Source of the DNA: Candidatus Baltobacteraceae bacterium
GTDB taxonomy: Bacteria > Vulcanimicrobiota > Vulcanimicrobiia > Vulcanimicrobiales > Vulcanimicrobiaceae
DNA: 64,000 bases
Reading direction: 5' to 3'
NCBI GenBank assembly: GCA_036489885.1
Contig: DASXEW010000003.1
Span: 1,550,001-1,614,000, forward strand
Shown here: positions 1 to 64,000 of the stretch, one piece after another
Layout: each line of letters begins with the position of its first letter
Numbering within the stretch: position 1 is the stretch's first letter
Program-made: the position numbers and the translations under genes
Notes under the pieces: generated by a model
Database searches by the model: none
What the model was told of the DNA's origin: nothing
What the model saw: the letters and a program-made list of their open reading frames with translations, nothing else

Positions 1-2
1 AT

Positions 3-1016
3 CGTATCGCGCTCGGGAAGTTGCAAGACGGAGTGCTCGACGTATCGGTCGCGTGCCGCGGCGTCCTGATCGCGGGAACTTCCGGCGGTGGAAAGTCGAC
101 GATGGCGAGCGCAATCATTGAACGCGTCGCGGAAGGCGGCTATCAATATACGATCTTGGATCCCGAAGGTGATTTTTCCGACCTCGAAGGCGCGATCGCC
201 GTCGGCGATGCGGAGAGCGAACCCAATCTCGCGACGGTCAGCGACGTCATCACCTCCGGTCAGAACAGCGTAATCTCGCTCGTCGCGATCAAAGTTGACG
301 ATCGCGCCGTGCAGGCACGGCAGCTGCTCAGCCGCATCGCCGAGTTACGAGCGCGCTTCGGGCGCCCGCATTGGCTGATCATCGATGAGGCGCATCATTT
401 TTTCCCGGCCGCCGCGAAATCGTCGTCTGATTCGCTCGAGCCGTGTCTCGGCGTCCTGTACACGACGACCGAGCCGCAGCTGGTCGCGACCGAGGCCCTC
501 CGCTGCGTTGACGTCGTTATCGCGATGGGTGAAGAGCCGCGTGCAACAATCGACGCGGCCCGAAAGCAGCTGGGCATCGAAGGCTCGATCGGCGGCGCCT
601 CCGTTCCGAAAAAGCTGCGCCGCGGTGAAGCGCTGGTTTGGCGGCGCAGCGACCCTGAAACGCTTGCTCACATCGAGACGATTGCCGGAAAGTCCGAACG
701 CCGGCGCCACGCGCGAAAATACGCCAAGGGCGAATTGGCGGAAGAGAAGTCGTTCTATTTCACGGGGCCAAAGCGCAAGCTCAATCTCCGCGCGCAGAAC
801 CTCTTTACGTTCGTGCAGATGGCGGAAGGCGTCGATGACGAGACGTGGACGTACCACTTAAAACGCCACGATTATTCAGGCTGGGTTCGCGAGATGATCG
901 GCGACGACGATCTCGCTGCTGAATTCCGTGCAACCGAAAGCGAACGCAAGCTCAGCCCCAGCGAAGGCCGTAAACGCATCGCCGAGGCTGTGCGCGAACG
1001 CTATACGGTAGGTTAG
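3..1016 (+). CDS. P-loop ATPase, HerA/VirB4-like, 5'-truncated
   Basis: The reading frame is open from the first bases of the window, so the N-terminus lies outside it; 337 residues are visible. A Walker A motif (GTSGGGKST) lies near residue 35 and a Walker B motif (WLIIDEAHH) near residue 125, as in HerA/DUF87-type ATPases. The C-terminal 60 residues (YHLKRHDYSGWVREMIGDDD) recall the tail of DUF5752-like proteins that accompany sugar-phosphate or HAD enzymes; this is a memory-based resemblance, not a search. The gene ends in a 4-bp tail overlap with the convergent fumarase gene. The missing N-terminus could carry another domain. The ATPase call is firm; the biological role is unknown. Confidence 0.7.
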   Translation, partial: RIALGKLQDGVLDVSVACRGVLIAGTSGGGKSTMASAIIERVAEGGYQYTILDPEGDFSDLEGAIAVGDAESEPNLATVSDVITSGQNSVISLVAIKVDDRAVQARQLLSRIAELRARFGRPHWLIIDEAHHFFPAAAKSSSDSLEPCLGVLYTTTEPQLVATEALRCVDVVIAMGEEPRATIDAARKQLGIEGSIGGASVPKKLRRGEALVWRRSDPETLAHIETIAGKSERRRHARKYAKGELAEEKSFYFTGPKRKLNLRAQNLFTFVQMAEGVDDETWTYHLKRHDYSGWVREMIGDDDLAAEFRATESERKLSPSEGRKRIAEAVRERYTVG

Positions 1017-2440
1017 CCGCCGCCGGCGCCGACGCGATCGGCGCTGGGTTCGGTCATCAGCATCGGATCGAGGATTTCTTTGAGCTTCTCCGCGTCGAGA
1101 TCCGTCTTGCGCAGGGCGACCTCGCGTACGGTCTCGCCCGTTTTCGCGGCTTCCTTTGCAATCGCAGCAGCCGCGTCGTAGCCGATGATCGGCGCAAGGC
1201 TCGTGCACATCGAGAGGCCGCGCTCGACCATTGCCGGGCCTTGGCCCGTCGCCTGGATGCCGCTGATGGTCTGCTTCGCGAAATTTGCCGCCGCTGCCCC
1301 GAGCAATTCGATCGAATTGATGAGGTTGTGGGCGACGACCGGCATCATCAGATTGATTTCGAAGTTGCCGCTGGCACCGCCGAATCCGATCGTCGCGTCG
1401 TTGCCGATGACTTGCGCGCACACCATCATCACCGATTCGGCGATGACCGGATTGACTTTGCCCGGCATGATCGAGCTTCCGGGCTGTACTTCGGGTAGCG
1501 TGATCTCGCCGATTCCGGCACGCGGACCGGAACCGATCCAGCGAATGTCGTTTGCGATCTTGAACATCGATACGGCGATCGTGCGCATTGAGCCGCTCGC
1601 CTCAACGGCGTTATCGAGGGTAGACTGTGATTGAAAATGATTGGTGGTCTCACGAATCTCGCTGCCGACGTCTTTGCTCAAGCGCGCGGTCGCGCGCTTC
1701 GCGAACTCCGGGTGCGTGTTGATCCCGGTTCCGACGGCCGTTCCGCCGAGCGCGACTTCCGAGAGTTCTTTCTTGGCGTGATTGGCGCGCTCGACCGCGC
1801 GCTCGATTTGTCCGGCGTAACCGAGAAACTCCTGACCCAGGCGAATCGGCGTTGCGTCTTGCAGATGCGTGCGTCCGGTTTTGATGACGCCCCAAAACTC
1901 TTTGCTCTTCGCATCGAGCGCGGATTTGAGCTCGCGTAGACCGGGAAGTAGCACTTCGTCGATTGCCATCACTGCGCCGACGTGAAGCGCGGTCGGAATC
2001 ACGTCATTCGAGCTTTGTCCGAAGTTGACGTGATCGTTGGGATGCACGGGTTTCTTCGACCCGAGAACTCCGCCGAGTTTTTGAATCGCGCGATTCGAGA
2101 TGACCTCGTTCGCGTTCATGTTCGTCGACGTGCCGCTTCCGGTTTGATAGATGTCGAGAACGAAATGCTCGTCGAGTCCGCCGTCGGCGACTTCTTGCGC
2201 CGCGCCGACGATGGCGTTGACGATGTCCTTCGGTACGAGGCCGAGCTCGCCGTTGGTTTGCGCGGCAGCCTTCTTGATCAACCCAAGCGCTTTGATGAAG
2301 CGCCGTGGAAAGCGTCGGTCGCTGATCGGAAAGTTGAGGACGGCTCGCTGCGTGCCGGCACCCCACAATGCTGTGGCCGGTACCTGCATCTCGCCCATCG
2401 TGTCCTTTTCAAGCCGGGTCGAGGATCCGTTTCCGCTCAT
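1013..2440 (-). CDS. fumC: fumarate hydratase class II
   Basis: Class II fumarase of 475 aa, interconverting fumarate and L-malate in the cytosolic TCA cycle as an iron-free homotetramer. The superfamily signature PGSSIMPGKVNP is intact, as are the upstream GSGTSTNMNANEV and TGRTHLQDATP regions that form the shared active site. The start chosen is the ATG at 2440 (MSGNGSST), because AGGAG sits four bases upstream; the frame continues 75 bp further up without a better ribosome site. Length matches the family. It stands alone, divergent from the TPR gene and convergent with the truncated ATPase. The closely related aspartase is less likely, but the two cannot be separated by eye with certainty. 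Confidence 0.93.
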   Translation of the reverse strand: MSGNGSSTRLEKDTMGEMQVPATALWGAGTQRAVLNFPISDRRFPRRFIKALGLIKKAAAQTNGELGLVPKDIVNAIVGAAQEVADGGLDEHFVLDIYQTGSGTSTNMNANEVISNRAIQKLGGVLGSKKPVHPNDHVNFGQSSNDVIPTALHVGAVMAIDEVLLPGLRELKSALDAKSKEFWGVIKTGRTHLQDATPIRLGQEFLGYAGQIERAVERANHAKKELSEVALGGTAVGTGINTHPEFAKRATARLSKDVGSEIRETTNHFQSQSTLDNAVEASGSMRTIAVSMFKIANDIRWIGSGPRAGIGEITLPEVQPGSSIMPGKVNPVIAESVMMVCAQVIGNDATIGFGGASGNFEINLMMPVVAHNLINSIELLGAAAANFAKQTISGIQATGQGPAMVERGLSMCTSLAPIIGYDAAAAIAKEAAKTGETVREVALRKTDLDAEKLKEILDPMLMTEPSADRVGAGGG

Positions 2441-2530
2441 GTTTCTCCTAACCTCAATTCGCGGGCAGCTTCGTCCAAATGTGAGACACCCCCCGTACGA
2501 GGAAAGTCGCCGCAAAAGCCTGCTTGCTAG

Positions 2531-2559
2531 TTGCGATGGACGGCGGCCGGTTCTATACT
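2531..2559 (+). promoter_or_regulatory. sigma70-type promoter for the TPR gene
   Basis: A -35 box TTGCGA at 2531-2536 and a -10 box TATACT at 2554-2559 are separated by 17 bases. The predicted transcript begins near 2566, downstream of the earliest possible in-frame start (TTG, 2524). This supports the ATG at 2584 as the real start of the TPR protein. Confidence 0.6.
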
Positions 2560-2583
2560 TTCGCTACCTGGGGGTCTCGCGGC

Positions 2584-3768
2584 ATGCGCAAAACCATCGT
2601 CGTGTTGCTCTTGGCGTCGCTGACGCCATTTTTCGCGCCGCCCGTTCCGGCTCGCGCTGAAACGACCACGCTGTTCGAGCAATCCGTCGGCGGAATGATG
2701 GATCAATGGCGTGCCGAGGCAGTCAACGGCCAGCTTTCGGCCGTTATTTCGAAGATCGAAGACTTCGCGCGCCAGCATCCCGACAACAAGGGTCCGGCGC
2801 GACTGCTCGGTGATCTGTATTTTCGTAAATCCGACTTTCCCGCCGCCGAGCGCACCTATAAGAAGATATTGGCGCGCTATCCGGACGACGGCGAGACCTG
2901 GAATCGGCTCGGCGGTCTCTATGCCGCAGAGGATCGCGTCAATGATGCGATCGCTGCGTTCAACCGAAGCGTCCCCGATCCAAACGAATACCCGACGCTC
3001 GTTTCGCTCCATCGGCGGCGCGGAGATCTCGCCGACTTCGAGAGCATGGTCGCGTCCGATGCGCAACACAATCCGACCGATGAGCAGAAGCTGCTCAGCT
3101 ACGGAATGGTGCTGCGGGGCGTCGGGAAACACGATCAGGCAATCGCCGTATTCAAGCAAGCCTTGAATTTCAGTCAGCCGAACGAGAGATGCCCGGCGCT
3201 GGACGATCTCGCTGTGGCCTATGCCGATGTGCATCGTCTCAACGATGCGATTCCCTTATTGCAAAGTTGTCTGGGCGGTAACTCCAAAGACTATTCTGCG
3301 CTCGTCAATCTTGGCGAAGCGTACATTGAACTTAACCACCTCGGCGATGCGCGTGACCTGCTGGAGCGAGCTATCCGAGTCAAGATCGACAAACCCGAGG
3401 CGTACGTCGACGTCGGCTACATCGAGGATGTTTCACAAAATTGGAAGTCAGCGGTCGCCAACTATCAGAAAGCCATTGCCGTCGATCCGCTCTGGCGCGA
3501 TGCGTATATCGACCTCGGCTACGACTACTACTCGCAGAAAATGTACGCGCTCGCCGAAGCCGCGTTCATCAAAGGCCTATCAGTTTCACCACGTGATGGA
3601 CGTCTGTGCTACTTGCTTGGCGTAACATATCGCGACCAAGGCAAAGTCGCGCTTGCGAAACAGGAATACGAGCACGCGGTCAATTACGGCAACGAAGAGA
3701 ACGTTATCCTAGCCGCCCGCCACGATCTTAGCGAGCTTGAGGCCGAACCACCGAATACCGCGCACTAG
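2584..3768 (+). CDS. secreted TPR-repeat protein
   Basis: A 394-aa protein with an N-terminal signal peptide (MRKTIVVLLLASL, then a small-residue cleavage region before AETTTL). It is followed by about eight to ten tetratricopeptide repeats, with recognisable units such as ARLLGDLYFRKSDFPAAERT, ALVNLGEAYIELNHLGDARD and PLWRDAYIDLGYDYYSQKMY. TPR arrays bind partner proteins, so the product is probably an exported scaffold or assembly factor. The start at 2584 is preferred because a promoter lies just upstream and it gives a clean signal peptide. The last bases overlap the convergent RidA gene by 4 bp. No specific partner can be named from context. Confidence 0.75.
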   Translation: MRKTIVVLLLASLTPFFAPPVPARAETTTLFEQSVGGMMDQWRAEAVNGQLSAVISKIEDFARQHPDNKGPARLLGDLYFRKSDFPAAERTYKKILARYPDDGETWNRLGGLYAAEDRVNDAIAAFNRSVPDPNEYPTLVSLHRRRGDLADFESMVASDAQHNPTDEQKLLSYGMVLRGVGKHDQAIAVFKQALNFSQPNERCPALDDLAVAYADVHRLNDAIPLLQSCLGGNSKDYSALVNLGEAYIELNHLGDARDLLERAIRVKIDKPEAYVDVGYIEDVSQNWKSAVANYQKAIAVDPLWRDAYIDLGYDYYSQKMYALAEAAFIKGLSVSPRDGRLCYLLGVTYRDQGKVALAKQEYEHAVNYGNEENVILAARHDLSELEAEPPNTAH

Positions 3769-4145
3769 CTCCGAAGAGCGATAGCCTCGATCTCGACGCG
3801 CGCGCCGGCCGGCAACGCGGCGACGGCGACGGTTGAGCGCGCGGGCGGTGAATCGGCGAATACCTCGGCGTAGACCTGATTCATCGCCGCGAAATCGTTC
3901 ATGTCGACGAGAAAGACGGTGGTCTTCACGACGTCGCTCAAGCTCGCTCCGCCTGCGGAAAGCACCGCGGCAAGATTGAGTAGCGCACGCCGCGTTTGCG
4001 CGCCGACGTCGCCTTCGATCAATTTGCCCGTCGTGTGATCCAGCGCCACTTGCCCGCTGCAGAAGAGCATGCCGTTGGCTGCGATGGCTTGCACGTACGG
4101 ACCGATTGGGTTTGGCGCGGCCGGACTATGGACGGACGTTTTCAT
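3765..4145 (-). CDS. RidA family enamine/imine deaminase
   Basis: A 126-aa YjgF/YER057c/UK114-family protein. Members hydrolyse reactive 2-aminoacrylate-type enamines/imines released by PLP enzymes; others bind ligands or act in catabolism. Family landmarks are SPAAPNPIGPYVQA at the N-terminus, FCSGQVALD, and the C-terminal PARSTVAVAALPAGARVEIE, which includes the arginine that binds the substrate carboxylate. Its start overlaps the stop of the aldo/keto reductase gene (4142-4145), so the two are translationally coupled. Coupling to an oxidoreductase suggests clean-up of an imine or keto product, but that substrate is inference. Confidence 0.85.
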   Translation of the reverse strand: MKTSVHSPAAPNPIGPYVQAIAANGMLFCSGQVALDHTTGKLIEGDVGAQTRRALLNLAAVLSAGGASLSDVVKTTVFLVDMNDFAAMNQVYAEVFADSPPARSTVAVAALPAGARVEIEAIALRS

Positions 4146-5197
4146 GCGTGTGCTAACCGGGCGTTCTCTTCCGCGAGCTGTTCGAAGGTCATCGTTCCCT
4201 TATATTTCATGGGTGGTTCTTCGACGCCGAAGTTCGTCTTTGCGAGCTCGGCGATGCGCCCCATTTCATCGGCGGTTAAGGCCGGGGCGTCCGAGGTCGC
4301 CGCGAACTCGCGCAGCTGTTCGGCATCGTAGATGTTCGGCAGCACGGTCATGACGCGCGGCTCCGCGAGCAGCCACGCAAGTGCGGCCTGCCCGAGCGTA
4401 CGTTTCGAACGCTCGAGAAAGCGCAGCGTCTCAATTTTCTTGATGCCGTTGACCAGCCACGAGCGGGGGCGGTGCGAGCGATGATCGCTGGGCTCAAACG
4501 TCGTCTCGAGCGTGTACTTGCCTTCGAGCATTCCACTCGAATGCGGGACGCGAATCTGATAGCCGGTGTCGGCGTTCGAATCGCGTGCGGCTTGCAGCAT
4601 TGCGTCGCCCGGAAACTGCTCGAGCATATTCCAGATCATCTGGACGCTCGTCGTGTTGCGTCGCGTTGCCGCCTCGACACCTTCGTACAGCCATCCGATC
4701 GCGGGACCGAGCGCAACGCCGTACGAGCGGATCTTGCCTTCTTCGCGTAGTGACTCGAGGAGCTGCCACAGCGTATCATCGCGGACTTGATCGAGATGCG
4801 CATTGTGCATCTGCCAGATGTCGATGTAGTCCGTCTTCAGACGCTTGAGCGAGCCTTCGAGCGCGCGGCGGACGTACGCCGGAGAGAAGTCGTGCGGGAT
4901 CTCGGATTGACCCTTGCGGTCGCCCGTATGCGAATAGAAATCGTAGCCAAACTTCGTTGCGTAGATGACCTTGTCGCGCTTACCGTCAAACGCGCTCGCG
5001 AGATGCTCCTCGCTGAGGCCATTACCGTACGTGTCGGCGGCGTCGAATAGCGTGATCCCGAGATCGTGTGCTTCGCGCAGCAGCGCGACCGCCTCTGCGT
5101 CAGTTTTGTTTCCCCACCAACCGGTCGACGTGGTCCACAACCCGAACCCGACTTCGCTGACGGTAATATCGGTCTTGGGGTACGTGCGGTATTTCAA
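4142..5197 (-). CDS. aldo/keto reductase
   Basis: NADPH-dependent aldo/keto reductase of the (beta/alpha)8-barrel family, 351 aa. The catalytic tetrad is visible: Asp and Tyr in FDAADTYGNG, Lys in YATKFGYD and His in WQMHNAHLD. The region KRTLGQAALAWLL, then VLPNIYDAEQL, matches the C-terminal cofactor-binding half. The start is taken as TTG at 5197, with GGAG about ten bases upstream, because the family begins close to KYRTYPKTDITVSEVG; an alternative start at 5233 adds 12 residues. It forms an operon with the overlapping RidA gene. The substrate is unknown. Confidence 0.82.
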   Translation of the reverse strand: MKYRTYPKTDITVSEVGFGLWTTSTGWWGNKTDAEAVALLREAHDLGITLFDAADTYGNGLSEEHLASAFDGKRDKVIYATKFGYDFYSHTGDRKGQSEIPHDFSPAYVRRALEGSLKRLKTDYIDIWQMHNAHLDQVRDDTLWQLLESLREEGKIRSYGVALGPAIGWLYEGVEAATRRNTTSVQMIWNMLEQFPGDAMLQAARDSNADTGYQIRVPHSSGMLEGKYTLETTFEPSDHRSHRPRSWLVNGIKKIETLRFLERSKRTLGQAALAWLLAEPRVMTVLPNIYDAEQLREFAATSDAPALTADEMGRIAELAKTNFGVEEPPMKYKGTMTFEQLAEENARLAHA

Positions 5198-5226
5198 TTT
5201 AAAGGCGCTCCGCCCCAGGCTCCGCA

Positions 5227-5248
5227 GCCCCACGCTTGCGCGTGGGGC
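5227..5248. repeat. perfect 9-bp inverted repeat in the divergent intergenic region
   Basis: GCCCCACGC and GCGTGGGGC flank a four-base loop (TTGC), between the divergent aldo/keto reductase and decarboxylase genes. No T-run follows on either strand, so it is not a typical intrinsic terminator. It could be an operator or a leader hairpin. Confidence 0.5.
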
Positions 5249-5362
5249 CCCCTGCCGCCGAGCCCGGCATCATTACGAAAAGGCAAGATTCCCCGAGGGG
5301 GGCTCGCAACGACATTTTCTTGCCAGGCATGATGCGCCTTCACCGAGAGAAAAGTCGTACGC

Positions 5363-6784
5363 ATGCCTGAAGACTTTCGTTCTCAGTTCGAGCGCGTCGC
5401 GGATTGGATCGACGGCTACTATCGCGATGCGCGGCGGTACCCGGTTCTCTCGCGGTACAAGCCCGGGGAGCTCGTCGCTGCGCTTCCGGCCGAGGCGCCG
5501 GAAGAGGGCGAATCGTTCGACGCGATCTTTGCCGACTTCGAGAAATTGATCGTTCCGGGAATCACGCACTGGAATCATCCGCGCTTCTTCGCATACTTCG
5601 CAATCAGTGCGGCGCCGATTTCCGTGCTCGCGGAGATGCTCGCGGCCGCACTCGACGTCAACGCAATGTTGTGGCGTACGTCGCCGTCGGCGACCGAGCT
5701 CGAGGACGTCGTCACCGCGTGGTTGGCACGGCTGATGCGACTGCCGAAGCATCTGCACGGCATCATTTACGACACGGCCTCGATCAGCGGTTTTACCGCC
5801 CTTGCGGCAGCGCGCCAACAAGCCGAGCCGTCGATTCGGATGAAGGGCATGGCAGGGCGCGCCGATCTCGCGCCGCTCCGGATCTACATTACGGACCAGA
5901 CGCACAATCATATCGAGAAGGCCGCGATCGCGCTTGGCATCGGACAAGAAAACGTCATCAAGATTCCGTGCGACGCCCAGTTTGCAATGCGGCCGGACGC
6001 GCTTGCCGCGCAAATCGAATCGGACCTTGCCGCCGGCATGAAACCGATGTGCGTGTGCGCAACGGTCGGAACGACCTCAACGACGTCCAGCGATCCGCTC
6101 GTCGCGATCGCCGAAGTAACGCGCAAGCACAATGTGTGGCTGCATGTCGATGCGGCGTATGCCGGTCCTGCTACGATTCTGCCTGAGATCCGCCCGATTC
6201 TCGACGGAGTCGAGCATGCGGATTCGCTGGTAATGAACCCGCACAAGTGGATGTTCGTCCCGGTCGATCTCTCGGTGCTCTACGTTCGGGAGCCCGAGAT
6301 TCTCCGGCGCGCATTTTCGCTCGTGATCGACATTCTTTATACGCCGGAAGTCGGCGTGCACAACTACATGGACTACGGTTTGCAGCTCGGCAGGCGGTTC
6401 CGCGCGCTCAAGCTGTGGTTCGTGCTGCGGCATTACGGTGCGGCCGAGATTCGCAAGAAGCTCCGAGCGCATATTGCCCTCGCGCAAGAGTTTGCGTCGT
6501 GGGTCAAAGCCGAGAGCGGTTGGGAAATCTCGGCGCCGCATCCCCTTTCCGTCGTGTGTTTCCGCTATGTAGCCGACGGCGGAACGCCCGAAGCCATTGA
6601 CGCGCGCAATCAGGCAATTGCGGATGAAGTAAACGCGACCGGCGAGATATTCGTCTCAACAACGCGTCTTAGGGGAAGACTCGTTTTGCGGCTTGCAATC
6701 GGAAACGAGCGCACCACGCACGATGACGTCGAGGTCGCGTGGCGCCTTATTCGCGACCACGCCCGCGCAAAGGTGCAAGCGTAG
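5363..6784 (+). CDS. PLP-dependent group II (aromatic) amino acid decarboxylase
   Basis: A 473-aa member of the group II decarboxylase family (aromatic-L-amino-acid, tyrosine, histidine and glutamate decarboxylases), which convert an amino acid to its amine. The PLP-binding lysine lies in NPHKWMFVPVD near residue 295; HVDAAYAGPA carries the aspartate that pairs with the pyridine nitrogen. The N-terminal part (WNHPRFFAYF, then NVMLWRTSP-like NAMLWRTSPSATELE) is typical of the aromatic branch. The start ATG at 5363 follows a purine-rich GAGAGAAAAG. Which amino acid is used cannot be read from sequence; an aromatic one is the best guess. Confidence 0.85.
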   Translation: MPEDFRSQFERVADWIDGYYRDARRYPVLSRYKPGELVAALPAEAPEEGESFDAIFADFEKLIVPGITHWNHPRFFAYFAISAAPISVLAEMLAAALDVNAMLWRTSPSATELEDVVTAWLARLMRLPKHLHGIIYDTASISGFTALAAARQQAEPSIRMKGMAGRADLAPLRIYITDQTHNHIEKAAIALGIGQENVIKIPCDAQFAMRPDALAAQIESDLAAGMKPMCVCATVGTTSTTSSDPLVAIAEVTRKHNVWLHVDAAYAGPATILPEIRPILDGVEHADSLVMNPHKWMFVPVDLSVLYVREPEILRRAFSLVIDILYTPEVGVHNYMDYGLQLGRRFRALKLWFVLRHYGAAEIRKKLRAHIALAQEFASWVKAESGWEISAPHPLSVVCFRYVADGGTPEAIDARNQAIADEVNATGEIFVSTTRLRGRLVLRLAIGNERTTHDDVEVAWRLIRDHARAKVQA

Positions 6785-6792
6785 GCCAACTC

Positions 6793-7245
6793 TTGGCACC
6801 ACGAGCGAAGCCGAGGGGCAGCCTAGCAGTTGGCTTACTTCTGCTCGCAGGGTGCGCGTCGACGCCGCCCGCGACGTGCACGCCGCAGATGAACGCGCGC
6901 TTTCAAGCCAGCCTCATGGCGCGCAGCCGCGTCGTCGAAGGCGTCAGCGTGTGCGGGATCGTCAGCGGGCACCCGCACGAAAGCGGCGGAGAGCACGGTT
7001 TACATGTCTACATTCCGGTGCGGCTCGAAGCTCCAGGCGGCGCGACGTACGTAACGGAAGTAGTCCCGAACGAAGTGCTGGACGGGCGCATAGAGGTTCA
7101 CGAAGGCGACCGCATCATTGCCGTTGGTCAGTTCGTCTATCCGAACAGGTATGGCTACGAGGGCCTCATCCACGACACGCATCCTGCAACTCATCGCGGT
7201 GGTGCCGACGGTTATGTCGACGTGAACGGAAAGATATATAGATGA
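6793..7245 (+). CDS. DUF3465 family lipoprotein
   Basis: A 150-aa predicted lipoprotein. A basic n-region (APRAKPRG), a hydrophobic stretch and a lipobox LLAGC suggest lipidation after export. The remainder (HGLHVYIPVRLEAPGG, EVHEGDRIIAVGQFVYPN and a C-terminal HRGGADGYVDVNGKIYR) matches my recollection of the DUF3465 domain, an OB-like fold of unknown function. The TTG at 6793 is preferred over a GTG at 6739, which would overlap the decarboxylase by 46 bp and put hydrophilic residues before the signal; a weak GTAGG lies just upstream. Confidence 0.65.
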   Translation: MAPRAKPRGSLAVGLLLLAGCASTPPATCTPQMNARFQASLMARSRVVEGVSVCGIVSGHPHESGGEHGLHVYIPVRLEAPGGATYVTEVVPNEVLDGRIEVHEGDRIIAVGQFVYPNRYGYEGLIHDTHPATHRGGADGYVDVNGKIYR

Positions 7246-7275
7246 TGTTGGTGCGAGGCCGAGCGCTCACGGGGG

Positions 7276-7298
7276 CCCTAACCGCGAAGCGGTTGGGG
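7276..7298. repeat. 10-bp hairpin between lipoprotein and VOC genes
   Basis: CCCTAACCGC and GCGGTTGGGG form a ten-pair stem, including one G-T wobble, around a GAA loop. There is no T-run, and a gene follows within 35 bp. It is more likely an mRNA leader or processing hairpin than a terminator. Confidence 0.45.
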
Positions 7299-7329
7299 GG
7301 CGCGGAGCCTAGGGAGGAGCGCCGTTAGA

Positions 7330-7806
7330 ATGAACGTCAAAGGGCTCAATCATGCGGTGCTGCGGGTGCGCGACCTCGAGCGCAGCCTCGCGTTTTATCA
7401 CGATGTACTCGGACTCGAGACAATCGCGCGCGCCGGACGGACGATGGCGTTCATGCGGGCTCCCGGTTCGGAGAATCATCACGATCTCGGCTTGGCGCGT
7501 GTCGGTCCCGATGCGCCGGCACCGGACGAACGCGGCGTCGGCCTCTACCATCTTGCGTGGGAAGTCGAGGAGATCGAGTCGTTGCGCGACGCACTCGCGG
7601 CATTCCAGCGCTACGGTACGCTCAGCGGCATGAGCAATCACGGCTCAACGAAATCAGTGTATGGCTACGATCTCGACGGTAACGAGTTCGAGGTAATGTG
7701 GGTGGTGCCACGCGAGTATTGGGGCGAGTTCGAGAACAGCGCACCGACTGCCCGACTCGATCTCGAAGCCGAAATCGCGAGTTGGGGAAAGAAAACGCAC
7801 GCATGA
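7330..7806 (+). CDS. VOC family (glyoxalase/extradiol dioxygenase-like) protein
   Basis: A 158-aa vicinal-oxygen-chelate metalloprotein with paired beta-alpha-beta-beta-beta units. Metal-ligand candidates are the His in LNHAVLRV near residue 8, the His in GLYHLAWEVE, and the Glu in NEFEVMWVV, the spacing usual for catechol 2,3-dioxygenase-like members. GGAG lies about ten bases before the ATG. It may be a ring-cleavage dioxygenase or a simpler VOC enzyme. Single-gene unit; substrate unknown. Confidence 0.75.
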   Translation: MNVKGLNHAVLRVRDLERSLAFYHDVLGLETIARAGRTMAFMRAPGSENHHDLGLARVGPDAPAPDERGVGLYHLAWEVEEIESLRDALAAFQRYGTLSGMSNHGSTKSVYGYDLDGNEFEVMWVVPREYWGEFENSAPTARLDLEAEIASWGKKTHA

Positions 7807-7839
7807 AGAGCGCCTAAGAGTTTAACAAATTGGTGGCCA

Positions 7840-8574
7840 TCATACGATTTTCGAGCCGTCGTGTATTTTTGTGTGAGGCAGCCGGGCGAAAGGACGGTTC
7901 GACCCATTGACGAGCTCGGTAACGTATTCTTGGTGCGCATCATTCGAAAGGCCAAACCGAGCCGAAGCGGCGATTGCCTCGATTGCGTCGTAGCGCACGT
8001 CGCCAAAGGTAACTTTACCATTCTCCAGCACGGCATAAGATGCGTGCCCGGCACGGTGAGACATGCCGACGCTCCCCGGGTTGACAATGAGATTTCGGCT
8101 TTGCCATGACCCAGGGCGATGCGTATGTCCGATGACGATGAGATCGCACTTAGGAAAAGCACGCGAAATCCGATCGATTTCATCGTCCGTCGGTTTTATG
8201 TACCGACCGTAGTCGCCAGGATATGCGTGCGTTACGGCGACGGCGACGTTCTCGAACCGCAATTCGATTTCAGGCGGAAGATTCTTCAGCCAACGAAGGT
8301 GCGCGCCAGAAAGTCTCTCGCGTGTTCGCGAGCGGCTTTCGCTTGTCGCCGTGGGGAGCGATGGCGGGGCTGCGTGAGACGTTCCGTTGGCGATGGCGTC
8401 GTCTTCGTCGCCGCGTACACAATGTGCGCCGCGTCGTTGAAGCTCATCGATGACGCCGGCGCTATCTGGGCCGAATCCAACAGCGTCTCCGGCACAAAGC
8501 ACAGCATCGGCGTCCGGAAGCGCTCGCAAGGCTGCTGCATTACCGTGAATATCGGCGATAAGAAGAACTCGCAT
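7840..8574 (-). CDS. calcineurin-like metallophosphoesterase with altered GNHD motif
   Basis: A 244-aa YfcE/MJ0936-type phosphoesterase. Metal-binding motifs are DIHGN at the N-terminus, CAGDAVGFGP, and VIGHTHRPG near residue 160. The third motif, normally GNHD, reads GDED here (CVRGDEDDA): the bridging Asn became Asp and the catalytic His became Glu, so activity or specificity may differ. A homologue in this window (47257-47985) keeps GNHD. The ATG at 8574 is chosen because AGGAG lies six bases upstream, and that site pairs with the 3' end of a fluoride riboswitch. The frame extends further upstream but would run through the riboswitch. The substrate is unknown; regulation by fluoride is inferred. 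Confidence 0.82.
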   Translation of the reverse strand: MRVLLIADIHGNAAALRALPDADAVLCAGDAVGFGPDSAGVIDELQRRGAHCVRGDEDDAIANGTSHAAPPSLPTATSESRSRTRERLSGAHLRWLKNLPPEIELRFENVAVAVTHAYPGDYGRYIKPTDDEIDRISRAFPKCDLIVIGHTHRPGSWQSRNLIVNPGSVGMSHRAGHASYAVLENGKVTFGDVRYDAIEAIAASARFGLSNDAHQEYVTELVNGSNRPFARLPHTKIHDGSKIV

Positions 8575-8577
8575 CTG

Positions 8578-8640
8578 GACTCCTGTCTTAAAACAGGAGC
8601 CATCAGCCGTTAACCGGCGGTTGTGGCGAGCTCCATCGCC
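8578..8640 (-). promoter_or_regulatory. fluoride riboswitch (crcB motif) no. 1, before metallophosphoesterase
   Basis: Read on the minus strand from 8640, the leader begins GGCGATGGAGCTCGCC (P1 stem-loop). It continues ACAACCGCC, a short hairpin and GGCTGATGGCTCCT at 8595. This is the crcB consensus: the loop GGAGCT can pair with GGCTCC to form the conserved pseudoknot. The expression platform is CTCCTGT-loop-ACAGGAG (8582-8600), whose 3' arm contains the AGGAG ribosome site of the gene starting at 8574. Fluoride binding would keep CTCC in the pseudoknot and free the site, giving translational ON control. Confidence 0.9.
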
Positions 8641-8677
8641 CTCGAGCCGCTTCTGCCCCATGGGCCGACCCACCCAC

Positions 8678-8705
8678 TTGAAGCCTACGCCCGTCGCACT
8701 ATACT
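8678..8705 (+). promoter_or_regulatory. promoter of the fluoride-regulated MutS-like operon
   Basis: TTGAAG at 8678-8683 and TATACT at 8700-8705 are separated by 16 bases. Transcription would start near 8712, immediately before riboswitch no. 2. Confidence 0.6.
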
Positions 8706-8716
8706 AGAGGGGATAT

Positions 8717-8777
8717 CGGCGATGGGGCTCGCCGCAGACGTCGCGGACGCGACTGATGGCTCCTAGTTTTGTAGGAG
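8717..8777 (+). promoter_or_regulatory. fluoride riboswitch no. 2, before unknown/MutS-like operon
   Basis: GGCGATGGGGCTCGCC (from 8718) is followed by a GTCGCG/GCGAC hairpin and then CTGATGGCTCCTA. The loop GGGGCT can pair with GGCTCC, using wobble pairs, for the crcB pseudoknot. Downstream, CTCCTA can instead pair with TAGGAG (8772-8777), which holds the ribosome site six bases before the ATG at 8784. It lies back to back with riboswitch no. 1 in the same 210-bp divergent region. Confidence 0.9.
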
Positions 8778-8783
8778 AGCCAT

Positions 8784-9353
8784 ATGATCGATGATCCGCA
8801 CCTCGCCACCGCGCGCGAATTCGAACGTTCTGCGCGCCATACACTCACAGACGCTTGCGGCACCGATATCGCGATCCTTGATCGGCTGTGCGCCGATGCC
8901 TTCGCGAACGCGCGTGCGGCGTTCGAAGATGCGCTGGGCTCAGCCGGCTACGATCAGAACGGGATGCACAAGCTGCTTAACGAGCGCGCAAGAGTCATCG
9001 CCGAACACTGTACGCGTCGGGTTCGCGACACGACGAACGTCCGATTTCGCGCGCGCTTTCGGTCATACGCCGAAGCAGTTTGGGAGACTGAATCACGGCT
9101 GGTTGCCCGCCCGCGTCGAATTGCACTCCCGCGAATTCACATTCGTGCCGTTCAACCCGCGATTGGCGCACACGCCTCACCCGACGATATCGTCGAGGCG
9201 TGGATGCTTGACTTAACCACTCAACTCCACGCAGCAGTGCGCGAAGCAGTAGCGATTGCCGTCGAGACGGTCATCAAACGCCTCATCGCGAGCGTTTCTC
9301 GATCAAGAACCGCCCACGCCTTGTTCACACTACGCTCGGTGACGCCGTCATGA
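8784..9353 (+). CDS. hypothetical protein, first gene of the fluoride-regulated MutS-like operon
   Basis: A 189-aa protein that I do not recognise. It is charged and probably mostly helical, rich in Arg and Ala, with no signal peptide, membrane segment or metal motif. It contains only three cysteines, at scattered positions. The start ATG follows AGGAG by six bases, and that site can be sequestered by riboswitch no. 2. Its stop overlaps the start of the first MutS-like gene by 4 bp (ATGA), so the two are translationally coupled and probably function together. Codon use resembles its neighbours. Confidence 0.7.
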   Translation: MIDDPHLATAREFERSARHTLTDACGTDIAILDRLCADAFANARAAFEDALGSAGYDQNGMHKLLNERARVIAEHCTRRVRDTTNVRFRARFRSYAEAVWETESRLVARPRRIALPRIHIRAVQPAIGAHASPDDIVEAWMLDLTTQLHAAVREAVAIAVETVIKRLIASVSRSRTAHALFTLRSVTPS

Positions 9354-10882
9354 CAAGTATTCTGTTCCCCGTATCGCCTTCGGCCGAGGTACTCGCCGAC
9401 CGCCAGCCGGACTGCTTTTCGGACCTGAACCTTGATCAGATCGTTGCGGCGATCATCGCCGGCAAAGAAGAGTACAATCTCAAGCCGTTCTTCCATCTTG
9501 CGCTTATTGACCATGAAGGCATTCTCTATCGCCAGAACGTTTTTGCGGATATTGAAAACACACAAGTGCTTGAAAACGTGCGACGGTTTGCGACCCGCAT
9601 GCACGACATGCGCGCGCATGTTGCTCAATCAGAAAAGATGCGAAACACGTATGAGGCGGAAGCCTGGTTCCTTGAAGCGATCGCGATGTACTGCGAGGCA
9701 GTGCGCGAACTTGCAACCCAACTTGATGCTGCTGCTCCTCAATCGATTGGGTTTGAACGCTTCCGACAATATCTCTTAAGATACGTCGGGAGCAGCGCTT
9801 TTCGAGCGCTCGTCGCGGAAAAAGAACAGGTCGAGTCGCAGCTTGCGGGCGTGCGCTACAGTATACTCGTCCAAAATGGCGGCTTTAGCGTTCTGCGTTA
9901 CGACAATGAGGCGGATTACGGTGCCGTCATCGATGAGACATTCGAGAAGTTCAAGCGGTCGGCGGCGACCGACTATCTCGTAACGTTCAAAGAACGCTCG
10001 CCGGAGATGAACCATATCGAGGCGCAGATTCTAATCTTCGTAGCGAAGCTGTTCCCCGACGAGTTGGGTCATCTCAACCGCTTTTGCAAGCGACACCGCG
10101 TATATGTTGATGATGTCATTGCGAGGTTCGATCGCGAGGTGCAATTCTACGTCTCATATCTCGAATATATTGATAAGCTTCGAGGCGCAGGGCTGAGTGT
10201 TTGCTATCCCGTCATCGCGCAAGGGTCCGATAAGTGTATATTCGGTAACAATATCTTCGATATGGCGCTGGCGCACAAGCTGATCGGTGCCCAGTCATCC
10301 GTTGTCTGCAACGACTTCTCACTCGATGGCGAGGAACGGATGATCGTCGTCACCGGCCCGAATCAGGGCGGAAAGACAACGTTCGCGCGGACGTTCGGGC
10401 AAGTGCATTATCTGGCGGCCATAGGCTGCCCCATCGCCGGCAGTGATGCGCGACTCTATTTGTTCGACAACCTCTTCACGCATTTCGAACGAGAGGAGAG
10501 CATCGAGAACCTACGCGGTAAGCTCGAGGACGATCTTCACCGCCTCCACGAGATCATCGAGACCGCTACCCCGGCGTCGATCGTCATTCTCAACGAAATA
10601 TTCACGTCGACGACGATTCACGATGCCGTCTTCCTTAGTCGACACGTAATGGAACAGCTGCTCTCGCATGACGTACTCGGTGTGTGGGTGACTTTTATCG
10701 ACGAGCTCTCGAGCCTGAGTCCGAAGACGGTCAGCATGGTGAGTACGGTTGTCCCCGATCAACCGGCAATGCGGACGTTCAAAGTCGTTCGGCGCGTGGC
10801 AGATGGGCTCGCGTACGCGCTCGCCATCGCGGAGAAATATCATGTCACATACAACGCCCTTCTGGAGCGGATACCGTCGTGA
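9350..10882 (+). CDS. MutS-like ATPase A
   Basis: A 510-aa protein with a C-terminal MutS-type ABC ATPase domain. Walker A is VTGPNQGGKTTF near residue 345. Walker B is SIVILNEIFTSTT, where MutS usually has DE, so the first acidic residue is Asn here. A MutS-like region (IENLRGKLEDDLHRLHEII) lies between them. The N-terminal 330 residues resemble the MutS lever/core helices; there is no mismatch-binding domain with the Phe-x-Glu motif. Mismatch repair is therefore unlikely; related MutS-like ATPases act in branched-DNA or ribosome processes. It overlaps both neighbours by 4 bp in an operon behind fluoride riboswitch no. 2. It may form a heterodimer with the next gene's product. Confidence 0.8.
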   Translation: MTSILFPVSPSAEVLADRQPDCFSDLNLDQIVAAIIAGKEEYNLKPFFHLALIDHEGILYRQNVFADIENTQVLENVRRFATRMHDMRAHVAQSEKMRNTYEAEAWFLEAIAMYCEAVRELATQLDAAAPQSIGFERFRQYLLRYVGSSAFRALVAEKEQVESQLAGVRYSILVQNGGFSVLRYDNEADYGAVIDETFEKFKRSAATDYLVTFKERSPEMNHIEAQILIFVAKLFPDELGHLNRFCKRHRVYVDDVIARFDREVQFYVSYLEYIDKLRGAGLSVCYPVIAQGSDKCIFGNNIFDMALAHKLIGAQSSVVCNDFSLDGEERMIVVTGPNQGGKTTFARTFGQVHYLAAIGCPIAGSDARLYLFDNLFTHFEREESIENLRGKLEDDLHRLHEIIETATPASIVILNEIFTSTTIHDAVFLSRHVMEQLLSHDVLGVWVTFIDELSSLSPKTVSMVSTVVPDQPAMRTFKVVRRVADGLAYALAIAEKYHVTYNALLERIPS

Positions 10883-12387
10883 AGGCGTTCCTTATGTATC
10901 CCGACCGCGATTTTGATATCGAACACCCACTTCCGTGGAATGCCTTGGACCTCGCGCAGGATCTCGAGCTCAACGCGCTCTTCACGGCGATGAGTCGCGA
11001 AGATAAATTTCTCTACGAAGTTACCCGACGTGCAGTGTTTTCGAGCATAAGCGATATCGCCACGATTCGGTATCGACAGGCGATTCTCGCTGACTGTCTA
11101 GCGTATCCCGACGCGCTGCGCCAGATGTATGCGATCGCTGTGGAGGCGGAAGAGGGGAAGCGGGGTTATTACTGGATATCGAGCGGCCGCTATCCGTCCT
11201 CGACGCTCACGGGCGCCGTTGGTTTGCTCGAGTTTTGCGTTGGCATCCTTCGAAAGCTCCGAAAAGCGACGGATGCTTATCATGAAGCCTTTCGTTCTCC
11301 CGGGTTCAAGACGTTGTGCGCGACGCTTAAGGAAGAGCTCTCCGATGACTACTTCGATGTCGTCGAAGCACACCTCAAGCGTCTCAAGTTCAAGGGCGGC
11401 GCGCTGATCAGTGCGCGGCTCGGCGCCGGTAACAAAGGCGTCGATTACATCTTACGGCGCCCGAATCACCCCGACCGTAATTGGTTTGAACGGCTCTTTG
11501 GGGGAGGGCCGGACGCTTACTCTTACCAGCTACATCCGCGCGACGAGGCTGGGGCGCGTGCGCTCTCCTCGCTCCGCGACCGCGGCCTCAATCGCGTCGC
11601 GAACGCAGCGGCGCAGGCCGCCGACCATATTTTGAGTTTTCTCAAGTTATTGCGCGCAGAACTCGGGTTCTATGTCGCGTGCCTCAACGTGCACACGAAA
11701 CTCATCGAGAAAGGCGAGCCGATCTGCTTCCCTGACGTCAGCGAGAGTAACATCCGGCGGCATTGGTTTAAAGGTCTTTACGACGTCTCCTTGGCGCTGA
11801 CGATTTCCGATCGCGTCGTTGGCAACGACGTGGACGCCGATGATAGCGAAGTCGTTGTTGTGACGGGTGCCAATCGCGGCGGAAAGTCCGTATTTCTGCG
11901 CAGCATAGGCCTCGCACAACTAATGATGCAGTGTGGTATGTTCGTCGGAGCGGAAGCGTTCGCGGCAAACACGTGCGTTGGCCTCTACACACACTACAAA
12001 CGCGAAGAAGACTCGTCGATGACGCACGGAAAGTTTGCGGAAGAAATATCACGCATGGACGAGATTGCAGGATACTTGCACCCGAATTCGCTGGTGCTGT
12101 TCAACGAGTCGTTCGCCGCAACCAATGATCGTGAAGGTTCCGAGATCGCACGACAAATCGTAGCTGCGTTGCTCGAAAAACGCATCAAGATATTCTACGT
12201 GACCCACCTCTATAAATTTGCTCGAACTCTTTGGGAAGAAAAGGCGCACAAGGCGACGTTCTTGCGCGCCGAGCGTCAATCGGATGGTTCACGTACGTAC
12301 AAACTTGCCGTCGGTGAGCCGCTTGAGACAAGTTTTGGTGAAGACCTCTACAACGAAATCTTCCTCGCAGAGAAACAGCGCACATGA
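10879..12387 (+). CDS. MutS-like ATPase B
   Basis: A 502-aa MutS-like ATPase. Walker A is VVTGANRGGKSVF near residue 330; Walker B is SLVLFNESFAATN, again with Asn where Asp is usual, followed by IKIFYVTHLYKFA, which supplies the conserved H-loop threonine/histidine. The N-terminal half is helical and lacks a mismatch-recognition domain. The start is the GTG at 10879, overlapping the previous stop as GTGA; an upstream frame extension would overlap MutS-like A by nearly 200 bp. Both ATPases share the Asn-Glu Walker B, suggesting an old duplication. Fluoride-riboswitch-controlled MutS-like genes have, as I recall, been noted in crcB-motif surveys. Confidence 0.8.
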   Translation: MKAFLMYPDRDFDIEHPLPWNALDLAQDLELNALFTAMSREDKFLYEVTRRAVFSSISDIATIRYRQAILADCLAYPDALRQMYAIAVEAEEGKRGYYWISSGRYPSSTLTGAVGLLEFCVGILRKLRKATDAYHEAFRSPGFKTLCATLKEELSDDYFDVVEAHLKRLKFKGGALISARLGAGNKGVDYILRRPNHPDRNWFERLFGGGPDAYSYQLHPRDEAGARALSSLRDRGLNRVANAAAQAADHILSFLKLLRAELGFYVACLNVHTKLIEKGEPICFPDVSESNIRRHWFKGLYDVSLALTISDRVVGNDVDADDSEVVVVTGANRGGKSVFLRSIGLAQLMMQCGMFVGAEAFAANTCVGLYTHYKREEDSSMTHGKFAEEISRMDEIAGYLHPNSLVLFNESFAATNDREGSEIARQIVAALLEKRIKIFYVTHLYKFARTLWEEKAHKATFLRAERQSDGSRTYKLAVGEPLETSFGEDLYNEIFLAEKQRT

Positions 12388-13008
12388 GCGGCCCAACAAC
12401 CAAGGTACTGCTTGTGCGACACGGCCACGTCGAGGGCATCGATCCACCGCGATTTCGGGGTAGAAACGACCTACCGCTGACGCCCCTTGGAATCGTGCAA
12501 GCTGAGGCAGTCGGGAAGCGAATTGCAGAGCGATGGGAGCCGGCCTCAGTCTATGCAAGTCCTATCGGTCGCGCGATGCATACCGCCGAAGCAATTGCGC
12601 ATCCGCTTGGGCTTGCGGTGCGCCCCGAACCGGATCTCATTGAGATTGATTACGGAGAGTGGACGGGCCTCGGACACGCCGACGTCCTTTCTTCATGGGC
12701 CACCGAAGCGAAGCTCTGGTTCCGGGCGCCCGATGTCGCACATATTCCGGGAGGCGAGGTACTTAGCGACGTTTCCCGCCGCATCTCACGCGGCGTGGGC
12801 AATCTCGTACGCCGGCACCGCAACCATCGTGATCGTCGGCCACGAGGCGATCAATCGCGTTGTCTTACTGTACGCACTGGGATTGCCGTTGTCCCATTAT
12901 TGGCGCTTTCGTCAAGGCCCGTGCTGCATCAACGAGCTGGATTTCGAACCCGACAAATGTATCGTCTGCTCGATCAACGATATGTCGCACGTTCCGGTCC
13001 GTGCGTAG
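12384..13008 (+). pseudogene. phosphoglycerate mutase-like histidine phosphatase, frameshifted
   Basis: The first part reads as a histidine phosphatase: the catalytic VLLVRHGHVEG at the N-terminus, then YASPIGRAMHTAEAIA and the acidic IDYGEWTG. After about 12775-12800 this frame loses all similarity and ends at 13058. The homologous C-terminal half continues in the +1 frame (TIVIVGHEAINRVVLLYALG, then LDFEPDKCIVCSINDMSHV) and stops at 13008. The two catalytic histidines are thus in different frames. A one-base insertion or two-base deletion near GTTTCCCGCC would explain it. It may be a recent mutation, an assembly error or recoding. The start overlaps the MutS-like B stop (ATGA). Confidence 0.8.
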
Positions 13009-13014
13009 GCGTTC

Positions 13015-14190
13015 CTACATTCGGTGTTGTGGTCGGAGTCTTCGGGCGACGCGGATGAATATCGGAACGGCGATAAGCTGCAGCGCGACGCAAAAGGCGA
13101 CGAGATCGACTAGCGATCGCGTATAGAAAATGCCAATCACGAGGCTTCCGGCGAACCAAGCGACTCCATACGCAGCGGTGAAAATGCCAAACGCAGACGC
13201 TCGGTGCTCGCGCGCAACCATCGTTGATACGGCTGCCGGTATGATCGATTCGTGGACGCCCATGCTCATGCCCCAGAGAGCCGATCCGAGAACGCTGAGC
13301 CAGAACGATCCGAGAAAAACCAGCGGTGTCGCGCATGCGGCGACGACGGTTAAGGGGACGAGAATAACAAGTCCGAAACGATCGAATAACCGTCCAAACG
13401 TGAGTGAACCGGCGCCACTTGCCGCCATCGCGATCGCGTAGAACACGGGCAGGAACCCATTCGAGACGGGGAGTTCTGTATGAAAGCGATACGAGATCAG
13501 CGAGAAATCCGCGAACCCCGCAGCGACGAGAATCGCTCCGCTCAGATACAGCCAAAAAAGTGGCGGGATTCCCCGCGTACGAACTTCGAGCGTTCGTGAC
13601 GCCAGGGTTTCTGGTCGCGGATATATGATGCGCGCGATACACAGAAGAAATAGACAGGTTAGAGCCGGCACAACGAGGACGGCGAATGCTTGTTGGTATG
13701 CACCTTGCGTTGCGAGTATTGCTGCAATGATCAACGGGCCAGCAAGTGCACCGGATTGATCGAGGGCTTCATGGACTCCGAAGGCCCAGCCGTAGCCAAT
13801 CTCTTCAGCCGCAACCGACAACATCACATCGCGCGGCGGATTGCGCGTCGCCCTCCCGACGCGCTCAAGTATGATGAGCGCCGCAGCTTCTTGCCACGTG
13901 CGAGCGAACGCGAGCAATGGAACGGCGACCATTTGAACGGTATATCCCACGATCGTAATGGGCCAGAATTTCCGCGTGATCTCGCTTAGGGTGCCCGAAG
14001 CCAAGCGCCAGGCGTGGCCTAATAGTTCACCGACCCCTGCGACGGCACTGATCGTGAATGCACTCGCACCGAGCAATCCGAGAAACGGTCCTGTAATGCT
14101 GCGCGCGCCTTCATACGTGCAATCGGCGAAAAAGCTCAAGACGCCGATGACAAGGACGAACTTTAGCGACGCGCGTTGTCGCGCGAGCAC
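13015..14190 (-). CDS. MFS transporter behind a fluoride riboswitch
   Basis: A 391-aa membrane protein with about twelve hydrophobic segments and the layout of the major facilitator superfamily. SFFADCTYEGARSITGPFLG near residue 25 recalls the NRE/nickel-resistance-type MFS group. It starts with GTG, three bases after the Nudix stop, so the two are co-transcribed. The transcript begins with riboswitch no. 3, which makes this protein a candidate for moving fluoride, a fluoride complex or a metabolite that becomes toxic under fluoride. That substrate idea is inference only; MFS proteins are not established fluoride channels. Its tail lies close to the convergent frameshifted phosphatase gene. 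Confidence 0.8.
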   Translation of the reverse strand: MLARQRASLKFVLVIGVLSFFADCTYEGARSITGPFLGLLGASAFTISAVAGVGELLGHAWRLASGTLSEITRKFWPITIVGYTVQMVAVPLLAFARTWQEAAALIILERVGRATRNPPRDVMLSVAAEEIGYGWAFGVHEALDQSGALAGPLIIAAILATQGAYQQAFAVLVVPALTCLFLLCIARIIYPRPETLASRTLEVRTRGIPPLFWLYLSGAILVAAGFADFSLISYRFHTELPVSNGFLPVFYAIAMAASGAGSLTFGRLFDRFGLVILVPLTVVAACATPLVFLGSFWLSVLGSALWGMSMGVHESIIPAAVSTMVAREHRASAFGIFTAAYGVAWFAGSLVIGIFYTRSLVDLVAFCVALQLIAVPIFIRVARRLRPQHRM

Positions 14191-14193
14191 CTG

Positions 14194-14655
14194 TTACTTT
14201 TTCAGTGGATGGTCAGTGTCGGTAATATTCCCGAGATAGAGGCCGCTCGTGTTCAGGTTGATCAGCGGCAAGAGTTTTGACGGCAGGAAGTCGTCATGAG
14301 CAATATTTGGATTAAGCCAGCCGACTTCGACGATGCCGTCGGCTCCGCGACGAAGCGTCGCGTCCTCCTCGATGATCTCGCACGCAAAACAGAGTTCCAG
14401 GCGCCGCGGATCCCAACGGCTTGAACCAATCTCGAAAACGAAGGCGAGATGGTCGACACGCACGCGATAGCCCGTCTCTTCGCCAACCTCACGAACCAGT
14501 GTCTCCTCAAGCGATTCGCCAATATTCGAAAAGCCACCAGGCAGTGTCCAAAACCGCTCGCCGCGACGGGCGTGACGTACGGAGAGTACAAATCCACGCT
14601 CATCTCGTACAACCGCAAGCGTACGGACACGTTGTTGTGTGACGGCTCCCTCCAT
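14194..14655 (-). CDS. Nudix hydrolase
   Basis: A 153-aa Nudix-fold pyrophosphohydrolase. The Nudix box GX5EX7REUXEEXGU is complete: GFSNIGE...REVGEETGY, around residues 41-63, providing the Mg2+-binding glutamates. Members hydrolyse nucleoside diphosphates linked to another moiety; the target here is not evident. It sits between a 49-aa ORF (4 bp upstream) and the MFS gene (3 bp downstream) in a fluoride-riboswitch operon. The ATG at 14655 follows GCA; the preceding ORF's stop is adjacent, consistent with coupled translation. Confidence 0.85.
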   Translation of the reverse strand: MEGAVTQQRVRTLAVVRDERGFVLSVRHARRGERFWTLPGGFSNIGESLEETLVREVGEETGYRVRVDHLAFVFEIGSSRWDPRRLELCFACEIIEEDATLRRGADGIVEVGWLNPNIAHDDFLPSKLLPLINLNTSGLYLGNITDTDHPLKK

Positions 14656-14658
14656 TGC

Positions 14659-14808
14659 TTACCCCTTGTTCCGAATGCAGAGAAGCGTCGAGAGGAAAAG
14701 CATCAGATCGCCGCTCGCGAGATGTTGCCGCAATCGCGCGGTGTAGAGCGTGAGTCGACGTTTGAGCTGACGTCGAACGCTATAGATTGCCCAGTCGGCA
14801 AAGATCAT
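14659..14808 (-). CDS. 49-aa small protein led by a fluoride riboswitch
   Basis: A 49-codon ORF that starts at the ATG at 14808 and ends in TAA at 14659. GGAG lies six bases upstream, within a GGAGTC that can pair with GACTCC of riboswitch no. 3. The product is basic in its first half (RRQLKRRLTLYTARLRQ) and then hydrophobic (LMLFLSTLLCI), so it may be a peripheral or short membrane-associated peptide. I do not recognise it. Its position as first gene after the riboswitch, and tight spacing to the Nudix gene, support translation. It could act as a leader for coupling. Confidence 0.6.
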   Translation of the reverse strand: MIFADWAIYSVRRQLKRRLTLYTARLRQHLASGDLMLFLSTLLCIRNKG

Positions 14809-14812
14809 GGTT

Positions 14813-14882
14813 GACTCCATTTCGCACAAAGTTTCGCGTAGGAGTCATCAGTCCGAAGACGCTTGCGGCGAACTCCATCGCC
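14813..14882 (-). promoter_or_regulatory. fluoride riboswitch no. 3, before small ORF-Nudix-MFS operon
   Basis: On the minus strand from 14882: GGCGATGGAGTTCGCC, then GCAAGCGTCTTCGGACTGATGACTCCTA in two parts ending at 14839. The loop GGAGTT pairs with GACTCC, a compensatory change relative to no. 1 (GGAGCT with GGCTCC), which supports a real pseudoknot. GACTCC is also complementary to GGAGTC (14813-14818), the ribosome site of the 49-aa ORF. The expression logic is the same as in the other five. Confidence 0.88.
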
Positions 14883-14952
14883 GGGGTGGCTTCTGCTTAT
14901 CCGCGAGTCCGATGGTTCCCCCATGCGGGCGCTTCGTTCTCTTGCCGATTTC

Positions 14953-14981
14953 TTGACAGCAGCAGCGTAGGACGGTTCAAT
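14953..14981 (+). promoter_or_regulatory. probable promoter of the dynamin-like operon
   Basis: A perfect -35 TTGACA (14953-14958) is followed after 17 bases by TTCAAT (14976-14981), a four-of-six match to TATAAT. The predicted start site near 14988 lies just before riboswitch no. 4. Confidence 0.5.
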
Positions 14982-15002
14982 ACTACTGGCGCGAGGCGCG
15001 CT

Positions 15003-15076
15003 GGGCGATGGATCCCGCCCTCGAGACACGTTCTCGAAAACCGCGGCACGCTAATGGGTCCTCCACGCTTGGAGGA
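15003..15076 (+). promoter_or_regulatory. fluoride riboswitch no. 4, before dynamin-like operon
   Basis: GGGCGATGGATCCCGCCC at 15003 is followed by an extra hairpin (TCGAGA...TCTCGA), then AAACCGCGGCACGCTAATGG and GTCCTCC. GGATCC can pair with GGGTCC for the pseudoknot. The core CTGATG reads CTAATG, so this copy is slightly divergent. The platform hairpin TCCTCCA/TGGAGGA (15059-15076) contains GGAGG, the ribosome site seven bases before the GTG at 15083. Confidence 0.82.
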
Positions 15077-15082
15077 TTTCAC

Positions 15083-16792
15083 GTGTCACTAGGTCGAGCG
15101 GCAGCCGCACTCCGCGAGATAGAACGCATCGCATGGCGACATGCCGATGAAGCGACCGCCATTGAAACACGTTCGCTGATCAATCGTTCGACGGGTAATG
15201 AGTTGACGGTGCTCATCGCCGGGCAGTTCAAGCGCGGAAAGAGCACGTTAATCAACGCGCTTATTGGCAACGATATTCTACCGACCGGCGCTCTGCCGTT
15301 GACGTCGATTGCGACGAGCGTTCACTTCGGTACGGAAAGCGCGATTGTCAGCTATCGTGATGGAGGGTCATCGCAAATCGACATCCGCGATCTTGGCGAG
15401 TATGTCACTGAAGCTGGAAATCCGGAAAACGTTCGCGCGGTAAGTGCAGTCGACGTTCACGTGCATGCCGAGTTCTTGCACGGACTTCGCATCGTCGATA
15501 CGCCCGGAGTTGCTTCGGCATTCGTGCACAATACGGATGCCGCACGTAGTGCCCTCCACGAAGCCGATGTCGCGATACTCGTCGTCGGTCCCGAACCACC
15601 GATTGGTGAGGCAGAGATTGTGTTCGCGAAAGAGGTTCGCGACGCTTCGGAGCGTCTTTTCGTTGTGTATAACAAAGCAGACTTGCTACCCGGGCAAGAG
15701 CGCGAGATCATTGGGTTTACGCAGCGCCAACTTGACGCGGCGCTCGGCTTTGAGCCCCGAATCTTTGCTCTCAGCGCTCGGGACGCGCTTTCTGCCGCTC
15801 AAGATGGACGATCAGATTCGCGATTTATGGAATTCGTTGCAGCGCTCACAGCCTTTCTCGATCGCAACCGGGATCTTGTTCGAGAGCGGTCGATTGCGCG
15901 AAAAGCTGCTGGCCTGGCGCGTCGCCTTCAATTCCTGATCGCGCTCCGCCGCCACGCTCTACGTTTACCGCTAAACGAACGCGAAGCGATGCGTCTGCGA
16001 TTCGATACACTCGTAACCGAACTTCGAGATCGTAGCCATGAACTGGCCGGCTCTCTCGATCAGGCGCTCAAAGAGATCGGCGAAAGCGTCGACCGTCACT
16101 TGGGAGAATGTTTCCAGCGATCGTGTGTCGCTCTTGCTACCGAATTGCGCTCGCTCGCGCATGATGGTGAGATCGATGCCTTCGAGCGCGCGCTTGAAAA
16201 GGGCGCGGCGACCAGGACAGGCGCCTGGGCAGACGACATCACGGAACTCTTGAATGAGCGAATGAAGGCAAATGCTGAGCGATTGCTTCGTCAAGTCGAT
16301 CGTCTCGAAAGCGAAATTCTTGCGCTCGGTGCAGGCCTCCTGAAAGCTGATCTCCCACTCCCTACGTCGCGAGCATCGACATTCGACGTTCCGGGAATCT
16401 CATTCCCGAAGGAGCGAATCGTAGACACGGGTTTAGAGATTCTCGTGCGCAGCCTCGCGCAACTCTTGCCACGAAGCTTGCGCTCGCATCTTCTCGCGCG
16501 TCGTCTTTCGCAACGCGTGGAAGAAACGCTCGGTGCGCGTCGTGGCCGACTGCGATACGCCGGGCGACGAGAAGCCGAACGTAACGTGCAAGAGCTTGGC
16601 CATCTTGCGACGATGCGACTCGCCGCTGCAGAAGGCGCAATTCGCCGTAGTTTGAGTACCCCAACAGATGCAAGCGATGACGACATTCGCGTTCTGTTGC
16701 GCAGTTGTGAGCATGACGAGGCGACGGCTGCTGCGCTGGCGGCTGATCTGGATGCTATTCCGTTAGAGGTCGAACAGGTTGTGAGCCGATGA
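15083..16792 (+). CDS. bacterial dynamin-like GTPase
   Basis: A 569-aa large GTPase. The G1 P-loop is GQFKRGKS (residues 47-54), the G2 threonine lies in LTSIATSV, G3 is DTPGVAS, and G4 is NKAD. A long helical C-terminal region with a hydrophobic patch near residues 430-480 (ILVRSLAQLLPRSLRSHLLA) could be a membrane paddle. Such proteins tubulate or repair membranes. The GTG at 15083 is preferred over the ATG at 15008, because the latter lies inside the riboswitch and only the GTG has a ribosome site (GGAGG). The next gene overlaps by 4 bp. Fluoride control is inferred from the leader; GTPases are also inhibited by fluorometal complexes, an intriguing link without proof. Confidence 0.82.
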   Translation: MSLGRAAAALREIERIAWRHADEATAIETRSLINRSTGNELTVLIAGQFKRGKSTLINALIGNDILPTGALPLTSIATSVHFGTESAIVSYRDGGSSQIDIRDLGEYVTEAGNPENVRAVSAVDVHVHAEFLHGLRIVDTPGVASAFVHNTDAARSALHEADVAILVVGPEPPIGEAEIVFAKEVRDASERLFVVYNKADLLPGQEREIIGFTQRQLDAALGFEPRIFALSARDALSAAQDGRSDSRFMEFVAALTAFLDRNRDLVRERSIARKAAGLARRLQFLIALRRHALRLPLNEREAMRLRFDTLVTELRDRSHELAGSLDQALKEIGESVDRHLGECFQRSCVALATELRSLAHDGEIDAFERALEKGAATRTGAWADDITELLNERMKANAERLLRQVDRLESEILALGAGLLKADLPLPTSRASTFDVPGISFPKERIVDTGLEILVRSLAQLLPRSLRSHLLARRLSQRVEETLGARRGRLRYAGRREAERNVQELGHLATMRLAAAEGAIRRSLSTPTDASDDDIRVLLRSCEHDEATAAALAADLDAIPLEVEQVVSR

Positions 16793-17184
16793 TCTTCAAG
16801 CGCCTATTGCGATTGGACTCACGAGAAGACGTTGTCAGCACTGACGACGATCCGCAGCCATTGCGGGCACGTATCGCGGATTTGGAGGAGCGTCTTCGCT
16901 CATCCGAGGCAATGGTACGGGAGCGGAGCGAAACGCTGTACGATTTACAACGGCAGTATTCAGCAGAGCATTTTGACTATGCTGAATCGATGCGAAATCT
17001 CAATATCGAACGCATGCGTAACGCCGGCGCATATGCTGCGAAAGATATTATAGTTTCACGGTACCAATTGTTACAGACGCGCATCGCAGCCCTCAAACGC
17101 CGGCTTCGCGTCCATGAACACGTCGACGACCTGCGTGAAGATGACGCCCCAATCCTCATCGAGGAACCGCATTCGGAAGGTTAG
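16789..17184 (+). CDS. coiled-coil protein paired with dynamin-like GTPase
   Basis: A 131-aa protein starting in an ATGA overlap with the dynamin-like gene. Residues 25-60 (ARIADLEERLRSSEAMVRER) and 85-110 (YQLLQTRIAALKRRLRVHEH) have heptad-like patterns and are likely coiled coils. The ends are acidic and probably disordered. There is no signal peptide or catalytic motif. Tight coupling to the GTPase suggests a partner or adaptor. I do not recognise a family. Confidence 0.7.
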   Translation: MIFKRLLRLDSREDVVSTDDDPQPLRARIADLEERLRSSEAMVRERSETLYDLQRQYSAEHFDYAESMRNLNIERMRNAGAYAAKDIIVSRYQLLQTRIAALKRRLRVHEHVDDLREDDAPILIEEPHSEG

Positions 17185-17197
17185 AAAGGGGTCTCAA

Positions 17198-17292
17198 GCG
17201 TGGTGGAGTCCGCGCGCGGCACGCGCCGCAAACCGCCGATCGGCCGATGACTCCTGACCCCGTGTATTTGATGACCCACGGTCAGGAGAGTC
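17198..17292 (+). promoter_or_regulatory. fluoride riboswitch no. 5 (divergent copy), before Hyf/Ehr-like operon
   Basis: The P1 region is degenerate (GCGTGGTGGAGTCCGCGC instead of GGCGATGG...), followed by an extra GC-rich hairpin. It then returns to consensus: AAACCGCCGATCGGCCGATG, then ACTCCT. The loop GGAGTC pairs perfectly with GACTCC. GACTCCTGACC (17249-17259) can alternatively pair with GGTCAGGAG (17280-17288), which contains the AGGAG five bases before the TTG at 17294. The platform match is strong even though the aptamer's 5' half is atypical. Confidence 0.72.
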
Positions 17293-17293
17293 G

Positions 17294-18253
17294 TTGCTGA
17301 GCCTTTCACCGCTTGCCGTGCAGGCTGCTCAAGTCCTCACGGTAACGCTACTGTCGCCGCTTTTGAGTGGCGTCATTTCGCGCACTGAAGCGATGCTTGC
17401 CGGCAAGCGCGGGCCTTCGGTATTTCAGCCTTATCGCGACATTATCAAGTTTTTCCGTAAGCAGCGGCTGTTGCCCGAGCATGCGTCGTGGGTGTTTCGG
17501 GCCGCACCATACGCGGCGTGCGGAGCGTATGCAACGTTCGCGACCCTCATCCCCGTGCTTACGACGTATCCGCTACCCGGTGCTACGTACGGCGATATTC
17601 TCGGTAGCGCTTTTGTTTTCGCATTTGGATCGTTCGTCACCGCGCTTGCAGCCATTGACGGTGCCTCCCAATATACGTCGATCGGCGCCAGTCGAGCGAC
17701 GATGGTTGGCGTTCTCGTCGAGCCGACGCTGATTTTTGTCTTTTTCTCCGTCGCGTTCATCACCGGGACGGACCTCCCGTACGCGCTCAATGCGACGCTA
17801 CGTGCGTCGGCTGCCGACGTGTTGCGTCCTGCGCACGTGCTCGCGACCGCCGCATTCTTTATGATGATGTTGGTCGATACCGGACGGATTCCGATCGAGA
17901 GCTCGTCAGCGACGATTGAGTTCGGCATGATCGATGATGCTCGTCTCTTCGAGCACAGCGGCCCCGAGATGGCGCTCTTCAAGTGGGGCAGCGCCATGAA
18001 GCAGTTCCTGCTCTATACCGTTTTCGTCAATGTGCTGCTTCTTCCAATGGGGTTGTCGTCGACGGGGAGTCTTCAAACGGTTCTCTTAGCTATCGTGCTT
18101 CTTTTTGTGAAGATGTGCATTGTCGCATGCGCAGTCGTCATAATTGAAACCACGTTTGCGAAGCTTCGTTTGTACAAGATTACCGAATTCATCGCCACGG
18201 GTCTCCTCGTCGCCGTCCTGGCGGTCTTCGCGTACGCAGTGGGATTCGGCTAG
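17294..18253 (+). CDS. HyfC/NuoH-like membrane subunit of an Ehr-type complex
   Basis: A 319-aa membrane protein of the NuoH/HycD/HyfC family, the subunit that connects the peripheral arm to the membrane arm. AGKRGPSVFQPYRDIIKFFR near residue 35 and VDTGRIPIESSSATIEFGMI near residue 195 are the family's conserved cytoplasmic loops. About eight transmembrane helices are visible. The start is a TTG at 17294 with AGGAG five bases upstream; that site is part of the riboswitch no. 5 platform. It heads a six-gene operon whose members overlap by 1-4 bp. Confidence 0.88.
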   Translation: MLSLSPLAVQAAQVLTVTLLSPLLSGVISRTEAMLAGKRGPSVFQPYRDIIKFFRKQRLLPEHASWVFRAAPYAACGAYATFATLIPVLTTYPLPGATYGDILGSAFVFAFGSFVTALAAIDGASQYTSIGASRATMVGVLVEPTLIFVFFSVAFITGTDLPYALNATLRASAADVLRPAHVLATAAFFMMMLVDTGRIPIESSSATIEFGMIDDARLFEHSGPEMALFKWGSAMKQFLLYTVFVNVLLLPMGLSSTGSLQTVLLAIVLLFVKMCIVACAVVIIETTFAKLRLYKITEFIATGLLVAVLAVFAYAVGFG

Positions 18254-18924
18254 TGCCACTGCACCACTTATCGGTTCCGGAAGCCGTCGCGGGCACAATC
18301 GCAGCGCTGTTGCTGCTAACGCAGCTTGCATTGTTCCGATCGGTCGTGCTATCCGAGCTGATCACGCTCTACGCAGTTCAGTCGCTATTTGTCGCGTGCA
18401 TCTGCCTCGATGTGGGTCTTGTCGCCGGCGCATGGGATCTTATCGCGCTTGCGATCCTGACGTTTCTTTTCAAAGTAATCGCGCTCCCGATCTACATGCG
18501 CAGGTTGATGAACGGCGTTTCGACGCGGGTCGAAATCCCGAGCAAGATCAATGTGCTGCTTTCGTTGCTGATCGCAGCGGCACTCGTTGGAATTGGATGT
18601 CTGACGGCCTCACAGTTGCCACTCAAGACCGGCGCCTTTCTTCCAATCGCCGACCTCGCAACGATGCTCTCGATCGTCTTTATTGGGTTTCTCGTTGCAA
18701 TATTACGGCCGAACGCATTCGCGCAAGTCATCGCATTTCTCACACTTGAGAATGGCGTTTTCTTTGGAGCAGTGACGCTTGCTCCCGGACAGCCGTTTGT
18801 GGTTGGCATCCTCGTGCTCTTTGACGTCCTCGTAGCCGTCGTTGTCTTTGCCGTATTAGTGCGCATTCTTGTCGCGATTCGATCGAGTGCTGCAACGGCG
18901 CAGCTTCAGGAGCTCATTGGATGA
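18253..18924 (+). CDS. HyfE-like membrane subunit
   Basis: A 223-aa, almost entirely hydrophobic protein with six to seven transmembrane helices. Size, position between HyfC-like and HyfF-like genes, and motifs such as LYAVQSLFVACI and YMRRLMNGVSTRVEIPSKIN match HyfE. HyfE has an N-terminal part related to NuoK, the small antiporter-like subunit. It starts with GTG in a one-base overlap (TAGTG) with the previous gene. It would help form the ion path of the membrane arm. Confidence 0.82.
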   Translation: MPLHHLSVPEAVAGTIAALLLLTQLALFRSVVLSELITLYAVQSLFVACICLDVGLVAGAWDLIALAILTFLFKVIALPIYMRRLMNGVSTRVEIPSKINVLLSLLIAAALVGIGCLTASQLPLKTGAFLPIADLATMLSIVFIGFLVAILRPNAFAQVIAFLTLENGVFFGAVTLAPGQPFVVGILVLFDVLVAVVVFAVLVRILVAIRSSAATAQLQELIG

Positions 18925-20363
18925 TACTTATCATCGCAATGATCGCCATACCAGCGGCACTCGCCATCATCAGTATCGTCGTCCCGTCACGCATTTCGGG
19001 CCCGCTGACCGCGCTCGGTGGACTGTGCACCGCAGCGTGCATCATCGCCGCCGACTTGGGGGGCGCTTCCGGCGTTCGCGCTCCCGACGCGCTTTCTGCG
19101 ATCTTTCTGTTGCCGGTAGCCATCATTTACGGAACGGTTGGATTGTATACACACTGGTACGTGCGAGCTGAGAGCCCCGCGAATTCCGAGGGCGAGCGCT
19201 ATCGGCGCGAATTCCTTGCACTCACTAACGCGTTTGCATGCAGCGAAATAATCGTCCCGCTCTTGACGAACATGGGCGGCCTGTGGGTGGCGCTCGAAAC
19301 GACTACGATTCTCTCGGCCTTACTCATCCGGTTACAGGGAACGGCTGCCGCACTCGAGGCTGCGTGGAAGTATATCTTGATCGCGTCCTGCGGTCTCGCG
19401 TTCGGCCTTGTCGGCGTCGTCCTACTCTACGTTGCCGGTATTGGACCGCTCGGCGACCATCATATCCCGCAGTGGTCTGCGTATATTGGTGCCGCAGCAC
19501 ATCTGAACCCTGACGCCGTCCGGCTCGCATTCATTTTTGCACTCATCGGATTCGGCACGAAGATGGGTCTAGCGCCAATGCATGCGTGGCTGCCGGACGC
19601 GCACGGAGCAGGCCCCACGCCGACGAGCGCAATGCTTTCCGGCGCGCTTCTTTCGGACGCGCTCTATGCGATTCTCAGGTTTGCTGCTATCGCAAATCTC
19701 GCGGTGGGCCATGGCCTCAGCCACATCCTGTTCTTCGTCGTTGGTTTGATCTCGCTGTTTCTCGCCGCATTCTTTCTCTTGCAGCAACGTGACATCAAAC
19801 GTATGCTCGCGTATTCGAGCATCGAGCACATGGGAGTTATCGCGTGCGGTCTCGCGTTTGGAGCTCCGCTCGCCGTCGCGGGAGCGTTGCTTCACGCAAT
19901 CAATCACTCCGCGTCCAAATCGCTCGCATTTTTCGCCGCGGGACGGCTGACGGAACGCTACGAAACGCGCGAGATCGCCGGAATTCGTGGAGGCATTGCG
20001 ACGCTACCGGTTTCGGGGACGCTCTTTGCGCTTGCGGGTCTTTCACTCGCCGGACTTCCGCCGTTCGGGATCTTCCGCAGTGAGCTCATGATCCTCGGCG
20101 GCGGCTTCCAATCTGGCTCTTGGATCCTCGCGATCGTTGTTGCGCTACTGCTGGCCGTTGCATTCGCCGGTATTCTCCGCTGGGTAACCACAACGAGTGC
20201 CGGTTCTGCCGAGGGGGAGATTCATCGTGGCGAACGCTTCGGTGCGGCTATCTATGCGATGTTGCTGGGATTCATCGTCGTGCTTGGATTGGGTTTGGTC
20301 GTTCCACCGCAACTCACGCAACTACTTGAGCGCGCCATTGCGATTGTGGGGCAAGCATCGTGA
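18921..20363 (+). CDS. HyfF-like proton-translocating subunit
   Basis: A 480-aa NuoL/M/N (Mrp antiporter)-family subunit. Key ion-path residues are kept: Glu in LWVALETTTILSALL, Lys in FGTKMGLAPMHAWLPDAH, and Lys in DIKRMLAYSSIEHMG. Around fourteen hydrophobic helices fit the family. It overlaps both neighbours by 4 bp. The intact Glu/Lys pattern argues that the complex still moves protons or Na+, even though its redox subunits are stripped of cofactors. Confidence 0.87.
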   Translation: MILIIAMIAIPAALAIISIVVPSRISGPLTALGGLCTAACIIAADLGGASGVRAPDALSAIFLLPVAIIYGTVGLYTHWYVRAESPANSEGERYRREFLALTNAFACSEIIVPLLTNMGGLWVALETTTILSALLIRLQGTAAALEAAWKYILIASCGLAFGLVGVVLLYVAGIGPLGDHHIPQWSAYIGAAAHLNPDAVRLAFIFALIGFGTKMGLAPMHAWLPDAHGAGPTPTSAMLSGALLSDALYAILRFAAIANLAVGHGLSHILFFVVGLISLFLAAFFLLQQRDIKRMLAYSSIEHMGVIACGLAFGAPLAVAGALLHAINHSASKSLAFFAAGRLTERYETREIAGIRGGIATLPVSGTLFALAGLSLAGLPPFGIFRSELMILGGGFQSGSWILAIVVALLLAVAFAGILRWVTTTSAGSAEGEIHRGERFGAAIYAMLLGFIVVLGLGLVVPPQLTQLLERAIAIVGQAS

Positions 20364-21769
20364 TCGCGCGGTCAAATGCGGTGGAAGCGGGCGAACGCGC
20401 GATGAGGCGCGTCGCTGAAGGAGCGCGTTTCGTGTGGCTCTTTTGCGAAGCCGGTCATGCCGATATGATGCTCCACTATGTGACCGATCTCGATGGCAAG
20501 CTCGAGTTCGCGAGTGGCGTCATTCCAGAATCCGGAGAAGTCGCTTCGATTGCGGGAGTTGTCCCCGCGGCGCGTTGGCACGAGCAAGAAGTCCACAACC
20601 GGTTCGCTGTTCGTTTCAATGGCTCTACCGATGATCCACCGATTATAAAATCGCCTGAGCAAGACGCCGAGAAATTGCGCCGTGCGCTCGGGGACGAAGT
20701 TTCGACCGTCCTATACGGTCCAGTTCGTTCGGGCATTGTCGAGTCAGCGTGTTGGATCATCGAAACCGCCGGCGAGGATTTCATTGCCGTACATCCCTCA
20801 ATGTTTTTTAAACATCGGGGACTCGAAAAGCGGTTCGAGGGGGCGGCGCTCGAGTTCGCTCCCCTCATCGCCGAACACATCTCTGGTGTCACACCGTCGA
20901 GTCACGCTACGGCGTTCTGCCGCGCGGTCGAGGCGGTTTGTGGGATCGACGTGCCGCCACGCGCCCGTGCGGCACGTACGATCCTCGTCGAACTCGAGCG
21001 CATCCATCAGCATCTCGATTCGCTCGCAAAGCTGGCGGACGACGGATCGCTCTCAATAGGATCGGCCCAAACCTTCGCTGCGAAAGAACGTGTGCACCGA
21101 CTGCTCTCCGAGGCGACGGGTCACCGGTTCGGGCGAGGTTCAATCTGCGTTGGTGGAACGCGTTCCGATATCTTTGGCACGCTGCGAACAGCTGCCGAAC
21201 GGGCACTCGACGTCGTCGAACGGGAGGCGCTCTCCGTTTTGCGTGGACTTTTTGGAACACAATCGCTGCTCGATCGCCTGATTGGAACGGGTCGCCTATC
21301 GCGAGAGACTATGCAGGCGTATGGCGGTGTCGGTCCGGTGGCGCGCGGCAGCGACGTCGTCAACGACGCTCGCTTAACGGATGGCTGGCTCTACATGCCC
21401 CTCGATGCGTCGGCTGCGATCGAACTGAATGGCGACGCGATGGCGAGGGCGCGTATCAGACAGGCGGAAATCCGCCAATCGTTTCGACTCGTTCGCGAAG
21501 CACTCGACGCTTCGCCCACCGGCGCGTCGCGCCTGGATCAAGAACACATTCGGGGCAAGGGCCGCGCTCACGCGCGCGTTGAGTCACCACAAGGCGAGCT
21601 GCTTTATTTCGTGCACTATGATGATGATGCGCTGGTGCGTGTCGCCGTGCGTTCGGCCTCTTTCGCAAACTGGCCACTTTTCGTTCCATCGCTGCCTGGG
21701 AACATTTTCACAGACTTTTCGTTTATTGAGCACTCGTTCGGGCTTATCCAATCGGAGACCGATCGATGA
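20360..21769 (+). CDS. HyfG/NuoCD-like large subunit lacking all [NiFe] ligand cysteines
   Basis: A 469-aa fusion of a NuoC-like 30-kDa domain (PAARWHEQEVHNRFAVRF near residue 75) and a hydrogenase-large-subunit/NuoD-like domain (YGPVRSGIVESACWIIET, FKHRGLEKRFEG). The N-terminal nickel motif, normally ICGIC, reads ISGVT (HISGVTPSSH). The C-terminal DPCxxCxxR-like motif reads GLIQSETDR. All four cysteines that hold Ni-Fe are therefore gone, and it cannot be a [NiFe] hydrogenase. Such subunits are known from Ehr (energy-converting hydrogenase-related) complexes of unknown function. Confidence 0.87.
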   Translation: MIARSNAVEAGERAMRRVAEGARFVWLFCEAGHADMMLHYVTDLDGKLEFASGVIPESGEVASIAGVVPAARWHEQEVHNRFAVRFNGSTDDPPIIKSPEQDAEKLRRALGDEVSTVLYGPVRSGIVESACWIIETAGEDFIAVHPSMFFKHRGLEKRFEGAALEFAPLIAEHISGVTPSSHATAFCRAVEAVCGIDVPPRARAARTILVELERIHQHLDSLAKLADDGSLSIGSAQTFAAKERVHRLLSEATGHRFGRGSICVGGTRSDIFGTLRTAAERALDVVEREALSVLRGLFGTQSLLDRLIGTGRLSRETMQAYGGVGPVARGSDVVNDARLTDGWLYMPLDASAAIELNGDAMARARIRQAEIRQSFRLVREALDASPTGASRLDQEHIRGKGRAHARVESPQGELLYFVHYDDDALVRVAVRSASFANWPLFVPSLPGNIFTDFSFIEHSFGLIQSETDR

Positions 21770-22518
21770 GCAACTGGATTGGGCGTGGACTCCGGCGCGG
21801 CATTCTGACGACGAAGTATCCGTTTCAAGGAGACGCGATGCCCGAACGGTATCGCGCACGTCCAGTTGTGTTTCCTGGTGCGACGAACGAGCACATCGAA
21901 CGGGGCGCCGCGGCCTGTCTTTCAGGTGCGATTCAACGCAGCGACGGAGGGGCAATCATCGACATGCAGCGCTGCTTTCAGTGCGGCGAGTGCGCACGTG
22001 TCGCGCCGGAAGCATTTACGTTTACAAATGATTTCGAGCTTGCGCTTACGGGCGATAGCATCGAGATGGTGCGCGCGGAGCTACGACGCCGCACCAAGGC
22101 GCTCGGTCGATCGATCCACATACGACATGTGGACTGCGGCAGCGACGCATCGTGCGAACAGGAGCTGCAAGCGATTTTCAATCCGTTCTATGATGCGAAT
22201 CGGCTGGGCATTTTTTTGACCGCGTCGCCGCGGCACGCTGACATTCTCGTCGCGACAGGGGTAGTCACGCACGCGATGGTTGAGCCGCTACGTCGCACGT
22301 ACGAGGCGATGCCATCGCCAAAAGTCGTCATCGCGCTGGGAAGTGCCGCGTCGTCGGGGACGATCTTTGATGACGACGATGTGGCAGGGCCAGTCGACGG
22401 GTTTATTCCCGTCGACGTGAAGGTGCCGGGTACGCCACCAGCTCCGCTCACGATTATCCATGGGCTTTGGGTTGCGCTCGGTCATGTCACCGCGCGTCGC
22501 CCGGGAGCCACGTCATGA
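21766..22518 (+). CDS. fused HyfH-HyfI-like iron-sulfur subunit, degenerate
   Basis: A 250-aa protein joining a ferredoxin-like N-terminus to a NuoB/HyfI-like C-terminus. In the ferredoxin part, only the cysteines of one cluster remain: CFQCGEC (near residues 69-75) plus the Cys of ACLSGAI. The fourth residue of the second motif is Ala (RVAPEAF), so one of the usual two [4Fe-4S] clusters is lost. In the NuoB-like part (RHADILVATGVVTHAMVEPL) the four proximal-cluster ligands read Asp, Cys, Ala and Thr (CGSDASCEQE, GSAASSG, PGTPP). An electron path to the membrane arm therefore seems absent. Confidence 0.82.
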   Translation: MSNWIGRGLRRGILTTKYPFQGDAMPERYRARPVVFPGATNEHIERGAAACLSGAIQRSDGGAIIDMQRCFQCGECARVAPEAFTFTNDFELALTGDSIEMVRAELRRRTKALGRSIHIRHVDCGSDASCEQELQAIFNPFYDANRLGIFLTASPRHADILVATGVVTHAMVEPLRRTYEAMPSPKVVIALGSAASSGTIFDDDDVAGPVDGFIPVDVKVPGTPPAPLTIIHGLWVALGHVTARRPGATS

Positions 22519-24506
22519 CGTCGATTAATATCGCGCTTGTTGCGCTCGCGCTCGCGATCGCCGGAATGCTTGCGGCGCTCTTCGTTTCCGCAGCGATTGG
22601 ACGTGCGCTCGGCTTTCTTGCGGTGGCACTTGCTGGGTTGGCGGCACTCATCGCCGGTGTTGCGGCGCTCGTGACCGGTAGCGCGCAGGCCGTCGGAAAC
22701 GTCGATCTTCACGTCGTCGTTCGACTCGATGCAACATCAGGATTTTTTGTCGGTATTATCGGTGCAATCGCGATCGCCGTAGGCCTCTTCGGTCTTGGAG
22801 GTCGTTCGAGCGATGAGCGGCGCACTGGGCGAACTGCCGCATCAACGGCGTGCGCAATCCTGCTTGCGTCGCTGCTTGTATGTCTCGCAGACGACGTCTT
22901 CCTATTCTTGTTTGCGTGGGAACTGCTGGCCCTCGCATTCTACTGGGCAATCACTTTCGCAGGCACGGACGAAAACGCGGAACTCGCCGGCTATTTCACG
23001 CTCACTCTCACGCACGTCGCAGGCGCAGCGCTCTTCGTTGCGCTGCTCGTTCTCGCTCGCAACGGAACGTCGGTGTCAGGCGCTCTCGGCGCTGCGCAGA
23101 CGATGCCGGAATTTGCTCGAGGTGCGATCTTTGTGCTCTTGCTGATCGGTTTCGGAGCGAAGATCGGTTTGCTACCGCTGCAGGGGTGGCTTCCATACGG
23201 CTATCGGGCCGCACCATCAGTGGTTTCAGCGCTGATGGCGGGAGGAGCGCTCAACGTCGGATTCTACGGTATCGTCCGCTTTGTCTTTGGCCTAGGAGGC
23301 GGAACGCCACTGTGGTGGGGGCTGCTTCTGGCGAGTCTCGGTGCGCTTGGCGCAATCCTCGGGATCGCGTGGGCCGTCGCGCAACGCGATGCGCGGACGC
23401 TTGCAGCCTACTCAAGCATTGAAAATTCGGGCGTTATCGTTGCCGGGCTCGGGATCGCACTTGTGGGGAAAAGTGTCGACCTGCCGCTGCTTGTGGGAGT
23501 TGGGGTCGCATCAGCATTCTTCCAGATTGCAGCTCACGCATTCGCGAAATGCACCCTGTTCCTCGCATGCGCTGCGCTCGAATCGCGAGCAGGATCAACA
23601 GACTTCGATCAACTCGGCGGTATTGCGCGCAGGATGCCATATACGGCCGCGGCTGCGATTGCTGCGGCATTTTCGCTGGCAGCAATTCCGCCGCTTGGCG
23701 GTTTCGCGAGCGAATGGCTGACACTCGAATCGTTCATGCAGGCATTCCGCTCGGGTAACGCTGCAGTCGACGTTACCTTTGCGCTCTGCGCTGCGGCGAT
23801 TGGTGTCGCAGCCGGCCTTGCTGTCGTCGCGTTCGTAAAGTTCGCAGGGATTGGATTCCTCGGTGCGGCGCGTAGTGCGGAAGCATCGGAGGCGCGTGAA
23901 GGTCATTTCCTCTGGCCTTTCGCCTCGTTGCTTTCGGCCGTCGCCGTCTTCGCGCTCGGCATCCTCGCGCCGCAGTATCTCTCGCTTATCGCCGCCCCGA
24001 TCGATCAGCTCTCTGGAACGTCGACCGTCGCCTCGATGCTTGCAGCGCCGCCGGTCGTGCAGCCGGCCTTCCACGGATTCTCTTCGGTTTCGCCACTTGG
24101 CCTCGGTGTTTTGATTCTCTGCTTTGCCCTGGTCTTTGCGATCATCGCGCGCTTGTTCGCGCGGCCGCGCTTGCGATCTGCGGAAGTCTGGACGTCGGGT
24201 GAAGCATATCGTTCGTGGACGCAATACGGTGGAACGGGATTTGCGAACCCGACGCGGGTGATCTTCGACGTTGGGATTCGGACCGTTCGGAGTATTGAGG
24301 AAACGGAAGACGTGGGCATCCGCTACGAGAGCAAGACTCGACAGTTCTTTGATGTCGCATTCTATCGCTGGATAGCGACCGCTGCACTCTGGATCAGTAG
24401 CGTCGTACGGCGGACGCAATCGGGCGTCATCGGCACATATCTAACGTATATCCTCGTCTTTACGATCGTTTTGCTTGTTCTTTATCCATCCTTACGACAC
24501 TGGTAG
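22515..24506 (+). CDS. HyfB-like proton-translocating subunit
   Basis: A 663-aa NuoL/HyfB-family membrane subunit, last gene of the complex. It has about sixteen hydrophobic helices. The Glu of the ion path lies in FLFAWELLALAFYW and the Lys in GFGAKIGLLPLQGWLP; the later Lys is replaced (QRDARTLAAYSSIEN has Arg/Thr). The C-terminal part (AEVWTSGEAYRSWTQYGGTG, then KTRQFFDVAFYRW) is typical of HyfB. The ATG at 22515 overlaps the previous stop as ATGA; an upstream extension of the frame is not needed. Confidence 0.87.
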   Translation: MTSINIALVALALAIAGMLAALFVSAAIGRALGFLAVALAGLAALIAGVAALVTGSAQAVGNVDLHVVVRLDATSGFFVGIIGAIAIAVGLFGLGGRSSDERRTGRTAASTACAILLASLLVCLADDVFLFLFAWELLALAFYWAITFAGTDENAELAGYFTLTLTHVAGAALFVALLVLARNGTSVSGALGAAQTMPEFARGAIFVLLLIGFGAKIGLLPLQGWLPYGYRAAPSVVSALMAGGALNVGFYGIVRFVFGLGGGTPLWWGLLLASLGALGAILGIAWAVAQRDARTLAAYSSIENSGVIVAGLGIALVGKSVDLPLLVGVGVASAFFQIAAHAFAKCTLFLACAALESRAGSTDFDQLGGIARRMPYTAAAAIAAAFSLAAIPPLGGFASEWLTLESFMQAFRSGNAAVDVTFALCAAAIGVAAGLAVVAFVKFAGIGFLGAARSAEASEAREGHFLWPFASLLSAVAVFALGILAPQYLSLIAAPIDQLSGTSTVASMLAAPPVVQPAFHGFSSVSPLGLGVLILCFALVFAIIARLFARPRLRSAEVWTSGEAYRSWTQYGGTGFANPTRVIFDVGIRTVRSIEETEDVGIRYESKTRQFFDVAFYRWIATAALWISSVVRRTQSGVIGTYLTYILVFTIVLLVLYPSLRHW

Positions 24507-24516
24507 CTGGTTGCTA

Positions 24517-24693
24517 TCATTTCCCGAGAGCGAAGACGAGAATTGCAGCGGTAAGAGCGACGAACGCGCCGGTAGCGATGTCACCAAGGGCTCCGACGAG
24601 CCGAGTTTCTAGCTCGTATCGAGCATGTACGCAGGGCCAATCCTGATCACACAGGGTGCCCTTGTCCGTCAGATGCGGTCGGCGCGATGGCAA
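24517..24693 (-). CDS. 58-aa single-pass membrane protein controlled by a fluoride riboswitch
   Basis: A 59-codon ORF starting at the TTG at 24693 and ending in TGA at 24517, convergent with the HyfB-like gene. GGAGGA lies seven bases upstream and is the 3' arm of the riboswitch no. 6 platform hairpin. The N-terminal 30 residues are polar; the last 25 (GDIATGAFVALTAAILVFAL) form one transmembrane helix. It is far shorter than CrcB/Fluc (about 125 aa, four helices). I do not recognise a family. It is the only gene that this riboswitch could serve. Confidence 0.65.
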   Translation of the reverse strand: MPSRRPHLTDKGTLCDQDWPCVHARYELETRLVGALGDIATGAFVALTAAILVFALGK

Positions 24694-24700
24694 TGGCGTG

Positions 24701-24776
24701 TCCTCCAGCGGGAGGAGCCATCAGCATTGCTGCGGTTTCCAAGATGCAAAAATCTCAGGGGCGGGATCCATCGCCC
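24701..24776 (-). promoter_or_regulatory. fluoride riboswitch no. 6, before a lone small membrane protein
   Basis: On the minus strand from 24776: GGGCGATGGATCCCGCCC, an extra hairpin (GAGATTTTTGCATCTTGG region), AAACCGCAGCAATGCTGATG, and GCTCCT at about 24713. The pseudoknot GGATCC/GGCTCC has one mismatch, so it is less perfect than the others. The platform TCCTCC-CGCT-GGAGGA (24701-24716) is a perfect hairpin holding the ribosome site of the TTG at 24693. Confidence 0.85.
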
Positions 24777-24807
24777 AGGCATTCCCTCGCGAGGAACGCC
24801 TGCCACC

Positions 24808-24837
24808 ATTTTGGACGTGTCACCGGACGTCTGTCAA
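24808..24837 (-). promoter_or_regulatory. promoter for riboswitch no. 6 transcript
   Basis: On the minus strand, a perfect -35 TTGACA (24837-24832) is followed after 18 bases by CAAAAT (24813-24808), four of six matches to TATAAT. Transcription would start about 20 bases before the aptamer. It lies in the gap after the EamA gene. Confidence 0.5.
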
Positions 24838-24860
24838 TGCGGCCGTGGCCATTGTTAGAG

Positions 24861-25820
24861 TCAGCGGCTTTCCGGAGCGAAAGCTGTATGCGTGCCGATC
24901 GGCTTCAGGGCGAGCGCAAGCGCAACCAGCAGCAGCGCGCCGGCCAAGAAATCCCACGCATTCACTTGCTCGTGCAAGATGCCGAGCGATCCGACCATGC
25001 CGAAGAAGATCGAGCCGTAGCCGGTGATCGCGGCAACGGGTATGACGCCCAAGATACGGATCGATAGGCTTTGCAGCACCTGGCCGGCGATTGAAAGCAG
25101 GACGACGAGCTCGAGATCGAACGCAAGGATCGTTTTGAGATCATAATAGCGCAGCGGCAGGATGCCTTCGTCGAGACGATGGTTCGCGGCGCCGATCGCG
25201 ACGAGAATTAGGGATCCGAGCGCGCCCATGATTCCCGCGACGAAGAGTGCCGGGTACGTGCGGTTCAGCACGCGGAGCGCCAGCGCCATGACGCCCCAGC
25301 TGAAGACCATGACGAGAATCATCGCGTCGCCTGCAGGCGTCGAACCGCTCGCGGAGCGCGAGAACGTGAGGACGCACGCGCCGATAGCCCCGCCCATGAT
25401 CGCTACGATTCGAACCGGATGGAGGCGCTCGTGGAGAAAGATCACCGCGAGAATTGACGCAAAGACCGGTGCGAGCGCGAGCAGCAGTACGGCATGCGCA
25501 GCACTCGTGTGACCGACGCCGAGCGCAAACATTCCCGTCGTCGCGGGGCCGTAGCAGATACCGCTGAGCAAGAACCAGGCAAGGTCACTGCGGCTCGGAC
25601 GCAGGGCGTCGCGCGGCCGCGTTGCCAGCGCCAATAGCAAGAATAGCGGTAATGTCCACAACGAGCGCGCCGTAACGAGGCCCAGCGGATCGATGTGCGA
25701 GGGCGTGCCGGGAGCGTAGAGGACTTTCGTTGCGGTCGCGTTCAGACCGAAGAAGATCGCGGAGCCGAGCGCCGCGAGAAGTCCCGCTAGAATCTTGTCA
25801 GGTACTGTGTGCGTTCCCAC
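24861..25820 (-). CDS. EamA/DMT family transporter
   Basis: A 319-aa drug/metabolite transporter with ten predicted membrane helices in two EamA repeats (helix pairs ending FLHERLHPVRIVAIMGGAIG and LHEQVNAWDFLAGALLL). These export or import amino acids, nucleosides or other metabolites across the cytoplasmic membrane. The GTG start at 25820 overlaps the 3' end of the glutamine-synthetase-like gene by 34 bp on the same strand, so the two are probably co-transcribed. A link to that ligase's substrate or product is plausible but unproven. Confidence 0.8.
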   Translation of the reverse strand: MGTHTVPDKILAGLLAALGSAIFFGLNATATKVLYAPGTPSHIDPLGLVTARSLWTLPLFLLLALATRPRDALRPSRSDLAWFLLSGICYGPATTGMFALGVGHTSAAHAVLLLALAPVFASILAVIFLHERLHPVRIVAIMGGAIGACVLTFSRSASGSTPAGDAMILVMVFSWGVMALALRVLNRTYPALFVAGIMGALGSLILVAIGAANHRLDEGILPLRYYDLKTILAFDLELVVLLSIAGQVLQSLSIRILGVIPVAAITGYGSIFFGMVGSLGILHEQVNAWDFLAGALLLVALALALKPIGTHTAFAPESR

Positions 25821-27097
25821 GGATGTACGACGCGACGGTAGCGCTCGTACTCGGCGAGTTTCGCGTCGCGAAATGCATGATAGATGTGATCGCCGAGTGC
25901 GCCACGCAAAATGGCGTCGGCATCCAGCTCGTCGATCGCTTGGCGCAGTGACTTCGGCAGCGTTCGAATACCGCGCTCGCTTCGGAATTTTCCGGTTAGC
26001 TCGTAGCTCGAGCCGGTGAACGGGTCACCGGGGAGTAGGCGGTGACGCAGACCGTCGGCGATCGACTCGATCAAAACCGCGAACGCGAGATACGGATTGC
26101 ACGACGGATCGGGGCTGCGCATCTCGATCTTCGTTTCCATTCCGGGCGCCGTCGGAACGCGAACGAGCGCATTCGCGCTCGCTTCGGACCAGACGGTGTA
26201 GATCGGTGCGTCCCACGCGGCCACGAGCCGTTTGTAGGAATTCACCGTCGGATTGCAAACGGCGGTTGCGGCCGGCGCGTGTTGGAGCAGGCCGCCGATG
26301 GCGTGCAAACGTTGATCTTCGTCGAGGCCGTCGAGACCGAAATAGACGTGCAGACCATTGCCGGCGACATCCTCGGCCGGCTTGGGCATAAAGGTTGCTT
26401 CCATACCCAATCCGCTCGCGACATGTTTGACCGCGCCGCGCAGCGTCACGAAATTATCCGCGCTTCGCAAGATTGGCGCTTCCGCGAGATCGATCTCGTG
26501 TTGATCTTGCCCGTGCTCGTGGTGCGAGCTCGAGATGACGAGTCCCATCTCTTGGAGTGCGGCGACGACGGCACCACGCGCATAGTCGCCGCGGTCGTTC
26601 GGCGACCAATCGAAGTACGATCCGACGTCGCTGGCTTGAATCAGCGGCGCGCCCTGCTCGGTGCGGGGGAACATGTAAAACTCGACTTCGAGCGCGGTTT
26701 CGACTCTCTTGAGCACGTCGCGCGCATCGTCGAGCACGCGGCGTAACGTCGTACGCGGGCAGCCTTCGAAATCCGAGCCGTCGGCGTTTGCAATCGCGCA
26801 GATCAGGCGCGCTTCAGTCGCTGCACCTTTGGTCCACGGCATGATCGAGAAGGTCGAGAGATCCGGCAAGAGGACCATGTCGACTTCGGCGTCGCGCACG
26901 AACCCGTCGATCGAACCGCCGTCGAAGCTGACTTTGCCCTCGATCGCGCGCTCGAGCTCTGCGACCGGGACACTCACGGATTTTTCGATTCCGAGAATAT
27001 CGACGAACGTGAGACGCACGTACCGAACGTCGCCGTCTTTGGCGGCTTTCAGTACGTCGCGCTTGCTGACGCTTTTGCCGTTAACTGCCGAGAGCAT
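25787..27097 (-). CDS. glutamine synthetase family ligase
   Basis: A 436-aa type I glutamine-synthetase-like enzyme, joining ammonia or an amine to glutamate's gamma-carboxyl with ATP. SSHHEHGQDQHEIDL is the metal/ammonium region, NPTVNSYKRLV the ATP/Glu region, and EMRSPDPSCNPYLAFAVLI the C-terminal signature. No adenylylation-type NLYDLPPE motif is seen, as in the short GlnA-alpha group. It could be true GlnA or a gamma-glutamylpolyamine-type ligase. The ATG at 27097 sits inside the last codons of the upstream PucR-type regulator gene, so the pair is an operon and the regulator is a likely controller. Confidence 0.85.
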   Translation of the reverse strand: MLSAVNGKSVSKRDVLKAAKDGDVRYVRLTFVDILGIEKSVSVPVAELERAIEGKVSFDGGSIDGFVRDAEVDMVLLPDLSTFSIMPWTKGAATEARLICAIANADGSDFEGCPRTTLRRVLDDARDVLKRVETALEVEFYMFPRTEQGAPLIQASDVGSYFDWSPNDRGDYARGAVVAALQEMGLVISSSHHEHGQDQHEIDLAEAPILRSADNFVTLRGAVKHVASGLGMEATFMPKPAEDVAGNGLHVYFGLDGLDEDQRLHAIGGLLQHAPAATAVCNPTVNSYKRLVAAWDAPIYTVWSEASANALVRVPTAPGMETKIEMRSPDPSCNPYLAFAVLIESIADGLRHRLLPGDPFTGSSYELTGKFRSERGIRTLPKSLRQAIDELDADAILRGALGDHIYHAFRDAKLAEYERYRRVVHPWERTQYLTRF

Positions 27098-28298
27098 CGA
27101 GGGCAATCGCCATGCGAAGCGTGAGTTGATCGTGCGGGGAGTCCAAGTCGAAGCCTCCGATGTCGCCGATCTGGCGCAGGCGGTAAAAGATGGTGTGACG
27201 GTGCACGTTGAGCTCCGCGGCCGCGACCTTGATGTTTTGTCCGACATCGAAAAAGAGACGCAACGTACGCACTAGCTCGGTCTGATGCTTTTCATCATAC
27301 GCGCGCAGCGGCTCGAGAATTCCTTGTGCGAAACGGTAGAGCTCGTCGCGCGAGACTCCGCCACGAAGCAAGAGCGGGTACGCGCCAAGCTCTTCGTGCG
27401 ACAGGATTCGTCCGCCGCCGAAAATGCGGCGCGCGATCAAGAGTGCTTCACGTGCATCGTCAACTGAAGCTGCGACGCTTGCGACGTCCGCTCGGCGGCC
27501 CACGCCGCCCACGATCTTGACGTCGACTTTCGCCTTCGCGAGCGAACGCGGCATGCTCGTGGCGGCCGTGCGCGCATTCGCCGCATCGACTTCGAGCGGG
27601 CTCGGAACGAGGAAGACGAAGCCGCCGCCGCGCTCGAGCACGACCAATTCACTGCCCCCGCGTCCGCCGAGCACCTCACCGGCGACTTTGCGGATCTCGG
27701 TGCTGCGCTGCGCGGCGACACTTTCGTCCAGGCCTTCGGGCTCGATGACGACGGCGACATAGTGCGTCGAAAGCGGGATCCCACGCGAAGCTGCGTCGTC
27801 GCGAGCTTCGGACGGATCGTCGTATGCGCGCGAGAGCAGGCGTTCCCAAAACGAGCGTCGCCGTCCGCGGTTCCCACTCGAATCGCGCGCCAGTTCGACG
27901 GCGATCACGTTCGCGCAGAGACGCGCCAGCGGAATCCGCGTGTCCATTTCCTCCCACACCGTCAACCAGCCAAGGGTCGTTTCACCGGCGCGAACCGCGA
28001 AGCAGCGTCCATTCCGGTCGGGCGGCGCGCTGATCGCGACACCGTCCTCGCCCGGCGTCCCCGCGCGCATGACGAAATCCCGCGCCGAGGCCGGCAGCGT
28101 CCGCGACCCGGCGCCGCTCAGCGAAAGATGGCGCCATTCGGCGTCTTCGAGCAATACCGGACTTCCGAGCGTTTGCGCGAGCTGCGCGCACAACGCTTTC
28201 GGGCCGCCGCCGCCGGCGGCGACGCGCGTCAAAGCATCCGCAAAGCTGAGCAGCTCGCTCGCGTCTGGCTCCCTTGAGACGTGGCGGGGGGCATGCAC
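27081..28298 (-). CDS. PucR/CdaR-type transcription regulator
   Basis: A 405-aa protein with a C-terminal PucR-type helix-turn-helix (LRLFFDVGQNIKVAAAELNV, then HRHTIFYRLRQIGDI), a GGDEF-like central region and an N-terminal sensor-like domain. Such regulators respond to purine-degradation or other nitrogen metabolites and activate adjacent genes. The GTG at 28298 has AGGGG six bases upstream. It directly precedes the glutamine-synthetase-like gene with a 17-bp overlap, suggesting control of nitrogen assimilation or amine use. Confidence 0.8.
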   Translation of the reverse strand: MHAPRHVSREPDASELLSFADALTRVAAGGGGPKALCAQLAQTLGSPVLLEDAEWRHLSLSGAGSRTLPASARDFVMRAGTPGEDGVAISAPPDRNGRCFAVRAGETTLGWLTVWEEMDTRIPLARLCANVIAVELARDSSGNRGRRRSFWERLLSRAYDDPSEARDDAASRGIPLSTHYVAVVIEPEGLDESVAAQRSTEIRKVAGEVLGGRGGSELVVLERGGGFVFLVPSPLEVDAANARTAATSMPRSLAKAKVDVKIVGGVGRRADVASVAASVDDAREALLIARRIFGGGRILSHEELGAYPLLLRGGVSRDELYRFAQGILEPLRAYDEKHQTELVRTLRLFFDVGQNIKVAAAELNVHRHTIFYRLRQIGDIGGFDLDSPHDQLTLRMAIALDALGS

Positions 28299-28346
28299 TT
28301 GGCCCCTTCTGACCCCCTACGACGCGAGGAGGTTGCGGCTCCGACT

Positions 28347-29639
28347 TTAGCCGGATTTGATGAAGAGCGGTGCGATGGTCTCGTAGACCGACAGCAGTGT
28401 CAGAGCACCGACGATGATCGCCGTAGCCCACGCGATGATGTTGAAGGCGAGACTGTTTACGTGCTCGCCCATCAGGCTGCGCTTGTTCACCATGATCAGC
28501 ATGAAGACGAGCAAGAACGGCAGCAGAATTCCGGAGACGATCTGCGAGATCAGGATGACGCTCAGCAGCGGAACTCCCGGCAGGAGCACGAGACCAACGC
28601 CGATCGCGATGACCGTTGCGTACGCGGTGAAGAACACGGGCGCGTCGCGGAAGCGATTGTCGACGCCGGCTTCAAATCCGCCGGCCTCGCAGATATAGTA
28701 CGCGGTCGACAGCGGCAGGATCGACGCCGTGAAGATGCCGGCGTTCAGAATGCCGAGCGCAAAAAGGACTTCCGCGAACTCGCCTGCGAGCGGCTTGAGC
28801 GCTATCGCAGCATCAGACGCTTGATTGATTGCAATCGGCGCGAGGTGCGGATGCGATGCGTTGAAAACGAAAATCGTGGCTGCCGTGCACAGAATCATGA
28901 AGAACGACATGAAGTCCGTTACGAAGCAGCCGAACACGACATCGATTCGCGATAGCGCGTAGTCGCGGACGCGAACGCCCTTTTCTACGATCGCGGCCTG
29001 CAGATAGAAGCACATCCACGGCGAGATCGTGGTTCCGACGAGCGCGATGACCATCCAGAGGTAACCCGAATCGGTCTGAAAGCTCGGAACGAAGAAGCCG
29101 CGCCAGACATCGGGCCAATGCGGCTGCGATTTCAGGCCGGATATGACGTAAGAAAAATAAAGCGCGGACGAAACCAGGAAGACGCGTTCGGTAATTTTAC
29201 GATTGGCGCGCAGAATCAAGAAGAAGACCAGCAATCCCACGATCGGTACGGCGAGGAATCGCGAGACATGGAAGATCTCGGCCGCGGCGGCTACTCCCGC
29301 AAACTCTGCGGCTGTCGTGAATACGTTCGATGAGACGAAGGCAAGGCCGAGTATCGCCGTCCAACGGACGCCGAAATTCTCGCGGATCAGTCCCGAGAGA
29401 CCCTTGCCGGTCACCGCGCCCATGCGCGCGGCCATCTCTTGCACGACGACGAGCGCAATCGTGATCGGTATGAGGACCCAAAGAATCTTGTAACCGTACT
29501 GCGCGCCGGCTTGAGAATATGTCGCAATGCCGCCGACGTCGTTGTCGGCGCTGGCGGTAATGATGCCGGGCCCGACGATTGCGAGCAGTCCGAGCAGGGC
29601 TGGAAGGAAGCCGCGTCTGCGTGTGAGCGAGACAGCCAT
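28347..29639 (-). CDS. NRAMP-like divalent metal transporter, probably Mg2+
   Basis: A 430-aa NRAMP/SLC11-fold membrane protein with eleven helices. The helix-1 motif, normally DPGN, reads DNDVGG. The helix-6 motif, normally ending in MPH with a Met that selects transition metals, reads GTTISPWM, so the selective Met is Ser. Loss of that Met is a mark of NRAMP-related Mg2+ transporters. The gene starts immediately after the stop of the MgtE-type sensor gene, and the transcript begins with an M-box Mg2+ riboswitch; together these strongly suggest Mg2+ as substrate. Confidence 0.88.
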   Translation of the reverse strand: MAVSLTRRRGFLPALLGLLAIVGPGIITASADNDVGGIATYSQAGAQYGYKILWVLIPITIALVVVQEMAARMGAVTGKGLSGLIRENFGVRWTAILGLAFVSSNVFTTAAEFAGVAAAAEIFHVSRFLAVPIVGLLVFFLILRANRKITERVFLVSSALYFSYVISGLKSQPHWPDVWRGFFVPSFQTDSGYLWMVIALVGTTISPWMCFYLQAAIVEKGVRVRDYALSRIDVVFGCFVTDFMSFFMILCTAATIFVFNASHPHLAPIAINQASDAAIALKPLAGEFAEVLFALGILNAGIFTASILPLSTAYYICEAGGFEAGVDNRFRDAPVFFTAYATVIAIGVGLVLLPGVPLLSVILISQIVSGILLPFLLVFMLIMVNKRSLMGEHVNSLAFNIIAWATAIIVGALTLLSVYETIAPLFIKSG

Positions 29640-30935
29640 TTACGCTACCCCGGCACGTTCCTGATGTTTGTGCTTGCGCGTGAAGCGCGGCAACTGTCGC
29701 TTGACTCGCTCCGGTAGGATTGCGTCGATCGCGTCGTCGACCGTCACGATGCCGAGCATCATCCCTTTTTCATCGACGACTGGACACGCCAGAAGGTCGT
29801 AACGCGCAATCGTGCCGGCGACGTCCTGTGCACTGGTTTCCGTGTCGACGTGCACGACGTCGCGTTCCATGATGTTGTGGATCGTGTCGGTCGGTTTTCC
29901 GAGCAGCAAATTGCGCAGCGAGAGAACGCCGAGCAGCTTCTCGGATTGATCGAGGACGTACAAGTAGTAGATGAACTCGGTCTCAGGCGCCAGCTCGCGG
30001 ATCTTGTCGATTGTTGCGGCGACCGTACGATGAGGATAGATCCACATGTAGTCGGTCGTCATCAAGCCGCCGGCGGTGTCTTCCTCATATTCCGTGAGCT
30101 CGCGAAGCTCGACTGCGCGCTCCGGCTCCATCGCGGAGAGCAGTTCTTTCTGCTGCTCTTCGGGGAGATCGCTAAGGAGATCGGCGGCATCGTCCGAGTC
30201 CATCTCTTCGATGATGTCGGCCGCGCGTTCCGTGCCGACTTCTTCGATGATCGTCTTCTGCATGTCGGGCTCGAGATGTTCGAGCGCGTCGGCAGCGGTT
30301 TCGTCGTCGAGGTGCGTGATGACGCGCGCCGCGTCGTTCGTCGAGAGATCGCTGATGATCTCTGCGAGATCGGATGGATGAAGCCGGGGCAGCTGCCGCT
30401 GCGAAACGGAAAGGCGGACGTCGGAAGGCGAGAGGTCGTCGATCGGCGCGACGTCGTTCCATGAAATCATGCGTCGCGGAATGCGGTCGAAGACGGGCGC
30501 CGGAAGACGATTGGCGCCGAGCCTGCGCAACAAGCCGGAGAGACCGATGTCAGCTGCAACGACGCGCAAGGTTCCGCCCGTGCGCGCGATCTCGATGTCG
30601 TTGATGCGAACGAGTTTACGGCCTTCGACGTCGACGATCTGCTTGTCGAGCAGATCCTCGACCAAATACAAGGCCTGATCTTCCGGCGGCGGCGCCTCTG
30701 TCGGAGCAGCGCTGAGCGAAACACGGTTCGGTTCGATGTCGACGAGCGTATCACTCGGCGCGAGATAGTGACCGCTTCGCGCCTTGATGATCAGCGAATC
30801 GATCTTGGGAAACGTATCGTGCGGCTGTGTCACGACAAAATCCGTGACGCGTCCGATCGTTATTTGTCCGCTCGGGCCGACGACGACCGCAGTCTTGCCG
30901 ACGATCTCCGAGAGGAACCCTTCGTGGAATCCCAC
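29640..30935 (-). CDS. MgtE N-domain/CBS sensor protein without membrane domain
   Basis: A 431-aa soluble protein: an N-terminal PRC-barrel-like region (GKTAVVVGPSGQITIGRVTD), an MgtE N-domain of helical repeats (LHPSDLAEIISDLSTNDAAR onward, residues 185-290), then two CBS domains (residues 300-415). MgtE channels use these parts to sense Mg2+ and then gate a membrane domain; here that domain is missing and the next gene is an NRAMP-like carrier. It probably senses Mg2+ and controls the carrier in trans. The GTG at 30935 has GGAGG nine bases upstream. It is the first gene after the M-box. Confidence 0.88.
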   Translation of the reverse strand: MGFHEGFLSEIVGKTAVVVGPSGQITIGRVTDFVVTQPHDTFPKIDSLIIKARSGHYLAPSDTLVDIEPNRVSLSAAPTEAPPPEDQALYLVEDLLDKQIVDVEGRKLVRINDIEIARTGGTLRVVAADIGLSGLLRRLGANRLPAPVFDRIPRRMISWNDVAPIDDLSPSDVRLSVSQRQLPRLHPSDLAEIISDLSTNDAARVITHLDDETAADALEHLEPDMQKTIIEEVGTERAADIIEEMDSDDAADLLSDLPEEQQKELLSAMEPERAVELRELTEYEEDTAGGLMTTDYMWIYPHRTVAATIDKIRELAPETEFIYYLYVLDQSEKLLGVLSLRNLLLGKPTDTIHNIMERDVVHVDTETSAQDVAGTIARYDLLACPVVDEKGMMLGIVTVDDAIDAILPERVKRQLPRFTRKHKHQERAGVA

Positions 30936-30990
30936 CGTGATACACCTCCTCTACGTCGAGTTTTGGCACCACACGCTATAGAGTCAAATG

Positions 30991-31103
30991 ATCTCAGCCG
31001 CGTTAGGTACCGCCTTGATTCGACGGTGCCTGGTCACCCATTGGGGTCTCTCGACCTTTCCGGGCAGCGGCGTGTCTTCGTGTGGACGCCTCACCTAACG
31101 AGG
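30991..31103 (-). promoter_or_regulatory. M-box (ykoK) Mg2+ riboswitch
   Basis: On the minus strand from 31103: CCTCGTTAGGTGAGGC, then GCCGCTGCCCGGAAAGGTCG, AGAGACCCCAATGGGTGACC, AGGCACCGTCGAATCAAGGC and GGTACCTAACGCGGCTGAGA. This is the M-box consensus in order: the TTAGGTGAGGC entry, CCGCTGCC, the AGGTCGAGAGACC-type hairpin, CCAATGGGT, and a closing helix. M-boxes shut off Mg2+ import genes when Mg2+ is high. The gene starts 56 bases beyond it. No clear terminator is seen, so control may act on translation. Confidence 0.92.
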
Positions 31104-31114
31104 AATCCTTACTT

Positions 31115-31143
31115 ATCTTATGGAGCTTCGTAAGGTGCGTCAA
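31115..31143 (-). promoter_or_regulatory. promoter of the M-box operon
   Basis: On the minus strand TTGACG (31143-31138) and TAAGAT (31120-31115) are separated by 17 bases. Transcription would start near 31108, right at the M-box. The element lies just upstream of the divergent inositol monophosphatase start. Confidence 0.65.
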
Positions 31144-31157
31144 GCCGGAGCAGCGTT

Positions 31158-31949
31158 CTGGATCCGTTAAACTTAGCGATCGACTGTGCCCGCGAGGCCG
31201 GCGAGCTGCTCCTCGCGCGATTTCAATCGGGTCTTCATTATGAAGAGAAGTCGCGTCGCGGCGATCTCGTTACCGAAGCCGATCGTCAAAGCGAAAAGCT
31301 GATCCTCGAACGTATTCGCGCAGCATCGCCAGGGGCGACGATCGTTGCGGAAGAGAGCGGCGTGCACACCGGCAGCTCCGATGAACGATGGTTTGTCGAT
31401 CCGCTCGACGGTACGACGAACTTCGCGCACACGTATCCGCTCTTTTGCATCTCGATTGCATGCGAGCGACGCGGAGAGCTCGTTGCGGGAGTCGTTTACG
31501 CGCCGAAGTTAGGCGAGCTCTTCGCCGCCGAGGTCGGCAGCGGTGCGCGGCTGTTGGCAAACGGTCAAGACGAGCATCCGATCTCCACCTCGAATGTCGC
31601 GCATGTCTCCGAGGGGCTCTTGTGCACGGGCTTCCCACCCGGCGGCCTGGGCGCAAACCTGCCCTCGTTTCGTGCGCTTTCGGAAATCGCACATGCCGTG
31701 CGGCGGGACGGAGCCGCCGCGCTTGATCTCGCGTTTCTTGCGGCCGGCCGGTTCGACGCGTTTTGGGAATTCGGCCTTTCGGCTTGGGACGTCGCAGCGG
31801 GCACGTTGCTCGTGCGGGAAGCCGGCGGAGCGGTCACGGCAAGCAACGGAGAGCCGCTGGATTATTTCGGGCGCACGATTCTCGCCAGCAACGGTTTGCT
31901 GCACGACGAGATGCTCGAGCGACTAAGTCGTTTGCGAGAGTCCGGCTAA
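31158..31949 (+). CDS. inositol monophosphatase family phosphatase, CTG start
   Basis: A 263-aa member of the IMPase/SuhB/HisN family of Mg2+-dependent phosphatases. Motifs are DLVTEADR and AEESG (first metal ligands), WFVDPLDGTTNFAH (core), and SAWDVAAGTLLVREAGG (C-terminal metal site). Conserved sequence starts at LAIDCAREAGELLL. No ATG, GTG or TTG lies between the in-frame stop at 31131 and this region; the first is the GTG at 31362, inside the domain. CTG at 31158 gives MDPLNLAIDC and has GGAG seven bases upstream, so it is the best start. Divergent from the M-box operon. The exact substrate (inositol, histidinol phosphate or other) is open. Confidence 0.88.
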   Translation: MDPLNLAIDCAREAGELLLARFQSGLHYEEKSRRGDLVTEADRQSEKLILERIRAASPGATIVAEESGVHTGSSDERWFVDPLDGTTNFAHTYPLFCISIACERRGELVAGVVYAPKLGELFAAEVGSGARLLANGQDEHPISTSNVAHVSEGLLCTGFPPGGLGANLPSFRALSEIAHAVRRDGAAALDLAFLAAGRFDAFWEFGLSAWDVAAGTLLVREAGGAVTASNGEPLDYFGRTILASNGLLHDEMLERLSRLRESG

Positions 31950-33293
31950 GGCGGGAATACGCCGCGTCGTCCAATCACCGCGCCGCAATCGCAGCCACGT
32001 GATTAGCGAGCGCACGCTCCAGGACGCGATCCATGCGATGCCGATTGCGTAAAGGCCGAACTGCACGACGTGGGTGAGAAGCGCGACGATGGAAACGGCG
32101 ACGAACGCGCCGATAATCCCCGTCCACATCGAAAAGCGCGTGTCGCCGGCGGCGCGAATCGGTGCAAGCACGGCGATCGCATATGATTTGATCGGCAAGG
32201 TCGTGAGGTGAAGGGCAAGCGGCAACGCTGCGACGTTTGCGAGCGCCGGACTCAAGGTAACGAGTGCAGTTAACGGCCACGATAGCTGTATGAAAATCAC
32301 ACCGACGATCGCGCCGACCAGTACGGCGAGACGCGTTGCGTGCATGAGAAAATCTTGCGCGCCTTGTGTGTCGCCTGCACCTAAACGTTGCCCGATGATT
32401 ATCTGCATCGAATCACCGAACGCCCCCGGGACCGCCCACGTCAAGTCGGTCACGACCGTGAACGCGCGGAACGCCGCGACCGCGACGGCGCCGAGCGGCG
32501 CGAGAAATGCGACGGTAAGCGCATCGGGGACGAGCAGCAGGACGAGCATTACAAATTCAGGCAGCGCAAGCAGCGTCGAGGCGCGGCACAAACTGAAATC
32601 GATGTCGAGTTCTTCCAAGATGTGATATTGCGGACGTCGCATCGTAACGAGGATGCAATAGACCGCGCCGACGCACTCGGAGAGCAGCGAGGAGAGACCG
32701 GCCCCGAAGAGCCCGAGCCTCACGTGCGTCCCGACGCCGAGTGCGAGCACGATCAGCAGCGGAATGTGCACGATGTTGATGATGAACAGCGTCCGCGGCG
32801 CGAGCCGCATATCGCCGGCCGCGCCGAATGCCGCGATGGCTTGTGCAGCGATCGTCATTGGAATGAGCGAGATGCAGCGCAAGATCAGATAGTGCGAGGC
32901 TGCACCGCGAATCGGAATCGATCCCAGCATGAGGCGCATCGTCGGCTCGGCCGCAAAGATCGAAATCAGCGCCACCACGACTGCAACGACGAAGGGCGCG
33001 ACCAGCGACGCCCGGACGATGCGGCCGAAAGCCGCAACATCGCCTTTGCCGAGCGCTTGCGCTTCCATGATCCGCCCCGCGCTCGGGAATGCCCACAGAC
33101 CGATCGCGAGGATAACGAAGATGCTGGTCGCAGCGCTGATTCCGGCCAGGGCAGCGGTGCCGATTGCACCCACCACGATCGTATCGGCAATGCCCAGAAA
33201 TTGATCGGCGACGAGCGCAAGTGCATTCGGCGCGCCAAGCCGCCATAAGGCCGCCGGGACGTTGCGATGGTCGACGATCACGCTCCATGCCAA
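31923..33293 (-). CDS. MATE family efflux transporter
   Basis: A 456-aa membrane protein with twelve predicted helices in two bundles, as in the MATE (multidrug and toxic compound extrusion) family. GAPNALALVADQFLGIADTI at the N-terminus and a second-half repeat around AFGDSMQIIIGQRLGAGDTQ are typical. These export cationic drugs or metabolites using H+ or Na+. The 3' end overlaps the convergent inositol monophosphatase gene by 27 bp. It is divergent from the site-2 protease, about 20 bp away, so their promoters must overlap. Confidence 0.83.
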   Translation of the reverse strand: MAWSVIVDHRNVPAALWRLGAPNALALVADQFLGIADTIVVGAIGTAALAGISAATSIFVILAIGLWAFPSAGRIMEAQALGKGDVAAFGRIVRASLVAPFVVAVVVALISIFAAEPTMRLMLGSIPIRGAASHYLILRCISLIPMTIAAQAIAAFGAAGDMRLAPRTLFIINIVHIPLLIVLALGVGTHVRLGLFGAGLSSLLSECVGAVYCILVTMRRPQYHILEELDIDFSLCRASTLLALPEFVMLVLLLVPDALTVAFLAPLGAVAVAAFRAFTVVTDLTWAVPGAFGDSMQIIIGQRLGAGDTQGAQDFLMHATRLAVLVGAIVGVIFIQLSWPLTALVTLSPALANVAALPLALHLTTLPIKSYAIAVLAPIRAAGDTRFSMWTGIIGAFVAVSIVALLTHVVQFGLYAIGIAWIASWSVRSLITWLRLRRGDWTTRRIPALAGLSQTT

Positions 33294-33313
33294 CCCGTAC
33301 GGGGGGCGTGAAG

Positions 33314-34429
33314 ATGCGCCGCCCGAAGCGTCGCGGCGTGAAGATTGGGCGCATCTTCGGGATCGAGATCACGATCCACGCGACGTGGCTCTTCGGCTTC
33401 GCGTTCGTAGCCTGGACGTTCTCAACCGGAGTCGGTCCCTTCGCGCCCGTGCACGTCAACGACACCGTGCGCATCGGCCTGGCAATCTTTACGGCACTGC
33501 TCTTTTTTGCGAGCGTTTTGATTCACGAGCTCGCGCATTCATTATTGGCGCGCAGTCGCGGCGTGCCCGTGAGCGGGATTACGTTGTGGCTGTTCGGCGG
33601 CGTCTCACAGTTCGAAGCGGACCCGCAAACGGCGCCCGTGTCGGCTTGGATCTCGGCAATCGGTCCGCTGAGCAGCCTGGCACTCGCCGCTATCTTCTAT
33701 GGTTTGATGCGCCTCTTTGGTCTGGTAACTCCGCTCGGCATTGCGTTCGGATACTTGACCTACGGCAACTTGCTTCTCGCGATTTTCAATTTCGTGCCGG
33801 CCTATCCACTCGACGGTGGCCGCGTATTGATGGCGCTCGTTTGGCGCGCGACCGGGGATAAGTATCGCGCAACGCGCGTCGCCGTCGTCGTCGGACGCTT
33901 CTTTTCGTGGGCGCTGATGGGCCTCGGTATCATCCAAGTGTTTGCAGGCGACATCATCAGCGGCTTCTGGACGATGATCATCGGCTGGTTCTTGTTGCAA
34001 ATCGGCACGGCCGAAGGTTTGCAGGCCGAAGTTAAACAGGCGCTCGGCGGACATAGCGTCGGTGAGCTTGCAACACAGGGGAATCCGATTGGCGCCGATG
34101 TGACGGCCGAAGCGGCACTCCAAGCGATGTTGCGCACGGGAAGCCGTGCGCTACCCGTCATGTTCGGCGAAAAGCTCGTTGGGATCGTCTCGCTCGAAGA
34201 CATAGGTAAGGTGGCTCCCGACGAGTTGAGCAAAACCTACGTCACTGCCATCATGACGCGCGAAACGGAGCTCGTGCCGGTTGCTCCCGAGACTCCCGCG
34301 ACCGAAGCGCTCCAACTGCTGGCGCGCAGCGGACACGATCAGTTACCGGTGATTTCGCGCAGCGGTCAGCTCGTCGGGTTCATCACGCAAGAGAGCGTTC
34401 TGCGATGGGTTGCCGCCCATCGCCGTTGA
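33314..34429 (+). CDS. site-2 protease family (M50) zinc protease with CBS pair
   Basis: A 371-aa integral-membrane metalloprotease. The zinc motif HELAH lies in VLIHELAHSLLARSRG; the third ligand Asp lies in NFVPAYPLDGGRVL. Six helices are followed by two CBS domains from about residue 245 to the end (ADVTAEAALQAMLRTGSRAL; MTRETELVPVAPETPATEAL). CBS-linked M50 proteases cut transmembrane substrates in response to a nucleotide. The ATG at 33314 follows a GGGGGG tract; a GTG at 33338 (KIGRIFGIEI) is an equally reasonable start. Confidence 0.87.
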   Translation: MRRPKRRGVKIGRIFGIEITIHATWLFGFAFVAWTFSTGVGPFAPVHVNDTVRIGLAIFTALLFFASVLIHELAHSLLARSRGVPVSGITLWLFGGVSQFEADPQTAPVSAWISAIGPLSSLALAAIFYGLMRLFGLVTPLGIAFGYLTYGNLLLAIFNFVPAYPLDGGRVLMALVWRATGDKYRATRVAVVVGRFFSWALMGLGIIQVFAGDIISGFWTMIIGWFLLQIGTAEGLQAEVKQALGGHSVGELATQGNPIGADVTAEAALQAMLRTGSRALPVMFGEKLVGIVSLEDIGKVAPDELSKTYVTAIMTRETELVPVAPETPATEALQLLARSGHDQLPVISRSGQLVGFITQESVLRWVAAHRR

Positions 34430-34817
34430 CTTCCGCACCGAGGAACGTTAGCTCGACGGTCACGCCGTTCGGGTCGTCAACGAAAATTTGCACGTCGCCG
34501 TTGCGTGGCACGACGCGCGTCTGGAACGGAAGCTTCCGCTCCTTTAGAAGCGCGCACAGCGCGTTGTAGCCGGTCATGCGGAACGAGACGTGATCGATTG
34601 CGGCGCCGGCCCGGCCTTCCGCCATTCCGTGCGCACCTGCGTCGCGCGCGTCGGTAAGATGGATGACCGCTTGTTCGCCCGCGTACAGCCAATAGCCGTT
34701 GAAATTAAACGGTGGCCGTTCGCCGTTTCGCAAGCCCACGATATCGACGAAGAAATCGCGCGTCGCTTCAGGTTGCATCGTCCGGATATTGATGTGGTCG
34801 AGCTTTGTTGCGGGCAT
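34383..34817 (-). CDS. VOC family (glyoxalase-like) protein
   Basis: A 144-aa vicinal-oxygen-chelate protein. Likely metal ligands are His in KLDHINIRT, His in AAIDHVSFRMTG and Glu in GVTVELTFLG. It is a single-domain member, probably a dimer. Its 3' end overlaps the convergent site-2 protease gene by 47 bp. The substrate is not identifiable. Confidence 0.75.
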   Translation of the reverse strand: MPATKLDHINIRTMQPEATRDFFVDIVGLRNGERPPFNFNGYWLYAGEQAVIHLTDARDAGAHGMAEGRAGAAIDHVSFRMTGYNALCALLKERKLPFQTRVVPRNGDVQIFVDDPNGVTVELTFLGAEVNGDGRQPIAERSLA

Positions 34818-34853
34818 ACGGCACCTCGTGCGTAAGGTTTTCCCCGACCCGGC

Positions 34854-36224
34854 CTATTCCCATCCTCCGAGGCGGGCGCGGTCGAGCAGCATACTGCGCG
34901 TGGCTGCCAAAATGCGCGCGACCGGCGCGCGCCGGTAGTCCCACTCCGCACCGGGCGGCGGCGCTGGAACTGTCATCGTTGCGTTGGCTTCGAAGACGAG
35001 GATCCGCCCGCGTTCATCGAGCCCGAAATCGATGCCGCCGTAGTCGAGCTCGAGGCGTGCACTGATCGCGTACAATGCACGGAGCCCTTGCTCGCCGAGC
35101 ACCGACTCCGGCGAAACGAGATATGCTTCGTCTTCAGCCCGACGTTCCGGATGTTGTGCCATCTCCGCACTAAAGAAATGCACTTTCCAGTTGTTTGAGA
35201 CCGCCGCGTGCATCGGGTAGAGCTCGTCGCCAACGATCATCATCCGGTATTTTCGAAAGAGTCCGTCCGGGCTTTGCGTAGGGAGCGCTTCGATTGCGAG
35301 CAGCTCGCCCGCGGGTAAGAGTGCCAGCGCCTCGGGAACTTTTTCGGGTTGCTCGACGTGTACGAAGTGTTGACCCGAATGGAATCCGGGCGCGCGCAGG
35401 AGCATCGGCCAGCCAAGGTCGGGTATTGGGCCGCTCCGCGAAAACCGGTGCGTCGCCGGGATCACTACGCCGGGGAGGTCGCGCAAGCGTTCGGCAAGCG
35501 CCGTGCGGGCTGTGGCGAGGACGGCATCGGGACAGTTGACGATCGGTGCGACGCTTAAGGCTACAATCTCACGCGCGCGTTCGAGGGCAGCGGCGTTACG
35601 GTCCGCATCGGTGATCGTGTTGAAGAGGACGTGATGCTGCGGAAGCTGGACCCCGTCGTTGAAGCGTTCGACGATCAGGGTTGCGATCGAGAACGTCGCA
35701 TCACTGAGCCACTCGCCTGACGTAGCGCCGAACTGGTCTTCGGACGTCAGCAGCAGCAATCGGGGAACGCCTTCGCGCAGCGCGCCGTACGTGCTCGTGC
35801 TTACGGCGGCGGTGCCGAGCGCAGCCCGCTGATGCCGCAGCGATTCCGTCTCGCTGCCCTCGATTGCATGGATGCGCGCCATGCCCAGATGGCCGATCGC
35901 GGAGTCGGGATCGAGCGCGAGTGCCTGCTCCAAATGCGAACGCGCTTCGGGAAATTGTTCCAGCTCGAAGAGTACGATACCGAGGTTGGCGCGCGCCATC
36001 GCATCGGACGGTGCGAAATCGACCACGTGTTCGAGCAGGGTGCGCGCGCCCTCACGTTCCCCTTCCCGATGTAAAATGCGCGCGAGATTGTTGAGCGCGC
36101 CGGCGTGCGTGGGATCACGCTCGATCAGATCGTGATACGCCTCTTTGGCCTCACCGACGCGTCCTAACGCTTCGAGTAGAATCGCGCGTTGGAAGAGGAG
36201 ATCGACAAGATTCGCGTCGGCCAT
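34854..36224 (-). CDS. TPR-ATP-grasp-like fusion protein
   Basis: A 456-aa protein with two parts. Residues 1-150 hold about four tetratricopeptide repeats (AILLEALGRVGEAKEAYHDL; ARANLGIVLFELEQFPEARS). Residues 160-450 resemble an ATP-grasp ligase: a central lobe with PMLLRAPGFHSGQHFVHV and a C-terminal LDYGGIDFGLDERGRILVFE, then ANAT, with the Glu/Asn pair that binds Mg-ATP. Such TPR-plus-ATP-grasp proteins are known, but the substrate is not. The ATG at 36224 is used because the frame upstream gives no recognisable sequence. It is divergent from a membrane-anchored hypothetical protein. Confidence 0.75.
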   Translation of the reverse strand: MADANLVDLLFQRAILLEALGRVGEAKEAYHDLIERDPTHAGALNNLARILHREGEREGARTLLEHVVDFAPSDAMARANLGIVLFELEQFPEARSHLEQALALDPDSAIGHLGMARIHAIEGSETESLRHQRAALGTAAVSTSTYGALREGVPRLLLLTSEDQFGATSGEWLSDATFSIATLIVERFNDGVQLPQHHVLFNTITDADRNAAALERAREIVALSVAPIVNCPDAVLATARTALAERLRDLPGVVIPATHRFSRSGPIPDLGWPMLLRAPGFHSGQHFVHVEQPEKVPEALALLPAGELLAIEALPTQSPDGLFRKYRMMIVGDELYPMHAAVSNNWKVHFFSAEMAQHPERRAEDEAYLVSPESVLGEQGLRALYAISARLELDYGGIDFGLDERGRILVFEANATMTVPAPPPGAEWDYRRAPVARILAATRSMLLDRARLGGWE

Positions 36225-36274
36225 AAAATCACAGTGCCTACCGCCTGGCACTCTGACCTGCCAATAACAAAGTC

Positions 36275-36754
36275 GTGGTGTCAGAAGTCGGGTGGGTACT
36301 TGCCGGGCTAGTCTTGGCGCTGGGCGTCGCGTCCATGCTCTTCTTCGACGAGCGGAAGGCGGCCCTCGAGCGCTCCTTGCTTCGCGAATTGCGCGAGGTA
36401 CAAATGGTCAACCAAGACCTTTGGGACGGCCTCGGGCCTGAGCGGTATAAGGAAATCGTGTCGATCTACGTCCGGATGCGCGAAACGTATGTTCGCGCCA
36501 ACTTCATCATCGATTTTTGGAACAAGGCCGGCCGCGCGTACGGAAAGCGTCAGATCAACCGCCAGCGCTTCATTCGAAAGGTCGCGCCAAAGTGCGACGG
36601 ACTGTGGCGCGACTTCGGCGACCTGATCGGCTATCTGCAGCAATGCGAGCCGCAGCGCATCGCAGGCTGGCGCCGCATCGAGGCGGCGTCCGTCCGTGAG
36701 CTCGCGCGCACGATGAAGCAAATCGAAAAGATCAAGACACAAAAAGCAGCGTAG
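36275..36754 (+). CDS. hypothetical membrane-anchored protein
   Basis: A 159-aa protein with one N-terminal transmembrane helix (VGWVLAGLVLALGVASMLFF) and a cytoplasmic helical domain. The region LWDGLGPERYKEIVSIYVRM, then RANFIIDFWNKAGRAYGKRQ, is not a family I recognise. The GTG at 36275 has no obvious ribosome site, so the start is uncertain. One base separates it from the tartrate-dehydratase-like gene, suggesting co-transcription. Confidence 0.6.
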   Translation: MVSEVGWVLAGLVLALGVASMLFFDERKAALERSLLRELREVQMVNQDLWDGLGPERYKEIVSIYVRMRETYVRANFIIDFWNKAGRAYGKRQINRQRFIRKVAPKCDGLWRDFGDLIGYLQQCEPQRIAGWRRIEAASVRELARTMKQIEKIKTQKAA

Positions 36755-36755
36755 G

Positions 36756-37904
36756 ATGCGCATCCTCGAGATTCGCGATGACGTCGCGCCGATCGCGTCG
36801 TCTATTCGTAACGCGTTCATCGATTTCAGCACGATGACCGCAAGCATCGTCGCGATCGTCACCGATCAGAAGCGTGACGGCAAGCCGGTTATCGGATTCG
36901 GATTCAATTCGAACGGCCGCTACGCGCCGCAAGGGCTGTTGCGGGAGCGCTTCATTCCCCGTTTGCGGGAGTTTGCCGAGGCGGATCCCGTGGCGGCGTG
37001 GACGGCCATGATGCGCAACGAGAAGCCGGGCGGCCACGGAGAGCGCTCCGTTGCAGTCGGCGTCCTCGATATGGCGCTCTGGGACGCAGTTTCCAAAGCC
37101 GAAGGTCTTCCGCTCTGGAAACTCCTGGCGGATCGCTATCGGAAGGGCAAAGCGGAGCCGGACGCCTGGGTGTACGCCGCGGGCGGCTACTACTATCCGG
37201 GAGACGACACGAAAAGCCTCGCCGAGGAATTGAAGCGCTACCTCGATCTCGGCTACGACACAGTGAAGATGAAGATCGGTGGTGCCGATCTTGCGACCGA
37301 TCTGCGGCGAATCGAAACTGCGCTCGGCGTCGTCGGCGAAGGACGGCGTCTGTGCGTCGACGTTAACGGACGCTTCGATCTCGAGGAGGCGCTCGCGTAC
37401 GCGGATGCGATCGAGCCGCTCGAATTGCGTTGGTACGAAGAACCGCTCGATCCGCTCGACTACGCGACGCACGAGCAGCTCGCGCAGCGCTATCGCGGCG
37501 CGATCGCGACCGGCGAGAACTTGTTTTCGATGCAAGACGCGCGCAATCTCATCCGGCACGCAGGCCTACGTTCGGACCGTGATGTGCTGCAATTCGATCC
37601 TGCGCTTTCGTACGGACTCGTCGAGTATTTGCGTACGCTAGAGATGCTCGAGGGCCACGGTTGGTCGCGCACGCGCTGCGTTCCGCACGGCGGACATCAA
37701 TTCGCATTGAACATCGCGGTCGGACTCGGCCTCGGCGGAAACGAATCGTATCCGCAGGTGTTCGCGCCGTTCGGCGGGTTTGCGGATGATTATCCGGTTC
37801 AGAGCGGTCGCGTCAAGCTACCGGAGCGCCCCGGAATCGGCTTCGAAGAGAAACGCGAGCTCTACGCGGTTTTAAAGAAGCTGGTCCCCGACCTCATACC
37901 GTAG
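36756..37904 (+). CDS. enolase superfamily dehydratase, D-tartrate dehydratase-like
   Basis: A 382-aa mandelate racemase/muconate-lactonizing-type enzyme. The catalytic KxK is VKMKIG near residue 170; Mg2+ ligands are Asp in DVNGRFD, Glu in WYEEPLDPLDY and Glu in ATGENLF. The second base is His in CVPHGGHQFALN. The last block and GLGLGGNESYPQVF resemble D(-)-tartrate dehydratase, which dehydrates an alpha-hydroxy acid to a keto acid. Another acid-sugar substrate is possible. Its tail overlaps the convergent VOC dioxygenase gene by 11 bp. Confidence 0.82.
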   Translation: MRILEIRDDVAPIASSIRNAFIDFSTMTASIVAIVTDQKRDGKPVIGFGFNSNGRYAPQGLLRERFIPRLREFAEADPVAAWTAMMRNEKPGGHGERSVAVGVLDMALWDAVSKAEGLPLWKLLADRYRKGKAEPDAWVYAAGGYYYPGDDTKSLAEELKRYLDLGYDTVKMKIGGADLATDLRRIETALGVVGEGRRLCVDVNGRFDLEEALAYADAIEPLELRWYEEPLDPLDYATHEQLAQRYRGAIATGENLFSMQDARNLIRHAGLRSDRDVLQFDPALSYGLVEYLRTLEMLEGHGWSRTRCVPHGGHQFALNIAVGLGLGGNESYPQVFAPFGGFADDYPVQSGRVKLPERPGIGFEEKRELYAVLKKLVPDLIP

Positions 37905-38808
37905 CCGGCACCGCTTCGACGTTCTCGAAGAAGTATTTCGGCGGCTGCGGACCCCACACGAATAGCGCGTGTTCGGCCGGCACGTTGCGGCTTTCCCAAG
38001 CGCAGCCTTTGGGAATGTAGTCGATGTCGCAAAAGTATTCGGCGAAGCTTCCCCACGGGTCGCGTATGTAGTGGAAGAAGTTCGATCCGATGTAGTGTCG
38101 TCCGAAGCCCCAGCCTTCTTGATGGCCTTTGCCGTGCATGAAGATCGCGCCGATCCCGATCTCGTCGACGCCGCCGACTTCGAAGCTGGCGTGATGAAAA
38201 CCGGGATGTCCGGATTTTCCGAAGGCCAGCACGTGATGATCGCTGCCGTGCGGCGTGTGCATGAACGCAACGATCTCGCCGGAACGGTCCGAAAGGCGTA
38301 AGCCGAGAAAGCGCTCGTAAAAGGCGACTTGCGCCAGCACCTCAGGTGAGAAGAGCAGCGTGTGTCCAAGTCGTCGCGGCGTTGCACGTTGCGGGCCATC
38401 CGGCGCTGCGCGCTCGCCCTCTCGGGCGAGACGGACGTCCATCTGCGTTTTCGCGTGCGGTGAACGCCGGCGCGTGACCGCCAGCTCGACGAGGTTTCCG
38501 TCCGGATCGCGGAACCACAGTCCGTCGCTCTGGTACTCGCGCGGCGAGTCCAGCAATTTGATGCCGCCCGATTCCAAGCGGCTGCGGAACGCGTTGCGTT
38601 CGCTCTCTTCGATTCCGAACGTCAGGTGGTGCAGATGCTTGGTGGGGCCTTCATAGAGGAAGCCGGCCACACCGTTGCCCGTCTCCAGCTTGAGAGCGTT
38701 TTCGCTCGTCGACGTGCGCAGGCCGAACGACGAATAGAAGTCGCCGCCGGCTTGCGGTTCCGGGACGGTGAGCGCAAAATGGTCGAGCGAGTGGACTGCG
38801 GGATCCAT
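37894..38808 (-). CDS. two-domain VOC protein, extradiol ring-cleavage dioxygenase-like
   Basis: A 304-aa protein with two VOC modules, the layout of catechol 2,3-dioxygenase-type ring-cleavage enzymes. The C-terminal module carries the probable Fe ligands: His in RRLGHTLLF, His in PGFHHASFEV and Glu in GSFAEYFCDIDYI. The N-terminal module (VHSLDHFALTVPEPQAGGDF) is structural. The frame extends far upstream through an opposite-strand gene, so the ATG at 38808 (MDPAVHS) is taken. No other aromatic-degradation genes are nearby apart from the acid dehydratase it faces. Confidence 0.8.
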   Translation of the reverse strand: MDPAVHSLDHFALTVPEPQAGGDFYSSFGLRTSTSENALKLETGNGVAGFLYEGPTKHLHHLTFGIEESERNAFRSRLESGGIKLLDSPREYQSDGLWFRDPDGNLVELAVTRRRSPHAKTQMDVRLAREGERAAPDGPQRATPRRLGHTLLFSPEVLAQVAFYERFLGLRLSDRSGEIVAFMHTPHGSDHHVLAFGKSGHPGFHHASFEVGGVDEIGIGAIFMHGKGHQEGWGFGRHYIGSNFFHYIRDPWGSFAEYFCDIDYIPKGCAWESRNVPAEHALFVWGPQPPKYFFENVEAVPATV

Positions 38809-38847
38809 GCGTGAATGATTCTGACCCGCGGGGGGAAAGACCCACGA

Positions 38848-39279
38848 ATGAGCCGCGCTTTCATGAAAGAGCTGGAAGACGCGCCGGAACCCAAGTTTGT
38901 ATCCGGCCCGCGGGAGCATTCGATCACGCCCGCCGGCAAGCGTGCGCTTCAGAAGAAGCTCAAGACGACAAAGGACGACGAGACGCGACGCGCGCTCCAG
39001 GACGAGCTCGATGCATCCGTCGTCATCGAGCCTCCGGGCGATCGCAGCATTGTTGCGTTTGGCGCCGCCGTCACCGTGCAGCCCAACGATCAAAAAGACG
39101 ATCGCGTGTTCACGATCGTGGGTGAAAGCGAAATGGACGTCGCGGATGGGAAAATCACCGACGCATCGCCGCTTGGAAAGGCGCTGCTCGGCGCCCACGT
39201 CGGCGACGATGTCGTCTGGCACCGGCCTGTGGGCGATGTCACTCTTCGAGTCAAGGCAATAAGGTACGAGGATCACTAG
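38848..39279 (+). CDS. GreA/GreB-type C-terminal domain factor
   Basis: A 143-aa protein whose C-terminal 80 residues match the GreA/GreB FKBP-like domain (FGAAVTVQPNDQKDDRVFTI, then VGESEMDVADGKITDASPLG and KALLGAHVGDDVVWHRPVGD). The N-terminal region is shorter than GreA's coiled coil. It may bind RNA polymerase or act like Rnk-type regulators. The start MSRAFMKELED at 38848 is preferred over 38815, which would put the start close to the divergent VOC gene's start. Confidence 0.8.
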   Translation: MSRAFMKELEDAPEPKFVSGPREHSITPAGKRALQKKLKTTKDDETRRALQDELDASVVIEPPGDRSIVAFGAAVTVQPNDQKDDRVFTIVGESEMDVADGKITDASPLGKALLGAHVGDDVVWHRPVGDVTLRVKAIRYEDH

Positions 39280-39345
39280 TAGGGTGTGACCTTGCGCCTG
39301 CTTCCACGCCCAGAGGTTTAGCCCCAACGGCGAATTGGAACGTTT

Positions 39346-40098
39346 GTGGGGATGCTACAAGCGACGCAGCGCCGTCTCAATGAACTCGAATGGGCTATGG
39401 CGCGCTTGTTGCGCGCGCCACGTGATGTTCGTCGAAGCAAACGGCAATTCGGAGTTGCAATGTCGACCGACGGCGGAATGACGTTCACGAACGCATATCC
39501 CGTCGACATCAGTGTCGACGGTGTCGGCTTGATCACGACGCAAGAGCTCAAGCAGCGAAGAGTGATCGTCACGATCGATCTCGACAGCAAGCGCATTCAA
39601 GCGCTGGCGCAGTGCGTCACCGCTCAAAAAGGGTTGCTTAAAGGAAACGTCGTCTGGCGCATCGGCGCGCGCTTCATTCAGATCGCGCGTGAAGACCGGA
39701 TGTTGATCGACCGCTTCATCAAACGGCTTCCGCTCACGGCTGCACCGAAGCCACAGCACCACGGGCTGTTCCCGGACAATGTGATGAAGAAGATCCTCGA
39801 GGAGCTCGTCGCCCTCGAACGTCTTGCACCCGTACGTCACGGGAAGCAGCCGCTCGTGAAGATGTCGCACGCCGGCGTCATTCAGCGCGGAAAGCAAACG
39901 ATGCACAGCGTGAAGATCGAGTCGCGCGTCGTGCGCGAGGGAACGACGACCGTTTACACCACGCAGGTGTTCGTCAGCGATCGCCTTACGCGCATCGAAC
40001 TCGTGCCGATGGATAACGGCCGCCCGGAGCTGATCGTCCCGACCTCGTTGCGCCGCCCCGCACCCGCAAAGGCTCCCTGGCAGCGCCTCTTCACGTAG
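39346..40098 (+). CDS. PilZ-domain protein
   Basis: A 250-aa protein with an N-terminal PilZ-like domain. The c-di-GMP signature has an RRSKRQ motif and, downstream, DISVDGVGL, the RxxxR and D/NxSxxG elements. The C-terminal 100 residues (HHGLFPDNVMKKILEELVAL, then HAGVIQRGKQTMHSVKIESR) are not recognised. It may be a c-di-GMP receptor. Two starts are possible; GTG at 39346 has GGAA five bases upstream and is used, ATG at 39352 is the alternative. Confidence 0.75.
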   Translation: MGMLQATQRRLNELEWAMARLLRAPRDVRRSKRQFGVAMSTDGGMTFTNAYPVDISVDGVGLITTQELKQRRVIVTIDLDSKRIQALAQCVTAQKGLLKGNVVWRIGARFIQIAREDRMLIDRFIKRLPLTAAPKPQHHGLFPDNVMKKILEELVALERLAPVRHGKQPLVKMSHAGVIQRGKQTMHSVKIESRVVREGTTTVYTTQVFVSDRLTRIELVPMDNGRPELIVPTSLRRPAPAKAPWQRLFT

Positions 40099-40129
40099 TA
40101 GCTTTTTCTTGTCACACCGCAGCGTAGGC

Positions 40130-40195
40130 GCGCATTGTCATCCCGAGCGTAGTCTCGCGCATTGTCATCCCGAGCGTAGGCGCGCGAAGCGCGCC
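40130..40195. repeat. dispersed-type direct repeat with hairpin next to tRNA-Ser
   Basis: Two identical 23-bp copies of GCGCATTGTCATCCCGAGCG plus TAG start at 40130 and 40157. Right after is a hairpin GGCGCGC-GAA-GCGCGCC (40179-40195), then CGTAGTCGAGGGACAG, which partly mirrors the repeat. Elements of this GTCATCCCGAGCG type are common dispersed intergenic repeats. They lie between the PilZ gene and the tRNA. Confidence 0.6.
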
Positions 40196-40247
40196 GTAGT
40201 CGAGGGACAGCGGAAATGCAGATGACCGCTTTGAATGTGCCGTTTGC

Positions 40248-40335
40248 GGAGAGGTGGCAGAGCGGTTTAATGCGGCGGTCTTGAAAACCGCTAAACGTGA
40301 TGAACGTTTCGAGGGTTCAAATCCCTCCCTCTCCT
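40248..40335 (+). tRNA. tRNA-Ser(TGA)
   Basis: A class II tRNA of 88 bases. The acceptor stem GGAGAGG pairs with CCTCTCC. The anticodon loop CTTGAAA gives anticodon TGA (serine UCA codons). The long variable arm (AACGTGATGAACGTT region) and T-loop GGTTCAAATCC are present. CCA is not encoded. Confidence 0.95.
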
Positions 40336-40403
40336 TAGAAGTTCCGCTACTCGCCGAAGGTGCGGCGCGCACATAACGTGGGCGTGGAAGCTCTTTGCGT
40401 TCC

Positions 40404-41750
40404 TTATGCTCCCAACCACACAAATCGCGCGACAAGCAAGACCGCAACTGCGTATAGCAGCGGGTGCACGACCTTGCCACGGCCGCTGAAGAGCATGATC
40501 GCAGCGTAGCTGATCACGCCGAAACTCACGCCGTTTGCGATCGAGAACGTCAGCGGCATGGTGATGATCGTCAGGAACGTCGGAATCGAGGCCGCGGGAT
40601 CGGCCCACTCGATGCGCACTAGCCCTTCGAACATCAGCGCACCGACCACGATCAATGCCGGCGCGGTTGCTGCAGCCGGAATCGCCGACGCGATCGGCCA
40701 GAACACCATCGACAGCACGAAGAGCGCGGCGACCGTTACCGCAGTCAATCCCGTGCGGCCACCTTCGCCGATGCCGCTTGCGCTTTCGATGTACGCCGTC
40801 GTTGTGCTCGTGCCGAGCGCAGCGCCGATCATCGCCGCGATGCCGTCGCACGCAAACGTACGCCGTGCGCGCGGAAGATCGCCGTTCTCCGTCATGACGC
40901 CGGCGCGGTTTGCGAGCGCGACGAGCGTTCCGGTTGCGTCGAAGAAGTCGACGAAGAAAAACGTGAACACGACCGCAACGATGCCGAGGCCGAGCGCGGC
41001 ATGAATATCGAGCGCGCCGGTTAGTCCCGACGGCACAATTGGAAGCGCGACCAGACCGCTCTGAATCCCGCCGAACGCGACGAGCGTGCCGTGCGGCCCG
41101 GGGTACACCGGCGCGTGCGTGACGATCCCAAGCACGGTCGTAACCAGGATACCAATCAGGATCGCGCCCGGGATGCGCAACACGAACAGCACTGCCGTCA
41201 GAATGAAGCCGAAGATTGCGAGCAGCGCCGGCGCGGCGAGTATGGATCCTGCGGTGACGAACGTTGCCGGATTCGAAACGACGAGACCGGCATTTTTCAA
41301 GCCGAGAAATGCCAGGAAGATGCCGATACCGGCCGTGAGCGCGAATTTGAGATCGCGTGGAATCGCCGCCACGATGGCTTGGCGTGCGCCGATAGCGGAG
41401 AGCACGACGAAGCACGCACCCGAGATGAACACGGCGCCAAGCGCGGTCTCCCACGGAATTTTTTGTCCGAGCACGACCGTGTACGTGAAGTAGGCGTTGA
41501 GGCCCATGCCGGGCGCCTGCGCGAAGGGATAGCGCGCGACGATCCCCATCAGCAGCGAACCCGCGGCAGCGGCCAGCGCAGTGACGACGAGCAGCTTCGC
41601 AAAGCCGTTCGGGATCTGGATCGCGTTGCTGAGCACGGCCGGATTCACGAGGAGGACGTACGACATCGTCAAGAACGTCGTCAGTCCGGCGCGCAGCTCG
41701 CGCGGAATCGTTGAACCCGAAGCGCTGATTCCAAAATACCGGTCGATCAT
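40404..41750 (-). CDS. NCS2 (AzgA-type) purine permease
   Basis: A 448-aa membrane protein of the AzgA-like guanine/hypoxanthine permease group of the NCS2/UraA superfamily, with fourteen helices. Landmarks are AGLTTFLTMSYVLLVNPAVL, the APGMGLNAYFTYTVVLG half-helix and FFFVDFFDATGTLVALANRA. It takes up purine bases with protons. It sits alone, with the tRNA downstream; the start codon is at the ATG at 41750. A purine-related riboswitch was looked for in the leader and is not visible. Confidence 0.88.
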   Translation of the reverse strand: MIDRYFGISASGSTIPRELRAGLTTFLTMSYVLLVNPAVLSNAIQIPNGFAKLLVVTALAAAAGSLLMGIVARYPFAQAPGMGLNAYFTYTVVLGQKIPWETALGAVFISGACFVVLSAIGARQAIVAAIPRDLKFALTAGIGIFLAFLGLKNAGLVVSNPATFVTAGSILAAPALLAIFGFILTAVLFVLRIPGAILIGILVTTVLGIVTHAPVYPGPHGTLVAFGGIQSGLVALPIVPSGLTGALDIHAALGLGIVAVVFTFFFVDFFDATGTLVALANRAGVMTENGDLPRARRTFACDGIAAMIGAALGTSTTTAYIESASGIGEGGRTGLTAVTVAALFVLSMVFWPIASAIPAAATAPALIVVGALMFEGLVRIEWADPAASIPTFLTIITMPLTFSIANGVSFGVISYAAIMLFSGRGKVVHPLLYAVAVLLVARFVWLGA

Positions 41751-41818
41751 TCGAGCGCTACGTGCTGCGCACGCTTCCTTGCTCCTTCAAATTTACTCGT
41801 AATGGGAAAGAAGCGCGT

Positions 41819-42151
41819 ATGAGAGCTACCTGGAAACCATACGAACGTCACGGCCGTCTGACGAAGCAGAGCGATCTTCCGGACAGCGTTTTCGCGTTTC
41901 CGAAACAACGAAAAGAACCGCTGACCGATGCACGGCATGTGCGCAATGCGGTTGCGCGCTTCGATCAAGTCGAAGGCGTCAGCAAGGCCGATCGTGAGCT
42001 TGCGTTTGCGAACATCAAGCGTGCGGCCCGATACTACGATATCGATCTTTCCGAAGATTCGGCTAAAGATCTTCCGCCGCGACCGCAGCCCGGACGCAAG
42101 AAAGCCGCGAAGAAAGCCGCCGCGACGCGCAAGCGGAAGAAGGCGCGCTAA
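41819..42151 (+). CDS. small basic protein with Lys/Ala-rich tail
   Basis: A 110-aa protein. Residues 1-80 (MRATWKPYERHGRLTKQSDL, then PDSVFAFPKQRKEPLTDARH) resemble a DUF6582-like small domain seen in phage-related and DNA-associated proteins. The last 25 residues are rich in Lys, Arg and Ala, like histone H1 tails, and may bind DNA. The ATG at 41819 follows AAGAAG. It overlaps the convergent threonylcarbamoyl-AMP synthase gene by 4 bp. Confidence 0.6.
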   Translation: MRATWKPYERHGRLTKQSDLPDSVFAFPKQRKEPLTDARHVRNAVARFDQVEGVSKADRELAFANIKRAARYYDIDLSEDSAKDLPPRPQPGRKKAAKKAAATRKRKKAR

Positions 42152-43050
42152 CGCTTGGGTGAAGCTGCGCGACGCAAGCGGTCGCGTAGTGCTACGCCGA
42201 GGCCTTCGTTCGCGGGGAGGACGACGACGATCGCATCGGCGCCCTCGCGATCCGCTGCGCGCAAACGTTCGTAAAGATCACGCGCCAACGCGTGGATCTC
42301 GGCCGAGCCGATGAGGATGACGCGTTTCCCTTGCGCTTTGAGGGCGGTTGCGAGGCCTTCGGCGACCGCGTCGTTCTCGGCAAGCTCGATGCGTGCGCGC
42401 GGCGCGTAGTGCGAGGGCAAACTCCCGGGAACGCGCACGTCGCTTCCGCCTTCAAGCAGCGGCGCACCGATGGCTTCCGCGAGAACCTCGCGCGTAATAC
42501 CGCCAGGGCGCAAGATTGCGGGCGCGCCGTGTGCGAGATCGACGATCGTCGACTCGACGCCGATCGTCGCCGGTCCGCCGTCGACGACGAGATCGACTGC
42601 ATCGCCGAGATCGGCGATGACATGCTCGGCACGCGTCGCGCTAACCGAGCCGAAACGATTTGCCGACGGTGCGACGACGCCCCGACCGAACGCGCGTAAG
42701 ATCTCCTGCGCCATCGGATGCGAGGGCGCGCGCAATGCAACCGTGTCTTGCGAGCCGGTTACGAGATCGCTCGCGCGCGGCGAGCGCGACAGCACGAGGG
42801 TCAGCGGTCCTGGCCAGAAACGTTCAGCGAGCTTTTGCGCAACGTCCGGAACATAGCGTGCCCAAAGCGGGATTTGCGCCGCATCGGCGAGGTGCACGAT
42901 CACGGGATGTCCGATCGGACGTCCTTTGATCTCGAACACGCGCCGCACCGCATCTTCGCTTTCGGCGTCGGCGCCTAACCCGTAGACGGTTTCGGTCGGA
43001 AACGCGACGACGCCGCCCTCGCGCAATATCGCGACGGCGCGTTCAATCAA
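42148..43050 (-). CDS. threonylcarbamoyl-AMP synthase (Sua5/YwlC type)
   Basis: A 300-aa enzyme that makes threonylcarbamoyl-AMP for the t6A37 tRNA modification. The YrdC domain (GGVVAFPTETVYGLGADAES; KGRPIGHPVIVH; APSANRFGSVSATRAEHV) is followed by a linker containing LPSHYAPRARI and a C-terminal Sua5 domain (VILIGSAEIHALARDLYERL), so it is the two-domain type. No ATG fits the N-terminus; TTG at 43050 (MIERAVAILREGG) overlaps the SerS stop by 8 bp. Two translation-fidelity genes are thus coupled. Confidence 0.85.
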   Translation of the reverse strand: MIERAVAILREGGVVAFPTETVYGLGADAESEDAVRRVFEIKGRPIGHPVIVHLADAAQIPLWARYVPDVAQKLAERFWPGPLTLVLSRSPRASDLVTGSQDTVALRAPSHPMAQEILRAFGRGVVAPSANRFGSVSATRAEHVIADLGDAVDLVVDGGPATIGVESTIVDLAHGAPAILRPGGITREVLAEAIGAPLLEGGSDVRVPGSLPSHYAPRARIELAENDAVAEGLATALKAQGKRVILIGSAEIHALARDLYERLRAADREGADAIVVVLPANEGLGVALRDRLRRAASPKR

Positions 43051-44308
43051 TCGTCTTGAAACCCGTGTATTTGACGAGGGCCTCGGGAACGCGCACGGTT
43101 CCGTCTGCTTGCTGATAGTTCTCGAGAATCGAGAGCAACGTGCGTCCGACCGCGAGCCCCGAACCATTGAGCGTATGCACGAACTCCGGCTTTGCCTTCG
43201 CATCGCGACGGAAGCGAATGTTCGCGCGGCGCGCTTGGAAATCGGTACACAGCGAACAGGAGCTGATCTCGCGGTACATCTCTTGCGACGGTACCCACAC
43301 CTCGAGATCGTAGGTCTTTGCAGCGTTGAAGCCGGTGTCACCGGCGCACAGCAGCATCACGCGATGCGGCAGTTCGAGGTCTTGCAGCAAGGCTTCCGCA
43401 TCGGCGGTAAGACGTTCGAGATTCGCGAGGCCATCTTCGGGCGTGCACAGTCGCACCATTTCGACTTTTTCGAACTGGTGCAGACGCACCATGCCGCGCG
43501 TATCTTTTCCGGCTGCGCCGGCCTCTTTGCGAAAGCAGGGCGAGTACGCCGTGTAGCGCGCGGGAAGCTGATCGATCGTAAGAATCTCTTCGCGATGCAA
43601 CGCCGTGAGCGGAACTTCTGACGTCGGAATCAGAAACAAATCCGCGTCGGGATCGCTGAACATCGCATCCGAGAATTTCGAAAGCTGGCCGGTCGACCAC
43701 ATCGTGTCCCGTGAAACGAGAAACGGCGGCACGACTTCGGTGTAACCCGCGCCGGCAGAACGATCCAAAAAGAAATTGATGAGCGCGCGCGAGAGCTGCG
43801 CGCCCTTACCGCGCAGCACGACGAACCGGCTTCCCGAAAGTTTTGCGGCGCGTTCGAAATCGAGAATCCCGAGTGCTTCCCCCAGCTCGTAATGGGGCTT
43901 CGGTTGGAATGGAAAGTCTGCGGGCTTGCCCCAGCTGCGAACCTCGACGTTGTCATCGGCCCCTGTGCCGTCGGGGACGCTCGGGTCGGGGATGTTCGGA
44001 ACATCCGTAAGCAGTTCGTTCAGGCGTTCTTCGACGATGGGGACGCGTGCGTTCGCCTCCGCGATCTGCTCGTCGAGCGCGGCGATCGCGGGTTTGAGGC
44101 GCGCCGCTTCGGCGGCGCGGTCGGAGGCACGCGAAATCTGCTGGGTCAGGCCGTTTTTCTCGGCCTTGAGGCGTTCGGCGTCTGTGAGCGCCGCGCGCCG
44201 CTCGACGTCGAGCGCCAGGACGCGATCGACGAATGAAGCGTCGCCCTTCCGCGCCGCTGCACGGCGGACGCCTTCAGGGTCGCGACGGATAAGAGCGATA
44301 TCGAGCAG
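43043..44308 (-). CDS. serS: seryl-tRNA synthetase, probable CTG start
   Basis: A 421-aa class II aminoacyl-tRNA synthetase that charges tRNA-Ser. The N-terminal coiled-coil tRNA-binding arm (ERLKAEKNGLTQQISRASDR) and the catalytic domain, motif 2 (YSPCFRKEAGAAGKDTRGMV) and motif 3 (NGSGLAVGRTLLSILENYQQ), are complete. The frame is open to a TAG near 44340, but there is no ATG, GTG or TTG until the GTG at 43819, inside the catalytic part. The conserved start LDIALIRRDPEGVR therefore needs a CTG at 44308. The divergent moeA start is only 12 bases away. A tRNA-Ser gene lies 2.7 kb away. Confidence 0.93.
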   Translation of the reverse strand: MLDIALIRRDPEGVRRAAARKGDASFVDRVLALDVERRAALTDAERLKAEKNGLTQQISRASDRAAEAARLKPAIAALDEQIAEANARVPIVEERLNELLTDVPNIPDPSVPDGTGADDNVEVRSWGKPADFPFQPKPHYELGEALGILDFERAAKLSGSRFVVLRGKGAQLSRALINFFLDRSAGAGYTEVVPPFLVSRDTMWSTGQLSKFSDAMFSDPDADLFLIPTSEVPLTALHREEILTIDQLPARYTAYSPCFRKEAGAAGKDTRGMVRLHQFEKVEMVRLCTPEDGLANLERLTADAEALLQDLELPHRVMLLCAGDTGFNAAKTYDLEVWVPSQEMYREISSCSLCTDFQARRANIRFRRDAKAKPEFVHTLNGSGLAVGRTLLSILENYQQADGTVRVPEALVKYTGFKTID

Positions 44309-44320
44309 AACCGGCCCGTT

Positions 44321-45577
44321 ATGCGTGCACCAGGAGCGCTCCTACCCGGGCAAACCTTCGACCCGTCGGCACTTCTCGCGCCGGCGCAAGCGATTCTGGC
44401 CTACCGCTCGCGCGTTGCGCTGGCGCCGCTCGGCATTGAGCGCGTCCCCCTGGATGCCTCATTCGACCGGATTCTGGCGCAGGATGCTGCAGCCGATGGC
44501 CGTTATCCATCGCATCCGCGTTCGACGATGGACGGCTTCGTCGTGAGATCTCAAGACGGTCTCGGCGAGCGACGCATCGTCGGCGAGATCCGCATGGGAC
44601 AGGCGCCGCCCGCCAGCCTCGGAGTGGGCGAGACGATGCGCATCCCGACCGGTGGTGCGGTCCCCGACGGCGCGGACGCGGTCATTCCGGTTGAAGATAC
44701 GGAAGAACGCGATGGCGTGATGCTGCCGCGCGAAATGCCCGTTCCGGGCGACGCGATCACCCCGGCCGGTGAGGACATGGAGCCCGGCGATCTCGTGCTT
44801 GCGGCCGGACGCCGCATCGATGGATCGGCGATGAGCGTGCTCGCAACGCTGGGCTTCAGCGAGGTCCCCGTTTTCCGCCGGCCGCGTTTCGCGATTATCT
44901 CGACCGGCGACGAGCTCGTCGATCCGTCGCAGAAACCGGGCGTGGGACAGGTCCGCGATTCGAATCGTTACGCGTTAGCCGGCGCACTGCGTGAGCTCGG
45001 CGTCGAGCCGATTCACATCCCGCGCGCAAGCGACGAGCCCGGGCAAACCGAAGATGCAATTCGAGGCGGGCTCGAGGTTGCGGACGGCGTTCTTTTGACC
45101 GGAGGTTCCTCGGTTGGCGTTCGCGATTTGGTGCCGCGTGTGGTCGATCGTCTGGGTGAACCCGGCGTCGTCGTGCACGGCTTGCGCGTTCGTCCCGGCA
45201 AACCGACGGTGCTTGGGGCAATCGGTGCGAAGCCGGTGATCGGTCTTCCGGGAAATCCGACGTCCGCCATGATGATTTTTCGCACGATTGCGGCCCCGAT
45301 TTTGCGCGGAATGACGGGTGAGGTGCTGCGTCCGTCAGCGAAGGCTTTCGCGCGTGCAGGAAGTGATTTCAAAGGAAGAGCGGGTTGGACGTGGTTTATC
45401 CCGGTCGTCGTGACGGCCGAAGGCCCGAATCGCACGGTCTCATCCCTTGGCATACATTCTTCGCATACGAGCTTGCTTGCGCGAGCCAACGGATTCGTCG
45501 TGCTCCCGGAAGATCGCCCGAATGTTGCACAAGGCGAGCAAATCGAGGTGCATACTCTCAGCGGCGGGGAAATCTAG
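44321..45577 (+). CDS. moeA: molybdopterin molybdotransferase
   Basis: A 418-aa MoeA, which inserts molybdate into adenylylated molybdopterin to form molybdenum cofactor. Conserved pieces: RSTMDGFVVRS, IPTGGAVPDGADAVIPVEDT, STGDELVDP, GQVRDSNRY, LTGGSSVGVRDLVP, VRPGKPTVLG and LPGNPTSAMM. Length matches the family. The ATG at 44321 lies beside the divergent serS start, with no clear ribosome site, so a later start is possible. No molybdoenzyme gene is visible in the window. Confidence 0.92.
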   Translation: MRAPGALLPGQTFDPSALLAPAQAILAYRSRVALAPLGIERVPLDASFDRILAQDAAADGRYPSHPRSTMDGFVVRSQDGLGERRIVGEIRMGQAPPASLGVGETMRIPTGGAVPDGADAVIPVEDTEERDGVMLPREMPVPGDAITPAGEDMEPGDLVLAAGRRIDGSAMSVLATLGFSEVPVFRRPRFAIISTGDELVDPSQKPGVGQVRDSNRYALAGALRELGVEPIHIPRASDEPGQTEDAIRGGLEVADGVLLTGGSSVGVRDLVPRVVDRLGEPGVVVHGLRVRPGKPTVLGAIGAKPVIGLPGNPTSAMMIFRTIAAPILRGMTGEVLRPSAKAFARAGSDFKGRAGWTWFIPVVVTAEGPNRTVSSLGIHSSHTSLLARANGFVVLPEDRPNVAQGEQIEVHTLSGGEI

Positions 45578-45582
45578 TTGGC

Positions 45583-46146
45583 ATGCGTCTTCGACTAACA
45601 CTCTGCACGGGTGCGATGCTGCTTCTTGCGAGCGGCTGCGTGCATTCTTCGAACACCGGCGTCACGATCACGTCGCCGACGGTCCCGCCCAATGCGACCC
45701 AAACGCTCAAGGACGGCTTGCTTGCAGCGAAGATTCGTGCGGAAGTCGTCTCCGTCGACGTCGATGCGGCGACGCATTTGGGCGTACACGTCCACAACGG
45801 CGATGTGTCGATCACCGGCATCGTGCGCAATTCTACCGAACGTTCGAAGATCGACGTCGCGGTTCGTAAGGCCGGCGGGGTGCAGCAGTTGCACGACGAG
45901 ATTCGTATCGATCCAAAAGCGCAGTCGTTTTCGAGCGGCGATTTCGCGGTGGCCGCGCATGCCGCCGCATCGCTCGCCGCGCAAACCGGTATCAATGCCG
46001 CAAGCATTCGCGTGAGCGCCGAAAACGGCGTGCTCACGTTGCGTGGAAAGGTTCCGTCGCTGTCGATCAAAACGACGGCGGTGGAATCAGTCGAACATTT
46101 GGACGGCGTCAAACGCGTCGTCGACGAACTGCGTGTCGGCAAGTAG
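45583..46146 (+). CDS. BON-domain lipoprotein
   Basis: A 187-aa predicted lipoprotein with a lipobox LLASGC after a basic/hydrophobic leader. Two BON domains follow (VHVHNGDVSITGIVRN, then IRVSAENGVLTLRGKVPS), as in OsmY-like periplasmic proteins that bind phospholipid or stabilise the envelope. The ATG at 45583 lies five bases after the moeA stop. Export and lipidation are inferred from the leader. Confidence 0.8.
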   Translation: MRLRLTLCTGAMLLLASGCVHSSNTGVTITSPTVPPNATQTLKDGLLAAKIRAEVVSVDVDAATHLGVHVHNGDVSITGIVRNSTERSKIDVAVRKAGGVQQLHDEIRIDPKAQSFSSGDFAVAAHAAASLAAQTGINAASIRVSAENGVLTLRGKVPSLSIKTTAVESVEHLDGVKRVVDELRVGK

Positions 46147-46168
46147 AAAAACCCCGTCACCGGCGCCG

Positions 46169-47257
46169 TTGATCGCCGCGGTTCCCAAGACGACGCCGTT
46201 CGTCGCACCGGAAGTTTTGGGCCGGCGCTACGGCCACGCGAAGATGCTCCGGCTAGGCGCGAATGAAAGCGCATTCGGCCCGTCGCCACACGCGATCGCG
46301 GCCATGCGCGAACAGGCGCCGCACAATTCATGGTACGGCGATCCGGAATCCTACGACTTGCGCGTCGCACTCGCAAAGCGGCTCGGCTGCAGCCCCGAGC
46401 ATCTGATGATCGGATCGGGGATCGACGATCTGCACAGCCTGGTCGTGCGCACGTTTTGTGCACCCGGTTCCGTCGCGCTCGAGACGGAAGGCACGTATGC
46501 GACCTTCGCCTATCACGTCGCGGCTAGCGGCGTTCAGCTACGAACGGTGCCGTACCGTAACGACGGTTCGATCGATGTGGAGCAGCTGATCGACGTCGCG
46601 CGTCGCGAGCGCCCGAAGATGATCTATCTCGCCAATCCCGACAATCCGAGTGGAACGTTCATCGAGCCGGATCTCGTCGCCGCCTTGCGCGACGCGCTCT
46701 TGCCGGACCAGGTTCTCGCGCTGGATGAAGCCTACGCGGATTTCGTGCCGCCCGAACGCCTCATGATGCCACTCGTCGATCCGCAAGTCGTGCGCATGCG
46801 GACGTTTTCAAAAGCGTATGGACTCGCGGGTGCGCGTGTCGGCTACGCGGTCTGCGATCCCGCGATCGCTCAAACGTTCCAGAACATTCGCCAGCACTTC
46901 GGTGTGAATCGCAACGGACAGATCGCCGCGCTCGCATCGCTCGACGACGACGAGTTCATTCGCAGCGTCGTTGCCGAGGTCGAGCGCGGACGCGAAGAAT
47001 ACTACGCGCTGGCTGTGCGCCACGGTCTGCGCAGCGTCCCCTCCCTCACGAATTTCGTCTGCATCGAGATCGGCACCAAGGCCGAAGCCGATGCATTTCT
47101 CGAGGAGATGCTCCGGCGCGGCGTGTTCCTGCGCAAACCGAGCGCTCCGCCGCTCGACGGTTACGTGCGCGTTACGGTCGGCACGGCGGAAGAACGCCGC
47201 CGTTTCGCCGAGATTTTTGCCGAAGCGCTGGCCTCGATGCCGGCGGCGCGCGTCTAG
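46169..47257 (+). CDS. hisC: histidinol-phosphate aminotransferase
   Basis: A 362-aa class I/II PLP aminotransferase of the HisC group. N-terminal RLGANESAFGPSPHAIAAMR, central YLANPDNPSGTF and LALDEAYADF, and the PLP lysine in TFSKAYGLAGARVGYAV are typical. HisC acts in histidine synthesis and sometimes with aromatic keto acids; no other his genes are near, so an aromatic role is possible, with AroH/TyrA 16 kb away. A TTG at 46169 is used since the frame upstream belongs to the BON gene. The next gene overlaps by one base. Confidence 0.85.
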   Translation: MIAAVPKTTPFVAPEVLGRRYGHAKMLRLGANESAFGPSPHAIAAMREQAPHNSWYGDPESYDLRVALAKRLGCSPEHLMIGSGIDDLHSLVVRTFCAPGSVALETEGTYATFAYHVAASGVQLRTVPYRNDGSIDVEQLIDVARRERPKMIYLANPDNPSGTFIEPDLVAALRDALLPDQVLALDEAYADFVPPERLMMPLVDPQVVRMRTFSKAYGLAGARVGYAVCDPAIAQTFQNIRQHFGVNRNGQIAALASLDDDEFIRSVVAEVERGREEYYALAVRHGLRSVPSLTNFVCIEIGTKAEADAFLEEMLRRGVFLRKPSAPPLDGYVRVTVGTAEERRRFAEIFAEALASMPAARV

Positions 47258-47985
47258 TGCGCTACGCAATCGTCACCGACATTCACGGCAACGTCGAAGC
47301 CTTCGACGTTGCGCTCGCGCGGGTTGGAGAAGGCGACGTGCTGTGGTGTCTGGGCGATATCGTCGGCTACGGTCCGAATCCGAACGAATGCGTCGACAAA
47401 GTGCGCGAGCGCGGCGGCGTGACCGTCATGGGCAATCACGATCTCGCCGCGATCGAAAATTTCGGCGTCGAATGGTTCAATTCGGCGGCCCAACAAGCGA
47501 TCAAGTGGACGCAGGGCGTCCTTTCGCCCGAGAACGGCAAGTGGCTGGCGACGCTCGACTACGAACATCGAGAGGCAGATTATCTGCTCGTGCACGGAGC
47601 GCCGCATCCCGACTACTTTGCCTACATCGCCGATAAGGACAGCGCCCGCCGCTCGTTCGAATCGACGGATGCTACGCTGATCTTCATCGGTCACACGCAT
47701 CTCGCCGAGATGTACGCGCTCGCGCCCGACGGTACGATCGCGCACCGGCACTTTCAGTACGGCGGTACCGCGCAGTTCGAAGAAGGCTACCGCTACATCA
47801 TCAACGTCGGGAGCGTCGGGCAGCCACGCGATTTGAATCCGCAAGCCAGCTTCGGCATCTACGATTCGGAAAAGCGCAGCATCGAGGTCATCCGCTTCGA
47901 CTATCCCATAGCTGCTGTGCAAGAGAAGATCGAGTGCGCGCACCTTCCCGAAGTCTTGGCGCGGCGGCTAGGGATGGGCCGTTGA
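47257..47985 (+). CDS. calcineurin-like metallophosphoesterase, intact motifs
   Basis: A 242-aa YfcE-type phosphoesterase. All metal motifs are present: TDIHGN, LGDIVGYGPNPNE, GNHDLAAI near residue 50, and FIGHTHLAEM. It starts with GTG in a one-base overlap with hisC and is followed by an overlapping TPR gene, so it belongs to a hisC-phosphatase-TPR operon. It is the closest relative in this window of the fluoride-linked enzyme at 7840-8574, which has a changed GNHD motif. Confidence 0.85.
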   Translation: MRYAIVTDIHGNVEAFDVALARVGEGDVLWCLGDIVGYGPNPNECVDKVRERGGVTVMGNHDLAAIENFGVEWFNSAAQQAIKWTQGVLSPENGKWLATLDYEHREADYLLVHGAPHPDYFAYIADKDSARRSFESTDATLIFIGHTHLAEMYALAPDGTIAHRHFQYGGTAQFEEGYRYIINVGSVGQPRDLNPQASFGIYDSEKRSIEVIRFDYPIAAVQEKIECAHLPEVLARRLGMGR

Positions 47986-48914
47986 GGGCGCCGACCCTCA
48001 TCGTAACGCTGGCGTTCATCGCGCTTCAATCGCTGGCAGGCGCCGAGCCGGCGCGCAACGACTATGCTAACCGCAAGTTCGCCGCCCAGCTCGACATCGC
48101 GCTGCACGATTTTTATGCGCGCAACTTCGATCAGTCGCAAAAGGAATTCGAAGACGCGCTGAGCCTGGTACCTGACAACACGCTCGCGATCTCGTTCTTG
48201 AATGCATCGGCCGCGCACGTCGGTGGTGGTCTCGAAGCGCTCACGAACCGCGAAGAAGACGCCGTCGGCAAGTCGCCCAAGAATTACTTGGCGCACGTGC
48301 GCCTTGGCTTCTCGTATTTGTTTGCAGCATCGCTTGGTGCGGATCGCAGCCTCGACGCACGCGAGGAGTTCAATACCGCCGTCGGGATCGATCCGAGCGC
48401 GCCAGCAGCCCACATCGGCCTCGGCATCATGCGTGAGAACGAACGCTCGGCGAACCGCGCGAAGGTCGAGTTTCTCGCCGCCATGCGGGCCGATCCGAAC
48501 AACGTGCTGGCGCGCGAGTATCTCGCGGGCATCTATCAGGTCGATCTACGCGAGCCGCAAGAGGGGTTACGCTACGCGGTCGCCGTCCCCAATCTCGTCC
48601 CGAATTACGCCGACATTCAGTTCCATTTGGCCTCGATAATGGTCGATCTCGACGAGTACGCAGCGGCAATCGCATACGCGAAGGCGGGGCTTGCGCTGGA
48701 CCCGGGCCGGGTCGGTGAAGCAGGGCAATACGGCTATACGCTCATCGCGCAGATCTTGCTCAAACAGAAGAAAGTCGCCGACGCGAAGAAATACTTGGAA
48801 GCGGCGGTCGCAAATGATGCCGACGGCGTCTATGCACGCAAGCTTCTCGACAAAATCGCAAAGGGCGACTACGACGACAAATCCAGCGGCAACCCCACCG
48901 AATCCAAGCGCTGA
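47982..48914 (+). CDS. secreted TPR protein
   Basis: A 310-aa protein starting with a TTG in a TTGA overlap with the phosphoesterase stop. A signal peptide (LIVTLAFIALQSLAGAEP) is followed by at least four TPR-like repeats (HDFYARNFDQSQKEFEDALS; NYLAHVRLGFSYLFAASLGA; AQILLKQKKVADAKKYLEAA). It is likely an exported or periplasmic scaffold. No sequence similarity to the other TPR proteins of the window beyond the repeat is evident. Confidence 0.75.
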   Translation: MRAPTLIVTLAFIALQSLAGAEPARNDYANRKFAAQLDIALHDFYARNFDQSQKEFEDALSLVPDNTLAISFLNASAAHVGGGLEALTNREEDAVGKSPKNYLAHVRLGFSYLFAASLGADRSLDAREEFNTAVGIDPSAPAAHIGLGIMRENERSANRAKVEFLAAMRADPNNVLAREYLAGIYQVDLREPQEGLRYAVAVPNLVPNYADIQFHLASIMVDLDEYAAAIAYAKAGLALDPGRVGEAGQYGYTLIAQILLKQKKVADAKKYLEAAVANDADGVYARKLLDKIAKGDYDDKSSGNPTESKR

Positions 48915-49332
48915 GCCCGTCGATGACGGGCACTGCTTTTGTTGCGGCGCCGACAATCCGATCGGACTGCGCTTGCGCTTTCGCATTGAGGGCACGACGG
49001 CGACCTGCGAGACGTCTTTGCCGGCCGTCTATCAAGGTTGGCGCGGCATCGCGCACGGCGGCATCGTCATGGCGCTGATCGACGAAGCTATGGCGTATGC
49101 AGCGGGCGCGGTCGGATGGAAAGGCGTGACTGCCGAGGTTACGACGCGTTTCCGGCACCCCGTCCCGCTCGAAACGCCGTTGCGGCTCGTTGGACGCGTG
49201 ATGTGGGAGCGTCGCAACGTCGTCGGCGTCGAGGCCGAGATCCTCGGCACGGACGGCACCGTTTTAGCCAGCGGCGAGGGAAAGTTCGTCGGCAAAGCGC
49301 GCATCGAACCGGGGACGCTCGGCCGTGCCTAA
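48832..49332 (+). CDS. hotdog-fold PaaI-type thioesterase, start uncertain
   Basis: The conserved part begins at DDGHCFCCGADNPIGLRLRF and continues with AHGGIVMALIDEAMAYAAGA, the hotdog active-site helix of PaaI-type acyl-CoA thioesterases. No ATG, GTG or TTG lies next to this region. The nearest is the ATG at 48832, which would add about 20 low-complexity residues and overlap the TPR gene by 83 bp. A non-standard start closer to 48915 is possible. The acyl substrate is unknown. The SmpB gene overlaps its end by 8 bp. Confidence 0.8.
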   Translation: MHASFSTKSQRATTTTNPAATPPNPSAEPVDDGHCFCCGADNPIGLRLRFRIEGTTATCETSLPAVYQGWRGIAHGGIVMALIDEAMAYAAGAVGWKGVTAEVTTRFRHPVPLETPLRLVGRVMWERRNVVGVEAEILGTDGTVLASGEGKFVGKARIEPGTLGRA

Positions 49333-49819
49333 GATGCGCATCGCGCGTACCGAGAAACGGGCGCAAGAGAAAGCCGCGAACGAGCCGGCACTCGACAATC
49401 GGCGCGCGCGTCACGAATTCGAGATTCTCGAGTCGCTCGAAGCTGGATTGGCGTTGACCGGGACGGAGATCAAGAGCATTCGCACGGGCGGTGTCAGCCT
49501 CAATGAAGCTTTTGCTCGCGTCCGTAATGGCGAGCTGTGGCTCGTTAACATGTACATCCCGCCGTATAAAACGGCGAGCGCGTTCTCCGCGCACGATCCG
49601 CGCCGTTCGCGAAAATTGCTCGTTCACAAATCGCAACTCGAACGGCTCGCTTCTCGCAGCGCCGAGAAGGGATTGACGATCGTTCCACTTCGGCTCTACT
49701 TTACGCGCGGTAAAGCCAAAGTCGAAATCGGCCTCGCCAAGGGCAAGAAGCTCTACGACAAGCGCAAGTCGATTCAAGACCGTGAGATGAAGCGCGAGCT
49801 CGCACGGGTAACTCGATGA
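49325..49819 (+). CDS. smpB: SsrA-binding protein SmpB
   Basis: A 164-aa tmRNA partner of the trans-translation system that rescues stalled ribosomes. The core ARHEFEILESLEAGLALTGT, then EIKSIRTGGVSLNEAFARV, and the C-terminal tail GLAKGKKLYDKRKSIQDREM are typical. A longer N-terminal basic extension (about 20 residues) is present. The GTG at 49325 overlaps the thioesterase gene. No ssrA gene is visible in the window. Confidence 0.93.
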   Translation: MPKMRIARTEKRAQEKAANEPALDNRRARHEFEILESLEAGLALTGTEIKSIRTGGVSLNEAFARVRNGELWLVNMYIPPYKTASAFSAHDPRRSRKLLVHKSQLERLASRSAEKGLTIVPLRLYFTRGKAKVEIGLAKGKKLYDKRKSIQDREMKRELARVTR

Positions 49820-49837
49820 CGCGCGGAGCGCCGTTAA

Positions 49838-50728
49838 ATTAGACGGGCGCATCCGGAGCGCGGGCTCGACGCAATTCTCGAAAGTCAGAAGATCGCCCCA
49901 AAACGTGCGACGCTGCTGGTCGCGTGTTCGGGCGGTCCGGATAGCGTGGCGCTTGCGAGCTTACTCGCGCGCGTCGCGCCGCGACACGAATGGCGCCTCG
50001 TGCTCGGTCATGTCAATCATCATCTGCGCGATTCGTCCTGGCAAGACGAAGCGATCGTCCTTTCGATCGCCGCGCGTTTTGCGATTCCGGTTCGAATCGC
50101 CGCGCTCGATCCCGAAAAGGTTCGTGCCGATGAAGCCACGCTCCGCGAACTGCGCTACGCCGCCCTGACCGCACTCGCACAAGAAGCGGGTGCGCGCGTC
50201 GTCGTCACGGCCCACGTCGCCGAAGATCAGACCGAGACGGTCCTTCTCGCACTCTTCCGCGGTACCGGCTTGCGCGGCTTGCGCGGAATCCCCGTCCGGC
50301 GGCGTCTGGTCCCGGGCATCGAGATCGTGCGGCCGCTATTGCGGATCGGTCACGACACGCTGGAAGCCGAGCTCGGGGCGAGCGCGCTGCCGTACGTACG
50401 CGATCCCACGAACACGAACATTGCATACCGTCGTAACGCCCTACGCCAAGCGCTGGAAAGCCTGCGCGGCGGTTTCCCACGGCTCGATGAGGCCGTCGCG
50501 CGCTGCGCGGCGATCGTCGCCGCCGAATTCGAGGAGAAAGGCGTCGCGGGCGCGCGCCGGCGGCTGCGTGCGACGCTCGAACGCGAAGTGGGCCTTCGCG
50601 ACGTTTCGTTCGAACGAATCGAGGCTGCGCTTGGCGCGCAGCGTGGCCGCGTTCACATCAAGGGTGGCGTCGAAGTCGTAAAGGGAGGTAAGAATGCAAA
50701 CGCGCGAGTCGTCCGTCGAAAAGCTTGA
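49838..50728 (+). CDS. tilS: tRNA(Ile)-lysidine synthase, probable ATT start
   Basis: A 296-aa N-type ATP pyrophosphatase that makes lysidine at the wobble base of tRNA-Ile(CAU). The ATP motif SGGPDSVALAS lies near residue 40; LVLGHVNHHLRDSS, VVVTAHVAEDQTETVLLALF and RPLLRIGHDTLEAE are family blocks. No ATG, GTG or TTG lies upstream of the ATP motif; the frame opens after a TAA at 49835. The first codon is ATT, nine bases after GGAG, and gives a normal TilS N-terminus (LDAILESQKIAPKRATLLVA). The hpt gene overlaps its end by 35 bp, as in the common tilS-hpt-ftsH order. Confidence 0.9.
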   Translation: MRRAHPERGLDAILESQKIAPKRATLLVACSGGPDSVALASLLARVAPRHEWRLVLGHVNHHLRDSSWQDEAIVLSIAARFAIPVRIAALDPEKVRADEATLRELRYAALTALAQEAGARVVVTAHVAEDQTETVLLALFRGTGLRGLRGIPVRRRLVPGIEIVRPLLRIGHDTLEAELGASALPYVRDPTNTNIAYRRNALRQALESLRGGFPRLDEAVARCAAIVAAEFEEKGVAGARRRLRATLEREVGLRDVSFERIEAALGAQRGRVHIKGGVEVVKGGKNANARVVRRKA

Positions 50729-51269
50729 GATGATTTTCACGGCAGATGAAATTGCTGCCGCGATCGATCGAATGGCGCACGATGTTGCGCGCGATTACGC
50801 CGACGAGTCGCTCCTTCTCATCGCGATTCTCAAAGGCGCGATGTTCGTCGTAACCGACCTTGCGCGAGCACTCTCGCGGATCGAGCCGGGTCCGCGTTGC
50901 ACGCTCGACTTCATGGCCGTCTCGAGTTACGGAAACAATACACGCAGCTCGGGCGAGGTTCGCTTGCTCAAGGACACGAGCGAGAGCGTCGAGGGTCGCA
51001 ATATCCTGATCGTCGAGGATATCGTCGACAATGGTCTCACGCTGCACTATCTGCAGGGGCTTCTGAAGAGCCGAGCGCCGAAGAGCCTCCGCACGGCGGT
51101 TCTCCTGGACAAGCCGTACCGCCGCACCGCGGATGTGAGGCTCGATTACGTAGGCCTCGTCTCGCCTGACGCCTTTGTCGTAGGGTACGGTTTGGATTAT
51201 CAGGAAAAGTACCGGACTTTGCCCTTTGTGGCGAATTTAATTCTCCCGCCTGGGGAACCCGTTCCTTAG
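50694..51269 (+). CDS. hpt: hypoxanthine phosphoribosyltransferase
   Basis: A 191-aa purine salvage enzyme converting hypoxanthine or guanine plus PRPP to IMP or GMP. The PRPP-binding motif is ILIVEDIVDNGLTL near residue 105; LIAILKGAMFVVTDLARAL and the C-terminal DAFVVGYGLDYQEKYR are typical. An AGGAGG-like GGGAGGT precedes the ATG. It lies between tilS and ftsH, the conserved order in many bacteria. Confidence 0.93.
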   Translation: MQTRESSVEKLEMIFTADEIAAAIDRMAHDVARDYADESLLLIAILKGAMFVVTDLARALSRIEPGPRCTLDFMAVSSYGNNTRSSGEVRLLKDTSESVEGRNILIVEDIVDNGLTLHYLQGLLKSRAPKSLRTAVLLDKPYRRTADVRLDYVGLVSPDAFVVGYGLDYQEKYRTLPFVANLILPPGEPVP

Positions 51270-51316
51270 GGCGGGAAAACCTTTTGGGCCGCTGAGGGTA
51301 TCGATACTAGGAACCG

Positions 51317-53233
51317 ATGGGAAAACACGCTAGAGCCATACTGCTGATCCTGGCGATCTTCGTCTTCGTCATCTTTGTTGTCGAGAAAGTACTCTCGCCG
51401 ACGCAAACGACGAGGATCGCCTATTCACAGTTCTACACCTATATTCAGCAGGGCAAAGTCTCGAAAGTTACCCTGTCCGGGCATGATGTGACCGGTGAGT
51501 ACCGCGACAGCGGTGCCAAGTTCCAAGTTACGACTCCCGGCGAATCGGATTACTTGCCCGAGCTTCGCAAACACGGCGTCGAGATAAACGTGGACCAGCA
51601 GAACACAACTCCGATCATCGGTTGGATTCTGCAACTCGTTCCGTTCGTATTGATGGGACTGTTGCTGATCTTTATTTTGCGTCAGGCGCAGAGCGGCGGA
51701 AGCCAAGCGCTTTCGTTTGGGCGTTCGCGCGCGAAGCTTCTTTCTGAAAATCGTCCGAAGGTGACGTTCAATGACGTCGCCGGCATCGAAGAAGCAAAAC
51801 AAGAGCTTGCGGAAGTCGTCGAGTTCCTCAAATATCCGAAGAAGTTCCAAGCGCTCGGCGCGCGGATTCCCAAGGGCGTTCTGCTCTTAGGGCCGCCCGG
51901 TTCCGGCAAGACGTTGCTCGCACGCGCGATTGCGGGCGAGGCGGGCGTTCCTTTCTTCTCGATCTCGGGCTCCGATTTTGTCGAGATGTTCGTCGGCGTC
52001 GGTGCATCGCGTGTCCGCGATCTCTTCGAACAAGCCAAGAAGAGCGCGCCCTGTATCGTCTTCATCGACGAAATCGACGCGGTCGGTCGCCAACGCGGTG
52101 CCGGGTTGGGCGGCGGACACGATGAGCGCGAGCAAACGCTGAACCAACTGCTCGTCGAGATGGACGGCTTCGATCCCAACACCGGCGTCATTCTGATCGC
52201 CGCAACGAACCGCCCGGACGTCCTCGATCCCGCACTGCTGCGTCCCGGACGCTTCGACCGTCAGATCGTCGTCGATCGCGCCGACGTCAGGGGTCGCGCG
52301 CAGATCCTCGCGGTTCATGCCCGAAATAAACCGCTTTCGAAGGAAATCTCGCTCGAAACGCTCGCCAAAAGGACACCCGGATTCTCGGGCGCCGATCTCG
52401 AGAATTTGCTGAACGAAGCCGCGCTGCTCGCAGCACGCCAGAACAAGTCGGTCATCGAAATGGCCGACTGTGAAGAAGCGATTGACCGCGTCATCGCGGG
52501 ACCGGAACGCCGCTCGCGCATCATCTCGCAAAAAGAAAAAGAAATCGTTGCGTATCACGAGTCGGGCCACGCAATCGTCGGCGGAATGCTGCCGAACGCC
52601 AATCCCGTCCACAAAGTGACGATAATCTCGCGCGGCATGGCGCTCGGCGTAACGATGCAACTGCCGACCGAAGACCGCTACCTGATGACGCGGGCTGAAA
52701 TCATCGATCAGATCACGGGACTTTTGGGCGGACGCGTCTCCGAAGAGCTACAATTCAAAGAAGTCACGACCGGTGCAAGCAACGATTTCGAAAAGGCCAC
52801 GGAGTTGGCGCGCCGCATGGTGACGCAGTACGGTATGTCGACCCAGCTCGGAACCGTGCAGTACGGTCGCGGAAATCATCAAGTGTTCTTGGGCCGGGAT
52901 CTCGGCGAAGACCGCAATTATTCGGAAGAGATTGCGAGCAAGATCGACGGCGAGGTTCGTCAGATCATCGACGATTGTTATCAGATCGCACGCGGCATCT
53001 TGGACGCCAATTGGGCCAAAGTGCAGCGCATGGTCGAGTCGCTCTTGGAGCACGAGACGGTCGAGGCCGACGAGGTCCAAGCCATCCTCTCAGAGTCACC
53101 CTATCCGCGCCCGGTAGAATCGCCCGAGCCGCCCGCCGAGCTGCCTGCCGCAGCCGCTGTCCCGGTCGAGCCCGACCCCGTCACGGACAAACCCAAGCGT
53201 CTGCCGCCAAACATCTCGCCCGAGCCGGCCTAA
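51317..53233 (+). CDS. ftsH: ATP-dependent zinc metalloprotease FtsH
   Basis: A 638-aa membrane-bound AAA+ protease for quality control of membrane and regulatory proteins. Two transmembrane segments (residues 6-24 and about 95-115) flank an extracytoplasmic domain. The AAA module carries Walker A GPPGSGKT, Walker [13 protein letters not shown] and the second region of homology ([17 protein letters not shown]). The protease motif is HESGHA near residue 415. The C-terminal tail is Pro/Glu-rich. The ATG has AGGAA upstream and a possible -10 (GATACT). Confidence 0.95.
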
Positions 53234-53254
53234 GCCAATGCGGCCCAGAAGCTG

Positions 53255-54550
53255 ATGGTGCGCGCGGGCGGCCTGGGGGCCGTCGCACTCGCGGCGGTGT
53301 TTCTCTTTGGCGCCGCACTCGGGCCGTCTGCGACGACGACGAAGCTGCCGAGTGGCGTTACGAGCATCGTGCGCCCGCTGAGCGGTTCGCCCGTTGCCGC
53401 GATCGAGCTGTGGTTCCGCGCGCCCTCGATCGGATTTGACTCCGCGCCGAAGCCGGGACTGGCGAATCTCGCGGCGCTGACCGTCGCGGCTTCAGCCCCG
53501 CTGACCGGGACGCCGCTGGCGACCCTGGTCGCAGAAGTCGGCGGCCGCTTCAGCGTCAATGTCTATCCGGAAACGATCGAAATTGCAGCGCTCGTCCCAG
53601 CCACCGAAGCAGCTCGCGTCCTCCGAACGATGAGCGGCGTCTACTTCACCCCCGTTCTCAACGACGATGGACGCACGAAGGCGCTTGCCGAGGTGCGAAC
53701 CGACACTCGCTTGCGCGACATCACGCAGCCCTCGGAGACACTTCGAGAAGCTCTTTTCTCGGCGCTCTTCAAGAGCGGCCCCGATCACTATTCACCGGTC
53801 GACTCCAGCAGCATCATGTCGCTTACGCTCGATGATTTGCGGACGTTCGCGACACGCGCGTTTCGTGCATCGAACGCAACGGTCGTCTTGACCGGCGACG
53901 TCAATCAGCAATTGGCAGAGGATGCAGTCATCGGCCGCACCGATACGAGCGCCCCGGAACCGACCGCCAATTTTTCGAGCATCGTCTCGCAAACGCCGCA
54001 GAGCGTCACGCGCACGGGCCCTGTCCCCGGCTTTGGTTTCGCCTGGAGTGGTCCGCCGATCAAAGATGAACGCGCCGCGACCGCCTTGGATTTCCTCGCC
54101 GACTACCTCTTCGATCCGGATTCCGGCGTCGTTTCACGTCAGCTCGACGACATCGACGCATCGATCGACGCGCAATACGTGACGTACTACGATCCCGGTG
54201 TTTTTTACGTCGAAGCGACGGGTGGTCAAGCGACAGCTGCACGCGCACGAGTTGAGGCCGCGCTTGCAGCGATGCGCAAACCGCTCGATCGCCAGACGTT
54301 TGAGGTCGCGCGGCGTTTGTTCGAATATCACGTCATGAGCGACGTAGCGACACCGCTGTCGCTTGCAGACAACTTCGGGTGGTACGCTCTCGAAGGAAAC
54401 GCAGCTTACGCGCCGGGCGCGGATCTCGACGCAGGACGCTACTTCGCATCGATTCGCGCGCTGACGCCGGAGATCGTCGCAGAAACCGTTACAAAATATC
54501 TCAGCGCGTCTCCGCCGGCGACCGCGGAGCTCGAGGTGCGGGCGAAATGA
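53255..54550 (+). CDS. M16-like peptidase family protein lacking the zinc motif (first)
   Basis: A 431-aa M16B-fold protein. Family-like blocks include TKLPSGVTSIVRPLSGSPVA at the start, HYSPVDSSSIMSLTLDDLRT, and GDVNQQLAED. The inverted zinc motif HxxEH, normally in GxAHFLEHM, is absent: the region reads KPGLANLAALTVAASAPLTG. An N-terminal hydrophobic segment (AVALAAVFLFGAALGP-like) suggests export. It and the next gene are of equal length, overlap by 4 bp, and look like the two halves of an M16B heterodimer, but neither half can bind zinc in the usual way. Confidence 0.78.
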   Translation: MVRAGGLGAVALAAVFLFGAALGPSATTTKLPSGVTSIVRPLSGSPVAAIELWFRAPSIGFDSAPKPGLANLAALTVAASAPLTGTPLATLVAEVGGRFSVNVYPETIEIAALVPATEAARVLRTMSGVYFTPVLNDDGRTKALAEVRTDTRLRDITQPSETLREALFSALFKSGPDHYSPVDSSSIMSLTLDDLRTFATRAFRASNATVVLTGDVNQQLAEDAVIGRTDTSAPEPTANFSSIVSQTPQSVTRTGPVPGFGFAWSGPPIKDERAATALDFLADYLFDPDSGVVSRQLDDIDASIDAQYVTYYDPGVFYVEATGGQATAARARVEAALAAMRKPLDRQTFEVARRLFEYHVMSDVATPLSLADNFGWYALEGNAAYAPGADLDAGRYFASIRALTPEIVAETVTKYLSASPPATAELEVRAK

Positions 54551-55842
54551 TGCGCGCTATTCTCGCGCTTGCGCTCATCGCCGCCCTCGGATTGCCCGCT
54601 GCGGCCGCCGTCGATAAGTATCCGGCGACGACAATGATCGAGAATGTGCCGGCGCAAGTCGATCCCTCCGCCGCGCTCGCCGGCGTGCAGATCATGCTTC
54701 CGGGCGGCCTCGATCGCCAAGGCGGCCAGCAAAACGGTTTCGCGGCACTTCTTGCCGAGGTAATTGCGCAAACGCCGGTACCGGGTGGCGAACGTCCGTT
54801 GCCGTTGCGCAGCGCAATCTCCGCTTCTGGTGCGAACTTGACGGTCAGCGTCGAGCCGCAATACGTGCGCTACTACGTGGAGGGTTCGCCCACGACGATT
54901 CGTGCTGCTCTTGCGCTCTTAGGCGGCGCGCTCGCAGCGCCGGATTTCTCGCACGCGACGATTTCGCGCGCACGAAAGACGCTCGCGTCGCGCATCATCG
55001 ACGCCAATGAGAGTCCATTCGGCGTCCTTTCGGAGATGCTGCGGCGTTCGTACTATGCGGGTAGCGGCGCAGGCTACGCACCGCTCGGTTCGCTATCGGT
55101 CGTTTCGAACGCGGGCTCCGTGGCGCTCAAGAAATTCTGGTCGGATAACTATCGGAGCGGTGGCGCAACGATCGCCGCTGCAGGCCGCGTCGATGCGGAC
55201 GTTGCGCGCGCCGCGCAAGCCGTCGTCGCGCGGCTGCCCGCGGGTTCGCCGGCTTCGCTCACGCAGAAGACGCTGGCGCCGACCGATCCGCCGACGCGCA
55301 TCGTCACCCATCGCGACGTCGCGTTGCCGTGGGTCGGCGTCGGATTTGCGGCGCCTACGCCCGGCGCCAAAGATTTTGCGTCGATGCTGGTCGTTCAAGC
55401 CATCGTCTCGACGCTCGGGCAAACGGATTCGATCGTCAGCCGCCCGGCGCTCTTTCGCCCGATCAACGCGATCTATCAGTACGAAGTCAAGCCGGCGAAC
55501 TTCATCATTTATGCGAGCGGAACCGGAATCGGAACGAGTGCCGGGTGGCGCGAGATCTTCCAAGCGACGGATGTGCTCGCGGCCAAGCAGTTGGATGCGT
55601 CGGTGATAGAGCGTTATCGAACGCTCGCGCGCGGCCAATTCGTGATCGACAATATGACGCTCGAGGATCGCTCTGCGCTCGTCGGCTGGGTCGCGCGCAT
55701 GGGCCTGGATCCGGACTATCCGAACAGCGTGCTCGACGCAATCGACGCGGTGACGCCGTCCGACGTGCAGCGCGTCGTCAAAGAGTACTTGCAGAAGTAT
55801 ACGTTTGCGCTCGTTTTGCCGCGTACACAAGAACAACACTGA
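54547..55842 (+). CDS. M16-like peptidase family protein lacking the zinc motif (second)
   Basis: A 431-aa M16-like protein with a signal peptide (MRAILALALIAALGLPAAAA). The N-terminal half has QIMLPGGLDRQGGQQNGFAA where HxxEH should stand; it is absent. In the C-terminal half, the Arg/Tyr pair of catalytic partners is not clear. It overlaps the previous gene in an ATGA (or GATGATG) junction. The pair may form an inactive periplasmic chaperone-like shell. The next gene overlaps as CTGA. Confidence 0.75.
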   Translation: MMRAILALALIAALGLPAAAAVDKYPATTMIENVPAQVDPSAALAGVQIMLPGGLDRQGGQQNGFAALLAEVIAQTPVPGGERPLPLRSAISASGANLTVSVEPQYVRYYVEGSPTTIRAALALLGGALAAPDFSHATISRARKTLASRIIDANESPFGVLSEMLRRSYYAGSGAGYAPLGSLSVVSNAGSVALKKFWSDNYRSGGATIAAAGRVDADVARAAQAVVARLPAGSPASLTQKTLAPTDPPTRIVTHRDVALPWVGVGFAAPTPGAKDFASMLVVQAIVSTLGQTDSIVSRPALFRPINAIYQYEVKPANFIIYASGTGIGTSAGWREIFQATDVLAAKQLDASVIERYRTLARGQFVIDNMTLEDRSALVGWVARMGLDPDYPNSVLDAIDAVTPSDVQRVVKEYLQKYTFALVLPRTQEQH

Positions 55843-56987
55843 GCGTCGCCCTCGTCCACGACTACCTCAATCAGCGCGGCGGCGCTGAGCGCGTTTTCGC
55901 GCACATTGCGCGCGCGTGGCCGGACGCGCCGGTATATACGGCGCTCTACGACGAACGGCAGTGCGGAGATCTCGTCCCCGCGAGTCGTGTGCACACTTCA
56001 TTTCTCCAGCGCGTACCGCTGGGCAACCGCTTCTTTCGGGCGCTCGCGCCGCTCTATCCAGCCGCCTTCGAGAGCTTCGATCTCTCCGCATACGGATTGA
56101 TCGTCAGCTCGACGACTGCATGGGCGAAAGGCGTTCGTACGGCGCCGAATTCCGTGCACGTCTGCTACATCAACACGCCGAGCCGCTTTCTGTTCGCGTA
56201 CGACCGTTACGTCGGAGGTTTCGGCGTACGCAACATCGCGCGGCCGCTCGTCGCGTCGCTGGCTGCATGGGATCGGCGCGCCGCGTTACGTCCCACGGCC
56301 TTCATTGCGAACTCCCGCAACGTTGCCGAGCGTGTACGCCGCTACTACGGACGTGAGGCCTTCGTGCTTCCGTGCCCGGCCGATGTCGAGCGGTTCACGC
56401 CCGGCCGCGGTGAGGGTGATTATTTTCTCGTGCTCTCGCGGCTATTGCCGTATAAAGCTATCGATCGAGCCATCGATGCAGCTGCGCTCGCGGGCGTGAA
56501 GCTTCGCGTCGCCGGCAGCGGACCTGCGCTCGATACACTGCGCGCGCGCGCACGCGGCACGACGACCGAGATTCTCGGCTACGTTCCCGACGAGCAAATA
56601 AACGCGCTCCTTGGCGCGGCACTCGCGGTAATCGTCCCAGGTGAGGAGGATTTCGGGCTGGTTCCCCTCGAGGCGGCAGCCGCCGGGCGTCCGGCAATCG
56701 CGCTGCGTGCGGGCGGAGCGCTCGAAACGATCGTCGATGGCGTGACCGGCGTGTTTTTCCACGAGCCCAGCGCAGCATCGCTCGCTCGCGTGCTCACGGA
56801 TTTCGAACCCTCGCGCTTCGATCCGCAGCAGTTGCGCGCGCACGCCGAGCAATTCTCACCCGCGCGCTTTATCGAGCGTCTACGCACGATGGTCGGCGAG
56901 ATCGCGCAGCGCAGCGAGAATGGCGCGCGCCGGTTCGTCGCGCCGTCCCAAACCGAAACGAGTAATTCCGAGCGCGCGCAAGCGTAG
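55839..56987 (+). CDS. GT4 family glycosyltransferase, CTG start
   Basis: A 382-aa GT-B fold glycosyltransferase (GT4) with an N-terminal acceptor lobe (VALVHDYLNQRGGAERVFAH) and a C-terminal donor-binding lobe (VPGEEDFGLVPLEAAAAGRP), whose Glu-x7-Glu binds the nucleotide sugar. The only plausible start is CTG at 55839, which overlaps the previous stop as CTGA, in the manner of ATGA. This restores a typical beginning (MSVALVHDYLNQRGG). The tail overlaps the convergent glycosyltransferase gene by 108 bp. It is probably a mannosyl- or similar sugar transferase for envelope polysaccharide. Confidence 0.88.
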   Translation: MSVALVHDYLNQRGGAERVFAHIARAWPDAPVYTALYDERQCGDLVPASRVHTSFLQRVPLGNRFFRALAPLYPAAFESFDLSAYGLIVSSTTAWAKGVRTAPNSVHVCYINTPSRFLFAYDRYVGGFGVRNIARPLVASLAAWDRRAALRPTAFIANSRNVAERVRRYYGREAFVLPCPADVERFTPGRGEGDYFLVLSRLLPYKAIDRAIDAAALAGVKLRVAGSGPALDTLRARARGTTTEILGYVPDEQINALLGAALAVIVPGEEDFGLVPLEAAAAGRPAIALRAGGALETIVDGVTGVFFHEPSAASLARVLTDFEPSRFDPQQLRAHAEQFSPARFIERLRTMVGEIAQRSENGARRFVAPSQTETSNSERAQA

Positions 56988-57866
56988 CGCCACGCTTTCG
57001 TCGTCGATAACCTCGCGCAGTGCGTCGCGCCATCCGGCGCGATCGTGCGGATCGACGAGCAGAGCGGCGTTACCGGCAGCTTCGGGTAACGCGCTCGCAT
57101 TCGACGCAACGACAGGCGCACCACAGGCTTGCGCCTCAACCACTACCAGGCCGAAGCCTTCGGCAAGCGAGGGTACCGCAACGCAGGCTGCGCCGCGATA
57201 GAGATCGCGCAGACGCGTATCGTCGATTCGGGATTCGATGTGGAGGGCGATTGCGCGCGCACGCGCTTCGCCCTCTGCATCCGGAGCGAGTGACCCGACC
57301 ACGACGAGTTGCACGTCGCGACCCCCAAACGCGTCAGCAAACGCGCCGGCCAAGAGCCGGGCGTTCTTCCGCGGTTCGCCGGCTCCAACCATCAGAACGT
57401 ACGGAGACGACGGAAGCGATTGCGGTGATTCGGCCTCGCCAGGACTGAAGAAAGCATCAGGCTGCAGCGGAATCGAGACGATCCGTTCGGGACTTACGCG
57501 CAGCTCCCGCTCGATCTGCTCCGCGCTCCAGGTCGAATCGGTCGCGATGCGATCCGCTTCGCGCGCTGCGCGCCGGAGCGGCCTTTGTACGCGACGTCGT
57601 GCGATCCAATTGACGCGTTCATGCAATGCGAAGGTGTCGTGAATGTGCGCGAGCGACGGCGCTGCGGCACGAAACCGAATGCCGTTCCACGGATACCACA
57701 CCACGTCATAAGCGTCGCGCCGGCGCGCGCTGCGCGTCGGTTTGTCGATGCCGAGCAGCGTGACGTCGACGCCGGCCTTCTCAGCCTCGCGCAAGACGCT
57801 CCGAACGACACGTCCCATTCCGCGCCGATCGTTGCGCAGATTGAGCGCATCGACCGCGAGGCGCAC
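56880..57866 (-). CDS. GT4 family glycosyltransferase
   Basis: A 328-aa GT4 glycosyltransferase. The C-terminal lobe carries VGAGEPRKNARLLAGAFADA and VPSLAEGFGLVVVEAQACGA, with the donor-binding Glu pair. The N-terminus is taken at the GTG at 57866 (MRLAVDALNLRNDRRG), one base after the CPBP protease stop; the frame upstream is inside that gene. It lies in an operon with the CPBP gene and is convergent with a second GT4 gene, with 108 bp of shared sequence. Confidence 0.85.
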   Translation of the reverse strand: MRLAVDALNLRNDRRGMGRVVRSVLREAEKAGVDVTLLGIDKPTRSARRRDAYDVVWYPWNGIRFRAAAPSLAHIHDTFALHERVNWIARRRVQRPLRRAAREADRIATDSTWSAEQIERELRVSPERIVSIPLQPDAFFSPGEAESPQSLPSSPYVLMVGAGEPRKNARLLAGAFADAFGGRDVQLVVVGSLAPDAEGEARARAIALHIESRIDDTRLRDLYRGAACVAVPSLAEGFGLVVVEAQACGAPVVASNASALPEAAGNAALLVDPHDRAGWRDALREVIDDESVALRLRALGITRFGLGRRDEPARAILAALRDLADHRA

Positions 57867-57867
57867 G

Positions 57868-58617
57868 CTACGTCTTGATTCCGGCGAGCAACAGCAGCGA
57901 GAGCGTGATGCCGTTGAACGTTCCGTGCGCAATCATCGAGGACCAAAGCGATCCGCTGCGCGCGTACACCGAGGCGAGCACGATGCCGCCGGCCGCCAGC
58001 GGAGCAATCCCCGCCGATTGCCCATGCGCAAGCCCGAAAAGTATTCCGCTCCCGAGCGCCGAGAGCGAGAACGGCATTCGCTTCCAAAGCGCGTTGAAGA
58101 TGAAGCCGCGGAAGAGCAGCTCTTCCGCGAACGGCGCCAAGCCGACCGCGACGATCGCCATCACGTCGAGCCAAATGCCGGGCTTTGCGTTTTCGAACAG
58201 CTTTACCGCGGTTTGCGTCGGCGTATGGCCGACGATGCCGGCTTGAATCGCGCCGACGGTCGTTACGGAAAGCCACATGAGGATCGCGCCAACGAATCCG
58301 GCAAATATTTGGCGTCCGTGCAAAGGACCGAGAATCAAACCGAGCGGGCGATCAGCAAGCCAGGGCAGCGTCCACGCAATGTACGCGATAATCGGCACGT
58401 AACTGAGCACTTGCGCCAAGACGATGCCTCGCGTCAGCTCCTCGGCATGAACAACGTTCGGCGCGATTGCGAACGCGTGCACCAAGTAAATAATCGTGAG
58501 GAAGTAGATCCCCATCGCGCCGATCAGTGCAAGAATCGATGCCCAAATCGGGAACGCGTTAGGCGGCCAGCTCGCGGGAGAGTTCGGTAAACGCCGAAAG
58601 GTCGAGTTGTTCTGCAC
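57868..58617 (-). CDS. CPBP family intramembrane metalloprotease (CAAX/Abi type)
   Basis: A 249-aa membrane protein with six to eight helices. Conserved motif 1 is APFAEELLFRGFIFNALW (EExxxR), and motif 2 is FGLAHGQSAG, the Glu and His residues of the Abi/CAAX-prenyl-protease family. The ATG at 58617 would lie within the rsmA 3' end (59-bp overlap); a shorter start after the rsmA stop has no normal start codon, so the N-terminus is unsure. The substrate is unknown. Confidence 0.8.
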   Translation of the reverse strand: MQNNSTFRRLPNSPASWPPNAFPIWASILALIGAMGIYFLTIIYLVHAFAIAPNVVHAEELTRGIVLAQVLSYVPIIAYIAWTLPWLADRPLGLILGPLHGRQIFAGFVGAILMWLSVTTVGAIQAGIVGHTPTQTAVKLFENAKPGIWLDVMAIVAVGLAPFAEELLFRGFIFNALWKRMPFSLSALGSGILFGLAHGQSAGIAPLAAGGIVLASVYARSGSLWSSMIAHGTFNGITLSLLLLAGIKT

Positions 58618-59374
58618 GGATCTCCGGATCGAGCTCGAGAGACTTCAGCGCGGCGACGGTGCGCTCGCGAGGGATTCCGAGCGCGTGCGACAGGCTGTTC
58701 GCGAGGGTCTTACGACGGTATGCGAAAGCCGCCTTCACGATCGAATCGAATCGCTGGAAATCTTCGATGTTCGGCCGGACCGTCAGCGGCTCCAAAACGA
58801 CGACCGATGAATCGACGTTCGGACGCGGATAGAAATGCGAACGCCCGATCGTGAATGCGCGATGCACCTGCATGCGCGCCCGAACGACGAGACTCAAACT
58901 GCCGTAGGCAGGCGTCGACGGGCCGGCCACGAGCCGGTCGACGACATCTTTTTGCAGCATTACGACCATGCGCTCGGGCGGATTGTGCATTTTGGACAGT
59001 TCCGCAACGAGCGGCGTGCCGATGTTGTACGGCAAGTTCGCGGCGATGCGCCATGCTCCACGCGACGCGTAATCATCAAATGCAAAACGCATCGCATCGG
59101 CTTCGATGATCTCAACGCCTTCGAGATCGCGCCTATCGCGAAGCAGCGCGACTAGCGAAGAATCGATCTCGATCGCCGTGACAGCGGCGCCCCGTTCGCG
59201 CAGTGCGGCCGTGAGCGTGCCCGTGCCGGCTCCGATTTCAAGGATGCGTGAGCCGCCGCCGTCGAGCGTCAACGTCGCGATTCGCTGGGCGATCGCGCCA
59301 TCGATCAGGAAGTGTTGACCGAGCCGGCGTTTCGGACGGAGGCCGCGGGCTCGTAGCTCCTGGCGAGTTTCTAT
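58559..59374 (-). CDS. rsmA: 16S rRNA dimethyladenosine transferase RsmA, probable ATA start
   Basis: A 271-aa KsgA-type methyltransferase that dimethylates A1518/A1519 in 16S rRNA. The SAM motif ILEIGAGTGTLT and the catalytic NLPYN (AANLPYNIGTPL) are intact. Upstream of the SAM motif the frame encodes LRPKRRLGQHFLIDGAIAQR, the conserved RsmA start, yet it contains no ATG, GTG or TTG down to the in-frame TGA near 59415; the first normal start codon (TTG, 59272) would remove it. ATA at 59374 overlaps the preceding stop as ATAG, resembling ATGA coupling, and gives the usual length. The 3D-domain gene precedes it, as yabE does in Bacillus. Confidence 0.92.
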   Translation of the reverse strand: METRQELRARGLRPKRRLGQHFLIDGAIAQRIATLTLDGGGSRILEIGAGTGTLTAALRERGAAVTAIEIDSSLVALLRDRRDLEGVEIIEADAMRFAFDDYASRGAWRIAANLPYNIGTPLVAELSKMHNPPERMVVMLQKDVVDRLVAGPSTPAYGSLSLVVRARMQVHRAFTIGRSHFYPRPNVDSSVVVLEPLTVRPNIEDFQRFDSIVKAAFAYRRKTLANSLSHALGIPRERTVAALKSLELDPEIRAEQLDLSAFTELSRELAA

Positions 59375-60066
59375 TTCAGGATGTACACGTGCACGGGACG
59401 TGCACCGAACTCAAACGCCGCTGCCGATGAATCGAAGCCCAGATCGATGCGATTGCCTCGAATTGCTCCACCGGTGTCGCCCGCGATCGCGGGACCGTAA
59501 CCCTTGATGTACAGATGCGTGCCCAGCGGAATCACGCGTGGATCGACGGCGACAACACCGAATCCGGCGTGCACGCCCGACTTCGTCATCCCGGAACATC
59601 CGTAACAATCGGCGGTATAAGCCGTAGCGAACATTTCAAGCGCGGCGTTTGCGAGGCGCATCGTGCCTTCAAAACCGCGTTTTGCAAGCTGCGCGTAATG
59701 TTCGTACGCCAAAATGCCGCTGATGACGACTTTCGGCTTTCCACGCTGAATTATGCGTGACGATATGACTTTCACTTGTACACGCGCATTGTCGTCCGAA
59801 CGCCGAAATGACAGAATTTTTTCGCGAATCGTCGGCGTTCCGGCGCTTACGACTTTCGATCGCGTCGGCGGAAGAAAAATCGAAAGGCGATGTTCGATGA
59901 TCGGATTCGTTTTGACCCGTATGCGCTGCGTCCAATGCGAGACGTGCGCGACGCTGGCAGTATGCGACCGCTCGGCTAGTGCGACGACCCTATTCTGCAC
60001 GATGGGAACGGAGACGAGCGGAAGCACGATACCTACCGATAGCATGCCTGTGGCGAGAAACCGCAT
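59371..60066 (-). CDS. 3D-domain (YabE/RpfB-like) wall-active protein
   Basis: A 231-aa protein with an N-terminal transmembrane or signal segment and a C-terminal 3D domain (AVDPRVIPLGTHLYIKGYGP, then IAGDTGGAIRGNRIDLGF), with the three conserved aspartates of MltA/YabE-type peptidoglycan-active domains. The middle part (residues 50-130) is not recognised. It lies upstream of rsmA, the context of Bacillus yabE. It likely acts on peptidoglycan. The ATG at 60066 is used. Confidence 0.82.
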   Translation of the reverse strand: MRFLATGMLSVGIVLPLVSVPIVQNRVVALAERSHTASVAHVSHWTQRIRVKTNPIIEHRLSIFLPPTRSKVVSAGTPTIREKILSFRRSDDNARVQVKVISSRIIQRGKPKVVISGILAYEHYAQLAKRGFEGTMRLANAALEMFATAYTADCYGCSGMTKSGVHAGFGVVAVDPRVIPLGTHLYIKGYGPAIAGDTGGAIRGNRIDLGFDSSAAAFEFGARPVHVYILK

Positions 60067-60312
60067 CGATGCGGCTTTAGTCGTCCCCTCGTTCAGAAAC
60101 CGGCTCCTTCGTCTGTGCGTGTTGGTTCGAAGTTACGCAGTAAGCTGCCGTAACTGGACAGTGGCGAAAGCGGGGCGGAGTCCTTGGACTCGGTGAGTGA
60201 TTCCCCAGTGGCGTCGCCCTTCGCAGGGAAGGTGGAGGGCGAACGGCGGTACGATAGCACAATCGTAAACCGTCCGTCAAATCCGGGTGTCGGAGCCCAG
60301 CTGTTGCTACGT

Positions 60313-61410
60313 ATGAAGATCGGGATATTTTCTGAGTGTTACCATCCGATTGCGAACGGTGTCGTCGCTAGCATCGACGCGCTCTGCGATGGTCTACGAA
60401 TTGCAGGACACGATGCATTTGTTGTTGCTCCGTCCGGTCGCTCCGCAGTTTGCGTGCCGTCGCTTCCGTTGCCGACGCGAACGGCATATCGTCTCGTTCT
60501 TCCGTTACTCGATCGACGTGCGCGCGCGCACGTAAGAAGCTTCGACGTAATTCACACGCACTCGCCGTTTGTTACTGGATGGATGGGCGTGCGTTTAGCG
60601 CGCAGACACGGCATTCCACTCGTGTTTACGTATCATACGCAGCTTGAAGAATACGCGCATTACGTTCCGTTCGAGCGGACCGCGACGCGCCGCGCTGCGA
60701 CGACTTTGACGCGCACGTACGCGAACTTAGCCGACAGGGTTATCGTCCCGACATCCGCGATGGAGGCTCGGCTCCGGGGGCTCGGGGTAACTGCTCCGAT
60801 TGCAGTCATCCCGACCGGCATCGACGTCGAACGCTTTGCCGCCGGCCGGCGCAGTGACACACTCCGCGCACGCTTCGGGGCCTCGAAGCTTGTTCTGCTC
60901 GTTTCGCGCCTGGCACGAGAGAAGAACATCGATCTCGCGATTCAAGCGCTGGGGGGCCTCGAGGATCCCGGCGTTCACCTGGCCCTGGCCGGAGACGGTC
61001 CGGAGCGGGCAGGGCTGGCAGAGCTGGCCCGCGCGGCGGGTGTCGAGGAGCGGGTTCATTTCCTCGGCCACATCCCCCGGATGGAATTGCCGGATCTCTA
61101 TGCCTCCTGCGATGCGTTCGTCTTTCCGAGCTTCACCGAGACGCAGGGCCTCGTGCTGGCCGAAGCGCTGGTCTGTGGGCTTCCCGTCGTCGCCGTGGAC
61201 ACTCCGCAGAGCCGGGACGCGCTGGAGGGCCACGGACTGCTCGTTAGCCCACACTCAGATGCCGTGGCGTGGGGGATCGGCGAGGCACTTCGTATTGAAC
61301 CGAATCAGAGTGCCGCGCATTTGGCACTCAAGCGGTTTAGTCTTGGATTACAGGCTGACCGCACCATAGAAATCTACCAGGGGCTCCTGGCGGAGCGGAG
61401 GACAGCCTGA
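60313..61410 (+). CDS. GT4 family glycosyltransferase (PimB-like)
   Basis: A 365-aa GT4 enzyme. The N-terminal lobe (MKIGIFSECYHPIANGVVAS; FDVIHTHSPFVTGWMGVRLA) and C-terminal lobe (LVSRLAREKNIDLAIQALGG; FPSFTETQGLVLAEALVCGL) resemble mannosyl/glucosyl transferases for phospholipid or glycolipid heads. The ATG at 60313 gives the typical start; the frame upstream through the 60184 region has no family similarity. It is preceded by a 246-bp gap in which I see no clear promoter or RNA. Confidence 0.87.
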   Translation: MKIGIFSECYHPIANGVVASIDALCDGLRIAGHDAFVVAPSGRSAVCVPSLPLPTRTAYRLVLPLLDRRARAHVRSFDVIHTHSPFVTGWMGVRLARRHGIPLVFTYHTQLEEYAHYVPFERTATRRAATTLTRTYANLADRVIVPTSAMEARLRGLGVTAPIAVIPTGIDVERFAAGRRSDTLRARFGASKLVLLVSRLAREKNIDLAIQALGGLEDPGVHLALAGDGPERAGLAELARAAGVEERVHFLGHIPRMELPDLYASCDAFVFPSFTETQGLVLAEALVCGLPVVAVDTPQSRDALEGHGLLVSPHSDAVAWGIGEALRIEPNQSAAHLALKRFSLGLQADRTIEIYQGLLAERRTA

Positions 61411-61449
61411 CAGTCAGATCGAACATATGTTCGATAACGAAAGTCAGTG

Positions 61450-61875
61450 ATGAAACCGAGAAAGCCGAATTTCAAGCAAATCCACTACGTCGCGATCGCA
61501 TACGCTGCGAATCTGCAGGGCGACGGCGTCGCGTACGCCGAGATCGCGGGCGAAAACGAGCCGCGGCGGATTGCATTTCGGCTCGAGCGCTATCCCGCGC
61601 TCCTCGGTCGCGAAATCGGCTACGCTGCCTTGATTGCGGTTGCAACTGCTCTGCGCGCCGAGGGCTTCCGAGCCGTTCGCCTGGCCATCCCCGACGAGCG
61701 CGTCATCGAGGACCTCGAACAGCGCCGTCAGTTGCCGCAAGCGCTCGCATTGCAGTACGTTCAGTTGAAATGCCGGCTGAACATGTTCTCGCGCGTTGAC
61801 GTCATCGTCGCGAATCCGTCCGACGATCTTTGCGCACGCGCGCGTGCGGAGGTCGAGCTCGCCATCGCGGCCTAA
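61450..61875 (+). CDS. hypothetical protein, possibly degenerate RNase H-like
   Basis: A 141-aa protein with an alpha/beta pattern. The order of a strand region (VAIAYAANLQGDGVAYAEIA), a helix (GYAALIAVATALRAEGFRAV) and LAIPDERVIEDLEQRR resembles an RNase H-like fold, but catalytic acidic residues are not clearly in place. This is weak inference from pattern. GTG at 61447 and ATG at 61450 are both possible starts. It precedes a DNA glycosylase gene by about 16 bp. Confidence 0.5.
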   Translation: MKPRKPNFKQIHYVAIAYAANLQGDGVAYAEIAGENEPRRIAFRLERYPALLGREIGYAALIAVATALRAEGFRAVRLAIPDERVIEDLEQRRQLPQALALQYVQLKCRLNMFSRVDVIVANPSDDLCARARAEVELAIAA

Positions 61876-61891
61876 ACGCATCACACGTGCG

Positions 61892-62461
61892 ATGCTTCCC
61901 GTGGATACAGTCGAGCTTTCGAAATTTCTGATCGGCAAGTTGCTCGTGTCGCGCATCGGCGGGACACGCAGTACTGCGCGTATCGTTGAAGTCGAGGCCT
62001 ACGTTACGGGCGATCCGGCCTCGCATGCCTTTCGTGGAATCACGAAACGCAACAAGGTGATGTTCGGCCGGCGCGGTTTTGCGTACGTTTACCGTATCTA
62101 CGGAACCAGCTGGTGCTTGAACGTCACCAGCGCCAAGCCCGGAGTCGGCGAAGCGGTACTCATCCGCGCGCTCGAACCCGTTGCGGGAATCGACGCAATG
62201 CGCGCAAGGCGTCCCAGTGTCGCCGATCGCGATCTCCTGCGCGGTCCCGGCCGGTTGTGCGCCGCGCTCGGGATCGACGGCGCTGTCGATGGTTTGGATT
62301 TGTGCGCTGCGCGCTCGCCGCTCGCGTTGTTCGATGATGCAGTCGCGCTTCCGATCGGCGTCTCGACGCGCATCGGTTTGACGAAGGCTGCCGAACGCGC
62401 GCTGCGCTATTATGCGCGCGGCAGCAAGTGGCTGAGCGGACGCGCTTCACTATCGCCATGA
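61892..62461 (+). CDS. 3-methyladenine DNA glycosylase (AAG/MPG type)
   Basis: A 189-aa alkyladenine glycosylase that removes alkylated or deaminated purines for base-excision repair. GKLLVSRIGGTRSTARIVEV, then EAYVTGDPASHAFRG, FGRRGFAYVYRIYGTSWCLN, and LLRGPGRLCAALGI are the active-site blocks; Glu in VEVEAY is the catalytic residue and Tyr in YVYRIYG intercalates. The ATG at 61892 gives a normal length. It overlaps the pseudouridine synthase gene by 4 bp. Confidence 0.88.
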   Translation: MLPVDTVELSKFLIGKLLVSRIGGTRSTARIVEVEAYVTGDPASHAFRGITKRNKVMFGRRGFAYVYRIYGTSWCLNVTSAKPGVGEAVLIRALEPVAGIDAMRARRPSVADRDLLRGPGRLCAALGIDGAVDGLDLCAARSPLALFDDAVALPIGVSTRIGLTKAAERALRYYARGSKWLSGRASLSP

Positions 62462-63273
62462 GGCTGCAACGTTATCTCGCGCTTGCGGGAATCGCATCAC
62501 GGCGCGCCGCGGAAGAAATGATCGTCGGCGGTAAGGTTCGCGTGAACGGCAAACTCGTGCGCGAGCTCGGTTCGCGCGTCGAAGACGGCGATCGCGTCGA
62601 GTTCGACGGCCGCACGGTCGTCATGCCGCAACGCGAAGTCTTAGTGTTGAACAAACCCGTCGGAGTCGTCACGACGATGAGCGATCCGGAAGGCCGGCGC
62701 ACCGTCGAAGATCTCGTGCGGGCGGAGCGCGGTCCGAAAGCGGCACGCCTCGTTCCGGTCGGGCGCTTGGATTACGATACGTCGGGCGTGCTGCTATTGA
62801 CCAACGACGGCGATCTAGCGTACGCGTTGACGCATCCGCGTTTCGGCGTCGACAAAGTCTATCGCGCGACTCTGCGTGGCCGGCTCGAGCCCGAGGCCGT
62901 TGAAAAGCTGCGCGTCGGCATTTTCCTGGAAGGCCGCCGCACGTCGCCCGCGGCGTTGCGGGTCGTTACGGTTGCACGTGATCGTTCGGTCATCGATCTC
63001 ACGTTGCACGAGGGCCGGTACCGGCAAGTGCGCCGGATGTTCGAGGCGGTCGGCCATCCGCTCGTTGCGCTCGAACGCTTGAGTTTTGGTCCGGTGAGCC
63101 TGGGCTCACTGCGGCCCGCGCATCTCCGCGAGCTCTCACCTCGTGAACGCAAGGCGCTCGATGTGCTTCTCCTGAACTCGCGCGGAGATGCCGGACGGGC
63201 TAAGGGTACGGGGAATTCGCGGCGCGACGCAGGCCGTAAGCGACGATCGCGAGGCGATACTCAGCGCGACTGA
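62458..63273 (+). CDS. 23S rRNA pseudouridine synthase, RluB/RsuA family
   Basis: A 271-aa enzyme with an N-terminal S4 RNA-binding domain (MRLQRYLALAGIASRRAAEE) and a catalytic domain (PVGRLDYDTSGVLLLTNDGD), where Asp in RLDYDT is the nucleophile. RluB modifies U2605 of 23S rRNA; RsuA and RluE/F are close relatives. It starts with ATG in an ATGA overlap. The C-terminal basic extension (SRRDAGRKRRSRGDTQR) overlaps the chorismate mutase gene by 86 bp. Confidence 0.88.
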   Translation: MRLQRYLALAGIASRRAAEEMIVGGKVRVNGKLVRELGSRVEDGDRVEFDGRTVVMPQREVLVLNKPVGVVTTMSDPEGRRTVEDLVRAERGPKAARLVPVGRLDYDTSGVLLLTNDGDLAYALTHPRFGVDKVYRATLRGRLEPEAVEKLRVGIFLEGRRTSPAALRVVTVARDRSVIDLTLHEGRYRQVRRMFEAVGHPLVALERLSFGPVSLGSLRPAHLRELSPRERKALDVLLLNSRGDAGRAKGTGNSRRDAGRKRRSRGDTQRD

Positions 63274-63565
63274 AAAAATGCTGATTGCAATCCGCGAGCG
63301 GAACAAGTTCGAGCTCGAAGATGTCGCATCGGCATTGTTCACGGTTACGCCCGACCTGCGAGCCGGTTTCCCCGCGTCCGCGGCGCGTCGTCTGGGTTGG
63401 ACGAGCATCCCGCTTCTCAATTTCACGGAGATCCCTGTTCCCGGCGATTTGCCGCGCTGCATTCGCACGATGATCCTCATTAATACGACGCTCGCACAGC
63501 ACGAGATCGTGCACGTCTACCTCGAGGGTGCCGTCGCACTGCGACCGGACTTGCAACGCCAGTGA
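63188..63565 (+). CDS. aroH: chorismate mutase, AroH type
   Basis: A 125-aa monofunctional AroH-fold chorismate mutase, converting chorismate to prephenate. RVRGIRGATQAVSDDREAIL at the start, VTPDLRAGFPASAARRLGWT, and EIPVPGDLPRCIRTMILINT match the family's active site (Arg and Glu residues). It overlaps rluB by 86 bp and the tyrA gene by 4 bp, so aroH-tyrA form a coupled pair toward tyrosine or phenylalanine. The ATG at 63188 is chosen; it is early enough to include the first strand. Confidence 0.88.
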   Translation: MPDGLRVRGIRGATQAVSDDREAILSATEKMLIAIRERNKFELEDVASALFTVTPDLRAGFPASAARRLGWTSIPLLNFTEIPVPGDLPRCIRTMILINTTLAQHEIVHVYLEGAVALRPDLQRQ

Positions 63566-64000
63566 GCTTCGACGGCCCGCTCGGAGTCGCGGGCGTCGGG
63601 TTGATCGGCGGTTCGATCGCGTTACGGGCCCGCAAGGTGGGGATTGAGGTCGCCGGTTTCGATGCGAACCCGTCGGCTGCGGATCTCGTCGATCGAAGCG
63701 TCGACTCGCTCGAGGCGCTGGCGCGCGTCTCGAAAACGCTTGTGATAGCACTGCCGCTGGACGCAACGCTGACCGCGATCGATGCCCTGCGTGCACTCGA
63801 TGCTCCGGCTCTCGTCTTCGACGTCGCATCGGTGAAGGTTCCCGTCGTCGATCGTTCTGCCGGATGGAAGAAGTTCGTCGCGACGCATCCGATCGCCGGA
63901 GCCGAGCAACGCGGGCCGAGTGCCGCGCGGGACGATTTGTTCGAGGGACGCGTGTGGACGTACGTGCCGAGCGATCGCGAGCGCGACGCAGCGATCGAGA
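63562..64000 (+). CDS. tyrA: prephenate dehydrogenase (TyrA), 3'-truncated by the window end
   Basis: The GTG at 63562 overlaps the aroH stop (GTGA). The frame is open to the end of the window (146 residues seen). The NAD-binding GVGLIGGSIAL lies in GVAGVGLIGGSIALRARKVG, followed by FDANPSAADL, LVIALPLDATLTAIDAL, DVASVKVPVV and ATHPIAGAEQRGPSAARDDL. The His/Gly block after the cofactor fold is typical of prephenate dehydrogenase. It makes 4-hydroxyphenylpyruvate or arogenate products for tyrosine. Confidence 0.88.
   Translation, partial: MSFDGPLGVAGVGLIGGSIALRARKVGIEVAGFDANPSAADLVDRSVDSLEALARVSKTLVIALPLDATLTAIDALRALDAPALVFDVASVKVPVVDRSAGWKKFVATHPIAGAEQRGPSAARDDLFEGRVWTYVPSDRERDAAIE

Follow-up and report, generated by a model that had tools for sequence, protein, structure and literature searches.

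Analysis of the window (the whole stretch of 64,000 nucleotides under study) showed from its sequence that the six subunits encoded by an operon headed by a fluoride riboswitch make up a complex of the group-4 hydrogenase/complex I superfamily. The complex may be a fluoride-induced, redox-independent cation/H+ exchanger of the Mrp-like kind, a reading to which about half of our confidence was given.

Operon architecture and control of hyfC

The ORF list and Pfam matches confirmed six overlapping genes on the + strand in the Hyf-like order C-E-F-G-HI-B at 17294-24506, as had been claimed in the original prediction (Table 1). In gene order, the Pfam matches were NADHdh, Oxidored_q2 (weak), Proton_antipo_M, Complex1_30kDa with 49kDa, Oxidored_q6 with a Fer4 remnant, and Proton_antipo_M. 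The top NCBIfam matches were hydrogenase-4 subunits B, E and F, every one of them under its equivalog cut-off. The HyfC-like protein was 73-80% identical to those of close relatives, the top fold match of the large subunit was 7z0s_E (FHL HycE), and the HyfHI-like fusion matched the folds of 7z0s_G and 6cfw_J. For hyfB, the ATG at 22512 is a more likely start than the TTG at 22467. A small ORF beside hyfB was considered as a seventh subunit and dropped, as the search for its relatives gave none.

Table 1. Position, strand and supporting evidence of the features of the operon and its leader
Feature	Position	Strand	Evidence
Weak fluoride riboswitch, just 5' of the dynamin-like gene	14995-15070	+	20.4 bits; model R1 26.9 bits, E 6e-5
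Dynamin-like GTPase, recurrent island neighbour	15083-16792	+	PF00350 1e-23; many relatives have it close to the operon
Coiled-coil protein, 131 aa, recurs in fluoride islands of Eremiobacterota	16789-17184	+	43-67% identity in relatives
Fluoride riboswitch RF01734, diverged G6/C38 variant, hyfC leader	17190-17263	+	25.7 bits; gathering score of 34 not reached
Predicted anti-Shine-Dalgarno hairpin	17251-17288	+	CUCCUGACC (riboswitch 3' strand) paired to GGUCAGGAG, 5' of the hyfC start
hyfC-like (NuoH fold)	17294-18253	+	319 aa, TTG start; PF00146 6e-30
hyfE-like (NuoK-like C-terminus)	18253-18924	+	223 aa; NF008556 1.2e-18, under cut-off
hyfF-like antiporter-type subunit	18921-20363	+	480 aa; PF00361 9e-50
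hyfG-like large subunit (NuoC+NuoD)	20360-21769	+	469 aa; PF00346 7e-32
hyfH+hyfI-like fusion	21766-22518	+	250 aa; PF01058 3e-22
hyfB-like antiporter-type subunit	22512-24506	+	664 aa; PF00361 6e-42

Six convincing RF01734 matches were found in the 3.5 Mb genome, all of them within 8.6-24.8 kb of the window. Only those at 8587 and 14832 were above the cut-off; both are located on the - strand and drive other genes. A strand error was considered and dropped: the + strand match directly 5' of hyfC is below threshold, yet it is syntenic in relatives and covaries there, and the tie between the operon and fluoride that had been proposed earlier is well supported. The element had the corresponding position in each of the 11 clade-a operons, in whose leaders P1, the pseudoknot and the A6-U38 pair covaried, with 100% of cells paired, three pairs showing two-sided change, and a covariation score reached by none of 500 shuffles. 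Over 143 distinct sequences, 96.7% of cells were paired. The conserved P1, P2 and GGAGN/NCUCC pseudoknot of RF01734 were thus found, with covariation, at the orthologous site. The fold of 17232-17300 reached -27.7 kcal/mol (z -3.4), and none of 200 shuffles was equally stable. As shown by this pairing prediction, the riboswitch would act on translation, with the pseudoknot strand of the unbound form masking the Shine-Dalgarno sequence of hyfC; binding of fluoride would free this sequence and allow the complex to be made.

Loss of metal sites and conservation of the ion path

Alignment of the window HyfG with E. coli HycE placed S, T, I and E at the Ni ligands C241, C244, C531 and C534, and alignment of HyfHI with HycG placed D, C, A and T at the proximal-cluster ligands C48, C51, C115 and C145, of which one in four is kept. 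Both losses had been read correctly from the sequence beforehand. The wider claim that the redox centres were stripped holds for the Ni site and the proximal cluster and fails for one [4Fe-4S] cluster, whose full ligand set (C51 with C70, C73 and C76 of HyfHI) survives, is conserved throughout the near clade and occurs in nearly all members overall. None of the riboswitch-linked large subunits readable at the motifs had a complete Ni ligand set, and it was also absent from three plasmid operons of cultured strains. Loss of the motifs by chance was ruled out by conservation across phyla.

The Fe-S content of the members ranges from both ferredoxin clusters with the proximal cluster, as in the plasmid operons of cultured strains, through one ferredoxin cluster with the proximal cluster and one cluster only, to none. 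The cluster-free members are three loci (L118, L137, L145) that are also without the riboswitch and may therefore have a different role. The proximal cluster is retained in clade b and in Burkholderiaceae members, which could thus still be redox-driven with some unknown acceptor; it is lost in the lineage of the window and in Actinobacteria, where Asp nearly always stands in for its first ligand. The idea that an acidic D-E-D-S metal site takes the place of the cluster in general was rejected, since this pattern occurs in Actinobacteria only and the window has D-C-A-T.

Members thus have anything between three Fe-S clusters and none, while hardly any variation is seen in the ion-path residues of HyfB, HyfC, HyfE and HyfF. 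The window HyfB contains E137, K217, E304, H342, K346, E401 and K443, the first six of which are present in 74/74 rows of the riboswitch clade. In the window HyfF, E146, K150, K214, H221, K293, E302, H329, K333 and E388 are present, and all of these except H221 are listed as kept in 84/84 riboswitch-clade rows. Most ion-path residues of HyfC are found in 93/93 rows, and E166 and D191 of HyfE are conserved. The earlier statement that the Glu/Lys residues of HyfF and most of those of HyfB remain was borne out by this alignment. The MrpA/D-type Glu/Lys residues, namely E137/K217 of HyfB and the set around E146/K214 of HyfF, are invariant; in the numbering of the family, these are the TM5 Glu and TM7 Lys.

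The loss of metal sites and the variable Fe-S content could also be expected of a decaying hydrogenase relic that hitch-hikes in a fluoride island. This reading is highly improbable, being contradicted by selection (dN/dS about 0.04-0.25 across all six genes, and about 0.1-0.25, indicating purifying selection, in the peripheral subunits), by uninterrupted frames and by an ion path invariant across phyla. A redox-driven Ehr, in which ferredoxin or another donor would pass electrons through the remaining [4Fe-4S] cluster to an unknown acceptor in the cleft that once held Ni and the complex would pump as MBS/Mbx do, is a more serious, though still doubtful, alternative. The [4Fe-4S] ligand set that most members retain, the proximal cluster kept by clade b and plasmid members, and the conserved polar residues that line the large subunit argue for it. 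It is opposed by the loss, in the lineage of the window and in Actinobacteria, of the proximal cluster that would bridge to the cleft, by the three members without any cluster, and by the lack of an electron-input subunit within or adjoining the operon of the window.

Distribution and relation to known systems

The riboswitch-linked system is widespread. Among 80 loci from several phyla, gathered by HyfC similarity alone, 72 had a riboswitch at most 420 nt upstream of hyfC; it was present in 11/11 clade-a and 7/7 clade-b operons. The leaders of four other loci (L099, L112, L113, L131) are riboswitch-like by eye and were left out of the count because they had no score at hyfC with either model R1 or Rfam. 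No riboswitch was found beside the neighbouring true [NiFe] hydrogenase or the riboswitch-free Ehr operons. The riboswitch-linked complexes form one clade (SH-aLRT 97), separate from the Ehr-like rows, which in this tree are those found in the present analysis. Cultured carriers are Flexivirga caeni, Aciditerrimonas ferrireducens and Caballeronia sp. SBC1.

Ehr complexes are defined by group-4-like modules, lost Ni ligands and antiporter-like subunits (PMC6349859, PMC10284858). The complex of the window shares such modules and antiporter-like membrane subunits and has no Ni-binding CxxC motifs, so that its proposed assignment to the Ehr type is supported by the missing Ni site and the retained ion path. 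The riboswitch-free Ehr operons (L073-L075, L166) differ in their order B-C-E-F-G-I, intact proximal cluster, which the lineage of the window additionally lacks, and absence of a fluoride switch; in the tree, L073-L075 fall outside the riboswitch-linked clade. A literature search found no papers connecting Ehr and fluoride.

A link between the fluoride riboswitch and "formate hydrogen lyase" genes was published as early as 2010 (Weinberg 2010, PMC2864571), and very probably it is the association described here. A 2024 review lists this enzyme among the commonest riboswitch-linked ones and interprets it as formate oxidation; Na+/H+ antiporters rank second in frequency among the riboswitch-linked classes (PMC11139923), a point in favor of the exchanger reading. 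Besides these names, a genuine formate hydrogenlyase, which would answer fluoride stress by oxidizing formate and releasing H2, is favored by subunit homology: E. coli formate hydrogenlyase and hydrogenase 4 (Hyc, Hyf; 7z0s) are the closest relatives of the large subunit in both sequence and fold, and among the best relatives of the small subunit. Unlike these enzymes and the catalytic one of the review, the members examined have no active site. The four Ni ligands are missing in every readable member, FdhF and HycB are absent from the operon of the window and the neighbouring genes scanned, and the order C-E-F-G-HI-B is unlike hyf/hyc, as is the control by fluoride. Of the features that identify group 4 [NiFe] hydrogenases, two Ni-Fe CxxC pairs and a four-Cys proximal cluster, the window has neither. 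This reading, hardly credible, is refuted for the members examined.

The core modules are homologous to those of complex I (NuoCD, NuoB, NuoH, NuoL/M), from which the complex differs by the absence of the NADH module and, in the lineage of the window, of the N2 cluster. With Mrp antiporters (6z16, 7d3u, 7qru) it shares two antiporter-type subunits and the conserved Glu/Lys set; it differs from them by the addition of NuoH-like HyfC and a peripheral arm and by the absence of MrpB, E, F and G, the operon comprising HyfC, E, F, G, HI and B only. The absence of these small subunits and the [4Fe-4S] cluster conserved in nearly all members both count against the exchanger reading, as do the proximal cluster of clade b and Burkholderiaceae members and the missing riboswitch of the three cluster-free loci.

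Genome context and proposed function

Neighbours of the operon include MutS pairs, phosphatases, enolase and pyrophosphatase, and an MFS protein lies under another riboswitch in this genome. CrcB had no match in the genome (about 96% complete), and the CLC-F signatures are missing from the single CLC protein that it encodes. In genomes of the family, CrcB was found in 5/15 with the operon and 30/46 without it (Fisher p 0.04, uncorrected for kinship). A strict replacement of CrcB by the operon is not supported, as five of the 15 carriers have both. A genome with six riboswitches in which neither known exporter was found, together with the lower frequency of CrcB among carriers, would suit a complex that itself exports fluoride, moving F- with H+, or HF, in place of CrcB and CLC-F and thus forming a third exporter class. 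Such a role is unlikely, given the CrcB of five operon-bearing relatives, the channels conserved with Na+/H+- and H+-translocating relatives, and the MFS protein, which is a simpler candidate.

In the cation/H+ exchanger reading, the membrane module of HyfB, HyfF, HyfE and HyfC would work as a secondary exchanger, as in Mrp antiporters, because electrons presumably cannot reach any catalytic site, and the peripheral arm may have been retained as a scaffold or gate. With no redox drive, thermodynamics would favor H+ entry against cation exit, and hence a smaller HF-accumulating pH gradient. In the least certain steps, the complex would run downhill, with H+ moving in and Na+ or K+ out, and the pH gradient that accumulates HF would perhaps be converted into a cation gradient, while the membrane potential, which drives F- out, would be left in place. 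The original suggestion that H+ moves outward to counter acidification is unsupported, as the sequence says nothing on direction.

Summarizing, the published "formate hydrogen lyase" reading in lists of fluoride riboswitches is overturned for the members examined, and fluoride emerges as a physiological trigger for one branch of the Ehr-type complexes, which are listed as being of unknown function. Moreover, the stepwise loss of Fe-S clusters alongside a fixed ion path provides a natural series that bears directly on whether ion modules of the complex I type are able to operate without electron transfer.

Metal sites of the operon and its relatives

The nearest solved relatives of the large and small subunits in profile searches were the E. 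coli formate hydrogenlyase and the Pyrococcus membrane-bound hydrogenase (MBH), and the predicted folds (mean pLDDT 76 and 74) are consistent with these relatives. Purifying selection acts on each of the six genes (dN/dS 0.04-0.25, three pairs). The original prediction of stripped redox centres held for two of them. In a ligand table resting on one alignment-based criterion, with the HycE and HycG sequences of the MG1655 record as references, the four Ni ligand positions read S, T, I and E, and those of the proximal cluster in HyfHI read D, C, A and T; all four Ni ligands are thus lost and one of four proximal-cluster cysteines is left, as had been proposed. The stripping is, however, incomplete, since the ferredoxin-like part of HyfHI retains C51, C70, C73 and C76, invariant in 13 aligned relatives. 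Judged from the sequence, one of the original pair of ferredoxin clusters still has all its ligands; by position from complex I numbering, it is presumably the one nearer N2.

Among riboswitch-linked large subunits with readable motifs, none retained the Ni ligands; the Fe-S clusters vary by lineage. The Burkholderiaceae members keep the proximal and both ferredoxin clusters, clade b (a group within the riboswitch-linked clade) and the deltaproteobacterial members mostly the proximal and one ferredoxin cluster, and the window's clade and most Actinobacteria one ferredoxin cluster only. Three actinobacterial loci (L118, L137, L145) have no Fe-S cysteines in the HyfHI part while retaining the ion path, and are apparently cofactor-free members. 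The ion path, said to remain in HyfF and mostly in HyfB, hardly varies: E146, K150, K214, H221, K293, E302, H329, K333 and E388 of HyfF in 84/84 rows, and E137, K217, E304, H342, K346 and E401 of HyfB in 74/74. Nine HyfC residues are likewise fixed (93/93).

A quick-method tree of 68 large subunits placed the riboswitch-linked rows in one clade (SH-aLRT 97), apart from [NiFe] hydrogenases and riboswitch-free Ehr rows. Clade b was firm at 100, and the clade without the proximal cluster received 94, not starred. A long row that keeps the proximal cluster (L093_5683) lies at the base of the riboswitch-linked clade.

Features of the fluoride island and its surroundings
Feature	Position	Strand	Remarks
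Divergent riboswitch region	7840-13058		Riboswitches 8587 (-) and 8709 (+) drive metallophosphoesterase on one side, two MutS-domain ATPases and histidine phosphatase on the other
RF01734 match	8587	-	Over Rfam cut-off
RF01734 match	8709	+	Below cut-off
NUDIX hydrolase, MFS transporter	13015-14655	-	Behind riboswitch 14832-14891
RF01734 match	14832-14891	-	Over Rfam cut-off; strong
RF01734 match	14995	+	Below cut-off
Dynamin-like GTPase, 131-aa coiled-coil protein	15083-17184		Both recurrent in fluoride islands
RF01734 match	17190-17263	+	Below cut-off; ends 30 nt 5' of hyfC
HyfC, HyfE, HyfF, HyfG, HyfH+I, HyfB homologues	17294-24506	+	Six overlapping genes; profile matches
58-aa ORF	24517-24693	-	Hydrophobic C-terminal stretch; behind riboswitch 24705-24784
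RF01734 match	24705-24784	-	Below cut-off
Nramp-family gene	28347-29639	-	Further downstream of M-box
M-box (Mg2+) riboswitch	30942-31109	-	Strong, 134 bits

The riboswitch before hyfC

Across the 3.48 Mb genome, no convincing match to the Rfam fluoride riboswitch (RF01734) was found beyond the six tabulated. Ten of 98 related genomes encode a close large subunit (55-63% identity), and the riboswitch lies directly upstream of hyfC in all ten, although in G055 leader and large subunit are on different contigs and in G027 the copy was detected with R1, our covariance model. In 11 leaders, window included, 121/121 cells were standard pairs (37-55% in slid controls), with two-sided changes in each of P1, the pseudoknot and the long-range A6-U38 pair. 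The same site in relatives and this covariation bear out the predicted fluoride link.

According to fold prediction, the pseudoknot strand CUCCUGACC pairs downstream with GGUCAGGAG, which contains the hyfC Shine-Dalgarno (z -3.4); this points to a translational ON switch. Switching on by fluoride is established for the riboswitch class. Actinobacterial leaders follow the same logic (CCUCUACG versus CGUGGAGG), and the CUCC strand of riboswitch 24705-24784 likewise pairs with a Shine-Dalgarno. A sub-class with G6/C38 replacing the tertiary A6-U38 was seen in 17190-17263 and the leaders of L039-L049, L053, L155 and L157; of the 127 distinct rows in which both positions could be read, 100 were A-U, 19 G-C and 4 G-U. 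G6/C38 reads as a compensatory change in the tertiary pair adjoining the ligand site.

A HyfC alignment searched against ~85,000 species genomes gave 290 relatives. The best 80, which were fetched, come from Eremiobacterota, Actinobacteria, Chloroflexi, Nitrospira, deltaproteobacteria, Pseudomonadota and others; L082-L086 and L147 are repeats of loci already seen, and MAG contigs are possibly mis-binned. The order C-E-F-G-HI-B was kept wherever the genes were present on the contig. With R1, whose training copies came from relatives of the window, 72 of these 80 loci (counted from tables) showed a coding-strand riboswitch no more than 420 nt before hyfC; many actinobacterial matches are weak by themselves (E 0.001-0.6), yet at the same position. 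No riboswitch was found at all in L118, L137 and L145, and the closest copy in L156 is 2.6 kb upstream. Among the same relatives, 21 loci of [NiFe] hydrogenase or riboswitch-free Ehr operons had no match near the operon. The window's genome itself offers a built-in control, a Hyf-like operon (C4:29606-30820, L056) that has no riboswitch and retains the full set of four Ni ligands.

Plasmid-borne copies of the operon occur in Burkholderia cenocepacia, Caballeronia sp. SBC1 and Mycobacterium branderi. The riboswitch lies upstream of hyfC in these, except that in Mycobacterium it precedes a NUDIX gene located immediately before hyfC. The operon's neighbours on the two annotated plasmids are MutS, pyrophosphatase, HAD, enolase or universal stress genes. 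Although annotated as 'nickel-dependent hydrogenase', the large subunit from Burkholderia has SDTG at the Ni positions; that from Mycobacterium has EACG.

Exporters and possible function

Despite six fluoride riboswitches, CrcB and CLC searches of the window's genome found no known fluoride exporter: CrcB had no match, and the sole CLC protein (C3:462876) reads GHGVP, not the CLC-F signature. The statistic comparing CrcB among family genomes ignores kinship. The MFS transporter, with relatives (48-60% identity) recurring near the operon in several phyla, is a candidate exporter. The dynamin family is present also in Burkholderia and Actinobacteria islands, and this GTPase and the coiled-coil protein perhaps serve membrane repair. 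The 58-aa ORF had no relatives in the fetched loci.

The association of the riboswitch with these genes is already known: formate hydrogen lyase genes were listed behind this RNA motif (Weinberg 2010, PMC2864571), and a 2024 review interprets them in terms of formate oxidation (PMC11139923). Ehr function is given as unknown in Nitrospira and as untested elsewhere (PMC6349859, PMC10284858). No open-access paper was found that joins Ehr with the fluoride riboswitch or notes the missing active site. Therefore, what appears to be new is catalytic-site loss throughout a riboswitch-linked clade, together with further Fe-S cluster loss and an ion path that stays invariant.

Because the window's complex lacks both the Ni site and the proximal cluster, a catalytic cleft is out of reach for electrons, and pumping driven by redox chemistry, as in MBH or complex I, is unlikely there. 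With such pumping unlikely, we favour a secondary exchanger as the role of the conserved membrane module, for which Mrp antiporters are a precedent. This reading agrees with the acidification of the cytoplasm by HF entry, the dependence of fluoride export on proton-motive force and the frequency of Na+/H+ antiporters, which rank second among riboswitch-linked classes (PMC11139923). As to direction, fluoride-acclimated yeast tolerates lower internal pH (PMC11139923), and we lean towards downhill exchange with H+ in and cation out, opposite to the H+ export originally proposed; the H+ influx would lower the pH gradient that concentrates HF.
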